Origin: Cenococcum geophilum 1.58 | Taxonomy: Eukaryota > Ascomycota > Dothideomycetes > Gloniales > Gloniaceae | Length of the DNA stretch: 64,000 nucleotides | Direction: 5' to 3' | Assembly (NCBI GenBank): GCA_001692895.1 | Contig: KV748177.1 | Coordinates: 2,480,001-2,544,000 of the forward strand | In this document: one piece after another, positions 1 to 64,000 of the stretch | Layout of the letters: the number at the start of each line of letters is the position of its first letter | Numbering within the stretch: position 1 is the stretch's first letter | Position numbers and translations under genes: made by a program | The notes under the pieces: model-generated | Databases searched by the model: none | Told to the model about the DNA's origin: nothing | What the model saw: only the letters and a program-made list of their open reading frames with translations

Positions 1-132
1 TATACCTTAGTATCCTTTTACTACACCACAAGAGCTTTAAGTCTCTCTATATATTTATAATATTATAAATATTTATTTATAAGGACTTTTAAATTATCCA
101 ATTATTATCATTCCTTATGAATAAATATATCG

Positions 133-2110
133 TTAAGAAGCAATGGATAAAATTATTATTGCGAACACTAGGTTAGGCTTTCCTTCGTTTATTAACAGCT
201 CTAACTATTGACTTAGAATTTAGAGTAGTTGTATACGCTTTAAGTCTACCTAAATGTCTTTAATTAGGATATTAAGTTGCTCCGTATCTTTCTTAGTATA
301 CTCCCTATTTGAAATTAGTTTCTTAGCAGCTAATGGGTATTTAGGGGGCAGGCCACTTACCAGATGTTTGGGCTAAAGAGTATCCCTAGGCCAAGTTCTT
401 TTACAAGCTTTATGCTTAGCTTATACCCTCTACTAAGCTGCATATTAATCCGCTTCCTTTATAATTATCTATTCCTCTTCGCAATACTAATATCTATTAA
501 GTTGCTAGATCTGCTACAGTCTTCTCCTATAGTTAGTCTCCTAACGCCTTTAACCCACTTCCTAGGTTACTTAGTTCTTGTCTACCAACCTTACATTCTA
601 TCTAGTACGTGAATTAATGCGCCCCTGCGGTCTACTAGCTTATTCCTCTTAGTGCGGATTATAACTTACGCTAGTTTAACCTACCTATTATACCACTCCT
701 AAGCCCCTATATACTCTAGCATATTAAATATTATAACTCTTTAGGTCTTAGAAAATCCCGCTTTTAGTATACGTATCTACATAGAGCCATCTAACCACTT
801 GCCTAAATTTGGTAGGCTTAAAAGCTCCTTATTATCTACCCGCAACGTTTATAGGATCCTTAAGTAAACCGCCTTTAGAACCCCTTACTAATGCTAGCTA
901 AATCTATAGATAATCCGGACTACCTTAAGGACTATATCCCTTACTATAGTAACCTCTATAGGAGGCGAGCCTATAATAGGGCTAGGTAATAAGGAAATAC
1001 TCTTGACCAATATTAGTATCTTCTTTCTGTGGATCTCTTCCGTCTAAGGTAAGATAAATATATTTCTTTCTATCTATTGCGCCGGTGTAGCTAAGGCTAC
1101 TATGCTTAGCGACGGTGCTTAAGGTGGGGTAGTACGCCTCTCCAATTCCATAGGCTCTGGTTATTAATTTTAATCTCTATTTAACGCTAGGGTGGTTCTA
1201 GATTCTAGGATTCCTTTCTTTATAGGTGCACTACTAATCTATCGGCGACCTATTGCCAATTCTACTCTTATAAAATCCTCTTTAGTAGCATTAACACCGT
1301 CGCCTAATTTAAGGTGGTATACTTTAACCTTATCATTATATATACCTTTATCTAGTACCAGTAATATAGTAGCATCTTTCCTAATCTTACTATATCTATT
1401 ACCATCTTTAAAAACTCTGCGTTTATTCTAATAGACTAGCATATCCCTAGACACCGGAGTAGCCAGTTAAGTTAAGCGATTAATACTAAGGCTACTTCTA
1501 CTTTGCTATGGATTAAGCTTGCCCAAAGGGTTGTCTTTCTTTACCTTAGCCTTAGCGGATTTTAGAGACCGATAGGAATAACCCTTATATCTTACGGACT
1601 TTGCAGCTTTATCCTCTATATCCTCCTAAAGCTGCTATAGCCCTCCGGTTACATCCTATATGCCGCCATTTATATCGCTATACTCCAGGATTATATTAGC
1701 TAGAGATTAAGTAGCCTTGGGGGCTTTCTTATATAGACTACGCACGAGCCGAGGGAACTAGGCCGATTAATGGTAAGATCCTTTAAACGGGATGCGCTCT
1801 TAATAAATAGCCCTTTTACGTACCTTAGGCTAAACCTGCATTCCGACCATTATGTCTTAGGTGACCTTAGTAACAAATTTATTAAAGAGCATTAGCAGCA
1901 CTTTACTTCTATTAATTAACGCTCTCGCACCCTAATTAATAATTAGCTCGTTATTTGTACGGTAACTATCTCTTAATAGTCTACTTCTACCTCCTAGCTT
2001 AGAGTCTCTTTTTAGATATTTATTAGCTCTATACTCGCGGATACGCCTAAGTTATTAAATTCCATTACGGCTTGAATTTCCAGGTTATCCTAGTATAGTG
2101 CTTAAAAACG
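133..2110 (-). pseudogene. Unidentified spliced gene relic
   Basis: I do not recognise the product. On the minus strand one frame runs from about 1890 down to 361 and is interrupted only by TAA/TAG codons that fit CAA, CAG or TGG mutated by RIP. Below 361 coding moves to another frame, and a canonical-looking intron (305-360) restores it exactly. The last exon is Lys/Gln/Leu-rich and reaches a TAA at 133-135. Above 1890 a third frame, with a Glu/Leu-rich stretch, continues to about 2110, so there is a second intron or a frameshift near 1850-1890. The middle is basic and probably helical. No catalytic motif is visible. The plus-strand open stretches at 364-612 and 1192-1431 are mirror shadows of this frame. 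Confidence 0.55.
305..360 (-). other. Retained spliceosomal intron in the relic gene
   Basis: Read on the minus strand, the 56-bp segment begins GTAAGT at 360 and ends AAATAG at 305, with CTAAG and CTAAT branch-like motifs 15-25 bases before the acceptor. Removing it joins the frame above 361 to the coding-looking frame below 304 in phase: the codon is split TG|G. Size and signals are typical of Pezizomycotina introns. Confidence 0.6.
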
Positions 2111-4850
2111 CATTAAAGGTTAATTAATTATTATAAAACTGTAATAGTAATAAGAATAGCAAGAAAGGATCGGATTAAGAGGACGCGTATATATATATAT
2201 AAATCTTACGGGCATTCCGGCATCCTAGGATATCAAAATGCTCCACTAAAAGTTATTATAAACGATTACGCCGCTATATAGCAACTAAAGCCGGCCGGGT
2301 GCCCTAATAGCGGCATTATACGACCATTTTAGAAATAAGGATCAATAGCTATTACGTAGTTAATAGAGATAGGAAATATAAAATGCGGATCTTAGGGTTG
2401 CTTAGCTAATAGTAGTGTATATAGTCTCGATTCTTGTTGGCTTATATAAGTATCTAATTACTAGGATTTAGAAGAGCTATAAGTCTAACACGCGTCCTAT
2501 TACTTAGAGATCCTAGTGCTAACTAACAGTTTAAAGCGCCATCTTAGGTAAGGGAATTTTGTAAGCTGTACCATTAAATGCCCTTTAGGGCCTTTTAATA
2601 CGCTCTAGCGTCCTATTACCTATAATATAACGCAATAGGGCGCATAAAGCCGCATATCCTACTTAAGAGCCCCGCTTTCTCGGCATCGCTATTAATATAT
2701 ACTACTACTACTAACGGACAGGCAACCTAAGGGATTACTGCATTATATGCCTATATATAAAAAAGATAAATAATCTATATCATCTAATCCTTCCTAAAGT
2801 CCCCTAAGATATAGTCTTAAGAAACCTAACCATTTATAGCATAGTTACTGGTTTATACAGAGCCCGTCTAGCCAAAAGAGTATTACTAATTAGCGCCTTA
2901 ATATTAGTAAAATCATCCTATAGTTTAAGGAGCGGTAATAAGGCGATCCGTATTCCAACGCCATTGGCGCTACAATTTATAACACGGCAACCTCTTATAC
3001 TTAGATCCTAAGTATATATTTATGCCCACGAATAAGTAACCTTAAATTAAGCCCCTACAGACGGTTAAGGCGGCACCGCTTAGCTTATTAAATTATAGTA
3101 ATATCCTTTCTTCCTTCTAGTGTTACGGACTTACGTATTGCTAGTATATATTAGGGGCGTTTTAGCAATCCTCCCGGCATGCTCCCTTGTAACTTATCGT
3201 CTTATATAGCACGAACCAAATTCGACTGCTTACCTTAGGGGGGGGAGGGTTAAAGCAGACTAACTGGCATCTATAGCACATCCATTCCTTAGGCTAAGAG
3301 CGTATAAGCTACCCTTAACTTTATATAAGAACTAGGGGATAGGCTTTATTAATAATATAAACCTAATTATATACGGGCCAATAGCCATAAAGAATTGCAG
3401 AATACTAGAGAAAGCCTATAACACCTATATAGAATAGGTAAGATAATATAGAGTCCAATTCTTACTAGAGAAATACTAGCTAATCTATTTTATAAGAAAA
3501 CATAACTAATTTATAGATCTTTAGTATATAATTTATATTAGTCCTCGAAATCGGACTCTATACCTATACGTAGTAAGGCCTATAAACCTACTAGTCTTTT
3601 AACTTAGCAGAGCTAACGTAAAAACGTCACATAGCTGTAGGTAGGAGGTGGTGGTAGTTGACAAAATGTTATAGGGGGTAGTGAAAAGTTTTCACATGGG
3701 ATAGTGAGATCTCGAAAACCACTACTAACGGTAACCCCCTTTATAGTAGACAACTGCTACGCTCCTATTCAACCCTATATAATCCTCGCGGATACGAGAT
3801 AGAATTTAACGTCCCCTGACCCCCAATTAAAAGCATTGACGACCTTATATTAATGGATAAACAAACGCGAATAAATAAATAAGCAGCGAGCAAATATACG
3901 GCCCCTCTTAACCCTTAGAGCAATCGCCCGCGGAGCATGCAGTTACTTACTATTTTATTACTACCGTAGCTACCTAGCAGCCTAGATTACAACCCACGGT
4001 TTTCCTTATCTCCTTTTAACGGAGTAGTAGCCCTTAAAAAGGGCCTAGCTAAGGCCTAGGCATAAAAGATACCTAAATACAACACAACACAACATATCCC
4101 GCTATTAGTAATATAGTAGTTAAAACGGATAAATCCCCCTTACGCCTTTAATGGCTCTAGGGGGGAAGGTAAGGCGTATATAGTAATGGTCAATAAGAGA
4201 TAGCATATAGGGGACGGTTAAGATATAGGAGAAACAATATATATACGGCGATTGATTGGCAAGGCCTAGCTGGGGCGTAGTGAACCCTAGCTTAGGATAA
4301 GCTAGAGAGGGAAGTAGTAGTTCCTAAAGAGTTTAAAACATCTAAGGAGGAGGACGTGCTGTAGGCCCATAGGGCCGCTACTATATACAAACATGGCAAT
4401 TCGGGGTTTTTTATCTAACTAAGGTGGCTTATAGGGTTTTTCCTTCCCTAACTGTAAGGGTTTTCTTCCTATAAACTATAAGTTTTCCCCCTATAATGGA
4501 GTAGTCTGCATAGGCTAAGTAGGATCCCTATTAGACGTTAATTAAAGAATTATTATTATTATTATAATAGTTTAGCGCGCTTATATAGTGCGGTATACCT
4601 AATAACTTAAAGTATAGCGCTCTTCTAAAAAAAATCTATAAATAGTTATATAAAAATGTCTATTTAAAGTGAAGTTACGCCTTCCTCTAAACAGCAACAT
4701 TAATATCTATTACAATTAGCCTTTTGGCTTTTTGCTTTAAAATAAGGCTTATTTAATAGGGATAATATAATTAAACCTTTAGGTAAGAACTGGGCTTAAG
4801 CCGTAAATCCGGCTTAAGGGCTCTACTCTCTTAGTATCTCTACACACTGC
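2111..4850. other. RIP-degraded DNA without an assignable gene
   Basis: No frame on either strand kept a recognisable motif here. The stretch holds a G-run (about 3239-3249), a short ACAAC microsatellite near 4079-4094, an ATT run near 4551-4565 and the imperfect palindrome at 3641-3770. It is probably degraded repeat DNA. Confidence 0.4.
3641..3770. repeat. Imperfect inverted repeat, possible MITE
   Basis: Two arms of about 50 bp, each opening with AGGAG and an AGTTG core and followed by a G-rich block, face each other around about 3705. The copy keeps more CpA/TpG than its surroundings. The arms are imperfect and no clear target duplication was seen, so the MITE label is tentative. Confidence 0.3.
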
Positions 4851-5106
4851 TAAGCGACGAGATTTAAAGGGATTGCGATTTTGTTCCTTTGTTTTTAAGT
4901 TAAACCATAAAATCATTTTAATTCTTTTTACGTATAAAAATCGGATCCCGCCGATAATAGGTATTAAGTAAGTAAAACGGAATATACTCTAAAGGCACCC
5001 GCAAGTAAAGATTAAACGTGTAAACCCTAATGGGAGAATAAAGCAAATATATAGAAGAATAAATAATTAAAGGAAGGATAAAACAACTATACTAATTTAA
5101 ACTCCC

Positions 5107-7900
5107 TTATCTATCTACCCTTATATTAAAAGCCGGTCTATAATAAGTAACGTCTAGGAGCGGATTATAGGCAGCCCCAGAACCCTAGCTACAAGCGCGC
5201 TGCGCATTTAGTAATTCTATAATTATCGCTTTAAGACGTAAAAGCCGTTCTTTAATAGTAGATCCTTTTATAGCTGGATTGGTAGCCTATAGAGGAGGTT
5301 AATAGCTATTATCTGGTGGGGGAGTTACGTAAGGAGGCGGAGGAGTTGCGTAGGTAGGCTAAGGGGTTTAACCTACCGTAGCTCCTATATTTACGGTCCT
5401 AGTAGTAGCTCCTATGTTTATAGTTCCAGTAGTAGCTCCTATATTTATAGTTCTAGTAGTAGCTCCTATATTTATGGCCCCACGTCTACGTCTTAGTCTT
5501 ATGGCTCTCTACCGCGTTTCTAAAGGAATAAAATCTATAGGGGAAATTCCAGATGCTGCGTATAGCCCTTCTAATAAACTTTTAACCTAGGGACGATTAT
5601 AGTAGCCCTTTAGCGTGCTTTTAGCGTACCAATATACTCTAGGCTGGTCCGTAAATACTAGCTTTAAATATTACATTAGTATGTTTAAATACCCTCCGGC
5701 TAAAGGAGTGCTATAACGTCTAAAAACGCTTTAGCCCGTAATCCGTATCTACTCTTTGTCCTTAGTCCTTAGGAGGTTAATACTAGCGTCAGCTAAGATA
5801 AATAGCTCCTCCCCTTAATCCTGCATCGCCTCTATATAGGCGTTAACTACTACCTCCCCTCCTATAAGATATAATGCAACTAATTTATAATTTAAGAAAC
5901 TCCCTTAAGGAGCGGGAGTTTATAGAAGTACTTAATATCTACTAGTATATAGCCTATAGCCTACTATTTCTCTTTTAACCTTATTATTATAAACTTATCC
6001 TTTATACGGATATAATATAGGTCCGGTAGTTAGTATTACGCTATTTAAGGCTTAATTTCCGCCTATACTATTAGCTGCCCCTACACTTAGAATTCCTTAA
6101 GGAGGCTAGTTTCCGCCTAGATTAGTAGCTCCTTAAGGAGGCTAATTTCCGTCTAGATTATTATTGCCTCCCGAAGGAGGATTTCCGCCTATATTATTAT
6201 TGCCTCCTAGAGGAGAAAGAGGATTTCCGCTTAGATTATTATTACCTCTTAGAGGATTTCCGCCTATATTATTATTGGCTCCTAAAGGAGAATTTCCGCC
6301 TATATTATTATTGCCTCCTAAAGGAGGAGGATTTCCGCTTAGATTATTATTACCTTTTAAAGGAGGATTTCCGCCTATATTATTATTAGCTCCTAAAGAA
6401 GGATTTCCACCTATATTATTATTGGCTCCTAAAGGAGGATTTCCGCCTATATTATTATTGCCTCCTAGAGGAAGAGGAAGATTTCCGCCTATATTATTAT
6501 TGCCTCCCAAAAGAGAATTTCTGCTTATATTATTGTTGGCTCCTAAAGAAGAATTTCCACCTATATTATTATTAGCTCCTTAAAGAGGCTAATTTCCGCT
6601 TAGATTATTATTAGCTCCTTAAGAAGGGTTTCCACCTAGATTATTATTACCTCCTAGAGGAGGGTTTCCGCCTATATTATTATTGCCTTCTAGAGGAGGG
6701 TTTCCGCCTATATTATTATTACCTCCCAAAGGAGGATTTCCGCCTATATTATTATTAGCTCCTATAGGAGGAGTTCCACCTATATTATTATTAGCTCCTA
6801 TAGGAGGGTTTCTGCCTATATTATTATTGGCTCCTATAGGAGGAGTTCCGCCTATATTATTACTGGCTCCTATAAGAGGAGTTCCGCCTACATTATTATC
6901 GGCTCCTTAAGGAGGCTAATTTCCGCCTATATTATCGTCGCCTGGCTAATTCTAATTAGGCAGAGATTTAGACTATAGGCTAACTTTATATTAGTATCCG
7001 TAAGTTAGGACTAAAAGGCTGCACTTTAGATACCTAGCTATTAAGCCACTAAGCGGAATATAGTTTTGGTGGAACCCATAGTTATAAAGTAAGACTGCTA
7101 TTTAACCTCTCCATGTTAGCATATCTTGGCATATAAGGCATTCTATTCCATCCCTAATAAAATCCTAGTCTCTATTTAGGAAATAAGTCTAAAACCTAGT
7201 AATCTAGGTAGGATAGACTAAACATCTATTATTAAGGCCGCTGCGCTAAATATAGTCCTAGTATATAACATAGCTATAGCGTATATATCTATTTTATGTG
7301 TCTATAGATTAACCATTTTTAACTTTATTCCTTATAACCCGATAATAAGAGCTATATTAGGAAAAGTAACCACCAAATCCTATTAGTTCTGCTAAATAAA
7401 ACACTTATTTTAACATATCCTCTAAAAGTTATAATGGAAGCTTATTCTAATCTTCTTTTAGTGCTTCTTCCTACCTTATACAGATCTCTTATAGAGGGCT
7501 AACTTGCGGGGGGGGCGAAGCGGAAGATATATTGGGCTCGGCAGCTTCTCCGGGGCTTAGTGGTTAAGATTAGGTTTTAAGTTGCTGTGAAGGTAAAGAA
7601 GGTAAAGAAGTAGCGTTTTTACCAGAGGATTCCCCCTATAGCCTTAGTAAGGAGGAAGAAGACTTACTAGGCTCTAGTGGCTGTTATAAGTCCTTAGGCG
7701 CAGTGGCTATAGCAGTAGGAACGGAAGTAGGATTAAGAGGTAGTGGCGGAAAGAGAGGTAGTGGCGGTACGCCTCTTCCAGTTACGGCACTTGTATTTAT
7801 AGGAGTTTATCTTATTAGACTTCTTACTAGGCTTCTTGCTATTAAGTTTCTTCTACTAGTTAAGAGAGTCTATAGGTTAGGAGAAGCCTCCTATCCACTT
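5107..7900 (-). pseudogene. RING-H2 protein with Asn/Gly-rich repeats, relic A
   Basis: Order from the N terminus: a Pro/Ser/Thr-rich segment (about 7900-7400), a RING-H2 finger (about 7155-7030), the tandem repeat GGNNNIGGNPPL (6945-6108), a short INIGATT repeat (about 5490-5400) and a conserved C-terminal domain ending at TAA 5107-5109. The first zinc pair is intact (CLIC); later ligands appear as Tyr, in YNYGFHQNY where C-x-H-x2-H-x2-C is expected, all explained by RIP. Copy B preserves complementary ligands. RING-H2 fingers usually act as E3 ubiquitin ligases, so that is the likely ancestral role. Stops are nearly all TAA/TAG for Gln or Trp. The plus-strand open stretches at 6164-6583, 6683-6910 and 7703-7939 are shadows. 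I do not recognise the C-terminal domain. Confidence 0.75.
6108..6945 (-). repeat. In-frame minisatellite coding GGNNNIGGNPPL, about 23 units
   Basis: About 23 units, mostly 36-42 bp and in multiples of three, each carrying a TTCCGCCTATATTATTATT core on the plus strand. On the minus strand they encode a 12-14 residue repeat, [GA]-x-NNN-[IL]-[GS]-GNPP. Units differ mostly at RIP-type sites and by 3-6 bp length steps. Paralogue B has only two or three comparable units near 11160-11260. Confidence 0.9.
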
Positions 7901-8399
7901 AAATATACGCTTTATTGTTTAGGACTTAAGGGTACTTAATTAGTATTAATTAGTTATAGCCAGGGAGGCATGCTTTAGAGAAGCTAGCTATAGTAATATT
8001 AGGCCAGCTAATAGAACGCCATAAGTAAGATAATTTTAGAGCAAATATATAGGATGTGATCACCGTAGTTAATAAAGTATTATTTCTTTTATACCCCTTT
8101 TTTTATATTATTAGGACTTTAGAGGACGAAAGTAGTTACCTAGTTTAAGGCCCATTTTTGGGCTCTATACTAGAGTGGCCAAAATATAAATAGTTAACGT
8201 TTTAAAAATGGACCTAAGATAGAGATAATTAGGGGCACCACTGGTCCGTATATTAGCTACTCTAAAACGGGGTCCTTAGGACTAGAAGCGGGTTATAGAT
8301 AATAATAGCAAAAAGGGACACGTTTAGGTCCTGGGGTTCTCCGCCTAAAGTATTTTCTGCTAAATAACCGTTAAAAGCGTATCCCTACCTATCTTATAA

Positions 8400-8775
8400 A
8401 CCATAACATAGACGCTAATTCCAGCTACTAAACTAAGGTTTTAACTATAGAACCCCATACTATAAATAAATCTTTCTCTATTAAGTCCTTAATATAAAGG
8501 GCTAAGGAATTTTAAAAAAGAGACTAACTAGAGACTCTTTAAAGGCTTATAAAGGAGAACTTCCTCTTATAGCAACGTCTTATACGTTATTAGGAACATT
8601 AGTACTCTACGCTTAATCTACTATAGAAGGTCTATAAAGCTGTCTAGTTAATGCAAAAGGTGCTTAAAAAATATAATCGTAAGGAAATAGTAGCTAAGTA
8701 AGATTGGCTTGCGTTCTAGGGAATTAAGAGAGAATCTACTAAAGGTTTAGGATTTAATCCAGGTAGGTGGATTTA
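8400..8775 (+). pseudogene. Coiled-coil protein fragment, relic A
   Basis: A plus-strand frame, Gln/Leu/Lys/Glu-rich once RIP stops are read through, ends with a W-L-[AS]-F-W-G-I motif near 8715-8740. The same frame and motif recur in copy B at 15730-16115, so selection once acted on this frame. The heptad-like spacing suggests a coiled coil. A similar C-terminal pattern occurs in uncharacterised fungal proteins; I assign no function. Confidence 0.5.
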
Positions 8776-8789
8776 GTAGAAGCTATAAA

Positions 8790-9315
8790 CGCTGCTTATT
8801 AGGAAAATATAATAAAAAATTGCATAATCTATTACCGGGTGCTTCCTAAGTAGGTGAAGTCTTACTATAATATCTTAGTAATTGCCTGACTGGTGACTAA
8901 CTAACTCGCTATATACTCTGCATAGACAATAGCAGTTATAAATAGTTGTATTTCGCCGGTTTTGAGCGCTAACCGTCCCTTAAATATATGCTTTTACCTT
9001 ACTATAGAGTAAAGAACTAAGGAGACAGTTAGTGCTTAGTGGCTTAGACCTATCCCTCTTTTATTACTATAGCTTAGACTAGTCTCTGCCTTAAATAAAG
9101 GTTTTAGATTTAAGGTCTATAATCCTTATAAGGGGATATACTAAGTGCCTAAAAACTAAAACCTAGCGAGGAACCAAAATATGGCCCTTCTAGATAAGAA
9201 AAGACCTATAGATAGCTAAGAGGAATAGGGCCTAAATTAAACTTCCTTTATTTAGCAAGAGTGGTCAAGAACTTATATAAACTTAAGCTATTTTAAGAAG
9301 TAATTGGTGACATTA
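8790..9315 (+). repeat. LTR-like block, copy A
   Basis: About 520 bp matched at 20715-21720 in the same orientation; there it carries an extra segment at 21085-21510. It contains a TATA-box-like TATAAATAG near 8938. The block from TATAATATCTTAG (probably once TGTAATATC) to about 9125 resembles a solo LTR in size and layout. No primer-binding site or matching partner LTR was found, so it could equally be the unit's own 3' region. Confidence 0.4.
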
Positions 9316-9319
9316 AATA

Positions 9320-9789
9320 GCTTAACGATTTTAGGTATAGCGTCTAGGCATTTCCTTAAAATGGGAGGCTGGGATCTCTTGGCGAAGGATAATATAAAAC
9401 TTAGCATTTCCCCTCCACTCCCGCGCCACTATATCTACTATTCTTTAAATTTCTAAAATATCTAGTAACTATTTTGGAAGCCAAGGAGGTCTAAAAATAG
9501 TATTAGGCTAAGCCAGCTTATACCTTAACTAAATTAACGGTACACTAAAGAGGGCTTTCCAAGGGCACCTATATACACCCCCACCTTAGCCTAATTAAAC
9601 CATAGGCGTTTACAGGTCCACTAAACTAGTCACTCGGCTATACCCCTAATCGTAAACATAAGCAGCTAGCGGTAGAGTCACGCCTAAAGAATATAAGCTA
9701 AGTAACGAGAGTGTATTCTATAATAAGGAAGGAAGTTAGATTAGGGAAGGCGGCTTAGCCTAAACCCTATATTCCGCATAAACGTTAGC
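9320..9789. other. Spacer between repeat units A and B
   Basis: About 470 bp with no recognisable frame. It includes CTCTTGGCGAAGGAT near 9376, also seen in the minisatellite at 21720-22240 just after the end of copy B, so both copies may once have been followed by the same sequence. Confidence 0.35.
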
Positions 9790-10163
9790 GACGCGAGATT
9801 TCCTTGGCCGGCTTTTTAGGCAAATATACCTACACCTCTGTCCTTGGAAAATGAATGTTTAAGGGGATTATAATAACATTAGTTCTCTACTTTTTAAGTT
9901 AAACTATAAATAAACATTCTATTTCTCTCTATATACAAAAATAGGATCCTACTAATAATAGGTATTAAGCAAGGTAAATAGAATAGCTAAGCTTAAAGGA
10001 CCCGTAAGAAATAATTTAACGCGTGAATTCTAATAGGAGTATAAAGCGAGAATTAGTTAATTAATTAAAGAAAATTAAGAGAGCCTAAATAGAATAAAAC
10101 TAATTCTAATATAAGGCCTTACCGTATACGGGCAGTCGACGCAAATCTTATTAGGCAATTTTA

Positions 10164-13100
10164 TTATTTTCTTTGTCTATCTATCCCTATATTAAAGCCG
10201 GTTTATAGTAAATAATATCTAAAGCGGATTAAAGGCAGCCCCGCAACCGCGTGCTTTCTAAAGTCACGTATCTACCTATTCTATTTACGCTGCGCATTTA
10301 ATAATTCTATAATCATCGCTTTAAGACATAAAAGTCGTTCTTTAATAGTAGATCCTCCTAAACTAGCTAGATTAGTAGCCTATAGAGGAGGTTAATTGCT
10401 AGTATCTAGTGGAGGAGTTGCGTAGGGAGGCTGAGGGGTTGCGTTTAAATATGGAGGCTGGTTATTAGGTCCTGTAGCTATTAGGCTAATAGGCGCAGTA
10501 TAGCTAGTACCTAGTAGAGGGGTTACATAGTAAGGCGGAGAAGCTTAAGCTCCTATTATTCCAGTAGTGGCATTCCAACATCTACGTCTTATAACTCTTT
10601 CCCGCGTTTTAGAAGGAGCAAATACTAAAGGCGAAATTTTAGATTCGCGGTAGAGGCCTTATAGGAGACTCTTAACCTAGGGATAATTATAATATCTCTC
10701 TAATGTGCCTTTAGTATACTAATATATTCCAGGCTCGCCTAAAAATTTTAGCCTTAAATATTATATTAGTGCGTTTAAATATCCTTTAGATAGAGGAGTA
10801 GTATAGCGTCTAAAAACGCTCTGGCCCGTAATAGTTATCTCTACTTTAGTTTTAGTTCTTAGGAGGTTAATACTACTCTCCCTAAAGAGAAATAGCTGTT
10901 CTCCTTAATCGGTTATATATTCTTTATATCCCTTAATAATAGCGTCCCCTCCTAGAAGATATGCTGCAACTAATTTATAATTTAAGTAACCCCCTTAGGG
11001 AGCAGGGGTCTATAGAAGCAATTAATATCCACTAGTATATGGTTTATAGCCTACAATCTCCTTTTTAACTCTATTATTATACACCTATCTTCTAGACGTA
11101 TATAGTTTAGGCCTAGTAGATAGAATATCTAGAGGTTAATTAACTCCTATAGATGGAATCGTACTATTAGGGGGCTGGCTTCCGTCTCTATTATTATTAC
11201 CTTTTATAGTTAAGACTGTGCCACTAAGGGGCTGGTTTCCGCCTTTATTTTTATTGCCTCCTATAGATAGAATAGTATTACTAGCGTTCCCTAAGGTTCC
11301 ATTACCGCTACGCTACGCTTAGCTGCTATTTTCTTACGGTGTTACATTTCCGCTAAACTCTCTATTATTGTTATTATCCTCTTAAGTTAGCTTAAGCGTG
11401 CGGTAAAGCGTTTCCATAATAGGATAATTATGGAATTTGCGAATATATTTGACTATATACGATCTAACTTTCTGCCAATTATTATCTATAGTGGCTTTTC
11501 TATATATCCTTTTATAGGGCAACCAAAAGTTGGGATAAAATATATTACTAGTATCTTAAGACCTAATTTAGTTCGCGTTATAAAATGCAAGCCTCACGCT
11601 ACCTTTATCCAGATTATTGTTTATTAAGGAGGTAATCGCGGTAACAATTGCGTTATAGAAAGTGGTGTTACGCTAGTTTCTCCCTATATCCTAGACTTAA
11701 GGATCCTATATATTAAGATCTGGGTTATATTTAGAGAAATGCCATTGTATTAAAATGCTGCTTATACTACTTCTGGGATCTATATAGTTAGCACGGAAGT
11801 TATTTAGCTATCTATCTAGATTAAAGTTAGCTATGTTCTAAATTTCTTATAATCTCCGTTTCTCTTCTTTAAAGATATGCTAAATTTTAGGATAAATGTA
11901 AAATAACTCGCTAAGTAATCTATCCCTGTCTTAATTCCTTATTATAGCACTTTCTCCGCAAGGAGGTAGTAAAGCAGTACCTCCTATATTAGGAGGTGGT
12001 GGGGGAGTGCCTACTTTGCTAAGAGTTGGGGATGGTATATAAACTTCGCGCTAACTTCCGTACGTTAGAACCGAATTTTTGCATTTAGGACACCTATTTG
12101 CTAAGCCGCCGTCTTTAATATAGTCTTAGTGGAACCTATAGTCACATAGTAAGACTACCAATTAAATAGTCTGCGTTAGTTCACTTTTATATATAAAGCA
12201 CTCTATCCTAATTTTATTTAATATTATATAATCCTTTACTTCTAACTCCAGTAGACGACTTGTAAAACTTATAGACTAAGTGGAATAGACTAGGTATCCG
12301 TTATTAAGACCGCTACGCTTAATATAGTCCCAGTATATAGTATAGCTACATTATATATATCTAGAATCTCCGTCTATCTATACTAAATCCCTTATAGCCT
12401 AATAATAAAAGCTATATGTTAATTCTACGTTATAAAAAGCCTCCGATTTTTCTGCTAAATAAAATACTCCTGTTAGTATATACCGGGAAAGCTATAACAG
12501 AGGTTTATTTTAATCTTCTTCTAGTGCTTCTTACTACCTTATATAGACTTTCTATAAAGGGCTAAGTGCCTACTATAGAGGTAAATCAAAAGGTTAGTCT
12601 AATATATTAGGCAGCTAGTTTATAGTTTCCTCTCCGGGGGTTAGTAGCTAAGATTAAGTTTCTACTAATACTAGTTGCTAAGGTTATTAGGGGATTAAAA
12701 TAAACTTAATTAATTCTGCGGGTTATTGCTATAGAATTAACAGAGATAATAGAATATTAGGAGACTCTCTAGAAATAGGATTTTCCTCTTTAGGGGTTAC
12801 CGGCTAAGATTAGGTCTTTAGTAACACTAACCGCTAAGGTTATTTAGGAATTAAAGTAGACTCAATTAATTCTACGGGTTGTTATTATAAAGTTAATAGA
12901 GATAAGAGGATATTAGAAGACTCTCTAGAAATAGGGTCCCTAGAAGGCGATTGCTATTTACATATAAACGAGGTAGTAACTTCCTCTTTAAGGGCTAGTA
13001 ACTAAGATTAGGTCTCTAGTAATACTAACCGCTAAGGTTATTTAGGAATTAAAGTAGACTTAATTAATTTTATAGGCTGTTGCTATAAAGTTAACGGAGA

Positions 13101-13450
13101 TAAAGAAGAGATATTAGGAGACCCTTTAGAAATTGTATCTCTAGGAGGCAATTACTATTTACCTACTAAAGTAGACGAGGTGCTAGATTCTGCAGGTTAT
13201 AACAACTATTTTTACTACTAGCTAAAGGGAGTCGGAGTAGCGTTCTTACTAAAGGAAGGCCTATTAAAAAGTTCTAGTGGCTATTATAAGCGCTTAGAGG
13301 CAGATATAATGGCTATAGCAGTAGTAAAAATAGAAGTAAACTCTATAAATTATCGTGGGGGAAAACAAGGTGGTGGTGGTATGTTTTTTACGGTTATAGC
13401 ACTTATATATATAGGAGTTTAACCAGTACGCTTCTCGTAAATTAGTAGAT
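10164..13450 (-). pseudogene. RING-H2 protein with Asn/Gly-rich repeats, relic B
   Basis: Paralogue of the gene at 5107-7900. The RING finger lies at about 12215-12080: C-F-I-Y at the first pair, CDYRFHQDY in the middle and an intact C-P-K-C at the end. Together with copy A this reconstructs a complete RING-H2. The Asn/Gly repeat is represented by only two or three units (about 11160-11260), and a threefold internal repeat is present at 12648-13150 in the N-terminal part. The frame reads four codons past the point where copy A stops (a CAA retained here, TAA there) and ends at TAA 10164-10166. A ubiquitin-ligase-type role is inferred from the RING alone. Confidence 0.75.
12648..13150. repeat. 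Threefold internal repeat in relic B
   Basis: Three diverged copies of a block of about 130 bp begin at about 12648, 12804 and 13012, each opening CTAAGATTA and containing a shared AAGGTTATT core followed by TTAATTAATT. Spacing is 156 and 208 bp. Relic A shows no such array, so this is a copy-specific duplication in the N-terminal linker. Confidence 0.7.
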
Positions 13451-14379
13451 TACTTTATCTTAGGGATAGTATAGAGTTAAAATAAGAAGTAATATTAGAT
13501 TGACGACCTCGCGCCCAGGGCACTGAGCCTCTTCTTAGTAGTAGATTATAGCCCTACGGTAACCGCGAAGCAGGCTCCCCACTAAGACGTGCGCTTTAAC
13601 GTCCACTAGTTTATTTACTGGCGGATTATATAGCGGACGAGTTTAAGGCTTGTGCTTGCTTAATATTAAGTAATAAGGGACGTAAATAAGGCATGCCCTA
13701 GACTATTTAGTTTATAAAATTAGGCTAGCTAATTAAAATCTATAAGCGATTTAAGTAAAAGAACGTAAAACGATTTCAGGGCATATAGGATGTGGTTACT
13801 ATAAAGCACCGTCCTTTTATACTTCTTTTTGGCATTCGGAACTCTAAAGATTAAAAAGGGGCTACCTAGTCTAAGGCCTATTTTTAGGCTCTATATAAGA
13901 GGGACCGAAAAGCGGCTTCTATTAGCTATAATTAGTTACCTATACTCTAAGGGTTAGCTTTACTATCCTACGCGAAGACTGTATTCTAGACCCCTTTTAT
14001 ATTTTTAAGACATTTAGGGCAATTACATAAATGCGGTTACTCCTACATTTATATTAGTAAGTTCTATAACAATAAAAAAGGCTATATATTTACTCGCTAT
14101 TATATAAGTTTTTATATTTTCTACCGGGCTAGGTCTAGCTTAAAATTAAAACCTTAGTAGCATCGCCCTAGCTATAACTGCATTCGCCAGTAAACCCGCA
14201 CTAACTCCTTTTTATTTTTTACCCTTAGTAAATAGCTTATACCCTTATGCAGAGGCAACTATTTAAATCTAGATTGGTAATCTATTAGGCTCTGGTATTA
14301 TTAGCCTTACTAATTTCGCTATTATATCTAGCTCTTATAGGCCTAAAAGTACCTCTCTCTTAAACTTAACCTTAATAGT

Positions 14380-15363
14380 ATATTATAGTCCTCATCAAAC
14401 AGATAGATCTCCTACTATATACTCCGCAACCTCTTAGTCTAATATTACTATAATCCCGCTAAACGCTACTAACTTATCCTTTAACTTTAACGCAACTGCT
14501 AGACCTTTAGTTTAACCGTTTGCAACGCCTATACTAACAAACCCTAGCATTCTTATTAGAGTAGGTGTCCTATCTAAGTAGGGCTTTTTAGATATTTCTG
14601 CGCTTTTATCTGCTATCTTTATTTAGATAGCTATAGTTCTAATCTAGCGCTAATATGGTTTCTTACTTTACTGCTTTATATATAGATATATAAAGGTAGA
14701 GGCGATAATATAATTAATTAGAATTATTTATTAGCACTTACTTTACGCCAGAAGATTACTATTAAACTTATTAGTTATTAGTAGAGTACCACTCTATTTA
14801 TATTATAAGCGACGCCATTATAAACGTGTTATCTAAGCAGTAATCTTATTAGATAGGAGTAGAGTGGATTTAGCCTTAGATCTACTCCAGCCCAAATTAC
14901 TTTAGGCTTAGTGTCTTCCTATATTAGCTAGAAACCTGCCTAAAGAGGTATAACTTTGCATTAAATCTAATATAAGGTAGATTTAGATCTAATAAGATTA
15001 CTATATCTAAGTAATATAATTTAGGAATAATCCTTAGATTTATAAATAAAGATAAATGGATGTTTAGCGCACTATATAAGGCTAATCCCCTTAACCTATA
15101 AGGAGACATCCTTTTTACTCTTCCCTAGTATTGCTAGCTAGATCTTCTATCACTATAGGTTCTAGTAACGGCACGGCAGGTCTTTTAAAATAGATTTAAC
15201 TAGGCTTATAAAAGCGCACCACAGTTACCTTATCTCCATTAGTAGAAGATTTCTCCTGCATTTTTTTTATAATGCGAGGGGAGTAAATCGGCTTATCCTC
15301 TAACATAGGCCCATAAGAGCTCTTTTTAGGCCATATTAGCGCATAACCGCATCCGCAGAACAT
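14380..15363 (-). pseudogene. Unidentified Cys-start protein relic
   Basis: One minus-strand frame starts at an ATG at 15363, reads MFCGCG and then 82 codons to the first TAA (15115-15117). Treating RIP stops as Gln/Trp, it continues to about 14390, giving roughly 325 codons. The N terminus has a Cys-x-Cys pair and a basic segment; the last 60 codons before the frame is lost are well preserved (Gly/Val/Leu-rich). A different minus frame is Gln/Leu-rich further down (about 14350-13930), so a frameshift or intron is likely near 14390. I do not recognise the family. The gene lies wholly inside an insertion (13914-15508) that interrupts repeat copy B, so it probably belongs to that inserted element. 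The open frame at 14924-15109 is a shadow. Confidence 0.5.
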
Positions 15364-15729
15364 ACTAATTTATTTAATTTTTAGTTGAAGTAGTAATTAA
15401 TCTTCTAGATTAAAATAGCTTAGATTAGCTTAGTAGTGTTTCTAAAGATATAAAAATTAATTATAACAAAAGTACGCTTAAATAGACTATTAAAAGGCAG
15501 AGGCGCCTTATAAATAATAGTTGCCGTTTTAGAAATAGACCTAATATAGAGGGCATATTGCTAGGAGCACTGTTGTTCTATATGTTAACGGGCCCAAAAC
15601 TAGGTCCTTGGCCGGAAGTGGGTCCTAGATAATAATAGTAAAAGGGATACATTTTGGGTTCCTAAGTTTCCCGCCTAAAAACTGGCACTTAGCAATATTT
15701 TCCACTATATTACTATTAAAGTGTACCCC

Positions 15730-16115
15730 TACTTATCTTACAAACGATAATATAAACACTAACTCTAGCTATAAAACTAAGATTTTAACTATATAACCCT
15801 CCACCCTAAATAAAACTTTCTCTATTAAAACCTTAATAAAAAGGGTAGAAGAGTTTTAGAAAAGGGACTAACTAAAGACCCTTAAAAGGCTTATAAGGGA
15901 GAATTTCCTCTTACAGCGACGTCTTATACGCTATTAGGAATACTAGTGTTCTACACTTAATCTACTACAGAAGGCCTATAAAGCTATTTAGTTAATACAC
16001 AATGCGCTTAAAAAATACACTCGTGAGAAAATAGCGGCTAAGTGAGACTGGCTTGCGTTCTGGGGAATTAGGATAAAATCTATTAAAGATTTAGGATATA
16101 GTCTAGGTAGATAGA
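15730..16115 (+). pseudogene. Coiled-coil protein fragment, relic B
   Basis: Homologue of 8400-8775 with the same frame, Gln/Leu-rich periodicity and W-L-A-F-W-G-I motif near 16050. It is separated from the rest of copy B by insertions on both sides, and the shared sequence ends abruptly at about 16120 where the next insertion begins. Confidence 0.5.
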
Positions 16116-16229
16116 TTTAGCTATATTAATATTGCTTTAAAGGCTAGCAACTTTTATCTCTTTATTAGTAATTGCTTTAATAGTTTATAGGCATACTTCC
16201 GATATATTGCATTATAAAGGCCTAAAACT

Positions 16230-16278
16230 TTAATGTCCATCCCTCGGTTAAGAGACGTACCCTATAAAGAGACAAATT
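16230..16278 (+). repeat. Left terminal inverted repeat of the pogo-like element
   Basis: Starts TTAATGTCCATCCC and ends GAGACAAATT. Its reverse complement matches 19575-19623 over the full 49 bp, with differences that are mostly C/T or G/A. Confidence 0.75.
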
Positions 16279-16389
16279 ATAAGTACTTTGTATTAGATAT
16301 AATAAAATAAAATGGCCGCGTTCTAGAATTTATCTTTTTACTTAGATTAAAGATTAAAGTTAATCTAAAGCTTATAAGCTTTGCTAAAC

Positions 16390-17200
16390 AGAAAATTATA
16401 TATATAGGGATTAAATATACGCTTAAGCCACTCTAAGCTAATCTTAAAGTTGGTATATCTAGATTTAGAGCACGTATACTGCTATCTAGGGGTTTAGAAC
16501 GTGGTCTAGTTACTTTAATAGGTAGTAGCAGGCCAAATAATTATAGGTATCAAATACCTACCGTCAGCGCTAATGCATTTAATCGCGGTAACCATCATTT
16601 GCTTAACACGCGCACCTCTATAGTCTTATATATCGTCCTTACCTATAAGGACCTTAACGGAGCTTAGCATAGATAGCATTACTCTAGTCTCATCCATATT
16701 GTATACATTTTCTACTAAAATGGCTAGATCTTGTAATACCTACCCAATCTTCTCAAACTAGTCTATAATCTTCTTATAGATGTTTTTCTCGTAACGGTTC
16801 TAGTCTAGCGCCTTAACTATTCTTGCTTTAAGTTCTAGATAATAATTCTCTAGGGCCTTGGCCCAATTCTTGCCTAGGGGTTTATATAGTCTTTTTTACA
16901 TTAGCCGGTTATAGGTAGTAAGGAAGGCTATTAAAGATATATACTTTATCCGCACTAGCTGTCTAAGATAAGACATTTACAACAAAAAATCTATAACGGC
17001 TTTATCTTTATATAGGTTAAGATACTCTTAGCTTTTAGCCTTCTCTTTAATTAACCGTTATCCCTTTATACGATAATGGAGGGTAGTATAAGGAACTTTC
17101 CTATAATCTACTAGTGCATAGTATAATTTAGGAACGCTAGGAGGCACTCCTTATACTAGTACTTAACTGGCTCGGTCTATATTAGCTTACTATAGTAATA
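16390..17200 (-). pseudogene. pogo/Fot-type DDE transposase relic
   Basis: From about 16960 down to 16390 the minus frame reads clear DDE_1-family blocks: GKNWAKALE, LKARIVKALD, the first catalytic Asp in NMDETRVML (family: NMDETGVML), KDDIQDYRGARVK, ISADGRYLIP-IIIWPA, and the SLEWLKR-FNP segment. The DNA-binding N terminus up to about 17200 is frame-shifted and hard to read. The second and third catalytic acids, normally downstream of the last block, are missing: similarity stops at about 16390, only 110 bp from the terminal repeat. The copy is thus both RIP-mutated and truncated at its C terminus. Confidence 0.9.
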
Positions 17201-17929
17201 GCAATAGAAGGGAATAAACAATAGTGAGGTAGGTAAAGGACGGCGCGGAGTTAGGGACCGAGCCAGACCCTAAAGAATAGCCTATTTTAGGCATATCCAT
17301 TTTTAGCCGCCCTAGTTTCCAAATCCTTAGATTTTTAAGGCCGCACTAGGCGGTAATTAAGGAGTAGAAAGCTGCGAGAGTTCCAATATCCTTAGCAAAC
17401 CTTGAATTTTCTATACTAACTCTAAACGTTTAATTAATAACACGCGTATAGGGCTGCAAGCCATGGCTTAGGAATGAGCGAATTATACTTTAAAAAGTTA
17501 TATAACCCTAGTCTATGCTTTATAAACCCTTAAGAGTATAGGGAGACTTAATATACAGGAGATAGAGCCTACTCTCTATAATGGGGTCTCATAAATGTTA
17601 ATAGAGGCGTTAATAGATTAAACTTAGAAAGAACTAATAAATCTATAATGCTGTTTTAGGTACGAGTTAATATAAATTAGCTGTAAATATAGAAGACTTA
17701 ACTATAAAGTTAATTCCTTATTACGTGATTTAACGGCGCTAATATAGCGAAGCACTTTGCTAGAATGTGGCTAAGAACCTAAAACAACTCCGGTCCTAAC
17801 AAGCCGCCCCTTAATAATAAATGACTATATAACTCTACTTAATTTATATTCCACCTAACGTCTTCTATATAACACCGTAGTTTAAAAGCCCTTAGAAATA
17901 CAAATTAGATGGCTAAAGGGCTGTATAAG

Positions 17930-18620
17930 AGATGATTTGGTAAACTAGGGAAGCTTTAGCTTTGTCTATCTAGACGCCTTATTAAGGAGTGTTATTAAAA
18001 TCCCTCACTTTAAAAACGACGATGCAATTCTCATTAAAAGAGCTATATACGAGCGCTTTAATAAACGTGGCGGTAATACAGGGCTTTTACAATATCGAGG
18101 GCGTTGCGACGCTGGTATTCGGCTTAAGTTTATAAGTAATTATAATCTCTGAGCCTATCTTTGGGATTATAAGGACAACGTTACTTTAAAACAGCAGCTT
18201 TAATAGGGATAGGAAATTACGGATATAGTCACTTTTATCTATTTAAACGGCGTAATGTATAGGGACCTATAATACTGTAATATTCTCTTAGACCAAGATT
18301 TGCATGCAAAAGTCGCCGACTTTAATAGCTCATCTTTAGATAGCTCTGCTCTCCTTATTACCGTAGCTTATAATTATTAATACCCTAAAGAGCTACTATC
18401 GGTATAGGTAAATATCTTCGCTCTTAGATCTACCCTATATAAGGTAGCGAGTGGCCAAACTTCTTTTAATAGTCAGACTAATAAAGAGATTAAAGAGTTA
18501 TTTAAAAGCTATTAATTCCTTAACACAGAACACTTAGGTCTTATAGGCCATATTATTATAAACTACTAAGAAGGAAATTACTACAGTACAGATAAAGTTG
18601 TAGAAAAATTCAAAGGTATG
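17930..18620 (+). pseudogene. Protein-kinase-like domain relic
   Basis: A single plus frame reads a kinase domain: V-I-K-I for the ATP-binding lysine strand (about 17995), the Y-R-D-L…N-I-L-L-D catalytic loop (about 18260-18290, His of HRD turned to Tyr), A-D-F-N for the DFG region (about 18318) and an I-F-A-L-R-S-T-L-Y block in the C lobe (about 18415-18440). Stops are RIP-type. The overall pattern matches a family of small fungal kinase-like proteins; the degenerate HRD is explained by mutation. The glycine-rich loop is poorly preserved. It lies inside the terminal repeats of the pogo-like element, on the strand opposite the transposase. Confidence 0.8.
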
Positions 18621-19574
18621 TTATTTTTGCTAAAAACTTTATTACTAATAATAAGTCTAAAGAGCCGTTAAATTACTCCTAAATCCTTTAATCCCTCCAA
18701 AACAGCAGCATTAGCCTTTATAATATCGGCATTTAGGTTGCTTGCGGCAGTCTTATAGGTTTAGAAATTAGCATATTAATAAGCACACTTAACGTTAAAT
18801 ATACTATTAGGTATAGTTAGGGCAATTCCCTTTCGCTAAGGAACTACCTAATTACATAATTGCTCCGTTTTTACCCTTTATCGGCTTTTAGTTTAAGTAA
18901 GGAGTTTCGCTATCTAGTGCGTTTAGGTAATAGTCTTAGATCTTATAGTCGACTATATAGTTGCACGTATACTTTTTAGGGAAAGATATATAGTGGCATA
19001 TCTTGTTTACCGTGCTCTCGCAGTATAATTTAATAAATATTTATAGACGTTCTTAGAAGGTTTTAAGGTGGTAGTTAATATTTAAAATATTTAATAATAG
19101 GAAGCGGGGAAGAGATTACGTGCGTTATAATAATGCTAAAATGTATTTTAAAAATAGAATAGTGTTAAAATTAATATTATAAAAATATAGTTTAATATAA
19201 GCATACTAATGCACATTAATACGTACTAAATTATCACGCCTTAGTAGATACCCCTTCTCCGCCTAGCGAAATTCCCTAAATACATATTTATAAAAGTAGA
19301 GTGTTTTAAAACTTTTAAATTATATATTTTTTTTAATAGAGCTATTAATCTAGGACCCTAAAATTTATACTTAGGCCTATAGTCATAATAGAGCAGGGGG
19401 GAATAGCTAAAGTGGCTCTTAACGCCACTGATAGGATAATTAATAGCATAACCAACTATAGTTATTTTCTCGCTGTAGAGTGGTTTCTATATAAAGAAAT
19501 AGCTAAAGAATAAGAAGACATTAAGTATAACTTTATTAACTCCCGAGTAAGAGACTTTAGAGGTTAAAACTGCA

Positions 19575-19623
19575 AATTTGTCTCTTAACGGGGTGCGTCT
19601 CTTAACCCAGGGACGGACGTTAA
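19575..19623 (-). repeat. Right terminal inverted repeat of the pogo-like element
   Basis: Starts AATTTGTCTC and ends GGACGGACGTTAA. It is the inverted counterpart of 16230-16278. The small minus-strand open frame at 19487-19693 runs straight through it and is probably spurious. Confidence 0.75.
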
Positions 19624-19959
19624 ATCTCTTTAATCTAGATTTCTTATATACTCCTCTAACTACGTTAAAGAGATAAGTAGAGACGCTAGGCAACCCTTTT
19701 TCTTTTTCTAATAAAGGCTTTTTTAAGCAGCCGTAATGTAGGTAAAATATAGTATATTATATAAGAAATTAATATAGTGCGCGCACTTGTAAATTTTAAG
19801 AGGTGCTAAATAGTAACCAAGTAATAATAGGGGTAAGAGAAGGCGGGTTGTTATTTAAGTTATATATATTCTAGCAGCCAGTTATATAGAGCCTAGAGCC
19901 TAATTATATAAGAATAGCCCATTCTACTCCTAAAAATAAGCGGTCCTAAAAATGGACTT

Positions 19960-20640
19960 CTCTTAACTAAAAACGTTGCCTATATATTCCTACTAGGGTT
20001 AGGCAGTTAAGCACCTTATTAGAATAGAAAAGAGATATAGTAGATGCATTCCTCTATCTCTATAGAGTCCTATACTAATAAATAGTCGCTTACTATATAA
20101 ATTCCACTTAGAGTAACTAATAAACTGTTAGCTAGTAACAGTATAAACTATTCCTAAATAACCTAGCTACTTTAACTTCGTACTATCTTTAAGCTCTCCT
20201 ACTACGCTATCTATAGTCCGCTTAAATTCTACTGTCTATACCTTTAACTTTTTAACAGAAGCATTGATCTCCTAATAAAACCTATTATATTGTTAGAAAT
20301 CGAACCATTAGTAGGTCCTAAACTATTACCTTATCTTTTATTCCTCTAATCTATAAGTATATATTAGCTGTATTTAAAAACTTCCCACCTATATAGAGAC
20401 TTACTTATTCTGCTAGTTCCTAAAATTATTTTAAAAGCTTTTAAAATCATTCTATAGGTTTATAAAAAGCCCTTTAAGTTTCTCTACTCTATTTTAAAGC
20501 CCCAAAACGGCTTACTTAAGTTCCTTAAGTCCCTCTTCCTTACTTAATAGCTTAAATAAAACATTTTAATCTTTAACAGCAGGCTGTATCTATAGTAGCG
20601 AATCGTCTAGGATTATGGCTGGAAAACTAGATAGATTATT
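19960..20640 (-). pseudogene. Unidentified helical protein relic
   Basis: One minus frame of about 220 codons reads through RIP stops as a Lys/Leu/Gln-rich helical protein (for example KELKQAVLGL, then EFKRTIDSVVGELKDSTKLK). The periodicity suggests coiled-coil or helical-bundle structure like the N-terminal regions of some fungal signalling proteins, but no family-defining motif was found. It lies outside the pogo-like element but inside the larger insertion in copy B. Confidence 0.45.
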
Positions 20641-20714
20641 CTGTACGGGCCATCCCCAGGCGGTTGTTAGTAGACTAGCTATGCTAGTTAAATTGCATAA
20701 TACGTTTATAGATA

Positions 20715-21720
20715 GTTATAAACAGTGCTTATTAGGAAGCTATAGCGGAAAATCGCACGATTTATAGCAAGGGTAGCTTTCTAAATAGGTAAAGTCCTAC
20801 TATAATATCTTAGTAACTGCTTGGTTAGCGGCTAACTAAGAGACTTGCTATATACTCTGCGTAGATATAGTAGCATATAAACGCTTGTATTATCGTTAGT
20901 TTCAAGCGTTAATTGTTTTCTTAAGTGTTACGCTTTTACCTTCTACTACTATAGAGTAAAAAATTAATAGAAACAGTCCATGCTTAGTGGCTTAGATCTA
21001 TTTCTATTTTATTATTATAGCTTAGACTAGTCTCTCCCCTTAAAACCAAGGTTTTAGATTTAATGTCTTATTACTACGCCTTATCCTAACTCCTAATCTA
21101 TATCTTCCCGCTTTATTCCCCATAGGTCAATTATAAATAACTATAGATTTATACTGTCTTCTAGCATTAAAGACAAGAGTCTATTAGTACTAAAATGTAT
21201 AGTAATCCTGTCCTTAAGGATTATTATCCCTTTATACTATCCGCCTTAAAGCTAGTCCTATACCTCTTCTATAGCCAGATCTACAGCTTCCTCACTCCTT
21301 AATAACCTCTTATTAGCATCCACTGTAAATAGTTAAAGTCTTATATATAATTGTTAGTATACCAGAAACTTTTAGAGATAGCCTCTATTCTTATAAAGCT
21401 TTTTATTAATTAAAGTTTAAAGATAAAGCTCCTATATATTAGATATATTTATTTATAATAGCCGTGTTTTATCTAAGAGTGCATAGTAAATTTTAAAATT
21501 ATAGTTAAGGCCTTTCTACTATAATTCTTATAAGAGGGTATACTAAGTGCCTAAAAACTAGAACCCCGTAAGGAACCAAAATATAGTCCCTTTAAATTAG
21601 GAAGGGCCCCTAAGGCAGTAAAAAAGAATACGGCTTATATTAAACTTCCTTTATTTAGCAAAAGTGGTTAAAAACTAACGCTAGTTTTCTTTAGCTATTC
21701 TAAGAGGTAATTAGTAACGT
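20715..21720 (+). repeat. LTR-like block, copy B, with internal insertion
   Basis: Homologous to 8790-9315 at both ends (20715-21085 and 21510-21720). The middle 425 bp are absent from copy A and hold no recognisable gene. Sequence after the end of homology passes directly into the minisatellite at 21720. Confidence 0.5.
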
Positions 21721-22240
21721 TAGTATAGTATTATACCCCTAGCGAAGGAGTTTACCGCCTACCACTTACGCGCCCCCTACGCCGCAATATTAGGTATACC
21801 CCTTAGCGAATAACTATCTAGCGTCTTACCTTATTAATAAGATAATAGGTCCGTGTATATAATATTAAAAGTTCGTTAATCTAGGCTCCTTATTAGCTAA
21901 AATATTATTAATAACATTAGATATAACTTGACGGTTAAAGGGATAAGGCTAGGAATTTGCCTACTATTTACGTACGCTCCCCCACGCCGTAGTATAGGGC
22001 GTCCTCCTCCGCGCCGTAATATAGGGCATATCTCTTGGCGAACGACTATAGGGCTAGGAATTTGCCTATTACTTACGCGTCCTCCTTTTAGCAGTATAGG
22101 GCGTCCTCCTCTTAGTAGTATAGGGCGTCCTTCTTAGCGCTATAATATAGGGTATATCTCTTGGCAAAGGACTATAGGGCTAGGAGTTTTCCTATCACTT
22201 ACACGTTCTCTATCCGCGCCGTAATATATACTATTCCGTC
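21720..22240. repeat. Higher-order minisatellite
   Basis: Four diverged blocks of about 105-130 bp. Three open with GGCTAGGA[AG]TTT at about 21947, 22050 and 22178; an older copy is at 21740. Each contains a TACG-rich part, then one to three units of about 24 bp with a TATAGGGCGTCCTCCT core, and closes with TCTCTTGGC. The plus-strand open frame at 21928-22137 is carried by this repeat and is not a convincing gene. Confidence 0.75.
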
Positions 22241-22759
22241 GGACTTTTTAGAAGTTTTTAGAATTTCTGGGCTTAGTAATAGTAATTTTAGCTTTAGATA
22301 AGACTTTAAAGTGCAGACATAGCGCTTAAACTTTATTTTAGAGCTTATCCTCTCCTAGGAGGTATAAATAGCAACATTCGCACTAAACGGCACCGCCCGC
22401 TTAGGCTCTATATAGCTTTAACTTTCCTTCTTTCTACGGATATAAGGCATTCCATTTATTAAGCTAGAAGATACTAATTTAAGCTAAAGTCCACCAATCT
22501 AAGCCAGAGCCCTCTAATATACGCCGTCCTTTAGTTAAAATATAGCCCCTTAATAGCCCGGACGTTATATTAAACGTAGTAATATAGTTTAGGTAAGACC
22601 TAAAAGTCTTAGGTACCAGTTTTATCTAATCTATTAGGTAACCCGCATTAATATAAAAAAAGAACCATCGAGTTCTCGCATCAACGCTTGACTTTAATCT
22701 CTTCCTATTAACCAGCAACTTCTCGCTATTAATAACAGGCTTTATAATGCTTTATAGAT

Positions 22760-23480
22760 TATAGGTATCTCTTATATAAACCTATATAACTTCTAAGCCG
22801 CACTCGCTACCTACGAGCAAAACCGTCTTTAGTGCGCTAATATATACAAATCTCTATATACGCAGCATAAGAAAGCAATTATAGAACTTAGCGACATGGT
22901 AAATAAGTGTTTGTCCCTATATCAGGAACTAGAAAGTACTTAAGAAACCATTTACACCTATAAGTTTAGGATTTGGGAATATAAGCGATATCTAGGTGGT
23001 AAGGCCATTTTAGGCAATAATAAGGACTATAATATAAGTAAGGCAGACTAGGATATAGTAGAAAATGCTACTATAATAAAGGAGGTACTCGAAGGTAGGA
23101 TCGAGGAGCTTCTAAATAAGAAGGCTAAGATAATACAAGAATATATAAATAAAAAGTCTAAGATAATATAAGATTATAAGAATGAGAAGTCTAAGATAAT
23201 GCGAGATTATCTAAACGAAAAGTCTAAGATGATATAAGATCATTAAAATGTATTAATTAATACTGCTAATTGTATTAGTGCTGCTAAGAGTAAAATCAGT
23301 AAATTTAAGCGGATGTAATTGGAATTAGTAGGCCTAAAGTTATCTTCGGAACCGATCCGGTCCCTAAGTACTAGGAAAAGACCATATAGAGAGAGCTTAG
23401 AGCAGTAGGTAATGCCCCTTAAGAGGGGTAAAAAGCGTAGGCGGGTAGTAATAAGGTATAATATAGGGATATAAAAGTAT
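22760..23480 (+). pseudogene. Coiled-coil protein relic with 11-residue repeats
   Basis: One plus frame of about 240 codons contains a helical region, then at 23125-23240 four tandem 33-bp units coding (N)-E-K-S-K-I-I-Q-D-Y, then a basic KRGKKRRR tail near 23430. Stops fit CAA/CAG. The 11-residue repeat suggests a long amphipathic helix. I do not recognise the family; the basic tail could bind nucleic acid. Confidence 0.5.
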
Positions 23481-24264
23481 AGAGTTAAAGAATAGCACTA
23501 GCATTCTCTTATTTCTAGAGCGTATAGTAGGCATATAGTTACACTCATTTATATATTAGTTGGTTTCAATTTCATCTTTAAACAGCGCCTCTCCCTAATG
23601 CCAACATTTAACTAAGTAAAAACTTTAGACGGTTAAATGCTAACGACTATATAAAGGGTCTAAGAACTAATACCCTATATCTAGTATAAGCTAGAAAAGT
23701 AGCTACTAAATTAATTAGCGAGAAGTTACTAATATTATTCTCCTATATTACTAAAACTTTTGTATCTCCCTTATGGAAAGGATATAGCTTACGCTAGGTA
23801 TAAGCTTTTCTAAGCTCCGCGGACCCTAGCATTATAGCGGGAGCCGTAAACTAGGACCCTATAATTTCTAAATCTAATATAGACTAAAAGCGGGCCCTAA
23901 GCACTAATAGTAAACGACTTTTACCCCTAGCGTGATGCTATAAAGATATAAATCCATAGCCGTAAGTATAAACCTATAGATAACTCTTAATATAAGAATT
24001 ATACCTAAATATAAGCGAATAAAAATCTGTCTTTTCCCCCCTACTTCTAATGGACCTTTAACGCCCACTACTACTAATATAGAAATTAGCTGCAATGATA
24101 AGTTATCTATAATAATTAAAGTAACTAAAGACAAATTATAAATATCTAAGGAAATGCCGACTTCTAATCTTTAATAAATGCTTAAGTAGACAACGCGGGA
24201 GAATGGCCAGCTTACGCTAGAGCTTTAGCATCTACGGTAAAAGCACTATAGAAGTATATATGTT

Positions 24265-24650
24265 ATGGCAGAAGCAAGGCTTATTATTAAATTCCTTTAG
24301 TAGGTACTTAATAATTACTAAAAGTTATAGAAGGAAATTAAGGATGAAATTGTGTAGGGGTTAAATTAAGTTAAAATAATTGCCAAAATTGTATTGCTAA
24401 TATATCGTCAACTAACGATCTTTAGTACTGGCTCCCTTACTATATATATATAAAGGTTCCAGAGCCTGTTTTTAGAGTTAGAATCTTTAATTTATCCCTA
24501 TTTATAAACCCTCCTAATTAACAAAATGTTAGTTCCTTTAGATATACTCTAATAACTTCCTATAGTTAAAATACTACAATCTCCGACCCACTTTCTATCC
24601 AGCTAAGTAATTATAATTACTATATCCATATAATGCTTAGGGTATAACTA
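24265..24650 (+). pseudogene. Possible short relic frame
   Basis: From the ATG at 24265 a plus frame of about 125 codons has only RIP-type stops and a Leu/Ile/Gln-rich translation. No motif or homology was recognised. It sits just beyond the 3' end of the ferric-reductase relic on the other strand. A chance frame in AT-rich DNA cannot be excluded. Confidence 0.25.
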
Positions 24651-24749
24651 GTAAGCTATATTTACTAAATTATAAGAGGACTTTAGAGACTCTTAGGTAT
24701 CTAAGAAAATCTACCCCTCTAAATCCATTATATTAAGCGAACCTACACA

Positions 24750-26620
24750 CTTCCTCCAATATCCTTTAATCTCTTAAGATTAAACATACTCCTTAGCCGC
24801 CCGTTATATCCTCTAGGTAAGTATAAACAAAAGTCCAGTTCCTTTAAATAAATGTTCTTATCTAATATACGTTAAATAATCTCGCGAATCTTGTTGCTCG
24901 TCTTATTATTTATACATACTATTTTTATATTTAGCAGTAATTAAAAGGCGGACTAGTTATTATAACTTATAAGAAACCACTATATAACCCTTTTAACCTT
25001 TAATTTTAGATCTAATTAGACTTTTAGCGTTTATAATAGTGTATATTATACTAATACGCTCTCCAGGGTAAATAATATCTCCTTACTTTATTTAGCTAGA
25101 AAGATAGTTACTTAAGATAAAAAGCTGAATATCTAGAATCTAACACCTAATTAATATAAATACCTTATATTATATCTAGAAGTAAATAAACCTTATTAAT
25201 GTCTCTACTAAGCAGCTTTACTATTATGTTAGTAACCTAAGCCGCGTGCACTTTAGAGAGGTTATTAGCAAGTCATTCCTATAGAAGTGTAAGAGAGCTT
25301 ACGTTTAGAGTCTAATTCCCAAAATAAAGCGATCCTTTAGGTTTTTACTTTGTAATTATAGTATCCCTTTAGAAGCTAACCTGCTATTCTAATCCCTATA
25401 GCAAATAATAAGACCATCCCGTATAATTTGAGGTTAAGTTTATTTCTATACGGTCCCTTAATTACAGCTCTTATTTTAGAATTATAGATAAGATTATTAT
25501 TAGCGTATAAGAATAGGCTCCTAGTAAATCCACTCCTTTTCTAGATGATTAAAACTATAATATTATTGCCCTCGGCATCGCGATACTACTAGGATACGTA
25601 AAAGGGATATAACTGCGCAAATAAGGTATAGCTTACTCCTAAAATGTAGAGGTATATATACTGGCCAGCTTAAGGCTTTTAAGGCCTTAATAGTTAGATA
25701 TATATATAAACTGCATCCGGAACGGGTATCTCTCTCCTATAAGGTGTCTTAATAGCTATTTATCATATTCTTACTTAATTCAGCGGCTTTCTATACTTAA
25801 CGTTGCGGTATAGTACTTAACCAAATCGCAGGACAGCTATAAATATCTAAAGGCATATTGCTACAAATAAATATACCGCTAGCGGCGTTAATAACTCTTT
25901 AGATAGACTATAAAGATATATTGTAGCTATAACTATAGCGCCAAGTATTAGGTGGAGCTTTAAGAAGATTTTATAGGCGTATTAACGTATACTAGCGACA
26001 GAAGAGAGTAGCATAATAGCCATAGTAATAGCAGCCTAAAGAGCTCTATTAGCTTATATTTGCTTCCTAGAACTAAATCTAGCTTACTATTAGCGCCGCC
26101 ACATCTAAATATATACGTAGGTTAGGCTTCCGCAAAGATATAGCTACCGCCGTATAAATAAGGCCTTTAACTATAACCACTCTTCCTAACCATCGGTGTA
26201 TCTAGGCGTAGGTACTAAGCCTAATTCTATAGCGGCTAGCAATAAAATTTATCTGGGCCCCTAATAACAGTGGCGTAAGATTAATTATAGACATTAGTCC
26301 AGAGCGTCTTATTAGCCTAGAAATATCTTTAACTCAGACGGTAATGCAAAGAACGTTTACTACTAAGAATGCCAGAATTAAAACCGCGTTAAATAGCGTT
26401 GTCTTTCCAAAACCTCTTAAATATCAATAGATCTATAGATAAAATACGTACTTATAAAAATAAAATGTTGCGTAGATGCGGGCGAATTTAATAGTTTTTA
26501 ATAGCGGAGAAGCGGTGATAAATAAAGCTATAAGGCCTAAGCCCACTAAATACCATTGTGTGATATCTATAGTGAGTAAGAACGGTGATTTTTAAAGCCC
26601 ATAAGCGCGGCGTACGCTTA
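24750..26620 (-). pseudogene. Ferric reductase-like transmembrane oxidoreductase relic
   Basis: Reading the minus strand with two frame changes gives the fungal FRE order. A hydrophobic segment (WYLVGLGLIALF, about 26560) comes first, then FYFYKY-FYLQIYRYLRGFGK (about 26450). The haem-binding region follows, with QIHRWLGRVVIVKGLI (about 26210) and LKLHLILGAIVIATIYL (about 25960). The FAD-binding motif region is KPQAGQYIYL…LHPFYVS (about 25640), and the NAD(P)H part carries VLLF-A-G-I-IAGQL and RRIALFWEL (about 25420-25310). The C terminus is Y-LKELDFYLY-PRG near 24830. Such enzymes pass electrons from NADPH through FAD and two haems to ferric iron at the membrane. The frame changes could be introns or indels. 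Confidence 0.88.
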
Positions 26621-27117
26621 CTATCCGTGCTTTATATTTAACCGACTTCAGCTTAGAATATACTAACATTAGTTACACTTTAAAAAGGCAGGATAATGGA
26701 AATGGGTCCTTTGCTAAGAGTAGTAATATTATTAAATTGGCGGCAATTTGGTGTGCTAGATGGAGCCAACTTGTTCTAGTAGTAGATTAAGTACTTTTAT
26801 TAGTGGCGTCAAGTAGATTTAGGAGCTTTGGCGCTTTTAAAGCGCTAATACTATACCTAAAATAGAAGTCCTTAAGTAGTAACGGGTACGTGCATAGGGG
26901 GAAGTAGTTAGGGCAGTAAGGGGCATAAGCTTACGTGGTTACTACCTATATACGTATTATATATAGGCCTATCCCATTCTTCTATAGTATACTTTAATTA
27001 AATACAAGTTTAACAAGTCTAAAATTATATCTATTTTTTTTTCTTTTAATACCTAAAATATGCTAAGACTTGCTATAAATAGTATATATCAAAACTGGAG
27101 CGCTACGGCGCTTAGTA
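26621..27117. other. RIP-degraded spacer up to the LINE insertion
   Basis: No motif-bearing frame was seen. A T-run lies near 27033. The right end (27105-27129), joined across the LINE to 29257, forms an imperfect palindrome built from GTGGATTTA and TAAATCTAC. Confidence 0.35.
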
Positions 27118-27129
27118 GATGGAGTGGAT
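27118..27129. repeat. Target-site duplication, left copy
   Basis: GATGGAGTGGAT, identical to 29245-29256 on the far side of the poly(A) tail. A 13th matching A at the outer edge is ambiguous because the right copy follows the A-run. Confidence 0.9.
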
Positions 27130-27511
27130 AAAAACCTTCACCGCACATGCAACCTTACCAAAAGGTAGCGCCACACTCTAAAACTTACGCATACCCATCT
27201 TACCATCAAAAACAATTGATTTTCCAACTTTCAAGACCTAATTCCTACCGCCTAGCGAGCTAGAGGTGGATTTATTTGTCATTTTACCCCCTTATCCCAA
27301 CAGAAAATTTTCTCTAGGGGTGGTCCTAGCTTATAAGCGAGGCACGGACAGGAACACCAAAACCACTACTACTACCACCAATACCAATACCAATAGGGGC
27401 TAGTCTTTCTACTCCCTTTTAGCCTAATCTCCCCAGAAATCTTCTAGTAGGATTAGTAAGGAGAAAGGTATAAGGGTAGAAAAAAAAAAAACTAGGAAAC
27501 CCCCCTATAAG

Positions 27512-28888
27512 ATGCCAAAGTCTAATAGGCATAAAAAAAAACCTCCTATAGAAATAAGTGATAATGAGTCTACGACTACATTCACTTTTTCTGCCCCTTC
27601 TCCTTCTCCTGGCCTATTTGGGACAGGAGAAAAAAGAGGACATCCTCAGTCTTCTACTGAAAAAGAAAACCAAAAACCTGCAAAAAAGACAACAAAATTA
27701 ATGACTTTTACGGCTGGTATACCTAGTATATCTTTCCCTCCCCTTTCTCCTAAACAACACCTACAAAAGGCCCTAGAAAGCCTAATACAGGCCTATAAAG
27801 GGCTAGAAGAAGAAGAAAAAGAAGAAGAAAAAGAACAAGTTAAACAGCTAGAGGACTATACACGGAGTATTCTAGCAGGAGAAAATCCCTTTATAAAAGG
27901 AAAAGAAAAGGCAAAAGATATCCTACAAGGATTAGTCGAAGAAGTAAGAGCTCTCCGTAAGGAGGTAGCTCCTACTAAGGAAACCTACGCAGAGAGACTA
28001 AAGAAGAACCTCCCTTCCTCGTCCCCCCTGCCCTCCTTACCAACACTATCTCCTGCCCCTTCTACTTCTACTAGAAGTAAGAAAAAGCAGCTACAAGAAA
28101 GGAAGCTAGTCCTTATTACAGACCAAAAGGACCAACCTCTAGATACCTTCTCTATACGAAACAAAGTCAATCAACTATTTACATTAAAACTGCAAGTAGA
28201 AAAACCTGTTTTAGCATCCATAGCTAGAACTAAAGGAAAACAAAATATTCTTCTTACAACTACGGAAGAGTATAATGCGGATTTCCTAGTTAAATACAAG
28301 GAAATCTGGCATAATTGCTTTACTTTTTAAAGAGAACAAAAACTAGAACCATGGGTTCAAATTATAGCCCATGGGGTTCCTACCCTACCTTTCCTAGGAG
28401 AAGGAGGCTCTAAGCTTCTAAAAGAAGAAATTGAGACCTTTAATCCTATAAGGATACAAGGACTACCTAGATGGATCTTATCTAGTGTAAAAAGACACGA
28501 TCCACAGACCAGATTCGGCTCTATAGTTTTTACTATAGAAAACGAAGAAAAAAGACAAGAAATCCTTAAGCAAAAAGAGATATCAATTGCAGGTACAGCT
28601 ACTAAGGTAGTAAAATACCTCGAAGTCTCTCCTACTACGCAGTGTACGAGCTGCCAAAAATTTGGCCATATAGGAGACAGGTGCTCTACTAGGGCCTGTA
28701 GATACTGTGCGGCTGCACATTTATCTAAAGACCATTCCTGTTCTACCTGTATAATAACAGGCAAGCCTTGCCAGCATACTACCCCTCTTTGCATTAATTG
28801 TAAAGAAAAACACTTTGCTAATAGTAAAGACTGCGAGACTCTTAAAGCTGCTAAACTAGTACGCGAAGAAGATTCTATGGAAGAATAA
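27512..28888 (+). pseudogene. LINE ORF1 (gag-like nucleic-acid-binding protein)
   Basis: The ATG at 27512 opens a frame of 458 codons broken by a single TAA at 28328-28330, exactly what one CAA-to-TAA RIP event would give; the frame then runs to TAA 28886-28888. The N terminus is Ser/Pro/Lys-rich with a Glu/Lys coiled-coil stretch at residues 90-115. The middle has the Tad ORF1 motifs LTTTEEYNADFL and W-x-I-x-HGVP. The C terminus holds zinc knuckles, first CTSCQKFGHIGDRC (C-x2-C-x4-H-x4-C), then Cys/His clusters ending CINCKEKHFANSKDC. ORF1 proteins coat the element RNA and act as chaperones. The minus-strand frames at 27985-28170 and 28357-28794 are shadows. Confidence 0.95.
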
Positions 28889-29055
28889 AAACAGATAGGA
28901 TTCTAGAAGGAGGCAACTCCTACTAGGCTCTTAAAATGATATTAGAGAGCAAAAGGACAGAAATAAATTGCAAAAGGACAGGGACAGGGGTTAGGATTTC
29001 TTATAGTTTTTCTTACCATTTTCTCATTCCCTAGTAGTTGTAGTATCTTAGTATT

Positions 29056-29102
29056 TTACTAGGAAACTATAAACTCCTAATTTAGGGGTTTATAAACTAC
29101 TA
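29056..29102. other. Hairpin in the LINE 3' untranslated region
   Basis: TATAAACTCCTAA at 29068-29080 and TTAGGGGTTTATA at 29082-29094 pair over 12 of 13 positions around one base, and partial pairing extends to CTAG on both sides. It lies about 130 bp upstream of the poly(A) tail, where some LINEs carry a stem recognised by their reverse transcriptase. Confidence 0.55.
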
Positions 29103-29244
29103 GGACATAGCTACTAGTATATATTAAGCTGCCTAGAAAGGATTTATGTATATAGAACTATAGCGCCATAGCCTAGAGGCTGCATGCGCAGTATTGTACG
29201 TAGTATAATACAACGGACCTAAAAAAAAAAAAAAAAAAAAAAAA

Positions 29245-29256
29245 GATGGAGTGGAT
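29245..29256. repeat. Target-site duplication, right copy
   Basis: Identical to 27118-27129 and directly after the A24 tail. Removing the element and one copy restores a palindromic GTGGATTT…AAATCTAC target. Confidence 0.9.
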
Positions 29257-30210
29257 TTTACCTTAAATCTACGCCACGCTAATCTAACAAGATCACCGGC
29301 TAAGAGCCTTAAGCTTTTTTTAGAAATAGAATTTTCGCTAATATACGGCCGGCGATCTAAGACTGGAGGATTAGGAACATTCGTATACTTTATAGTATAC
29401 ACTATAATAAAGCAGAAGCAGTTAGTTAAACTTTATAATAAGCAACTAAAGAGACGGTTAGATAGCCTAAAAAGTAAATACTACCAGTATAGAAAGCTAG
29501 AAAATATTAATTTAGCATTAATTATCCAGAACCGTAAAAAAAAAGAGATCTATATATACATATTAATAGATCTAGAGTTATAGTAGCCGTCTAAGGAGTA
29601 AGTTATAAGTAGGTAGCTAAGTTATAGGTATTTTCACTTCTAACGTTTAGTAAGTAGCTAGCGCATCCTAAGTCTATAAACGAGCTACCTATAGATATAG
29701 AGAGAATTAGGTTAGGAAAGTATTTAAGGCCTATAAGTATAGCTAGGAAGAAGAGATTAAAAAAGGTTAAGGAAGCGATTATATCTAGGGAATTAATATC
29801 TAAAGAACGGTAGATATCGGAAACAAATCTACCTAAAAGATTAGTTGTAAAAGACGCACTAATCTTTCTAAAACTGCTATTGTTTAATTTAACTATACTA
29901 AAGAGGAGAAAAGTATAAGCGGGTTTCCTTCGGCGTCTTCTATATTAGGACCGTGGTTATTAGGGGTTAAATAAAGGAGGCAATAGTAAGGGTGTAGCCT
30001 TAGGCTTAATAGATTAGAGGGGAGTAAGGAAGTATATAATTAGAGTTATAAGATAAGTTAGAAATTAGCGTATAATAAAACATAAAAGTATCTATTACGA
30101 CTTAGGTTTGTAGGTAAGAGAATATAGTTACATTAAGTAGGCAGCACCTCTCGTGTTCCGCTATAGGGAACTTTGCAGTATACGTAATAAAATAACCACT
30201 ACCTAACTCC
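29257..30210 (+). pseudogene. Unidentified basic protein relic at the LINE target site
   Basis: A plus frame, open from 29251 to 29583 and then continuing through RIP stops to about 30200, codes a Lys/Arg/Gln/Leu-rich protein of about 315 codons (LYNKQLKRRLDSLKSKYYQYRKLEN near 29430-29505). Its apparent start lies in the duplicated target sequence, so the true N terminus may have been separated by the LINE. The last part (29960-30220) is repeated at 39330-39640, so this is a dispersed repeat family. No function can be assigned. Confidence 0.4.
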
Positions 30211-30220
30211 ACTATTACTA
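29960..30220 (+). repeat. Dispersed repeat, first copy
   Basis: Matches 39330-39640 in the same orientation. Shared anchors include TATTAGGGG/TATTAAGGGG, GTAAGGGNGTAGC, TTAGAGTTNTAA, GTAGGTAAGAGA/ATAGGCGAGAGA and ATAACCACTA. Differences are mainly RIP-type. Confidence 0.6.
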
Positions 30221-31749
30221 TTATTAATAATAACAACAACGTCATTTTCGAGTCGTAAGCTAACATAGCACCATTTACCTAAGTATTTAAACCCTTATAT
30301 ACCGCGCTAAAAGCTCCACATCAGACGGTTTATAAGCGCTCTACCTGCCTTAGTTAATCTCATTCTACCTATATAATCTTAAAACGTTAAAACTAAACTA
30401 AACCCTTATTATACGGCATAATTAGCATATTAAGCACCTTAACAGACTTCCTATATAATAACCCCTTAGGGTACTAAGGTATTAGAGGTTATAAAGGGCA
30501 TAGATATAGTTAATATAAAGATAAATAGGGAATAACTTAAGGGCTAGTTAATTTGGCTCTAAAGGCCATAGATAGAGTTAATACTAAAACTTAAAGGGGA
30601 CGTTAAAGGTGTTATAAAATCACTTAAGGAACGCCTCTAGAGCTAGGTTAACAAGGTTAAAAGTATATTAATATAATATAGCAATTTAAAAATACCTAGA
30701 TGATCCTATCTAACCTATTACAGCGCCTATTTAAAATCGGAAATAGCTAGAGAGTGTCTTAGGTTTTAGCAACGTGGGGCCTATAGTATAGTAACCTCTA
30801 ACGTCTAGGCGATTTTATACAGCAGAATATAAGGTAGAGACGGATAATAGGTCTAAGTTAAGAGGGATTAAGAGAAGAGAACAATTTACAATAATATAGT
30901 GGAATCGCTTATTTTATAAGACGAAGGTGGTAAAAGGCAGAATAGGATAACGCGGGTAGAGCTATAAGCGACGTTTATTTCTAAGAGGACTTGGGGAGAG
31001 ATTTTAGAACAACGTACCGCTATATTAGGACGAAGGATATCTTTTACGGTGTAGTGCTTAGATAGAGGGCTACTTTAGATTTAACGGATCACTAGCATAT
31101 CCGCGATTTTCCCCAAAAGCGGTCCCGTTAAAGGGCTAAAATTAGACCCTAAATATAACCCAATATAAATAAGTTATGCTTAGATGGCAGTAGATCTACT
31201 CTATATGCACTATAACCTTATAAGAACCTAAACATTAATTTATTCTATCCTTTATCTTATAGCATTTCGCTATATTACTAACATATATATTTCGCTTCCT
31301 TTTAATAGCTTTTCTATACCACTAAGGTCTTACCCATACTTAGAATAAACAACTTACGGTTATTAAAAATAGGATCTTTATAGGGGCTAATAGTTACCCT
31401 TATAGATATGTCTCTTAAACTAATCCCAGCTTTAATAATAATATAATAACTTATCTATTACCGCCATTAGCCTTAGGAAGAATAAGGGTAGATAGCTTAA
31501 ATCTTCTATATACTCTAATACAGAGGATAGCTAATTAAATAGTGAATTTTCTATAACTTTAGGTCTCGTTAGGGGCTTATATAGCTATAAAGTATCTTAA
31601 AAATAGACATATTACTCTACCGTAAAACTAGCTAGGTAAACTAATAGCGGCTAGAATAGTTTACGTTTTTAGAACAACCTAGCTAAGTAGCAGTAAAGTA
31701 TTAACGGACGTACTATAGTGGATAGTAGACGGCGCTGGCGGTGACCAGA
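30221..31749. other. Degraded region with a weak plus-strand frame
   Basis: About 100 codons near 30870-31160 (plus) read coherently through RIP stops (KRTWGEILEQRTAILGRR), but no family is recognised. The rest has no supported frame. Boundaries and strand are uncertain. Confidence 0.3.
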
Positions 31750-32970
31750 GAGGAAAACTCTTAACTACTTAGAACTTTAATAATAACAAATGCTATTAAA
31801 TTAATAATAGCGACCTCTCTATAGTATATTAGAAGAAGTTTCCTAACCTAACTCTTAGTTAGCCCGGATCTATTAACGAATAGTAATATAAGACTAATCT
31901 TATTATCCCTACGGATCTGCAACCCAATTCTACGTATATAGTATACTAGGTATAGCAATGGCTAATAAAATCCGGCGCTCTGGGACTGCCTAATAGGAAA
32001 AATAAGTACTATATAACCTACTCTAACCTTAATATTATTGCCGGTCCTATCTAAGGGGAGCCGTTAAACCTACTCCCGTAGCAGAACCCCTAAATTACTA
32101 CTATTTCCAACTTCTAATCCCGCACCGTATATACTACTAATCCTCTTTTAACCAGTAGCGTCTTAGCTAGTAGGTTCTAGATAATTTTAAGGGCTAAAGT
32201 AGGTAATTATAGATATAGCAAATAGTACAACTAATAGATAGCAATTATCCCTTCGCACGTAATTTGCGTCTATTTATTATTAATAAAAACTGGCCAATTA
32301 AATTAACTAAATCAAATCGTTTATACTTAGAAATTCTAGTATTCCTATACGGACCAACTTAGAGATAGACATCACCGTTTAAAGGGATAGTTTTTATAAT
32401 TCTGCAGTCGTTTCCCTTAGTATATTACTCTCCTTACGTATATCTTATTTCCGTTTATAATTATTAAATATACTACTCTACTCTAGGATTTAGTAATTTA
32501 AAAAGCCGGCAGCTGTTAGAAATTTTCTTATTAACTTATATCTAAAAATAGTAGCGAGAATTAGCCCTTATAGCTAGGGTAAACTATTTTTATTATAATA
32601 AGGGACTAGTTCTAGTCCCGTCTAACCTTATATAGAAGTTTAAGGGGTTATCCTATCTATAAAGAGGCTGTCGGCCTATCCTATATCTTGCTCTCTAGAT
32701 TAATCGCTATCCAAAATACAGCTCCTTCCGTTATTTGTCGCTCTAATAGCTCCAATTATTCTAGGGTCCTAAGATTAGTACAATTGCTCTACTAATAGAC
32801 TTCCGAATATTATTATAGATGCTGGTTAAAGAGCTAATAGCCCAGTAGTGGAATTATTCCTTCCGCTATTTGTTGACTGCGTTAGCGCCTAACCCCAATT
32901 CTAACCCCAATTTCTATTACTAGGAGGTACTAAAGGACACCCCCCTACCCCCCTAGCCCACCTAATAACT
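31750..32970 (+). pseudogene. Unidentified single-frame relic
   Basis: One plus frame of about 400 codons is broken only by TAA/TAG. Well-preserved pieces include NLIIPTDLQPNSTYIVYQVQ (about 31890-31950) and YRSLRGYPIYKEAVGLSYIL (about 32625-32690); the end is Pro-rich. The frame overlaps the beginning of the patatin frame, which is in another phase, so its 3' end is uncertain. Nothing in it matches a family I know. Its position between ferric-reductase and patatin relics makes it a candidate cargo gene. Confidence 0.45.
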
Positions 32971-35900
32971 TTTTAAGCTAACAAGCTCCTAGAGCCGCTC
33001 CTTATAGGCCTAAATATCCCTAATTCTGCCAGTGACCTTATAATCACTAGAGTATTTAATTAGAATGGGTTTACCGGAACCGATGCTACTCTTCGCATAG
33101 CGAAGTTCTTTCCTCTTAATGGAGTTAGCTACCAAGTAATTATATCTAAAGGAGAGTTAATAGATCTTTTTAGTGCAATACCCGTAGATCTAGGTGTAGA
33201 TAGTAGGGTTATACCTATTAAGTTCGTAACCTATATATATCTCCTCCAAGTTATACCAGCCATCCCCTAAACATCTTATTGTTAAGAACGTTAGTAAATA
33301 TCTTAAACTTTTCTACCTAGCGAACCGCTTCTTTTAAGAGACTAATACTCTTATTTCAATTACTATTAAAGCTAATAGAATGCCCAAAGATGGTTTAAAT
33401 AGTCTTTCTCTATTAAAATAAATTGTATCAATTGCTTAATTCTCTAATCTATTAAGAAATGCGGGGATAACACCATTAATCTATGGCATTGCCTAAACGT
33501 TAAGGGGTTTAAAGAGCCAATGGAATAGTATTATGGCTGCCCTAATAAAACACCTATACTAAGTTTATATAAAGACTATTATTAAAGGCACTTCTAGGCT
33601 AAAGACGCGGAGGTAATATATAAGCTACTTATCTATCTAATAAACACTAAATATGGAGAGTAGGTTTAGTAGAAGTAGTAACTAAAAGAGGTAATTCTTC
33701 TCTTATAGGAGAGAGTCGCCCCATGCCGTACTCCTATAAGTACGGATATAGGAAATCTCTAGGCATTTTAACTCTATTGTCTAAGGATCTCTCTTTAGGG
33801 AGCTTAACTATATAAGCTAATGCGTAAGTAACTTCTAAGCTCGCACTAGCGTAGTAATAGTAATAAATCTATATAACGGACTTAGGGCAATAAAACCCCG
33901 TTACTTTTATTATACTTTTAATTTTTCTACAATCGGGTCTTAAGCAAATATGCTCTTCTACATTTTGGCTAGGTGCTATAGTATAACCTTTCTAGTATCT
34001 CCGTGATCGACGTCTATTACAAAGAGAGCATCGCGGAATAGTCGAATTTCTAATCTTAGAACATTCCAAGTCGCTAAGTTTATCGCTAGGTACGTTTAGT
34101 ATTAGTCATTTTTAAATAAATAAGGTGGACCTAGTTAAAGGTTATTTAGACCCTTTATATTAGCTAGGTAACTTACTTAATTTTATAATTAGGTTAGGTA
34201 GAATTATACTTACGATCCATTTTAAATATAGAGCTCTATATATAAAGTAAAGAAATTATAGGTTCTTACACCATTTTCATTAGCTATTAAAACACGCATT
34301 AACTAGTAAAGGAACTGTAGGGACCAGTTTTAGGTACCCTTAAGAGAGCCCTGTCTTGGTCCCCCGCTACTAAAAATAAAGGACCCGAAATTGCTACTTC
34401 TAACTTTATAGAAGCCCGTTTTTAGGCCTTATTAGAACAATATTTATTACGCATAGATCCTAAGGGCTGTATATCTAGCTACGTCTTCCTATTATAACTC
34501 CATTAATATACTTAAAACAGCCGGTCTACTCTCTTAATTATAAAGCGTTGTCACTATACCTACTAGCTAAGTCTCTGCACCTAAGGCAATAAAATTACTC
34601 TTTTAGAATCGGACAGGCTCTAGACTCTTACTAATTATATTCCTAATCCCAATATACAACCTAGTCTATTTGTACTAATCGGTAATTTAGCGAAATTAGT
34701 CACCCTCTAAGAGCTATTTAGGGTAAAGAGGGCGCGAAAGTTTATAAATAAGCGAAGCATAGGCGAGATACATCTCCACCTTAACCTATCTAGCATTTTT
34801 TACAGCAGACCGGTACTTCTTATAAATAGCGATCTTCCTAAACAAAGTCTTAGGGGAAAGATAGTTATAGCTAATAAGTACTATAAAACAATACGGTAAA
34901 CTATTTAAAGAACCCGAGCTGGGCCATCTAGCCTTTCTCTAAATAAAATCACAAATAGCATCTACACCTACCTACTTTTTCCTTTTGCAGATATCTTCTA
35001 CTTCTTTTATACTAATCTTAGTTTTTTTAGACAGATTGCCCGCCACATTACTACGTAGTTAGAGAAAGGCCACTTATTAACCCTTCTAAAGAGTACGTAC
35101 CTAAGGGTAGTAATTATAACTAAGAAGATACCTCTGGGAGCAGAAAGTGAGGCTAAAGAGGCCTTTCTATAGTTGTTAGGAGAGGAAACAATAAAGGATC
35201 TGTCTAAGCTAATATCAGCAATTAATATAGTCGCTCTTTTCCCAAACGGCATAATATCTGTCGATACTTACTATAGACGCCTAAAAGAGCGTCTAATGGA
35301 TAGTTTAGATTAAGTGCGAAAGAGTAGAGAAGATAGACAAACTTTATTCTCTATAACTTATTTCGCCGCCTTTCTCAAGTACGCCTATAGGCACTTTTTA
35401 GAAACTATTAATAAACCCTTCGATTTTATTAGAGCGTTAAGGATCTATAACCCCGTTGCTTCTAACCTAGTAGAACATCTATTAAATTTCCTAAAATATA
35501 TTAAGTTAACTAATAAGCTAACGGAGTTTATAGTTCTAATAACTGCTTCTAGTTTTTTTCTAGATAGCTACCCGCCTAAAGCACATAGTAAGTATTACCC
35601 CGCTAGAAAATTAAGTCATGCTAACTTTAATATAGCGTTTAAACTTAAAACTATATTTAATATAATTTACAAGGACGTCTTCTACTAGGTAAGTAAGGCT
35701 CGAGTTATAGCCTTTAAGCAGTCTAACCATGTCATTCTATAAAGTGGCTTTATTAATATGGTCGAAAACTAATTCGTCTACTGCTTTTAGCAATTTACTT
35801 ATAATAATATAACTGCTATAGAAATTTATAAGAGCAACCTTATACGATTCCGAGATAGATGGCGCTATATATAGAGTAGCAATATATATTTATCTTGTTT

Positions 35901-37728
35901 GCGCAAAAGACCATAGTATTACTTACCCTGTGGGCACTGTATTTGCAAGAATTGAATTATAGTATTTAGGGATCGCTGCAAGGACGACCCCTAAATCTTT
36001 AAAGTGCGCCACTACTTTCTCTATAGAGAAGAGATGCCGAACAATATAATTATAAAAGTATACCCTCCGACTATAGGAGTAGGAGTCTTATATATTAATA
36101 GAGGAGGCACATAGGGTATTATACTATTAATACTAATAAAATAAATACAAGATCGTGTTAATCTACTAATTCCCTTTTAGCGGTTTATTAAAGTTGCTTT
36201 TAGGGTCAGTATAGGTAAGAGCTCTATATACTTTAAAGAAAAGAAATTAATACTTATAACTTAAGGAGCGGTAATCGCCATAGATCATTACATTAAGGGA
36301 CGGCCCCTTAAAGAGTCCATCTAGATGTTCCTAGAAATCGCAGAACGTGTCTTTAAACGGCAAAAGGCTTTTAATATCCCATTTATTTCCCGTACATTTA
36401 AGTTAATAGTGTCGTATTTTACTAACGGTTTATACTTAGCCTAAAATATTAAGTCCGTCCTAAAAGAAGTCTTTAGTATAGATAAAAGCATTCTAGACTA
36501 CTTTTATGCAACATTTATAGGGATAAAGATCGGCTTGCCAGTCGCTATAGTCAGCAGTTATCTATTATATTGTATATTCACTAACTATAATAGGGTAGGC
36601 ATACGGGACGAAGATTAAGGTAAGCTCCCTATATATAACTTAGTATAAGAGTCGTCTAACAAACCTAAAGACAACGCCGTTATAAGGCCAAAGGATGGCT
36701 ATAGAAGAGTACCGCTTTAGGAAATATAAGATTGGACAAACCTTACCATTAGATAAGACTAATATAAAATTTAGCATATAATCCACATCTACAGCGCCCA
36801 GGTATACTTTAGCTTACCTCTTTTATACCTAAAACTAACTATACCTTACAGTTTCTTTCCGCCAAAATATATTAATAAGGTTGGCACATTTTAAGATATA
36901 GAACTCCTTAAGAATAACCCCCTACTTTAGGCGCTTTTAGAGGTATTAGTAATATTTCCGCTTATTAAAGAACCTAACTTTGTTATATCTCTAGGTACTA
37001 ATAAGCTAGGGCCAAAAAATTACAAGGTATCTATAGATGACTGCCATAGTATTTAGAAAAACGGAATATTCCCTAGAACATGTAATCTAATCTTGGAGAA
37101 AATACGCGATAAAATAGTAAGATAAGCCTATAAAACTGTTAGACTGGCGGTCCAAATTCTTAATAAAATTTACCGCCTTAGTACCGACTTTAATGCCACT
37201 AAACCGAGACTTAATAATACAAGAAGTATACCTAAACTTAAATTAAAAGTTAAAATAGATTACTCCCTATCGGCCCGGATCGATACTATAGCACGCTATA
37301 TAATTGCATCTCTATTTTATTTTAAATTAGACTTTCTTTTAAAGAGATATAATGGGAAGTATATAGTTACCGGATATATTCTATACTTAATAACACGCAG
37401 TAATCCAGCCTTCGAAGCCCTATTAAGTAAATTAGCGAATAACTCTACCGGGTTTTTAATAAATAATTAGCCGATTCCCGGAACATTTAATAATACTTCC
37501 TTTATAGATAAAGACGGGAACTTCCGGAAATAAGTTAACCTAGATACTTTTAGGAAATTTATAATATCTCTAAAGGAAGGTAACGCTAAGCCTTATAATA
37601 TTAGTAGGTTACCTTTCTTAATAGAGAACCTAATAGCCGCTTAAGGTCTAGATACTCCCTTTAGTAGGGCTAACCACGGCAAGTGGAAGAGGTTATCTGT
37701 ATATAATACTCTCTTAAGAAAGCGGTAA
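32900..37728 (+). pseudogene. Patatin-like phospholipase with RING-like cluster, relic
   Basis: One uninterrupted frame of about 1,600 codons (no intron or frameshift seen; stops are RIP-type) ends at TAA 37726-37728. Order: a long N-terminal region with a C-x2-C pair near 33430; a helical middle (open at 35314-35688); a Cys/His cluster, CLRKRPQYYLPCGHCICKN to HYFLYREEMP (35896-36035), RING-like; then the patatin domain. There the oxyanion-hole motif is N-R-G-G-T-x-G (about 36090-36115, family DGGGxRG). The nucleophile motif is R-V-S-I-G (36202-36216, family G-x-S-x-G, first Gly lost to RIP). The dyad Asp is at 36895 (D-I-E, family D-G-[GA]), after FFPPKYIN-VGTF. Patatins are Ser-Asp acyl hydrolases; in fungi they often occur in immune-like proteins. 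Confidence 0.9.
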
Positions 37729-38011
37729 TATATTTAAATAATAGCAACTGCTTCTAGTAGACTTATATAAAGATTTAATTTAGAGAATATACTATATAGG
37801 AGGTAAGTATAGAGGGGCGGGACGAAGCAAAAGTGGTAAGAAAGATTGTATTATCTTTACCTACCCCTAGCTAGAATATCCTGCGTACTCTCCTTATAAA
37901 TAACTTTAAGATAATACCTAACAATCCAATTGTAGGACTTGTGTTTATTTATTATATACCATCCTTTTCTATACCACTTATTATATTTTTCATTTTTAAG
38001 TTCTATGGATA

Positions 38012-39300
38012 TTATTTCTTCTTCTCTAATATCACACCATTGGTTAGGGTTTTTTTTTAAAGGCGGCTCTATAATAGGCGCTTAAGCTTAATACGGATAC
38101 AGCGGAATTTTTCTTTTAAAAATTCCAGCCATTTAACCGGATTTTTGGTTTGTTATAATCTAAATATTTTAGAAAGTAACTAAGATATATTTAGGCTTTT
38201 GTCTTATTAACCCAGCTCGTGCCTTTCCCTTACGTTTAAAGGTTCTGCTACGAAATTTTTCTAAAATCTCACTATACTCTTATAGTCTTTGCAGGGCTTA
38301 TAATATTGTAACATATAAATCCTAGCACTAGCCTTAATCAAATCTATCCTAATAATCCTATTACGGCACTTAGTCTCCTTAGAATAACGACAGTACTTCG
38401 CACCTTATAGATACTTTACCGCAATATCCGGTTTAGGAAATTAGGAGCAAATACAGTGTTATAGCACCTCTTAGATGCCTTATACCTTTTAATTACGCTT
38501 ACCCGGCTATTAGACTTCCGCGCCAGCCAGTATATTTAGCTTTAGACCCCTAATATAAGCTTCTAGTCATTTGCGCAGATACACCCGTTTATAATTATAT
38601 AGTGGAACAAAGATAGGATAGAGATTAATCTTCTCCTAAAAGAACACAGCCGACGAGGATTTATCTATAAATTAGTCCATTAAAAAGAAAATAAGTTCCT
38701 AAGCTAGGTTAACGGGCCTTACGGATCACCCCCTAGGCTAGGTAACTTTAAAACGGCAATTCTAATAGCTAAAGGTATTGAAATCGCGGCACAGAAGAAG
38801 ACGGCGAGAAGAGACACTATAGCGCCTTTTAAATTGACTTTATTTGTAATTTTAAACTATATATCCGCTTCTTATATGCTTTATATTCTATCCATAAAAG
38901 TGCTTAAAAGAAGTATACTGTTTAGTTTAACTCCTTATCTAGCAAGCCTTTTACCTTAGCTTTATCTATTTACACTTCTAATTATATATTTACCCGGAGC
39001 ATCTTATATATAGACGGGCAATCTACACCTTTAACTATATTGGGTCTTGGCTCCATATTTATAGCAATACTATTACCGCTTTCTTCTTGGTTGGAATTAG
39101 AAACATTAGCTATTATATTTTAACTTTCTACTTCTTTAAACGTCTTATTATCCTCTAGGTTACTCGCCTCTAACTTAAAAGTAAAGTTTAACGGACTTTA
39201 GCCTGCGATTGCGGTAATATCTAGGCGGTTGGGGTTAATAAAACTTATTAGAACTGCGTCGCCTTAGCTAGGCCAAGTATTGCGTTCTATTTGGCTTCTT
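38012..39300 (-). pseudogene. Unidentified Cys-rich protein relic
   Basis: Two minus frames read coherently. The upper part (39300-38480) holds an Asn/Glu-rich stretch, then VDCPSIYKMLRVNI and a helical region. The lower part (38480-38012) contains C-x-C…GAKYCRY-KETKC (about 38420-38360), probably a zinc-binding cluster with one ligand altered, and ends in a basic tail at TAA 38012-38014. A frame change near 38480 could be an intron. The zinc cluster suggests nucleic-acid or protein binding. I do not recognise the family. Confidence 0.4.
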
Positions 39301-39329
39301 TGACGTAGTAGAACTGGAGCTTATTAAGG

Positions 39330-39640
39330 GGTAAACGGAGGAGGCGAAGGTAAGGGAGTAGCTTTTAGCTTAATAGGTTAAAGACTAGGGGAGCAAGGAA
39401 AGGCGTTATTAGAGTTGTAATTTAAGTTAGATATCGAAATATAAAGAGATATAAAATTATTTAGTAGGACTTAGGCCTATAGGCGAGAGAGGCTTTATAG
39501 GCTGAGAATCAGCTTAGGAATATAGTGCTATTTAAACTTCGCTTAATATAGCTTAATAGAGGACAGAGCTACGGGAACACATTATCCTCTAAGTTTAGGC
39601 CCCTATTATATAACCACTAACTACTTATAAGTTTAGTAAG
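39330..39640 (+). repeat. Dispersed repeat, second copy
   Basis: Counterpart of 29960-30220, same orientation. The coding phase is less well kept here than in the first copy. Confidence 0.6.
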
Positions 39641-40589
39641 CGAGCATCCTAAGAAGACATTTCCTCTCCGGATGCCACGGCTAAGAGCTTAATAGTGTTA
39701 GATATTCTAGCAAAAAGGACTTAAGATTAAGTGGTCCGTGCAGAACTAGAATTAAAACAACGCGAATAGCCTTATTTAATTAATTTAATTAGCTAGTTTT
39801 TATTAATAACTATAGGACGTAAACTAGCGTGTTAAGGGATAATATAATAAAGCTAATAATAGGCTTTCCTAACGGCTTGTGCCATATACCAATTAAGGAC
39901 TTTAGTAGCCACCTATAGTATATTCTTAGCAGCTAGCAGCTTGCTTTAACGCTCTAGAAGCTCCTCCTATTTGTCTTTAGGAACTTTAAACTAAGTAGAG
40001 CGTATTGGATATAGTAAGTTTAGCTTCCTCCTATAAGCGTCTACCAATCTTTATTTTTAGGAGTCGAGGCTATACTTATATCCCAGATTACCAGAAATCG
40101 CTTCTATTAAGTCTTAGAATATCCAGTAATAGCCTATATATTACTAGCTTTGGACCTAGCGGTAAGACTTATTATATATAGTGGCGTTAAAATTACAGGT
40201 AGCTCTGTATCGCCCTCTTCGTCGCAAGCCTATAATAACTACCCTACTTTATTATAAGACACCTATTTTAGAGAGCAGTTAATTGGGTTCCCCTTACTGC
40301 GTTGCAGATATAAGAGGAGCTGGGACTGTTAGGCGCAATGGCCAAGTTTCGGTTCGCATAGAAGGAACTAACTATAGTGCTAGCTACGTCCAACAGGGCG
40401 CGAGGATGCACACTGCTACTTTAGTTATATTTTCCCTATTATTGCCTTAAGGCCTTCACCATATAGACTGGTTATTAAGAAAGGAGAATTTATTTAATAG
40501 ATTGCAAAACCCCCCTAACGCTCCGCATAAGCTAGAAAACAGAATTTGCTTATAAAGTAAAAGATTACCTTTGGCAGACTTTTATAAAG
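39641..40589. other. RIP-degraded DNA, nothing recognised
   Basis: Neither strand gave a motif or a long coherent frame. Confidence 0.3.
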
Positions 40590-41235
40590 CTCCCTATGCT
40601 CCTAGCCATTTATAATAATTACTATAAAGCCCAATGCTAAGATTATACAACTGTGTTATATATTAGTAAGCTAATAGCTAAAATCGGAGGGGTTTTGTAT
40701 ATCCTGGTTGCGACCATAATATAACTGGTCTCCTTAACGGTATAGAATATAACGGAAACTACTAATATAAACCATACACCAATTAACCAAATAGAGAATG
40801 CGGATATAGGGTAATTCTATATATGGACTAATTACGCAAGCTAAAGATAAATAGTAGTTAAATAAAAAAACCAAACGCGCTAGACCGGCTTATCTTTAGA
40901 ATATTCGTATATTGCCACTAAGGCGTAAATAAGTACTGTAGAAAAGTAACTAAAGAGCCCTATTTTAATAATAGAGGGGTTTAGATTCCTGTAAAGCTAA
41001 GCTATTATAGTAAAGAGGGTAAGATAAATAAATCTGCCGACGGGAGCTATAATCTTAAATATCTAAAAAGAAAATAATAAAGGTGAAAGAGGGAGAGGGC
41101 TAGCTTATAAGGATATTGTTTATTAAAAATAAGGCGAGCTATATAACGCTATATTAGTCAAGCGGCTTCCTAGGTAGGTTAGCGCCTAATATAAAAAACG
41201 GCACCTAGGGCGTCCGACTATCGCGGTTAACTAGA
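40590..41235 (+). repeat. Left arm of a long inverted repeat
   Basis: Reverse complement of 46075-46615, recognisable along its whole length. Anchors include CTAATAGCTAAAATCGGAGG (40668-40687), the AATGCGGATATAGGGTAAT block near 40797, AGAGGGAGAGGGCTAGCTTA near 41087 and CACCTAGGGCGTC near 41206. Differences are mostly RIP-type. The arm carries a plus-strand Lys/Gln/Arg-rich frame (about 40990-41230) that is mirrored on the minus strand of the other arm. Confidence 0.85.
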
Positions 41236-41296
41236 ATAGCCCAGCTTCCGCTATTAAAAAAGGGAGAATCTTCTTCCATACTCCATATTGATCTTT

Positions 41297-41656
41297 TTAG
41301 TATCCATTTTGCTTAAGTAATTCTGTCCAACTAACAATATTATCCATCCCGTCTATTCTTAGTGATTCTGTCTAATTATTTATTAACTCCAACTTCTATA
41401 ACTCTAAATAACTATCTAACTACAGCCTATTCCAGGTACACTGTATAAATACCAAAGAATTAAATAGCTTTAAGGGATTGGGGCAAAAGGCTAATATTTT
41501 CTTAGTTTATAAAACAGTTAGGGCGTAGAACATACCTATATAGTAGCTTCTAACCTTAATAAATATAGGTTCAGCGAATATTATAAGGAAAATCTCTTTA
41601 CGTTCATTTTCAAATTTCCACTTCCAGTCGTAATCTATACCTTTTTTTGAAGCCAT
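41297..41656 (-). pseudogene. Small conserved-looking ORF relic inside the inverted repeat
   Basis: An ATG at 41656 opens 119 codons ending at TAA 41297-41299, broken by only four RIP-type stops. The N terminus reads MASKKGIDYDWKWKFENER and is hydrophilic; the middle is hydrophobic. It has more TGG, CAG and CAA codons left than its neighbours, so it is less mutated. The family is unknown. Its place just inside the left arm suggests it belongs to the element bounded by the arms. Confidence 0.45.
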
Positions 41657-44600
41657 TTAATACGCTGCCTTATGTGGGAAACTAAGATATAAAAGAGAGA
41701 GCAAAAGACTAAGGGAATTTTAGGCTGATGAGAATGGGTTGCCCCGCTAAGATATAAAATGTGGTAAACAACTAATCTAAAGTCGGATTAGTTAAAACAA
41801 ATTAAGCTAGATAGCAATAATTAAATTAGCAGATAATACTGCTAATACCACTAGTAGTGCGGCACATTTCTGTTCCCCGTTAAGCTTAAACCTTAAGTAA
41901 GTTTTTTTTACGTAAGTTACACAAACAGTATAACAGTGGCCTTTTATAGTTTATTTACGAAAGTTTATATATAAAGGGCGGCTAGAGAATATAGTATAGA
42001 CTATTGCTATAATAGGGTCGCTATAGGTAATAGGTAAGATTGGTGCCGCTTTAGGAGTAATAAGGACTGGTAAATACCTATCTTAAAAAGCGGTAAGATT
42101 AAATCAAGGGCGAGAATGCTACGGATAAGGTCCCTAGGGAGGTTATACTTCGCCTTACTCTCCAGCCATGCTCCAGGCGCTATTAGTATTAAGTTATATA
42201 ATTTCTACACTTAGAGGATTGGCTAAAACAAACACCAATTGTCTTAATAAACTATAACTTCGTTAATTTCGCTTAGTAATCATGCGGATAATAGATTTAC
42301 TTTAACTTTTCCTAGCTCCGGCTCTAAAAACTCATTAAATTCGTGTGAAGAAGCCTTATCTGGCTTGGAAATGTTCTTTCTATCTTTAGGGACCTAACGA
42401 CCCAGGAACACTATATTGGTTATTTATTCTATAATATACTCTAGTAGAGATAAAATGTATACGTTTAGGCGTACTTTAAGTGTAGGTACTAAATAAAGAA
42501 GTTAGTAGCTTATAATAAGTAATAAAGGGGTATAATATGCCTTTAGAGACTATATATTAGTATAGTCCTTTAGTTGTATTTATATATTATTAGTAAAACC
42601 TAGGATAGCTACGCAACTAGCTATATACGTATACTGTGTAATAAAGGCGGTTTGGCCTTAGTGACGAGAGGTAGGAGTATACGTGGATTTAAATTAGGTT
42701 ACAATGTAGTGTGGATCCGACGGTGTTAACCTATTATAGTAGGTAGGCGGAGATGGCTTTGGGTGGTATATTCTAGTCTAGGCGGTAAAGTATCTATAGC
42801 TCTATATATAACGAAGACTACTGCTAGTAGCTTAGGGCATACTAATTAGGAACAAGAGGCGTTACGGAAAGTAGGAGGAAGGTACTATAAAGTAGGTGTT
42901 TTAATGATTGACGGGAGCGTAAGTCAGAATTGGGGTACTAGGCAGATTAAGCGTTGTAACTAATATATTAGCAGCCTATTATAAATGGCTTTTTAGCTTT
43001 ATAGTAATACAATTATTTAAGGGCTTACTAAATGTCTTAGCCTACTATAAGAGATATAGCAGCTTATAAATACGTTAGGAGAGGTTACTTAAGGTTTATT
43101 CCACTAAGCACTAAATAGTAATACATACGCTAACGCCACGTAAAATTATCCATTCTGCCCCTCTAGAAAGTCTAAGCCACCACTAAATAATTATACTTAC
43201 TTCTCCCTTTTCCCTTTTTAATAAAGGCCGCGCCTATCCTCTATAATCTATACTATAAAAAACCCATCTTAAATAGGAGGCTATCCCTAGATTAGGGCCA
43301 ATTCTAGTAGAATTAGGGAAAGAGCTAAAGGATAAGTAGAAAGAGAGCGATAAAGATATAGAGACGTGCCTAGATAAACTTTTACCTCCCCTTATAGAGC
43401 TTATATAAAAAGTAGCAGATCTTTACTAGGTAAATTAAAAAGAAAATTATATCTTACGCTTTTACTAAAATAGTTATAAATTTGGCGGAAAGAAGTTAAC
43501 TTTATTTAAGTAAAAAATAAATCTTTTTACTTTCTCCTCTCTATTAGCTTAATCAACTTAATTCCTATATGGGCGCTAGATAGTACGCTAAAAATTAAGG
43601 AGCAATGTTTTAAAGTAGGAAAAACAACGTATATTATAAAGGGAGTTAATATATCTCCAGCTATAGAATTTCTCTTTCTTCGCTAAGCTAAGGAAGAAGA
43701 TTATTAGGCTTAGGTAAAAGGTAATCTAAGGAGATAGCATGCATTCTTATAAAATTAAAGTCTATATTCTTATCTAATAAAAGACTTAGAGGCTGGTTAT
43801 AATGGTATCCCCTTATTATCCCTAAGTCGTAGTTTAATGCCGGAAGTGAACTTTAAGGTATATTAAGCTCCGTATCTAGATTAACTCTTTATATCTAAAT
43901 TATTCCTTTATTTATGTTAGATAGCGTTTCTAAAAGTTAAACATTCTAGTAAGATATAAAAGAATAGGATAAGTAAGACTGTATATCATTCTAGGCTTTA
44001 CCATTAGAGTAGTAAAGAGAGTTAGTAGTAATAATAGGATTTATAGCTAATAGAGTAGGTTAGTAGCAGTGTTTTATACTTCCTTAGTAAAACACTATAA
44101 GGAGAGTAGAAGTACGTACTATTAAATAAAGCAGTTATAACATTAGATAGTAGACTTATTAGCTTTATATCTTATATCTCTTACGTCTACTCTTAAAGCT
44201 AATCTAAGAGATTAGAGCCCTTATTATCCGCCATCTCGTCGTCCGCCACTACGTCGTCCGTTATCTCGTCATCTGCCTCGCTATTGTTTATTTCTATAAT
44301 AAGGTCGAAATTCAAAGGATTATCCTGGTGGTATATTTAAAGGTTCTCCTTTATAACCTCTTCGTCATATTTTATAATATGGTATAATTTTAATAAGTTA
44401 TAGGTATTACTAGTAATTTCTAGTAATAAATAAATAGGGCAAAACAGTCTCTATCCTTAGATCTTAGTAAATGGTTTAATATATTTAGGACGTCCTAGGT
44501 GTTTTTCAAATTCGGAAAAGGTATCTTAAAGATAATCTGCAAAAATTTGGTACCTTTTAAACGGCAATACGCCTAACCATATTAGTAATCTCCTAAGGCA

Positions 44601-46074
44601 TAAGTAGAATCACGTATATAAGACGAAGATTTCAGAACTCCTATAGCCCTAACCTTTTTAGTATAACTTTAAAATCTACTAGGATATCCAGAGCGCGCCT
44701 TAATAAAGACATGCTAGATACCTTGCCTAAGATTTACTGAAGACTATTTACATTATTTCCTTAACTTCTTTTAGATCCTAGCCTAGGGATATTATTAAAT
44801 GGCAAAGAAGGGTAAATATAATAGTCTAGTAACGGCTTAATTAATTATAAAACTCTCCTGTCTTTTTATTCCGTTTTTAGGATTCCGTATAATTTGCTAT
44901 AACTTCTTTTAGCGCAAAGCTATTATTTTCTAGGAGCAAGCCGCGGTCTTAAAGTACCTCGCTATAACTGAGTAGAAGTAATATTATAACATAATTCCGT
45001 TTGATAGATTTAAGGTAAGTGGTATTCCTTCTGCCTTACTATTCGGACGCGTTAGGAACGCCTTTAGTAAGTCTACTTAACCGCTATATCTAAGGGGGAT
45101 CTTTATCTTTTTAGGGAGTTAGAGGGTTAGATTGGTGCTAAGACTAAAGTAAAGAGCCAGTTTGTCAGTAAGGCTAAGGCTAAGAATTAATTAAGGGGAG
45201 AGGTAGAATTGGGGCGCTAGATTAATACTAAGGTAAAGGCAGTAGAGTTAGAACGCTTTATTAATACTAAAGTAGAGAGTTAAGATAAGGGGTAATTTAA
45301 TCCACTTAATTTTAAAGGTAAACAACTTCCTTCTTAAGTGAAGAAGAATATTTTTTAAGGTAATAAAAGTAAATAACTTCCTTCTTAAGCAAAGAATAGG
45401 ATTCCTTAAGGTAATAAAGGTACTTTTCTTTATCTCCTCTAAAATTATAAAGACTCTTTCTACCGTTTATATTGTCTCTTAACTTAAGGCTGAGCTTATT
45501 ATATATTAGAGGGAGAAATTAGGAAGAGACCTATCCTAGGCTTAGCGCGCTAATATACGACCAACCACATAGGCAAAGCAATAACGCTATTAGAAAGTCG
45601 CTTTCCTTCCCTACTATAAACCTTACGCTTTCTGCGATCCACGATCCGTTACGTATTAATTAATTAGTTTGGTTTCTATATCCTATTAGGGAGACACAGA
45701 AGCTTTTAGTAGATATTAACATTAAGTCCAATATCCGCGGCGTTCTATAAACGATTTATAAAAAAAAGAGGTACAGCTTCTAAGACGGCATATCCTTAAT
45801 TTTAAAAAAAAGATGAGGTTATAATAATATAGAGCTAACTTCGCCTGGTTTAAATAAGTATATACATTTACCTTATATGCTATATTTACTGCCTTAGGCT
45901 TTTTTATATAGCTCTTATTTATCACTCCTTTTACTACCTAGTGTAGTTATTATAGAAAGCTTATAAGTTACTAGCTCTATTAAAAAATAAAGGGTTTATA
46001 CTCTCCTCTTTTCCTATATAGCGTTACCCGAAATCCATTACACTATTATATATAATTAGCCTCTAAATCTAGTA
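41657..46074. other. Interior of the inverted-repeat segment, mostly unassigned
   Basis: Short coherent stretches exist: plus 43300-43570 (Lys/Leu-rich, FGGKKLTLFK), and plus 45120-45470 with short direct repeats (AACTTCCTTCTTAAG twice, near 45325 and 45380). No transposase motif was found. The open frame at 45722-45925 (minus) has no recognisable content. Confidence 0.3.
44220..44690 (-). pseudogene. Relic with an acidic tandem repeat
   Basis: A minus frame of about 155 codons reads FKRYQIFADYLQDTFSEFEKHLGRP-KYI, then an acidic end with repeated A-D-D-E-[IM] and T-D-D-V-V units from a short GTCGTCCGC-type repeat at 44225-44285. Stops are RIP-type. The family is unknown. The mixed hydrophobic and acidic composition resembles a transposon-borne gene, but that is a guess. 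Confidence 0.4.
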
Positions 46075-46615
46075 CTAGGAGGTAACTGACCCCCAGACGC
46101 CCTAGGTGCTTTCTTTTATATTAGGCACTAACTTACTAAAAAAGCCACTTAATTAAGTTATTTTAGTGGTAGCTCGCCTTATTTCTAAAGAATAATGCCT
46201 TATAAGCTAGCCCTCTCCCTCTTTCGCCCTTATTGTTTTCCTTTTAGATATTTAAGATTATAGCTTCTATAGGCAGATTTATTTACCTTACCCTCTTTAC
46301 TATAATGGCTTAGCTTTATAGGAATCTAAACCCCTCTATCGTTAAAATAGGGCTCTTTAGTTAGTTTTTTTATTTAACTGCTTGCACGATTAGTCTATAT
46401 ATAGGATTACCCTATATCCGCACTCTCTATTTAGTTAATTAGTGTATAGTTTATATTAGTGGTTTCTGTTATATTCTGCACTGTTAAGGAGACTAGTTAT
46501 ATTATAATCGCAACTAGAATATATAAAGCCCCTCCGATTTTAGCTATTAGTTTCCTAATATATAGTATAGTTATATAGCCTTAGTATTAGGCTTTATAGT
46601 AATCATTATAAACGA
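46075..46615 (-). repeat. Right arm of a long inverted repeat
   Basis: Inverted match to 40590-41235. The outer limit is set at TTATAAAC near 46612, where similarity becomes doubtful; the inner limit is at GACGCCCTAGG near 46095. The arms are separated by about 4.8 kb. Confidence 0.85.
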
Positions 46616-47988
46616 ACCTATAGGTCCCTACTTTATTTAACTACTAGTATATATTTCTAATTCTTATAAACGGAAGGCCAACCCACTACTACAACGAATG
46701 TCTTTGGAGATTTTTCTAAGCAGATAGCCTTAACGCATTAGAGTCTAATATATACCCCTTAAATATTAAGGTTAATGGTAAATATATAGAATACAAAGTT
46801 AGATTTAGAGAAATTTAGGGAAATATTAATAGGGGTAGCTGAATTGGATAGCTATACGATTTAATTCCCATAATCGAGGTTTATAGAAGAGAAATAGCAC
46901 TAACTAACTAATATTATAACCCATAAGGCTATAATATCTGGCTTTTGCGCTTTTGCGCTCTATCCTCTATCTATACATATCTTTACAGTGTTTAATTATA
47001 TGCTAAAATATTAACAAGCTTAAGTTTAGGCCGAGGGCTTCCTAATATTAAGAGTAGGACCCTTTTCTATTATTATTAATCTGCGAGCTAAGCCTTAAAA
47101 ACCTACTAGAAGATACTAACCCCTCTTACGTGCAAAGCGTCTAGGTGGGTGACGCATCTCCCTAAACCTAAATTCTTAAACATGACGTGTTAACCAAATA
47201 GCGTTCTCCCGCTCTACGTCCTTATACCCCCTATAAGGAGCTATATCTAGTATACATAGATTAGATAGGGGTCTTAGTAGAACACTAGCTTGCTTTTAAT
47301 ATACACTACGTTTAAAAAGGAGGACGGCCTACTAGCTTAGCTTAGCCTATATATAATAGGGAGCTCCTTACCCTAGGATTTATTCTATTAAATTTATAAA
47401 TATAAGCTTAAATATAAAATGCAAACAGCTCATCCTTCTCCACCCTTAGGGCCTCCCGGCCTTTATGCAATATCTTTAAAATCCTCTCCGACAGCTAAGG
47501 ACCCTACGCCCTTAGATAACCTATAAGTTTTAAGGGATCTTATTAATCCGGCATAGTGGATAAAAGTTATACTTGTTAACTAGTACGGTAGCATCTATAA
47601 ATATCCGATAATTAAGTGCCTTATATATTAGGTATAACTAACTAGAACTTTCTAATACTTACGCTTACTATATTTAGACGCTACGAGATTCCATACTAGA
47701 AGGGTTTAAGAATTTAAAGATTTATAATTCCATTCTATATAACAAATTCTTTTTAAAGGATACGGAGAAGAGGATCATTTTATTATACGCTTAGGAAGTA
47801 TTTATAAAGAAGCGTATACAGAAGGGGAAATCGGGGCATATTATAACAGTGGTTAAATCCACCCCACTTTTTACCCTTATATTTGAGGGTTAACGCTGCG
47901 TTAATTTACCTGTATCCTTATACTGCTCCCCTAAGGTATATTAACTTAAACTTAGCATAAGAGCCATCTCTTACCACTATTCTAGGGC
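46616..47988. other. Degraded DNA with one weak plus-strand frame
   Basis: Plus 47640-47860 reads coherently (SILEGFKNLKIYNSILYNKFF) but is short and unidentified. GGTTAAATCCACCCCAC near 47853 resembles half of the palindromic motif at 27118 and 14866. Nothing else was recognised. Confidence 0.3.
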
Positions 47989-48318
47989 ATGCGTGCTACG
48001 ATTATTAATGCCTTAAGGTAGTATAAGGGAACCGCGAACACGATTAAGGCCGTAGAATAAAACTGCTACTATCTTAAAGGCAAAAATGGTGCGATTTCAC
48101 CAGGGAGCTACTACTACTTACGCGGCATAACGGCCAATCTGATTACTTGGGGTGGTTTTGCGTCTCCTACGCCTATTCCAACTCCTATTCCTTCTTAAGA
48201 GAAGTTATATTAGGGGTCGGAAGAAGATAGGGAGCTAATCTTAAAGGGAAATGTGGAATTAGAGGAAGATGGGGAGCTAGTCTTAAAGGAAGATATAGAG
48301 TTAGAGGAGATAATCTAA
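47989..48318 (+). pseudogene. Small ORF relic, 109 codons
   Basis: From the ATG at 47989 to TAA 48316-48318 one frame reads MRATIINALRQYKGTANTIK, a Tyr-rich middle, a Pro/Thr-Pro linker and an acidic repeat (E-E-D-x-E-L-[IV]-L-K, twice). Four internal stops are all RIP-type. The family is unknown. The linker and acidic tail resemble a small nuclear or adaptor protein, but no function is claimed. Confidence 0.4.
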
Positions 48319-48924
48319 AAAGTAGATATGTTTTACGTTCTTCTAACTTAATTAATTACTCGCTAATATTAATTCATTTCTAATTCTTGGACTGTTAAAT
48401 TAGTTAGGGGTATAACCATCTTTTTCTAATATAGGACCTAGTTATAATATAAAACGCTTATAAAGTATAAGCTATATAACCAAGCATCTAATAACCTAGC
48501 GTATGCTAGTAATTGCGATAGTAAAGTGGCCAGATTTAGGCCGAATGGTATAAAAGCAGTCGTTATGCAATGCATACGCTATAAGCTTGCCCCTACTACA
48601 GACTCTAAGACAAGCGGCAGTAATCCATTTATATTCGCAGCCAGCCATCTTAATTTAGATTAGTGCGTTCTATTCTAGACGCCAGCTTAAATACTATATC
48701 CCTTCTCCTTATATATAGGAATAACAAAGTGGCTTATTATAAAGGCTTTTTTTTTAGGAGGGGGGGATTAGAATAAGGCGCGTATGACCCGGCCTATTAT
48801 AATAGAAGCGGACCGGGAGTAATTATCACGTTTAGAATGGCTTATATATAAGAGACGTGGCGCTATATATACGAACTTACATAAAGGTATATATTAAGCC
48901 CGCTTCTCCTTTAATCTAATTAAT

Positions 48925-50115
48925 AAAATAATTAGCTATACAAAAGCTAACTATTCTAGCAACCTAAATAAAAAATTGTATATTAAGCAGCAAGAGCAAT
49001 TTAAGAAAGGACTAACACTCTAGCATTAAGCCCAAACAGTCCTTTAGCATATTATTAGCACTTAAGTTAGTAGGAATATATAACCTTATAACCGAAATAC
49101 TAAATAAAACGAAATAAGAATAGACGCTAGCTCTTACAACAAATCTTTTAGATCTTATTTAGCGCACTCTTACAATATATAAGACCCCTTCGCTTAATTT
49201 AATACCCACCACTCCTACGACTTATAATAAGAACCTTCTGCAGAAGTTAGTACAAACCACGGCCGAAAAAATTAAAAAGATACTTAAAGATAAATAAAGC
49301 TTTAACGTAAAGAATGTCCGAGAAGTCCTAACTTCCATAGAGTGGGATTTTAAACCCGCCAATAAAATGATCTTAGTTATTAAGAATACACCTAGAGGAG
49401 CGCTCTACTCTAATACTCTACGCTAGGCTATGTTAGATAATCTGCTAGATCTAGCTCTTATCTATATAATAGGGCTTTCCCACTCCCCAGTATTTAAACT
49501 CCAGCGGCTAAATTACTCTAAATACCCAGGGGATACATTGGCAGACTTCTAGCTCTAAGCCTTTAACACTTTCTTAAGGGGCGCTAAAATTATTGTCATA
49601 TATAACAGGTATAATTCACTTAAAGAAAAAGAGTTTCCTAAAAAACTTCCTTAAAGATATATCTGTAGGAAAAGGACCAGTAACAGGGTTATTATTAGTG
49701 CTCTCGTTATAACGGGCTTAAAAAAGACATTATCTAACAATAACAGAGGTAAATACCCTTATTCTATAATAATAAACTGCTAATATAATATAATAGCTTA
49801 CCTTAAGCACCGCAAAGAATGTATTATAAGTCTAGGTTAAAATAAAGATATAAATGCTATTTGGTTATACTCCGACTAAACAAAAAATAAAAAATTAGAG
49901 TACGTATTATATAGAGATTTAATACCTTTAACTAATTAATTATAGATACTTTAATAGGTGTAAATTAACAGTTAATACACTTGCGGTACTTAAGCCTTAT
50001 CAGCGCCGTGGTTATAGGACATCATTACTAAACGCATATACAAAGTTAGCCGACTCTAATAGTGCTAGAATAGCTAGATCATTTACATTATAGAGCTAAA
50101 AGATTACTAAAAGAG
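48925..50115 (+). pseudogene. Unidentified single-frame relic, about 395 codons
   Basis: One plus frame with RIP-type stops. Preserved stretches include QKLVQTTAEKIKKILKDK (about 49240), VREVLTSIEWDFKPANKMIL (about 49320-49380), LDLALIYIIGLSHSPVFKLQ (about 49450-49505) and WLYSDQTKNKKLEYVLYRDL (about 49860-49922). The composition is moderately basic. The N-terminal part resembles gag-like polypeptides in composition only, with no zinc knuckle or protease motif. It may be an LTR-retrotransposon gag or a cargo gene. Confidence 0.45.
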
Positions 50116-50949
50116 CTAGGTTTAATACTAAAGATCTCGTTATACAGTATGGGGAGGAGTCTTTTATTATAAGCCTTGGTATTCGCTCTGTTCCAGAAGT
50201 TTAAGTTATTAAGATAGGAATTAGAAAACAGTACTAGCGAGAAATAAACTAATTACAAGAATATACGTCTTAGGGAGCTTCCCAGATAAGAAATCCTACA
50301 GGCTTTATAATAACCTCCCGGATAAAAAGCCCTATAAACTTGGCAACAAGAACAACTCTAATAGCGCGCCCTTTTAGAGAAGGGGGTAAGGGGGTGGTAA
50401 TAGAAACAAGGGGTAGGTAACCGAGTTAATAACCAAGTCAATGACCAAGTCAATGGGAGGTAGCTAAGTCGGTAATAAGATAACCTAATTTAGGTCGACA
50501 GTAAGTAAAGAATAAGGACTCTATCTATTCAAACTATGAGGAAAAGAAGCTATTTATATATAAGGTAGGTATCTAAAATAGGAAAAGGAGGGGGAGTATA
50601 TAACTAAAACGGGGGTAGTAGTACAACCGGAATAGGAATAAAGATAGGGTAATAGGCTAAATTCAACCTAAATTAACAACTCTTCTCTCTTAAGAATATA
50701 CCCTGTACTGAATGCCAATTAAAGAAATATGCGATTCTGCAGATAGATAGCTCTTATCTGTTAAAAATATATAATAAAATGGAACCAAACCAGCCATAAG
50801 TTTGCATATTATTAATTAGATAATTCCTGCTAATATTAAACCCAAAGAGCCCTATTATAATTAGCGAATCTTAGGGAAGGTAAAACAAAATAAACTATTA
50901 GACTAGTAATAATACGAGTAACCTTTACGCTTAGTTATTTTTACGCCTA
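50116..50949. other. Spacer, purine-rich part, no gene seen
   Basis: Contains short direct repeats (ACCAAGTCAATG twice near 50430-50445) and GGGGGTAAGGGGG-type runs near 50382 and 50590. No coherent frame was found; the C-terminal tail of the zinc-finger relic may extend into it. Confidence 0.3.
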
Positions 50950-51790
50950 TATAACTTTATATAATCTTAGAGAATCTCTTTAAATGCTAAACCCTTGCTA
51001 GCGGATTATTTATAGCCGGATATAGGGTATTTATATTAAGGGCCGTGGACATAGTTTATATGTCCCTAAAGAGTTCTTTCCAAACTAAACTCTTGGCTAG
51101 TAGCTTATTTATAGTTAACATTAGGGCAATAATAGAAACTAGAGCTATAGACCATTATTATATAATTTTAAAGACTATCTTTACAAGATAACCCTCTTCC
51201 AGTAGCTTCTTTATAATTAGGTATACTATAGTAAAATTAAAGAGAGCTATAAGCCCTCCTTTTATGTATAGAAAGAGCTTCTTTAGTACCCAGCCCTTTG
51301 CCCTTAAAGAATTTGCAACCAATATAAGGGCAAAGATATAATTTAGAATATCCGTCTATATAGCGGCGAAAGCGGGATATGTTATAAAAGCCTTTGCTAG
51401 TAGCTCGTTTACAGTTAGAGTAGGGGTATTTCTTTTTATCGCCGTAAACATCCTTAATATGGCGGCGAAGAGCAGCTTTAGAGGGCAGGCCTTTGCCTTT
51501 AGCTTAAATGCAGGTAATGTAATAGCAAAAATATACTCTAGAACTGTGGGAATCTTTTAAGTAGCGGGTAAGGGCTTTTTTTAAGGATAGCCTTAGGCCA
51601 GTTAATTATCTATAATCTTAGTAAGGATAATAAACTCTTTTAAGGCCGTGGTGGTCTTTAATATAGCCATAAAGATCCTCTTCTAAAGGTAAACCTATCC
51701 TAATAGCCTTTTTACAACCTAGCAAAGGGCATAGATATTTTATCGGTTCTAAAGCGGCGCTATACTAGGGAAGGATTTATGGTCTATTTG
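50950..51790 (-). pseudogene. Eight-finger C2H2 zinc-finger protein relic
   Basis: The minus frame reads eight consecutive fingers of about 34 residues. Finger starts include YLCPLLGC, YFCYYITC, YLCPYIGC, YYCPNVNY and YKYPISGY. Most have a G-[KR]-G-[LF] element between the Cys pair and the His pair (LRRHIKDV, LQGHINYV). The spacing C-x4-C-x(14-16)-H-x(4-5)-H is conserved; several Cys and His appear as Tyr through RIP. This matches fungal C2H2 proteins with K-G-F-x-R linkers, probably DNA-binding. The N-terminal region above 51790 is in another frame and unassigned. Confidence 0.85.
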
Positions 51791-52670
51791 GAATGCTTTT
51801 ATAACGGTTTAAATCGTAACGCTTAATATAAGCGGTAAGAGCTTTTTTAGAAAAAAGGCCTGCGCCCTTAGTATAACGGCAATCTATATAGCTGTAATAA
51901 TATCTTATCTAACCGTATTTCGTTCGTCTATGCAATCTAAGATAGACTTTATAGTAGGACCCCTTATAACTGTTACATAAATGTTAGTTCCTAAATATAG
52001 AGCTATAATACTTATATATAAATTTTACCCTTATTATAGGATAAAGAACTTTATCCGGAAGGCTATTTGTTTCATTATTAGGTGTTTAAAAACTAGGAGG
52101 TTCCAATTACCCTATTATTAAGACGTAATTCTCTTAGGTAAGATAATTAAGGTTATAAGCTATTTAATTTAAGATCCTTAGGTCAATAAAATGCGGTAAT
52201 ATTGCTATTAACTCTATAGCAATACTGTGCGTAACAGCAGCTAAGCTTTACTATTCTTCTATTCCGGGAAGATTTTAGAGAAGTTAGCATTATTAAAATA
52301 AGTTATAGCTAAGGGAATAAAAAGCTATTACAGTTTACGCTTAAGGTAGGGATACCCGCTCTAGTTTTAACAACCTCCTTATAAGGAAAATAAACGCCCC
52401 CCTCACTAATAGCTTTACTCGCAGCCTCTTTATACATCACGCTTAATAAACCTCACTCTTTAAAGGAGGCTTTAGTCGTTAACCTTAGCATATAGGTAGG
52501 CGTTCGCCCCTTACGTGTAGGACTTTAGGCTAAGGAAGTTTGTTGGGTAATTAGCAACATTTTTATAAAGAAGTTTAGATAGCTATGGTAATAAATATAG
52601 GGCAAGGCGTAGACGATTAATGTTAAAGAATAGAAAAAGTAGTAGGACCTTAATCTTTATAGGGTCCTAG

Positions 52671-52830
52671 CCCTCCCTAGTCCTCCCTAGCCCTCCTTAG
52701 CCCTCCTTAGCCCTCCCTAGCCCTCCTTAGCCCTCCCTAGCCCTCCCTAGTCCTCCCTAGCCCTCCCTAGCCCTCCCTAGCCCTCCCTAACCCTCCCTAG
52801 CCCTCCCTAGCCCTCCTTGGCCCTCCTAGC
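52671..52830 (-). repeat. 10-bp G-rich tandem array, 15 units
   Basis: Fifteen tandem copies of CCCTCCCTAG (minus strand CTAGGGAGGG) with C/T variation, plus a decayed end. GGGAGGG tracts every 10 bp make the minus strand a strong G-quadruplex candidate. The unit contains no CpA or TpG, so it offers no RIP target, which may explain its preservation. Confidence 0.95.
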
Positions 52831-53394
52831 CGCTTTATAGAACCTCTATATAATTCTTTATTAGAGGGCGGGCACTGTTATTTAATCTGAGTTATTTTCT
52901 AAGGAATTAAACCTACCCATTTTCTCCCTCTAAGCCTTACTACCTAACCTATACTTAGTTGCTCTAAGTCTAATAGAGCCTCCAGTTTATAATTCTCCTC
53001 TTAGCACTAAAAGTTATTTCCATTTTTTACATTTATAGCACTTACCTAGACTCTGCTACTAGAGCCTTATATTATAGCCTTAAACTTATCTAATGGAGGT
53101 TAGCTATAAGGCTTATCCGCTTTAAAAGATCTAGTATATATTATTAAGGAGACTTAGGGAACATAAGCTTACACGCCTTAAGGGCCAATTATTAAATTAG
53201 ATATTGCTATAATTTAACGGTTTGTTATGGGACTTAGCGTATTATATTTATCTATCTTACTAGGCATCACGTGCTAGCGAATCCAGTTGATAATTATACC
53301 CCGCCAAACCTACCCTATGTAGCTTGAATTTTAGAGTAATAAAATAACTATAACCTTAGAGTAAGGGCTATACGGCCAATTAATAAGCATATAG
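52831..53394. other. Spacer, nothing recognised
   Basis: RIP-degraded sequence without a motif-bearing frame, between the 10-bp array and the following relic. Confidence 0.3.
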
Positions 53395-54365
53395 ATATTA
53401 AGGTCGTCAAGCGCGGCGGGTAAAAGCTTTTTCTAAAAATGAATCTTAATAAGGCTTTACAAGCTCTTTATAAGGATAGGTGTCTTGTCCTTAAGGGAGC
53501 TATAAGTATTAAGCCTACTTCGCTAGAATACCTAGCCTCCTTAGACTATGTTAAAAGAGATATTATTTTAAATAAAGTAAGCATATTCTAGAGACTTTTA
53601 GAGAAGAACTAATATTATCTAGGCTGTCCGAACGATACTTTTCTTGGCTTAAAACGACGATTTTTTTATTACGGCTTGCTTTCCCGTCTAATCTAGTTAT
53701 AGTAAACATATAGGCCAAGATCTAGAATAGTAAAAGATAGTATTAATTAAAGAACTTATAGGGGCTTGGTGTTTCTATTTTGGTAAAGATCGGGATATTT
53801 TGTAGATAGTTTAGATTAATGGGTCTCCTTATGGAGTAGATAGTAGATAGATAGTAGAAGTAAGAGTAAATAGGGGCGATATATATGTGATATGAAACCT
53901 CGTAGAGTCGCATTTACTAACAATATTAAGCTTTATTTATTATCACTGGTTATTACACTTAGAACCTTACCTTAAGAAGCAACCAATTCCTAATATACAC
54001 GCTGTTATGGTTTTATACTTAGGTAAAGGGTTTTTTAGGCACGGAAAGATTAACCACTAAGTAGGCGATAAAATTAAAGAGCTAGCCGGAAACGACTATT
54101 CTTATAATAGCGATTATATAATTTAGAAACGGGAAGCTCTATTATAGTAGCGTATAAAGTAAATTAATTTAAGACTACTATAGTGCAGTTAGCTAGAATC
54201 TAAATAGAATACCCTTATATAGCAAAATTTCTATTTATATAAATCTACTAGCATATAGTATAACCCGGCACCTTAACGCTATACATTTGTTTAAAAACGA
54301 TAGTGCTAATCCGTGGTTAGGAAGCAGGAATTAACTTAAAAGAATACGTCATTTACTTACTTTAG
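53395..54365 (+). pseudogene. Unidentified single-frame relic, about 320 codons
   Basis: A single plus frame holds throughout, with stops that all fit CAA, CAG or TGG. Preserved pieces: MNLNKALQALYKDRCLVLKG (53445-53504), PTSLEYLASLDYVKRDIILN (about 53517), FLGLKRRFFYYGLLSRLI (about 53640) and MKPRRVAFTNNIKLYLLSL (about 53893). It is rich in Arg/Gln/Leu and probably helical. No active-site motif was recognised. I looked for tyrosine-recombinase residues typical of DUF3435 captains and did not find them. Confidence 0.5.
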
Positions 54366-54479
54366 CGCTATTAGATAATGTTAGAAGCTAGTTAATAATA
54401 CTTAGATCTAAGGCTAAATTGCGTAATAATCCACGCTATAGCATTATAGGGGAGAGAACTTTAATTAACTTACTATAAT

Positions 54480-55337
54480 GTCCTTAATAAATGCCTCTTT
54501 ATTATTATTACTTAAAGCAAGTCCGGTGGGTATCGTATTATTTATAGCTTGATCTCCTAAAAGTGGCTAATATATTGTCTCCACTAAAGGATTAAAGGAT
54601 GCCGCACTAAATATATTAAAAGTCCCAGGAGGATTAAAGGGCGACGCACTAAATATATTAAAGGGTGCCGCATTAAATATATCTAAAACATCGTGTAAAA
54701 AATACTGCGTTATTTGCTCGGCAAGAGAATTTAAAGGTGCTTTATCTAACGTATCGCTAAAAGGCTATAGAAGAGGTATTGCATTAATGTCTTTATATAG
54801 CTACGAGGGCAATTACTTAGGTAGCCCTGGTCTAAACTTATAGGACCCTTAGTTAACAATATTCTCCTAAACTAACCTAGGATAATAGCCCTTTAAGTAA
54901 TAGGCAAATGCTACTAACGCTCCAAATTGCCTGTTGCAAATTTTGCAGTAATTATTACATTTAAATCAATACTTATTCTTAAGGTATCTTGCGAGATTAT
55001 CCGCCTAAGTAAAATCCTCAGTATAGAGCGGATATAGGAGTTTAACGCTTTTAAGCTTTCTAAACTCCCTAGGCTCTCTAAGCTCCCTAAGCTCCTTAAG
55101 CTCCTTAGGCTTCTTAGGCTCCTTAGTAGCGCTTTTACCGGATTTTCCCTTTTCTAGAAGTAATACCCATTCCTAGAGGTTCTGTAATTCCCGTATAAAG
55201 AAGGGAATAAAATCCTCAGCCTATATAACCTTTTTGGTATAATAACGCTTCCTAGTCTATTCGTTGCCCTAATATTTAAAAATCGACCTATAATATTTTT
55301 AAGCTGCGCTTATGTTGCGATAATCAATAGTAGGCAT
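54480..55337 (-). pseudogene. Two-finger C2H2 protein relic
   Basis: The ATG at 55337 opens a frame reading MPTIDYRNISAA, then a Lys/Glu/Pro repeat (KEPKKPKELKELRELREP, about 55130-55080). Two adjacent C2H2 fingers lie at about 55040-54890: Y-P-L-Y-x12-Y-x4-Y and C-K-I-C-x12-Y-x3-Y, where the Tyr residues sit exactly at Cys and His positions. Downstream is a threefold [AS]-[SP]-FN repeat (54700-54590) from tandem ATTAAA-rich units. Stops are RIP-type. The fingers suggest nucleic-acid binding. The C-terminal limit is uncertain. Confidence 0.65.
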
Positions 55338-55689
55338 ATTTTGGTCCTAAAGTTACTAAACTAAAACTATAAGTAGATGCAACTAAGACTAGGTTAATCT
55401 TGTACTTACAGTTATTATATTAGCCTTAATGGTGTTCCTTTTACCTCTAAACATCTAGTATGGCGTAGAAGAAGTAGCGGTAATATTAGCGCAGAGTAGA
55501 AACCGAATATTAAGTATAAATAAATACGTTAGGAGAACTAAGGGGTTAATATAACAACTCTTAATATAGAAATTAAAGCAAGCAAATTAAAACCCTAGTC
55601 ATTCTTCCGCCTTACTGGCTAGGATAAGTTAGTTTTTATTTACTTTATTTTCTACTATTATTCTAGCCTAAGGTAGGGGAGTATAGCAT

Positions 55690-56330
55690 AATGTAAAGTT
55701 AAAGGGATTACTAGATCTCTTTAAATCTATAAGGGCTGTACCAAAAAGAAGGAAGCGAAGGGAGGCATTAAGAGTTATTATCTAAAAAATCATTCGCAAG
55801 CTTAAATATTCGCTAACTCCTATAAAAACCCTTTTAAGAACCCTTATTCTTAGCCGCTATAGGGAGCGTTCCTAAGAAAGTTTAAAGAATTTAAAGCAGA
55901 ATATGGTTGTGCGTTAATATCTAGAGGATAAAAGGCTGTATAATCTACGACCCGTATTAGTAATAGGAAGGATATACTAAAAGTCTACTAGTAACGCTAC
56001 CTTAAACAGCAAAGCCGTATATTTAATATATTTTATAATTATTAATATTTAAGGCGGGATTCATTCTGTAAAGCCCTAGTAGGTCCTCGCCTTTAAACAT
56101 TTTAAGAGCTAGAGAAGTGCTTTTATAGTAAGATGTCTATATTAGGGACTCTTAGTAGCTATAAAGTTCCTATAAGTAACGCTCTTCCTAATATATAGTG
56201 TAAGTACTAACCTTATAGAACATTCTTCTCCCCTCCGTTCTATAATTCCTATCTCATTTAATTTTAGGCTAACGTAGTAATTAGTATTATATTCCTCCCT
56301 AAAAGCGCTATTTATAAGGGTTCCTTCTAA
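55690..56330 (+). pseudogene. Unidentified basic relic frame
   Basis: A plus frame of about 210 codons with RIP-type stops reads KLKGLLDLFKSIRAVPKRRK (about 55697-55757), then Leu/Arg-rich sequence. No family is recognised. It converges with the relic on the minus strand at 56360-57000. Confidence 0.4.
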
Positions 56331-56359
56331 GCCTACTAAGCTAGATTAGTCTTAAGCTA

Positions 56360-57000
56360 TTTTTAATTAACCTTAACCGTAATCTCTATACCTTCCACAA
56401 AATCGTCTAAAGCTTCACTTCCGTTTACGGGAACTTCGCCAACTTTAGCATCTTCACTACAAATAGCGGGTTTCCTCCTACGGCGGGCGGTGACGGTATA
56501 ATCCAACTTATGTATTACGTAGTTGGTATATAGTGCTCTATTTTTACTAAAGTTATACCTTATCTTTTGGCGTTAGTAATAGTTATAAGCCTACCTAGCC
56601 CTTAACCATTTCCTAGTCCTAACAGCTCTAGACGCAGTATTACTAAGCCTTTATAGCTTAGCGGCATCCTCTAAATTAGTATCTACGTTAGTGCTAGATA
56701 TAGGCTATAGGGCGGCGCCTTTAATCTCTGGCTTTAATACTAGCAACTCTCCGTTATAATAGTACAAACTTTACAACTTATATTCTTTTATATTATGCTT
56801 AGAGATACTATTAGCTACTAATAAGGCAACTAGTCGCCTATTCTTCTCCACTAAAAGCTATATAAGAGCTTTGTTTGCCTATAAGGTACTAGCTTATTTT
56901 TCTAGGGCCGCAATATAAGCTTTCCGTCAACGATATTAATCCTCTTTAGTATAGTCTTAGGCCTATCTAAGTTAGCTTCTAGGTACTATACAACAATCTA
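56360..57000 (-). pseudogene. bZIP-like / coiled-coil protein relic
   Basis: The minus frame (about 56990-56390) starts with a basic segment (YRQRKAYIAALEKQASTLQ) followed by Leu-rich heptads (LVEKNRRLVALL), the arrangement of a basic leucine zipper. A middle region and an Arg-rich patch (ARRRRKPA) follow, then an acidic C terminus (DDFVEGIEI). The basic region lacks a clear N-x2-[AQ]-A core, so bZIP is tentative; a plain coiled coil is the alternative. Confidence 0.4.
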
Positions 57001-57130
57001 TATAACAAAATATTAAGGCTATTGTCTCTAAATTTCCTATACTAATATAATAGTTAAAGGATAGTCTATTATAGATTATAAGTAGGACTTAAAGTTTAAG
57101 TTTCCTTAATATAGCACTTCTTGGCACTTT

Positions 57131-57238
57131 AGCCCTCCCTAGCCCTCTCTAGTCCTCCCTAGTCCTCCCTAGTCCTCCCTAGCCCTCCCTAGCCCTCCCT
57201 AGCCCTCCCTAGCCCTCCCTAGCCCTCCCTAGCCCTCT
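57131..57238 (-). repeat. 10-bp G-rich tandem array, 11 units
   Basis: Eleven tandem copies of AGCCCTCCCT, the same unit and orientation as 52671-52830, 4.4 kb away. The flanks differ beyond a short TTTATA-rich stretch on the right. Confidence 0.95.
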
Positions 57239-57240
57239 TT

Positions 57241-59039
57241 ATAATTCCTTTATAATTATATAGGGACTATAAGGCTTTTTAAGGTTTCTATCCCTACCCT
57301 TTCTTCTAGGCTCGCTAGCCTTACACATTCCTACAGCCCTTAATTGGCCTAACCCGTTATCTAACCCGGGATTTTAGAGTCTAGATTTAGAGATAGAATA
57401 ATTTCCCTAGCTTAGCGCCGGGCGTAACACTAGGGCATAGCTAACTAAGCTAGAGAGATATATTAACTGGCTAGTAGAATAAAACATTTCCTTATAAAGC
57501 TAGATAAATTATAGGATAGCGGGCTATAAGTGTAGTTTCTTAAGGTAAGCGGAAGGTACATTAGCGAAGCCTTAATATTTTAAAGCCACCAAGAATATTT
57601 CAATAAGGCTAACTTTCCTATATTCCGGTAGCGCTTTTTCAATCTATAATTTCGCCTATAGCAACCCCAAGTTTAGTAACGGACATTTGCCAGAAATCTA
57701 TTTTACCGGCCGCCTTAGACCATAACGGAGTTTCTGCCTCTATAAGCGTTACTAGGGCCGCTTATAATACCTTAAATAATTAAGAAACTTCCGTTAATAC
57801 CACCAAAACCCTATAATATTGATCAGCCTGTACTACTTGCCGGAAAGCTAAAACGAGATATAGTAGGGAATTTCTATGCAGCTTCTGTAAGACTTTAGGT
57901 CAGAGTTATAACTATTAGGATATTTTGGCTATAACGGATAAAGTAGGCGGCTAACTATAAGTCTGGCGGCCTAAACCGCCGGGCTATAGCTACGCCTAGA
58001 ATTCCGAATTCCTATAGGAAATAGATTACGTTCTAGTAAATCAAAATAACATCTAAATAGGAGATATAGGTTACTAGCTAAATGCCTAATAACACGCGTA
58101 TAACTATCTAAACCAGCCTAGGTATAATATTCCCAGTACCTATAGCTAGCGAGGTAGACTTATTAGAGGTAGTTGCCTTAATAGGCTGTGCATTATTAGT
58201 ACGTCTCCCTCCTAGATCCCCTCTAGTTTACTATACTGCTACTGTAGTTATATTACTAATATGCATCTATATACAGCTTATTATGCTCCTTACTACTATC
58301 TAATATAAGAGCGTAATTTATATTAGTTTTAAGGCCGCCTAGGAACGTTTATACTTACTAGCAGGATTAAGTAAGATAAAGGGTAATAGTTAAAAATCAG
58401 TGGCCCACATAAATATAATAAAGGTAAAACTGCTTAAGGGCTATTAGTTATAGTAGCTAGATGCCGCTAGGTAGAAGGCGATTTTCTTATATGCTGTCAT
58501 TTGCTATAAAGATAGGACATAAGCAAATTATATAGAGGCTGCTGGTCTCGTGCAAATAACTATATATGAAGAGCCATATCTTATAATATATATAAGCGTC
58601 CTTAAATCCAAATATATACTGGGATATTAATAGGACGGATATACTAATAAGCCTTATAAAACTCGCATTAATATTAAATTTCCCGTTCGAAGTTCTCTTA
58701 AGTTGTTTTAGCAGCCTTAAAAATAGCTTAAATGCTATTATTTCCACATACCAAGCATTCTTCGTAAGTTTGCGGATAATCCTACACCTTGTAGTAGTTA
58801 TATTAAAAGTTAAAATATATTTGTAAATATTATAAAAAATTAAAGTAATCTAGACAAACCTAATAACAAACTTTAACCTCGCCTAATTTATTTAATTTTT
58901 GTGGGTTATTTTATTCTATATTTTCCTAAAATATATTACAAACTTAGCCAATTAAGGCACGAGCACGGCAGTAGGATATATATAAGCCTATATAATTGGA
59001 TTGTCTATCAATAAGGATGCAAAGCTAGAGAAAGGAAAA
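57241..59039. other. Degraded region, coding strand ambiguous
   Basis: Around 57600-58020 both strands give long frames with RIP-type stops (plus: PPKPYNIDQPVLLAGKLKRD; minus: GFGGINGSF and SNAYRGRNSVMV), so neither is called. The open minus frame 58487-58747 and its plus-strand mirror, which has a possible repeat-protein look, are likewise unresolved. Confidence 0.3.
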
Positions 59040-59984
59040 GAAAGGAAAAGAATAGTTATGCCGCTTATTGGGCTTTATATATCCTCTAATTACATGCTAT
59101 AGTTACGTGTCTACTACTTTCTACCATCCCCCGCAGATTGCCGTTTTCTATTAGTGCCGTAATAAAATCCAGCCAACTTAGGCCAAAATCTTATATAATT
59201 TTAACGGCGTTTTAATTGCCTTAATAAGCTTATAAACTTAATATCGCCTAAATTTTAATAAAAGCGTTGGTTTCTGCTAGATCGTTAACTTATAAATATT
59301 TATCTTAGTAAATTATAATAGAAATCCAAACGGCACCTTACCCATGCTTATATATATCATTTTTTTTATAGACTTCTTAGCTCTATCTACTATTGCCATT
59401 TACTTTAAATGCTTTTTAGCAGATATAGCCTAAAGTCATTATTATAGGCTTTTGGTCCTTCTAGGCCGTAGCTGCAATATTTTATTAAGAGATCGCTAAG
59501 CTAGGGAAGAAAGGCTTAGTCTAATCACTAACTAAGTAATATAGATACGCAATGGTTCCACGGCCCTTAATTTGTTCATTACCTCCTATTTAAACTCCAA
59601 AATGGCAATATATGGTAAGTAACCCTATCTAAGTGCTATCTTAAACTAATAAGCATAAGGGAATCTTCCACCCTCCTCTTTAAACAGCTTAGTTGCTAAA
59701 TTATTCCCCCTACCACCAAAGAGTAGTTTCCTTTTCTAAATATTAACATTACCCAGTTATAGATATTCCCAATTTCCCCGTATATAGCGTGCACTTAAGG
59801 CTCTTAAAGAGCGGCTTAGCAACCTTAAGAAGAGCATTAGAGTGCCATTTACTAAAGTAATGCCGTTTAACTCTAATAAGCTAGAGCATATTCTAAAGTA
59901 TATTAAATTATTAAGCATCGGCATTACATATTTAGAGGGCCTAGTTAGTACTTTATTTAATAATATAGGTAAAGCTAGGGTCAC
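59040..59984 (-). pseudogene. Unidentified single-frame relic, 315 codons
   Basis: From the ATG at 59984 a minus frame is fully open to 59757 (SKYVMPMLNNLIYFRICSSL near the start) and continues in phase through RIP stops to about 59040. Preserved parts include KRKLLFGGRGNNLATKLFKE (about 59690), KKSIKKMIYISMGKVPFGFL (about 59370) and RGYIKPNKRHNY at the end. Start, phase and composition make a real gene likely. I do not recognise it. The non-LTR element on the same strand ends 14 bp upstream of this ATG. Confidence 0.55.
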
Positions 59985-59997
59985 AAAGTAAAGGGGT

Positions 59998-60019
59998 AAT
60001 AATAATAATAATAATAATT
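59998..60019 (-). repeat. AAT/ATT microsatellite, probable LINE 3' tail
   Basis: Six to seven AAT units on the plus strand, at the expected downstream end of the minus-strand LINE. Some non-LTR elements end in simple repeats instead of poly(A). Confidence 0.5.
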
Positions 60020-60279
60020 CATTGCTTAACGTCCGATTTGGATCTCTATTAGGCCTACGCGGACTACTCCTTATTTACATATAGGGAGAAAACTCTATTT
60101 AAGAAAATAAGAAAACCCCGTAATCTATCTCCCCGCCTTTTAGGACTCGCCTACTTAGCGCCTATAAGTCGCCTATGGTGCTCTACTACCTTACTATTTA
60201 ACCTCCTTAGGAACCACTGCTGCCGTAACAAGCCTACGGACGCGCTAGTATTATAAACTATTACTCTACTACTGTAGAG

Positions 60280-63200
60280 TTACTAGGGGGCACCTACTGC
60301 TCGCCCCCTTGCCTTTTATTACTATTTCCCTTATAACCCAGAACTAATTTAGCACATTTTAACTAATAAGCCACTGGGTGACCGCCTTAAGGCCTTTTTA
60401 TGTTAAGAGCAGTGTATTATAGTTCTCTATGCTAGCTACTAAGAGCATTGTTTCTTAATTGGTGCGTAGGGGGTATAGTAGTATTACGTGTTTTGGTGTC
60501 TATCTTAGCCAGCTATATTCGCATCTCGGGCTACCTACTAGGACACCCACCTAGTAAAGCCAATCTTTTAGTCCTATTATTCCTGTTCTTAAGAGTATTA
60601 CTATTATATTTTCTGCCTTTATTAGGCCTTCTTGGAGCCCTTAGGTATTTACCCCCTATAGCGTTAACTATACTATAGCTTAGGTTCGTCTTGCCTAAGT
60701 TAGCCTCTATACCTTTGACTCCCATTCGCCTCTCTAGCGTTGGTCCAACCAGTATTATATTGCGGTAGATGGTTTCCCGGCATTCTTACGTGTTCTACTT
60801 TAGCTCCTTTCTCTATCTTACTGTCTTTACTAACCTCTTGCGCGTCTCCCTTCCTCCTCTATATAGGCCTGGGCCCTAAAGCGGCACCATTCTTCTTCTG
60901 CTTTCTTTACCTGTTTCTCCAATATCTCTTCCCTACTTTGGGGTTATTAGTTTGTTCTCCTACGGGGCACCCTAAAGTCCCTCCATAGTTTACTTAGGCG
61001 TGTCTTAATATACTTCATAACATTAGAGTTACGTTTATTTTGCGTCCTTTATATTACAGCGGCTTTAATATATAACTATAGGGGGGGAATATTGGATTCC
61101 TTCTTAAGCAGTACTGTGGCCGTTCGCTTATACCCGCCTATAATACTCCAGAGGTAGGCTATCTAGACCTTTTAAAGTGGTTTAAGGAGTAATTTAGGGG
61201 GGCCCTTCTTAGTTTCTCTAATGGCCCAAATACTGGATTTATATATTATAGTTAGCTAGACGACTGCTATATATAATAGGCGTGACCTCTAGAAGCATGG
61301 ACCCTATATAGAATTAACAATCCTAAATAAAGCGATAAACTGTGCTTGGCCTTTACGGGCCGCTTACGCCGTATATACGCTCTACCAGAGCTTACTGTCT
61401 ACCTATACTCCTAATACCCTTAGGCCCTAAACTGGTTAACCCCTAAAGCCTTAAATGCGAATTATATACTAAAAATCTACAGATTAGTTGCGTTTTCTTA
61501 TAAAATAGATTAGCTGGTATTTTTTTAGTAAGAATTAGACTCCATGACGTTTTGCCCATTTTATACAAGTGTCATAGGCTTTCTCTAGTATTCTGCAATT
61601 CTCTGCGGCTGTTAGCCCGTATATAATTAGGTTTATATTATTAACAAAGCCTATCCCCTAGGTCGCCCCTTTCTTAAAGAAGTTAAGTAGGTTGCTTATA
61701 AAGAAAAGGAAGAGTATAGGCGAGAGGGGTGATCCTTGTAGTATTCCTATTGCAACTATAATGGGGGGGCTCTAGTATCCGCTAAAGACCAGTAATATTT
61801 CTTTCTAGCCTGTAAACCCTTAAACAAATTATATAATCTATTCTAAGAAGCCCTTTACCTTAAGAATATGCAGGAGACGCTCGTGGGGTATATTATTATA
61901 GGCACTACTAATATCTAGGCTAAGTATTAATACTATAAAGTCCTTTCGCATCGCCCATGCAGATTTAATAGTGGTGGCGAGTAGCGTAAGTGCTAATAGT
62001 GTTAAGCGGTTCTTTCTTGCCCCTATTTAGCTTTATAGTAGTAGGGCTTGTTCCTCTACCGTATCTGCTATGCGTTCCACTATTACCCTTTTTAAGATCT
62101 TGCTAATGGTGTTTTCTAAGGCAATAGGGCGGTAGCTTCCTAGGATTAAGTAATCTGCTTTACCTTCTTTTTATAGGATAACCGTCATCATAGATCTTCC
62201 GAGTCGCGGGTAGTAGCCTATAGTAAAGCATGCTCTGGCTATATCTATAAGCCAAGGTGCTATAAGTGGCCCACAGGTTTTTAGGGCCTTATTTAGAATC
62301 CTATTTAGTCCTAGTGCTATATTATTTAAAAGGCGGCTAATAGTTCTAGCNATTTNCTNTATTNTTATNTCGCTNTNAACCCNNAGGCGAGTCACNNGTN
62401 TTTNACCNNTNATATTACTNAGGTNTACTAGAGCCGGTTAGGGGAAGAACCTTTCTATAAGGATCTTTACCTTCTTATCGTTATTGTTTATAGCCTGTAA
62501 TTCTCCTACTCTTTATAGGGGTAGTAGGTGTAGGTCTTCTGCTAGACGCCCTACCTTTTTCTTTACCCATTTTGCTATAGCCTAAAGGCCCTTATTATGG
62601 GGGAGGCTCGGGTTAAAAGTATGCTCGTTTATAAACCGTCTCCAGTTATTCCTTGCTTCTTTTTTTAGGGTATTCTTTAGCTAGTTTCTTATGTCTTTAT
62701 ATTGTCTCTCGTCTTTAGGGTTATAGCTACTTATATATTTCCTTTTTACTCGTTATTAGCTGGTAATTAGAACTGCGTATTATATAGACCATGCGTATCG
62801 CGCATAGGGGCCCGGTTTTAAGATCGGGCAGTACTCTTTCAGCCCATTTTTAATCGCTGCCTAGATCCTTTCTAGTCTTCGGTTAATTTCCTTAGGGGTG
62901 GCTAATAAGCCTCGCTCGTTTAGTATTGGGTGGATTTCTTCTAGGTTTTAGAGTTGTTGTTTAACTGCATTAAGGAAACTATCTATCTTAAGCTTCCTTA
63001 TTGCATATCTTTTTCTATTTAGTTACGCTTTGGTATCTAGGTCTAGCTATATCTAGATAGGGATATAGTCTAGGGTAAGTGCCCATTCTTCTTCGGGGTT
63101 ATACCTTTTAAGTCTCTGGTATAGGCCTTCGTCTATAAATATAAGGTCAATTATACTTCTAGCGGTGCCTTATTACCATGTAATTGCTCCTAGGGGGGTG

Positions 63201-64000
63201 GCTAGCTTAAGGCCCTAAATATCTATAGCTCTTAGTAGGCACTCTAACTGTTAATCTACAGCAATATGGATACCCCCCTACCGCGGGTGGTAGAGGTTTA
63301 TGTCTCCTAGTAGGATAGACTCTATACCTTCGGTTTCCAGTAAGCTTATTACTAATATAATATTCTCTATTTATGGGACCCCTTTAACCCTAGGGTTATA
63401 CACATTAATAATTTATACCAGTCCCCTATATATTTAGATTGTTATAACTATAATATCTAGGTTAACTGCCTGCTATAACTATAAGAATAGGCTAATAGCC
63501 TTGCTAATCATAAAGCACACGTATATAGCTGCTTTTAGTTTATATAGGAGCTAGAATTCTCGGGGGCAGTATATTAATTATATAAAGGTATTATAATACG
63601 GTTCTTATATAGCAAGGATATAATATTTCTCTAGGTCTAGACTGTCTAGTAGGGGCCTTATAAGGCGGTAGTTTATATTGCCGCAGTTATACTATATAAT
63701 AGATAGGTGGCGGACCCCCGGTAAGGGTCCTTTAACTCTTCTTTATTCCTTACTTCTTCTATTTCCACTTTCTCTAGGATATTTAGAGCTTTTATCTCTT
63801 ATATCTATACCCTAGTTACTACTTATTTTATATAAAGCTTTCTATTCCCGTGTCTTATATTCCTGTTAGCGCTTTTATATCTAAATCTATTATTATTACC
63901 GGTTCTTCCCCTATTCTTACTGGTCGGCTATATACCCTTTATAGGTCGGCTGCGAATGTTATATTTACCGCATTAAGTCTAATTCTTAATTATCCTGGTT
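60280..64000 (-). pseudogene. LINE ORF2: endonuclease and reverse transcriptase relic
   Basis: In N-to-C order: the endonuclease motif L-G-D-I-N-L-Y-H-P-R-stop-G-G (63311-63268; family G-D-F-N-L-H-H-P-x-W-G-G); RT segment RMLNKAL…CGPLIAPWLIDIARACFTIG (about 62300-62220); motif A LDISSAYNN (about 61910); motif B LQGSPLSPILF (about 61735-61700); motif C F-V-N-N (about 61645; family F-[AV]-D-D, both Asp lost to RIP); connection domain W-A-I-R-E-T-K-K-G-P-P (about 61215); tail KAENIIVILLRTG-IGL (about 60600); and a C-x-Y…KHV…Y knuckle (about 60500). No RNase H domain was seen between RT and tail. This enzyme nicks target DNA and primes reverse transcription. The plus-strand open frames at 60448-60678 and 60740-60988 are shadows. 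Confidence 0.9.
62351..62425. other. Cluster of 18 single ambiguous bases
   Basis: Eighteen isolated N calls in 75 bp, with normal bases between them, inside the RT relic. Most sit where a C or T (or G/A) would fit, as if the consensus of near-identical RIP-variant copies was unresolved. This is not a scaffold gap. Confidence 0.9.

What the first reader, a model, noticed from the sequence alone, without database searches (positions are those of the whole stretch)
24750..37728. Ferric reductase and patatin relics side by side: possible dead Starship cargo
A ferric-reductase relic (-, 24.75-26.6 kb) and a very long patatin relic (+, 32.9-37.7 kb) sit about 6 kb apart in a block ruined by RIP. 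Ferric reductases, patatin-like proteins, NLRs and DUF3723 proteins are recurrent passengers of Starship giant transposons. Host single-copy genes are normally not RIP targets, so these copies were duplicated, as expected of mobile cargo. The unknown frames at 29.3-32.9 kb and 38.0-39.3 kb would be further cargo. I did not find a DUF3435 captain.
Basis: partly seen in the sequence, partly recalled or inferred. Interest (0 to 1): 0.82.

Follow-up and report, generated by a model that had tools for sequence, protein, structure and literature searches.

The report
Dead giant transposon with gene cargo
The two ruined genes are passengers on a very large fungal repeat that was copied to at least eight places and then wrecked in the copies that could be read by the fungus's own mutation defence; it is most likely a dead member of the known Starship transposons, although its movement gene and its ends were not found.

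Summary
A ferric reductase (FRE) relic lies at about 24.9-26.6 kb (-) and a long RING/patatin relic (PLP) at about 33.5-37.7 kb (+). The "unknown frames" include a DUF7492 relic (31.3-32.0 kb) and a truncated second FRE (38.1-38.8 kb). RIP-like bias covers the whole window.

FRE has 7 other near-full dead copies on 7 contigs; 6 of 7 carry the PLP at like spacing and orientation. About 66 kb is repeated at about 91% identity, differing almost only by transitions (window versus C39: 1556 transitions, 12 transversions). The copies were near-identical when RIP hit: amplification, then shared inactivation.

Elsewhere in this genome a second family has captain (DUF3435), PLP and FRE in one order at 6 of 6 loci, the captain facing the cargo. 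The FRE2 piece recurs at 9 or more loci, 7 of 9 with DUF3435 within 60 kb.

For the window's own family neither captain nor true end was found; three apparent ends were other junctions. "Dead multicopy cargo-bearing giant element" is well supported. "Starship" is the best name, but two defining features are undecided.

The parts
170..50377 (.). window part of one copy of the giant repeated unit (family A); it continues to the left of the window
   Evidence: 7 of 7 other copies match from 170; four copies colinear from 13.5-14.4 kb to 23.5 kb and C36 on to 47.1 kb; other loci match up to 50377
24900..26600 (-). ferric reductase relic (FRE1), with about 57 stops in the frame used as query
   Evidence: PF01794 and PF08022; 7 near-full copies
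31332..32042 (+). DUF7492 (PF24320) relic
   Evidence: E 1.6e-36 in one frame read with X at stops
33552..37738 (+). long RING/patatin relic (PLP); best coding match 35062-37599
   Evidence: copies at six family-A loci; patatin by homologues; start and end of the gene itself not fixed
38099..38794 (+). truncated second ferric reductase (FRE2) shared with other loci
   Evidence: matches FRE1 (E 8.3e-8); PF08022 E 0.0019, below cut-off; 88-90% DNA identity to 9 other loci
27130..29243 (+). LINE-like insertion with poly-A tail, private to this copy
   Evidence: 13-bp target duplication 27117-27129 and 29244-29256, poly-A 29221-29244; 7 of 7 other copies uninterrupted
16229..19624 (.). element with 50-bp terminal inverted repeats, already present in the unit when it was copied
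   Evidence: inverted arms 86% alike; colinear in all four copies read there, C39, C36, C18, C43
1..169 (.). end of another repeat inserted into the unit
   Evidence: matches many other places up to about position 169; family-A copies carry different sequence there
50378..57500 (.). another repeat (D) that follows the unit at a junction
   Evidence: C70 and C5 copies

Best explanation
Most of the window (170 to about 50.4 kb) is one copy of a dead giant mobile element, family A, about 66 kb or more long, at 8 or more loci. It carried FRE, a DUF7492 protein, a long RING/patatin protein, a captured piece of a second FRE and, outside the window, a nucleoside 2-deoxyribosyltransferase-like gene. 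Shown: multicopy, shared gene order, RIP-type damage, almost transition-only divergence, later nested insertions. Inferred: it moved as a Starship, that is by a DUF3435 tyrosine recombinase (captain) that excises and inserts the whole unit; it multiplied in a short burst; the duplicates were then mutated by RIP in sexual cycles, which killed the cargo in all copies read.
For: 7 other FRE copies, and 6 of these 7 with PLP at like spacing and orientation. About 66 kb shared between copies on different contigs. Window against copies: transitions/transversions 1556/12 (C39), 1727/15 (C18), 1726/33 (C36), 647/11 (C61), 372/3 (C11), 1053/33 (C43), 803/51 (C28), against 999/313 for the more distant C26. 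22 of 32 FRE loci have a PLP within 60 kb, 0.026 expected per locus. Family B: captain, PLP, FRE in one order and captain facing the cargo in 6 of 6 loci. FRE2 piece: 7 of 9 other loci have a DUF3435 match within 60 kb. A deoxyribosyltransferase piece of family A (89-92% DNA identity) lies 8.1 kb downstream of a DUF3435 relic, same strand, on C15. FRE and PLP are named as prevalent Starship cargo in PMC12134995 (passage).
Against: No captain found for family A and none listed within 100 kb of its 8 FRE loci. No true ends found. Over all FRE loci only 7 of 32 have a listed DUF3435 within 100 kb, where about 3.4 would be expected by chance, so the captain link rests on the fixed order in family B and on the FRE2 loci. 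Four more distant family-B captains (C47, C7, C1, C43; 63-74% identity over their longest matches) have no listed FRE or PLP within 100 kb. DUF3435 genes are more often solo than in Starships (PMC12134995, passage). At two FRE2 loci (C45, C9) the DUF3435 match does not face the FRE.
Confidence: 0.72

Rival explanations
1. Segmental duplication: a large host region with FRE and patatin genes was copied several times by recombination, and RIP then hit the duplicates; no transposon moved it.
For: No captain and no true ends found for family A; inverted segments in C28, C43 and C11 show rearrangement.
Against: Eight loci on eight contigs with near-zero transversions; FRE and PLP recur together in other families with other spacing, one with captains in fixed place; the only two FRE loci with 0-2 stops over more than 200 residues (C51) have neither a PLP nor a listed DUF3435 on their contig.
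Confidence: 0.15
2. Another kind of giant composite element or a nest of smaller transposons that moved or was copied together, with FRE and PLP captured by chance.
For: Many nested repeats: TIR element 16229-19624, repeat piece at 3.5-4.6 kb also found inside other copies, two right arms.
Against: Order and spacing are kept over tens of kb in copies on different contigs; FRE+PLP pairs recur in several families.
Confidence: 0.11
3. Host FRE and patatin genes at a fixed place, damaged by RIP leaking from neighbouring repeats.
For: The whole window is RIP-biased.
Against: Both genes are themselves multicopy, 8 and 7 loci, with like spacing.
Confidence: 0.02

Closest known systems
RIP-mutated derelict Starships (P-rho in Paecilomyces variotii and Spiromastigoides)
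   Same: Giant cargo elements immobilised by RIP; duplication of a Starship in one genome can lead to RIP (passages of PMC11623301)
   Different: Here 8 loci of one unit in one genome, and neither captain nor ends seen for this family
Captain-less Mpha_Derelict
   Same: Starship cargo without a recognised captain (passage of PMC12134995)
   Different: Here the lack of a captain is unproven, because the ends were not read
Family B of the same genome (C62, C21, C35, C16, C5, C2:5.06-5.11 Mb)
   Same: Carries PLP and FRE relics and is broken by stops
   Different: Has a DUF3435 captain about 26-37 kb from the PLP; its PLP and FRE are only about 29-34% identical to those of family A

Membership tests
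Starship | DUF3435 tyrosine recombinase (captain) in the element | tested here: inconclusive
   None in the window or in the 25 kb of left flanks read; genome scan scored 100 of 346 candidates. Ends of the element not reached.
Starship | Captain at one edge, reading inward (recalled) | not tested
   For family A no captain was found. In family B the captain faces the cargo in 6 of 6 loci; whether it lies at the edge was not tested.
Starship | Giant unit carrying cargo genes | tested here: met
   About 66 kb shared between copies with four cargo gene types
Starship | Recurrent cargo such as FRE, PLP, DUF3723 | tested here: met
   FRE and PLP; no DUF3723 match in the parts scanned. Cargo list from PMC12134995 passage
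Starship | Precise ends with direct repeats and an empty site | tested here: inconclusive
   Three candidate junctions read; none is an end of the unit
Starship | Host in Pezizomycotina | not testable with these tools
   Host unnamed; DUF3435 genes and RIP-like bias fit
Ferric reductase | PF01794 and PF08022 domains | tested here: met
   PF08022 over cut-off; PF01794 in two pieces below cut-off
Patatin-like protein | PF01734 domain | tested here: met
   Indirectly, through homologous loci that score over cut-off; the relic itself gives no Pfam patatin match

The most novel reading that the evidence does not exclude
Starship-like giants can behave like bursting transposons: in this one genome family A (8 or more loci), family B (6) and the FRE2-bearing loci (9 or more) multiplied and were wrecked by RIP, family A while its copies were still almost identical. 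The 7-11% divergence of the family-A copies is then RIP damage and not age, so element identity cannot be used to date them.
Probability: 0.5. Interest if true: 0.68.

Novelty: new member of a known kind. Interest (0 to 1): 0.55.

Why it matters
It gives a genome in which giant cargo elements reached high copy number and were then wrecked, so control of Starship-like elements by RIP can be measured: transversions count time since amplification, transitions count RIP. It also shows FRE and PLP recurring together in several unlike families of one host, in one of them with captain, PLP and FRE in fixed order, which bears on why these genes recur as cargo.

Tried and rejected
Window 169/170 as the left end: rejected. 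Positions 1-169 are the end of another repeat; 12 of 12 other boundaries read (7 family-A copies and 5 more distant loci) continue with one related sequence. C36:786339 as the left end: rejected; six other loci (C61, two on C39, C18, C2, C28) continue to the left with a common sequence. Window 50377 as the right end: rejected; three other loci continue there with a common sequence, and the repeat that follows in the window has two copies with a different shared upstream sequence. Captain at the place predicted from C15: not found in 5 kb of C2; a chromodomain match (E 7e-4, below cut-off) lies there, probably of a Gypsy-type repeat. PDB search with the PLP frame: 0 matches. tRNA scan: none. 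Long DNA queries scored few candidates (36 of 676, 3 of 136) and missed copies found later; shorter ones did better (40 of 92). Naming the host: the size (177.19 Mb in 162 contigs) recalls Cenococcum geophilum, but this is recollection and no call shows it. Papers: (Cenococcum + Starship + transposon) gave 1 paper, seen in passages, nothing on this element; some searches were seen as listings; PMC12134995, PMC12289983 and PMC11623301 as passages. An earlier count gave the LINE target duplication eight bases too far right on the left side and one base off on the right; the positions in this report are the corrected ones.

Full report
The window is G000:C2:2480001-2544000 of a 177.19-Mb genome in 162 contigs. 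No species name is given; DUF3435 genes and RIP-like bias fit a filamentous ascomycete.

Observation. The minus-strand frames at 24.9-26.6 kb carry Ferric_reduct in two pieces and FAD_binding_8. The plus-strand frame at 35.06-37.6 kb gives no Pfam patatin match but matches loci of the same genome that overlap PF01734 matches over cut-off; its sister copy in C36 shows a weak RING, three other sister copies do not. The unknown frames: 31.33-32.04 kb is DUF7492 (E 1.6e-36); 38.1-38.8 kb is a truncated second ferric reductase. RIP-like bias covers 32 of 32 bins of 2 kb and is absent from six patatin-gene loci used as controls.

Copies. FRE1 has 7 further near-full copies at 82-87% protein identity, broken by stops, among 38 rows with 43 of 43 candidates scored. 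A PLP lies at like spacing and orientation in 6 of these 7; for C11 none is listed, but only 53 of 107 candidates were scored. FRE-PLP gaps are 6.29-6.54 kb in five copies and 7.35 kb in C36, where another repeat piece lies just upstream of the aligned PLP part. The window's 8.46 kb is explained by an insertion of about 2.1 kb (27130-29243) with poly-A and a 13-bp target duplication. I call it LINE-like by eye (two frames with zinc-knuckle-like cysteines); Pfam gives its frames no match over cut-off. The site is uninterrupted in 7 of 7 other copies.

Extent. 7 of 7 copies match from window 170 on, C11 in two parts. Four copies read there are colinear with the window from 13.5-14.4 kb, with some insertions; C36 is colinear on the right to 47.1 kb. 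The distance between the points matched to window 170 and 13498 is the same in C36 within one base. To the left of the window the unit continues: the next 10 kb of C36 matches C2 and the six other copies, and the 10 kb beyond that matches C2, C61, C39, C18 and C28 (37 of 3116 candidates scored; C43 and C11 not listed). That stretch holds a nucleoside 2-deoxyribosyltransferase-like relic (E 5e-15). From C36:786339 to 852800 this makes about 66 kb, nested pieces included. Not read directly in other copies: most of window 3-13.5 kb and 30.2-33.5 kb. The right arm has two versions: C39, C18 and C43 leave the window's sequence after 38097 and share another. Segments are inverted in C28, C43 and C11.

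Timing. Over the blocks counted, the window differs from the copies almost only by transitions (transitions/transversions: C39 1556/12, C18 1727/15, C36 1726/33, C61 647/11, C11 372/3, C43 1053/33, C28 803/51), while the more distant C26 shows 999/313. That count took blocks of 300 bases or more and 86% identity or more (70% for C26) and dropped blocks that overlap a counted one, some adjoining blocks among them. In the FRE block the window and five copies (C36, C61, C11, C39, C18) show 0 transversions in 15 of 15 pairs over about 2.37 kb; pairs with C43 show 4 (17 with C28) and those with C28 16-17. Of 2357 gap-free columns 512 vary by transition only and 18 with transversion; C/T columns are most often before A (131) and G/A columns after T (136), while unvaried C before A numbers 4 and unvaried G after T 9. 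The copies were thus near-identical when RIP struck, and the 7-11% divergence of that block is RIP damage.

Captains and related families. PF11917 gives 165 matches with 100 of 346 candidates scored. None of the listed rows lies within 100 kb of the 8 FRE loci of family A, nor does any row of the second captain search (86 of 143 scored). Family B has captain, PLP and FRE in this order at C62, C21, C35, C16, C5 and C2:5.06-5.11 Mb, that is at 6 of the 6 places where this captain matches at 77% or more, the captain reading toward the cargo. Captain-PLP gaps are 28.0-28.1 kb in four and 26.1 and 36.5 kb in two (positions; the gaps are my subtraction). Four more distant relatives of this captain (C47, C7, C1, C43; 63-74% over their longest matches) have no listed FRE or PLP near. 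At C52 and C5:2.06-2.10 Mb a DUF3435 of another kind, PLP and FRE lie in this order on one strand. The FRE2 piece has 9 other listed loci (36 of 676 candidates scored), 7 with DUF3435 within 60 kb; at two of these (C45, C9) the DUF3435 does not face the FRE.

Of 32 merged FRE loci (the window counted twice, for FRE1 and FRE2), 22 have a PLP within 60 kb, against 0.026 expected per locus; only 7 of 32 have a listed DUF3435 within 100 kb, against 0.105 expected per locus. These loci are not independent, since families share descent, but families A, B and the C52/C5 kind differ in spacing and orientation. The two FRE loci on C51, with 0-2 stops, have no listed PLP or DUF3435 on their contig. On C15 a piece of the family-A deoxyribosyltransferase (89-92% DNA identity) lies 8.1 kb downstream of a DUF3435 relic on the same strand; this is the best lead to a family-A captain, but the predicted place in C2 (5 kb read) gave none.

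What could not be shown. No captain of family A in the window (Pfam on parts), in 20 kb of C36 (Pfam on 10 kb) or in 5 kb of C2. Three candidate ends turned out to be other junctions. Pfam misses are weak evidence because Pfam also missed the PLP.

Comparison. RIP-mutated derelict Starships, and FRE, PLP and DUF3723 as prevalent cargo, are in print (passages of PMC11623301, and PMC12134995). In Verticillium dahliae most transposons in Starship regions do not show RIP (passage of PMC12289983). What is unusual here is the number of near-identical copies of one giant unit and the recurrence of FRE with PLP in several families of one genome. In the listings I saw no title or abstract beginning that reports this; PMC11231334, on copy number variation by a massive mobile element (listing), was not read and may bear on it.

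Verdict. A dead, multicopy, cargo-bearing giant element is well supported (near 0.9). That it is a Starship I put at 0.72, resting on cargo, size and sister families, with captain and ends open.

Noticed in passing
G000:C49:752543-753905 (L009, L013): A DUF3435 gene with one stop in two adjoining stretches and little RIP bias (index 0.10), possibly a recent or living captain.
   Followed up: no
G000, DUF3435 matches: A DUF3435 gene form whose matches split near profile position 211/212 has dozens of RIP-broken copies, far more than families A and B.
   Followed up: no
G000:C17:1300585-1306322: A nearly unbroken relative of the PLP (44-46% identity in its first two stretches, no stops there), perhaps a living gene.
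   Followed up: no
window 60500-64000: Part of a very abundant repeat: 39 other near-full copies at 91-92% were listed with 40 of 1707 candidates scored.
   Followed up: no
window 6110-6935: 36-base tandem repeat, 22.4 copies, open on both strands.
   Followed up: no
window 52666-52831 and 57130-57237: Two arrays of a like 10-base unit (16.7 and 10.8 copies) inside the repeat that follows the unit.
   Followed up: no
window 3303-4568: Repeat piece with relatives at window 60.0-61.7 kb and inside the PLP part of the C36 and C43 copies.
   Followed up: partly
G000: C28, C43, C11 copies: Segments of the unit are inverted relative to the window, differently in different copies.
   Followed up: partly
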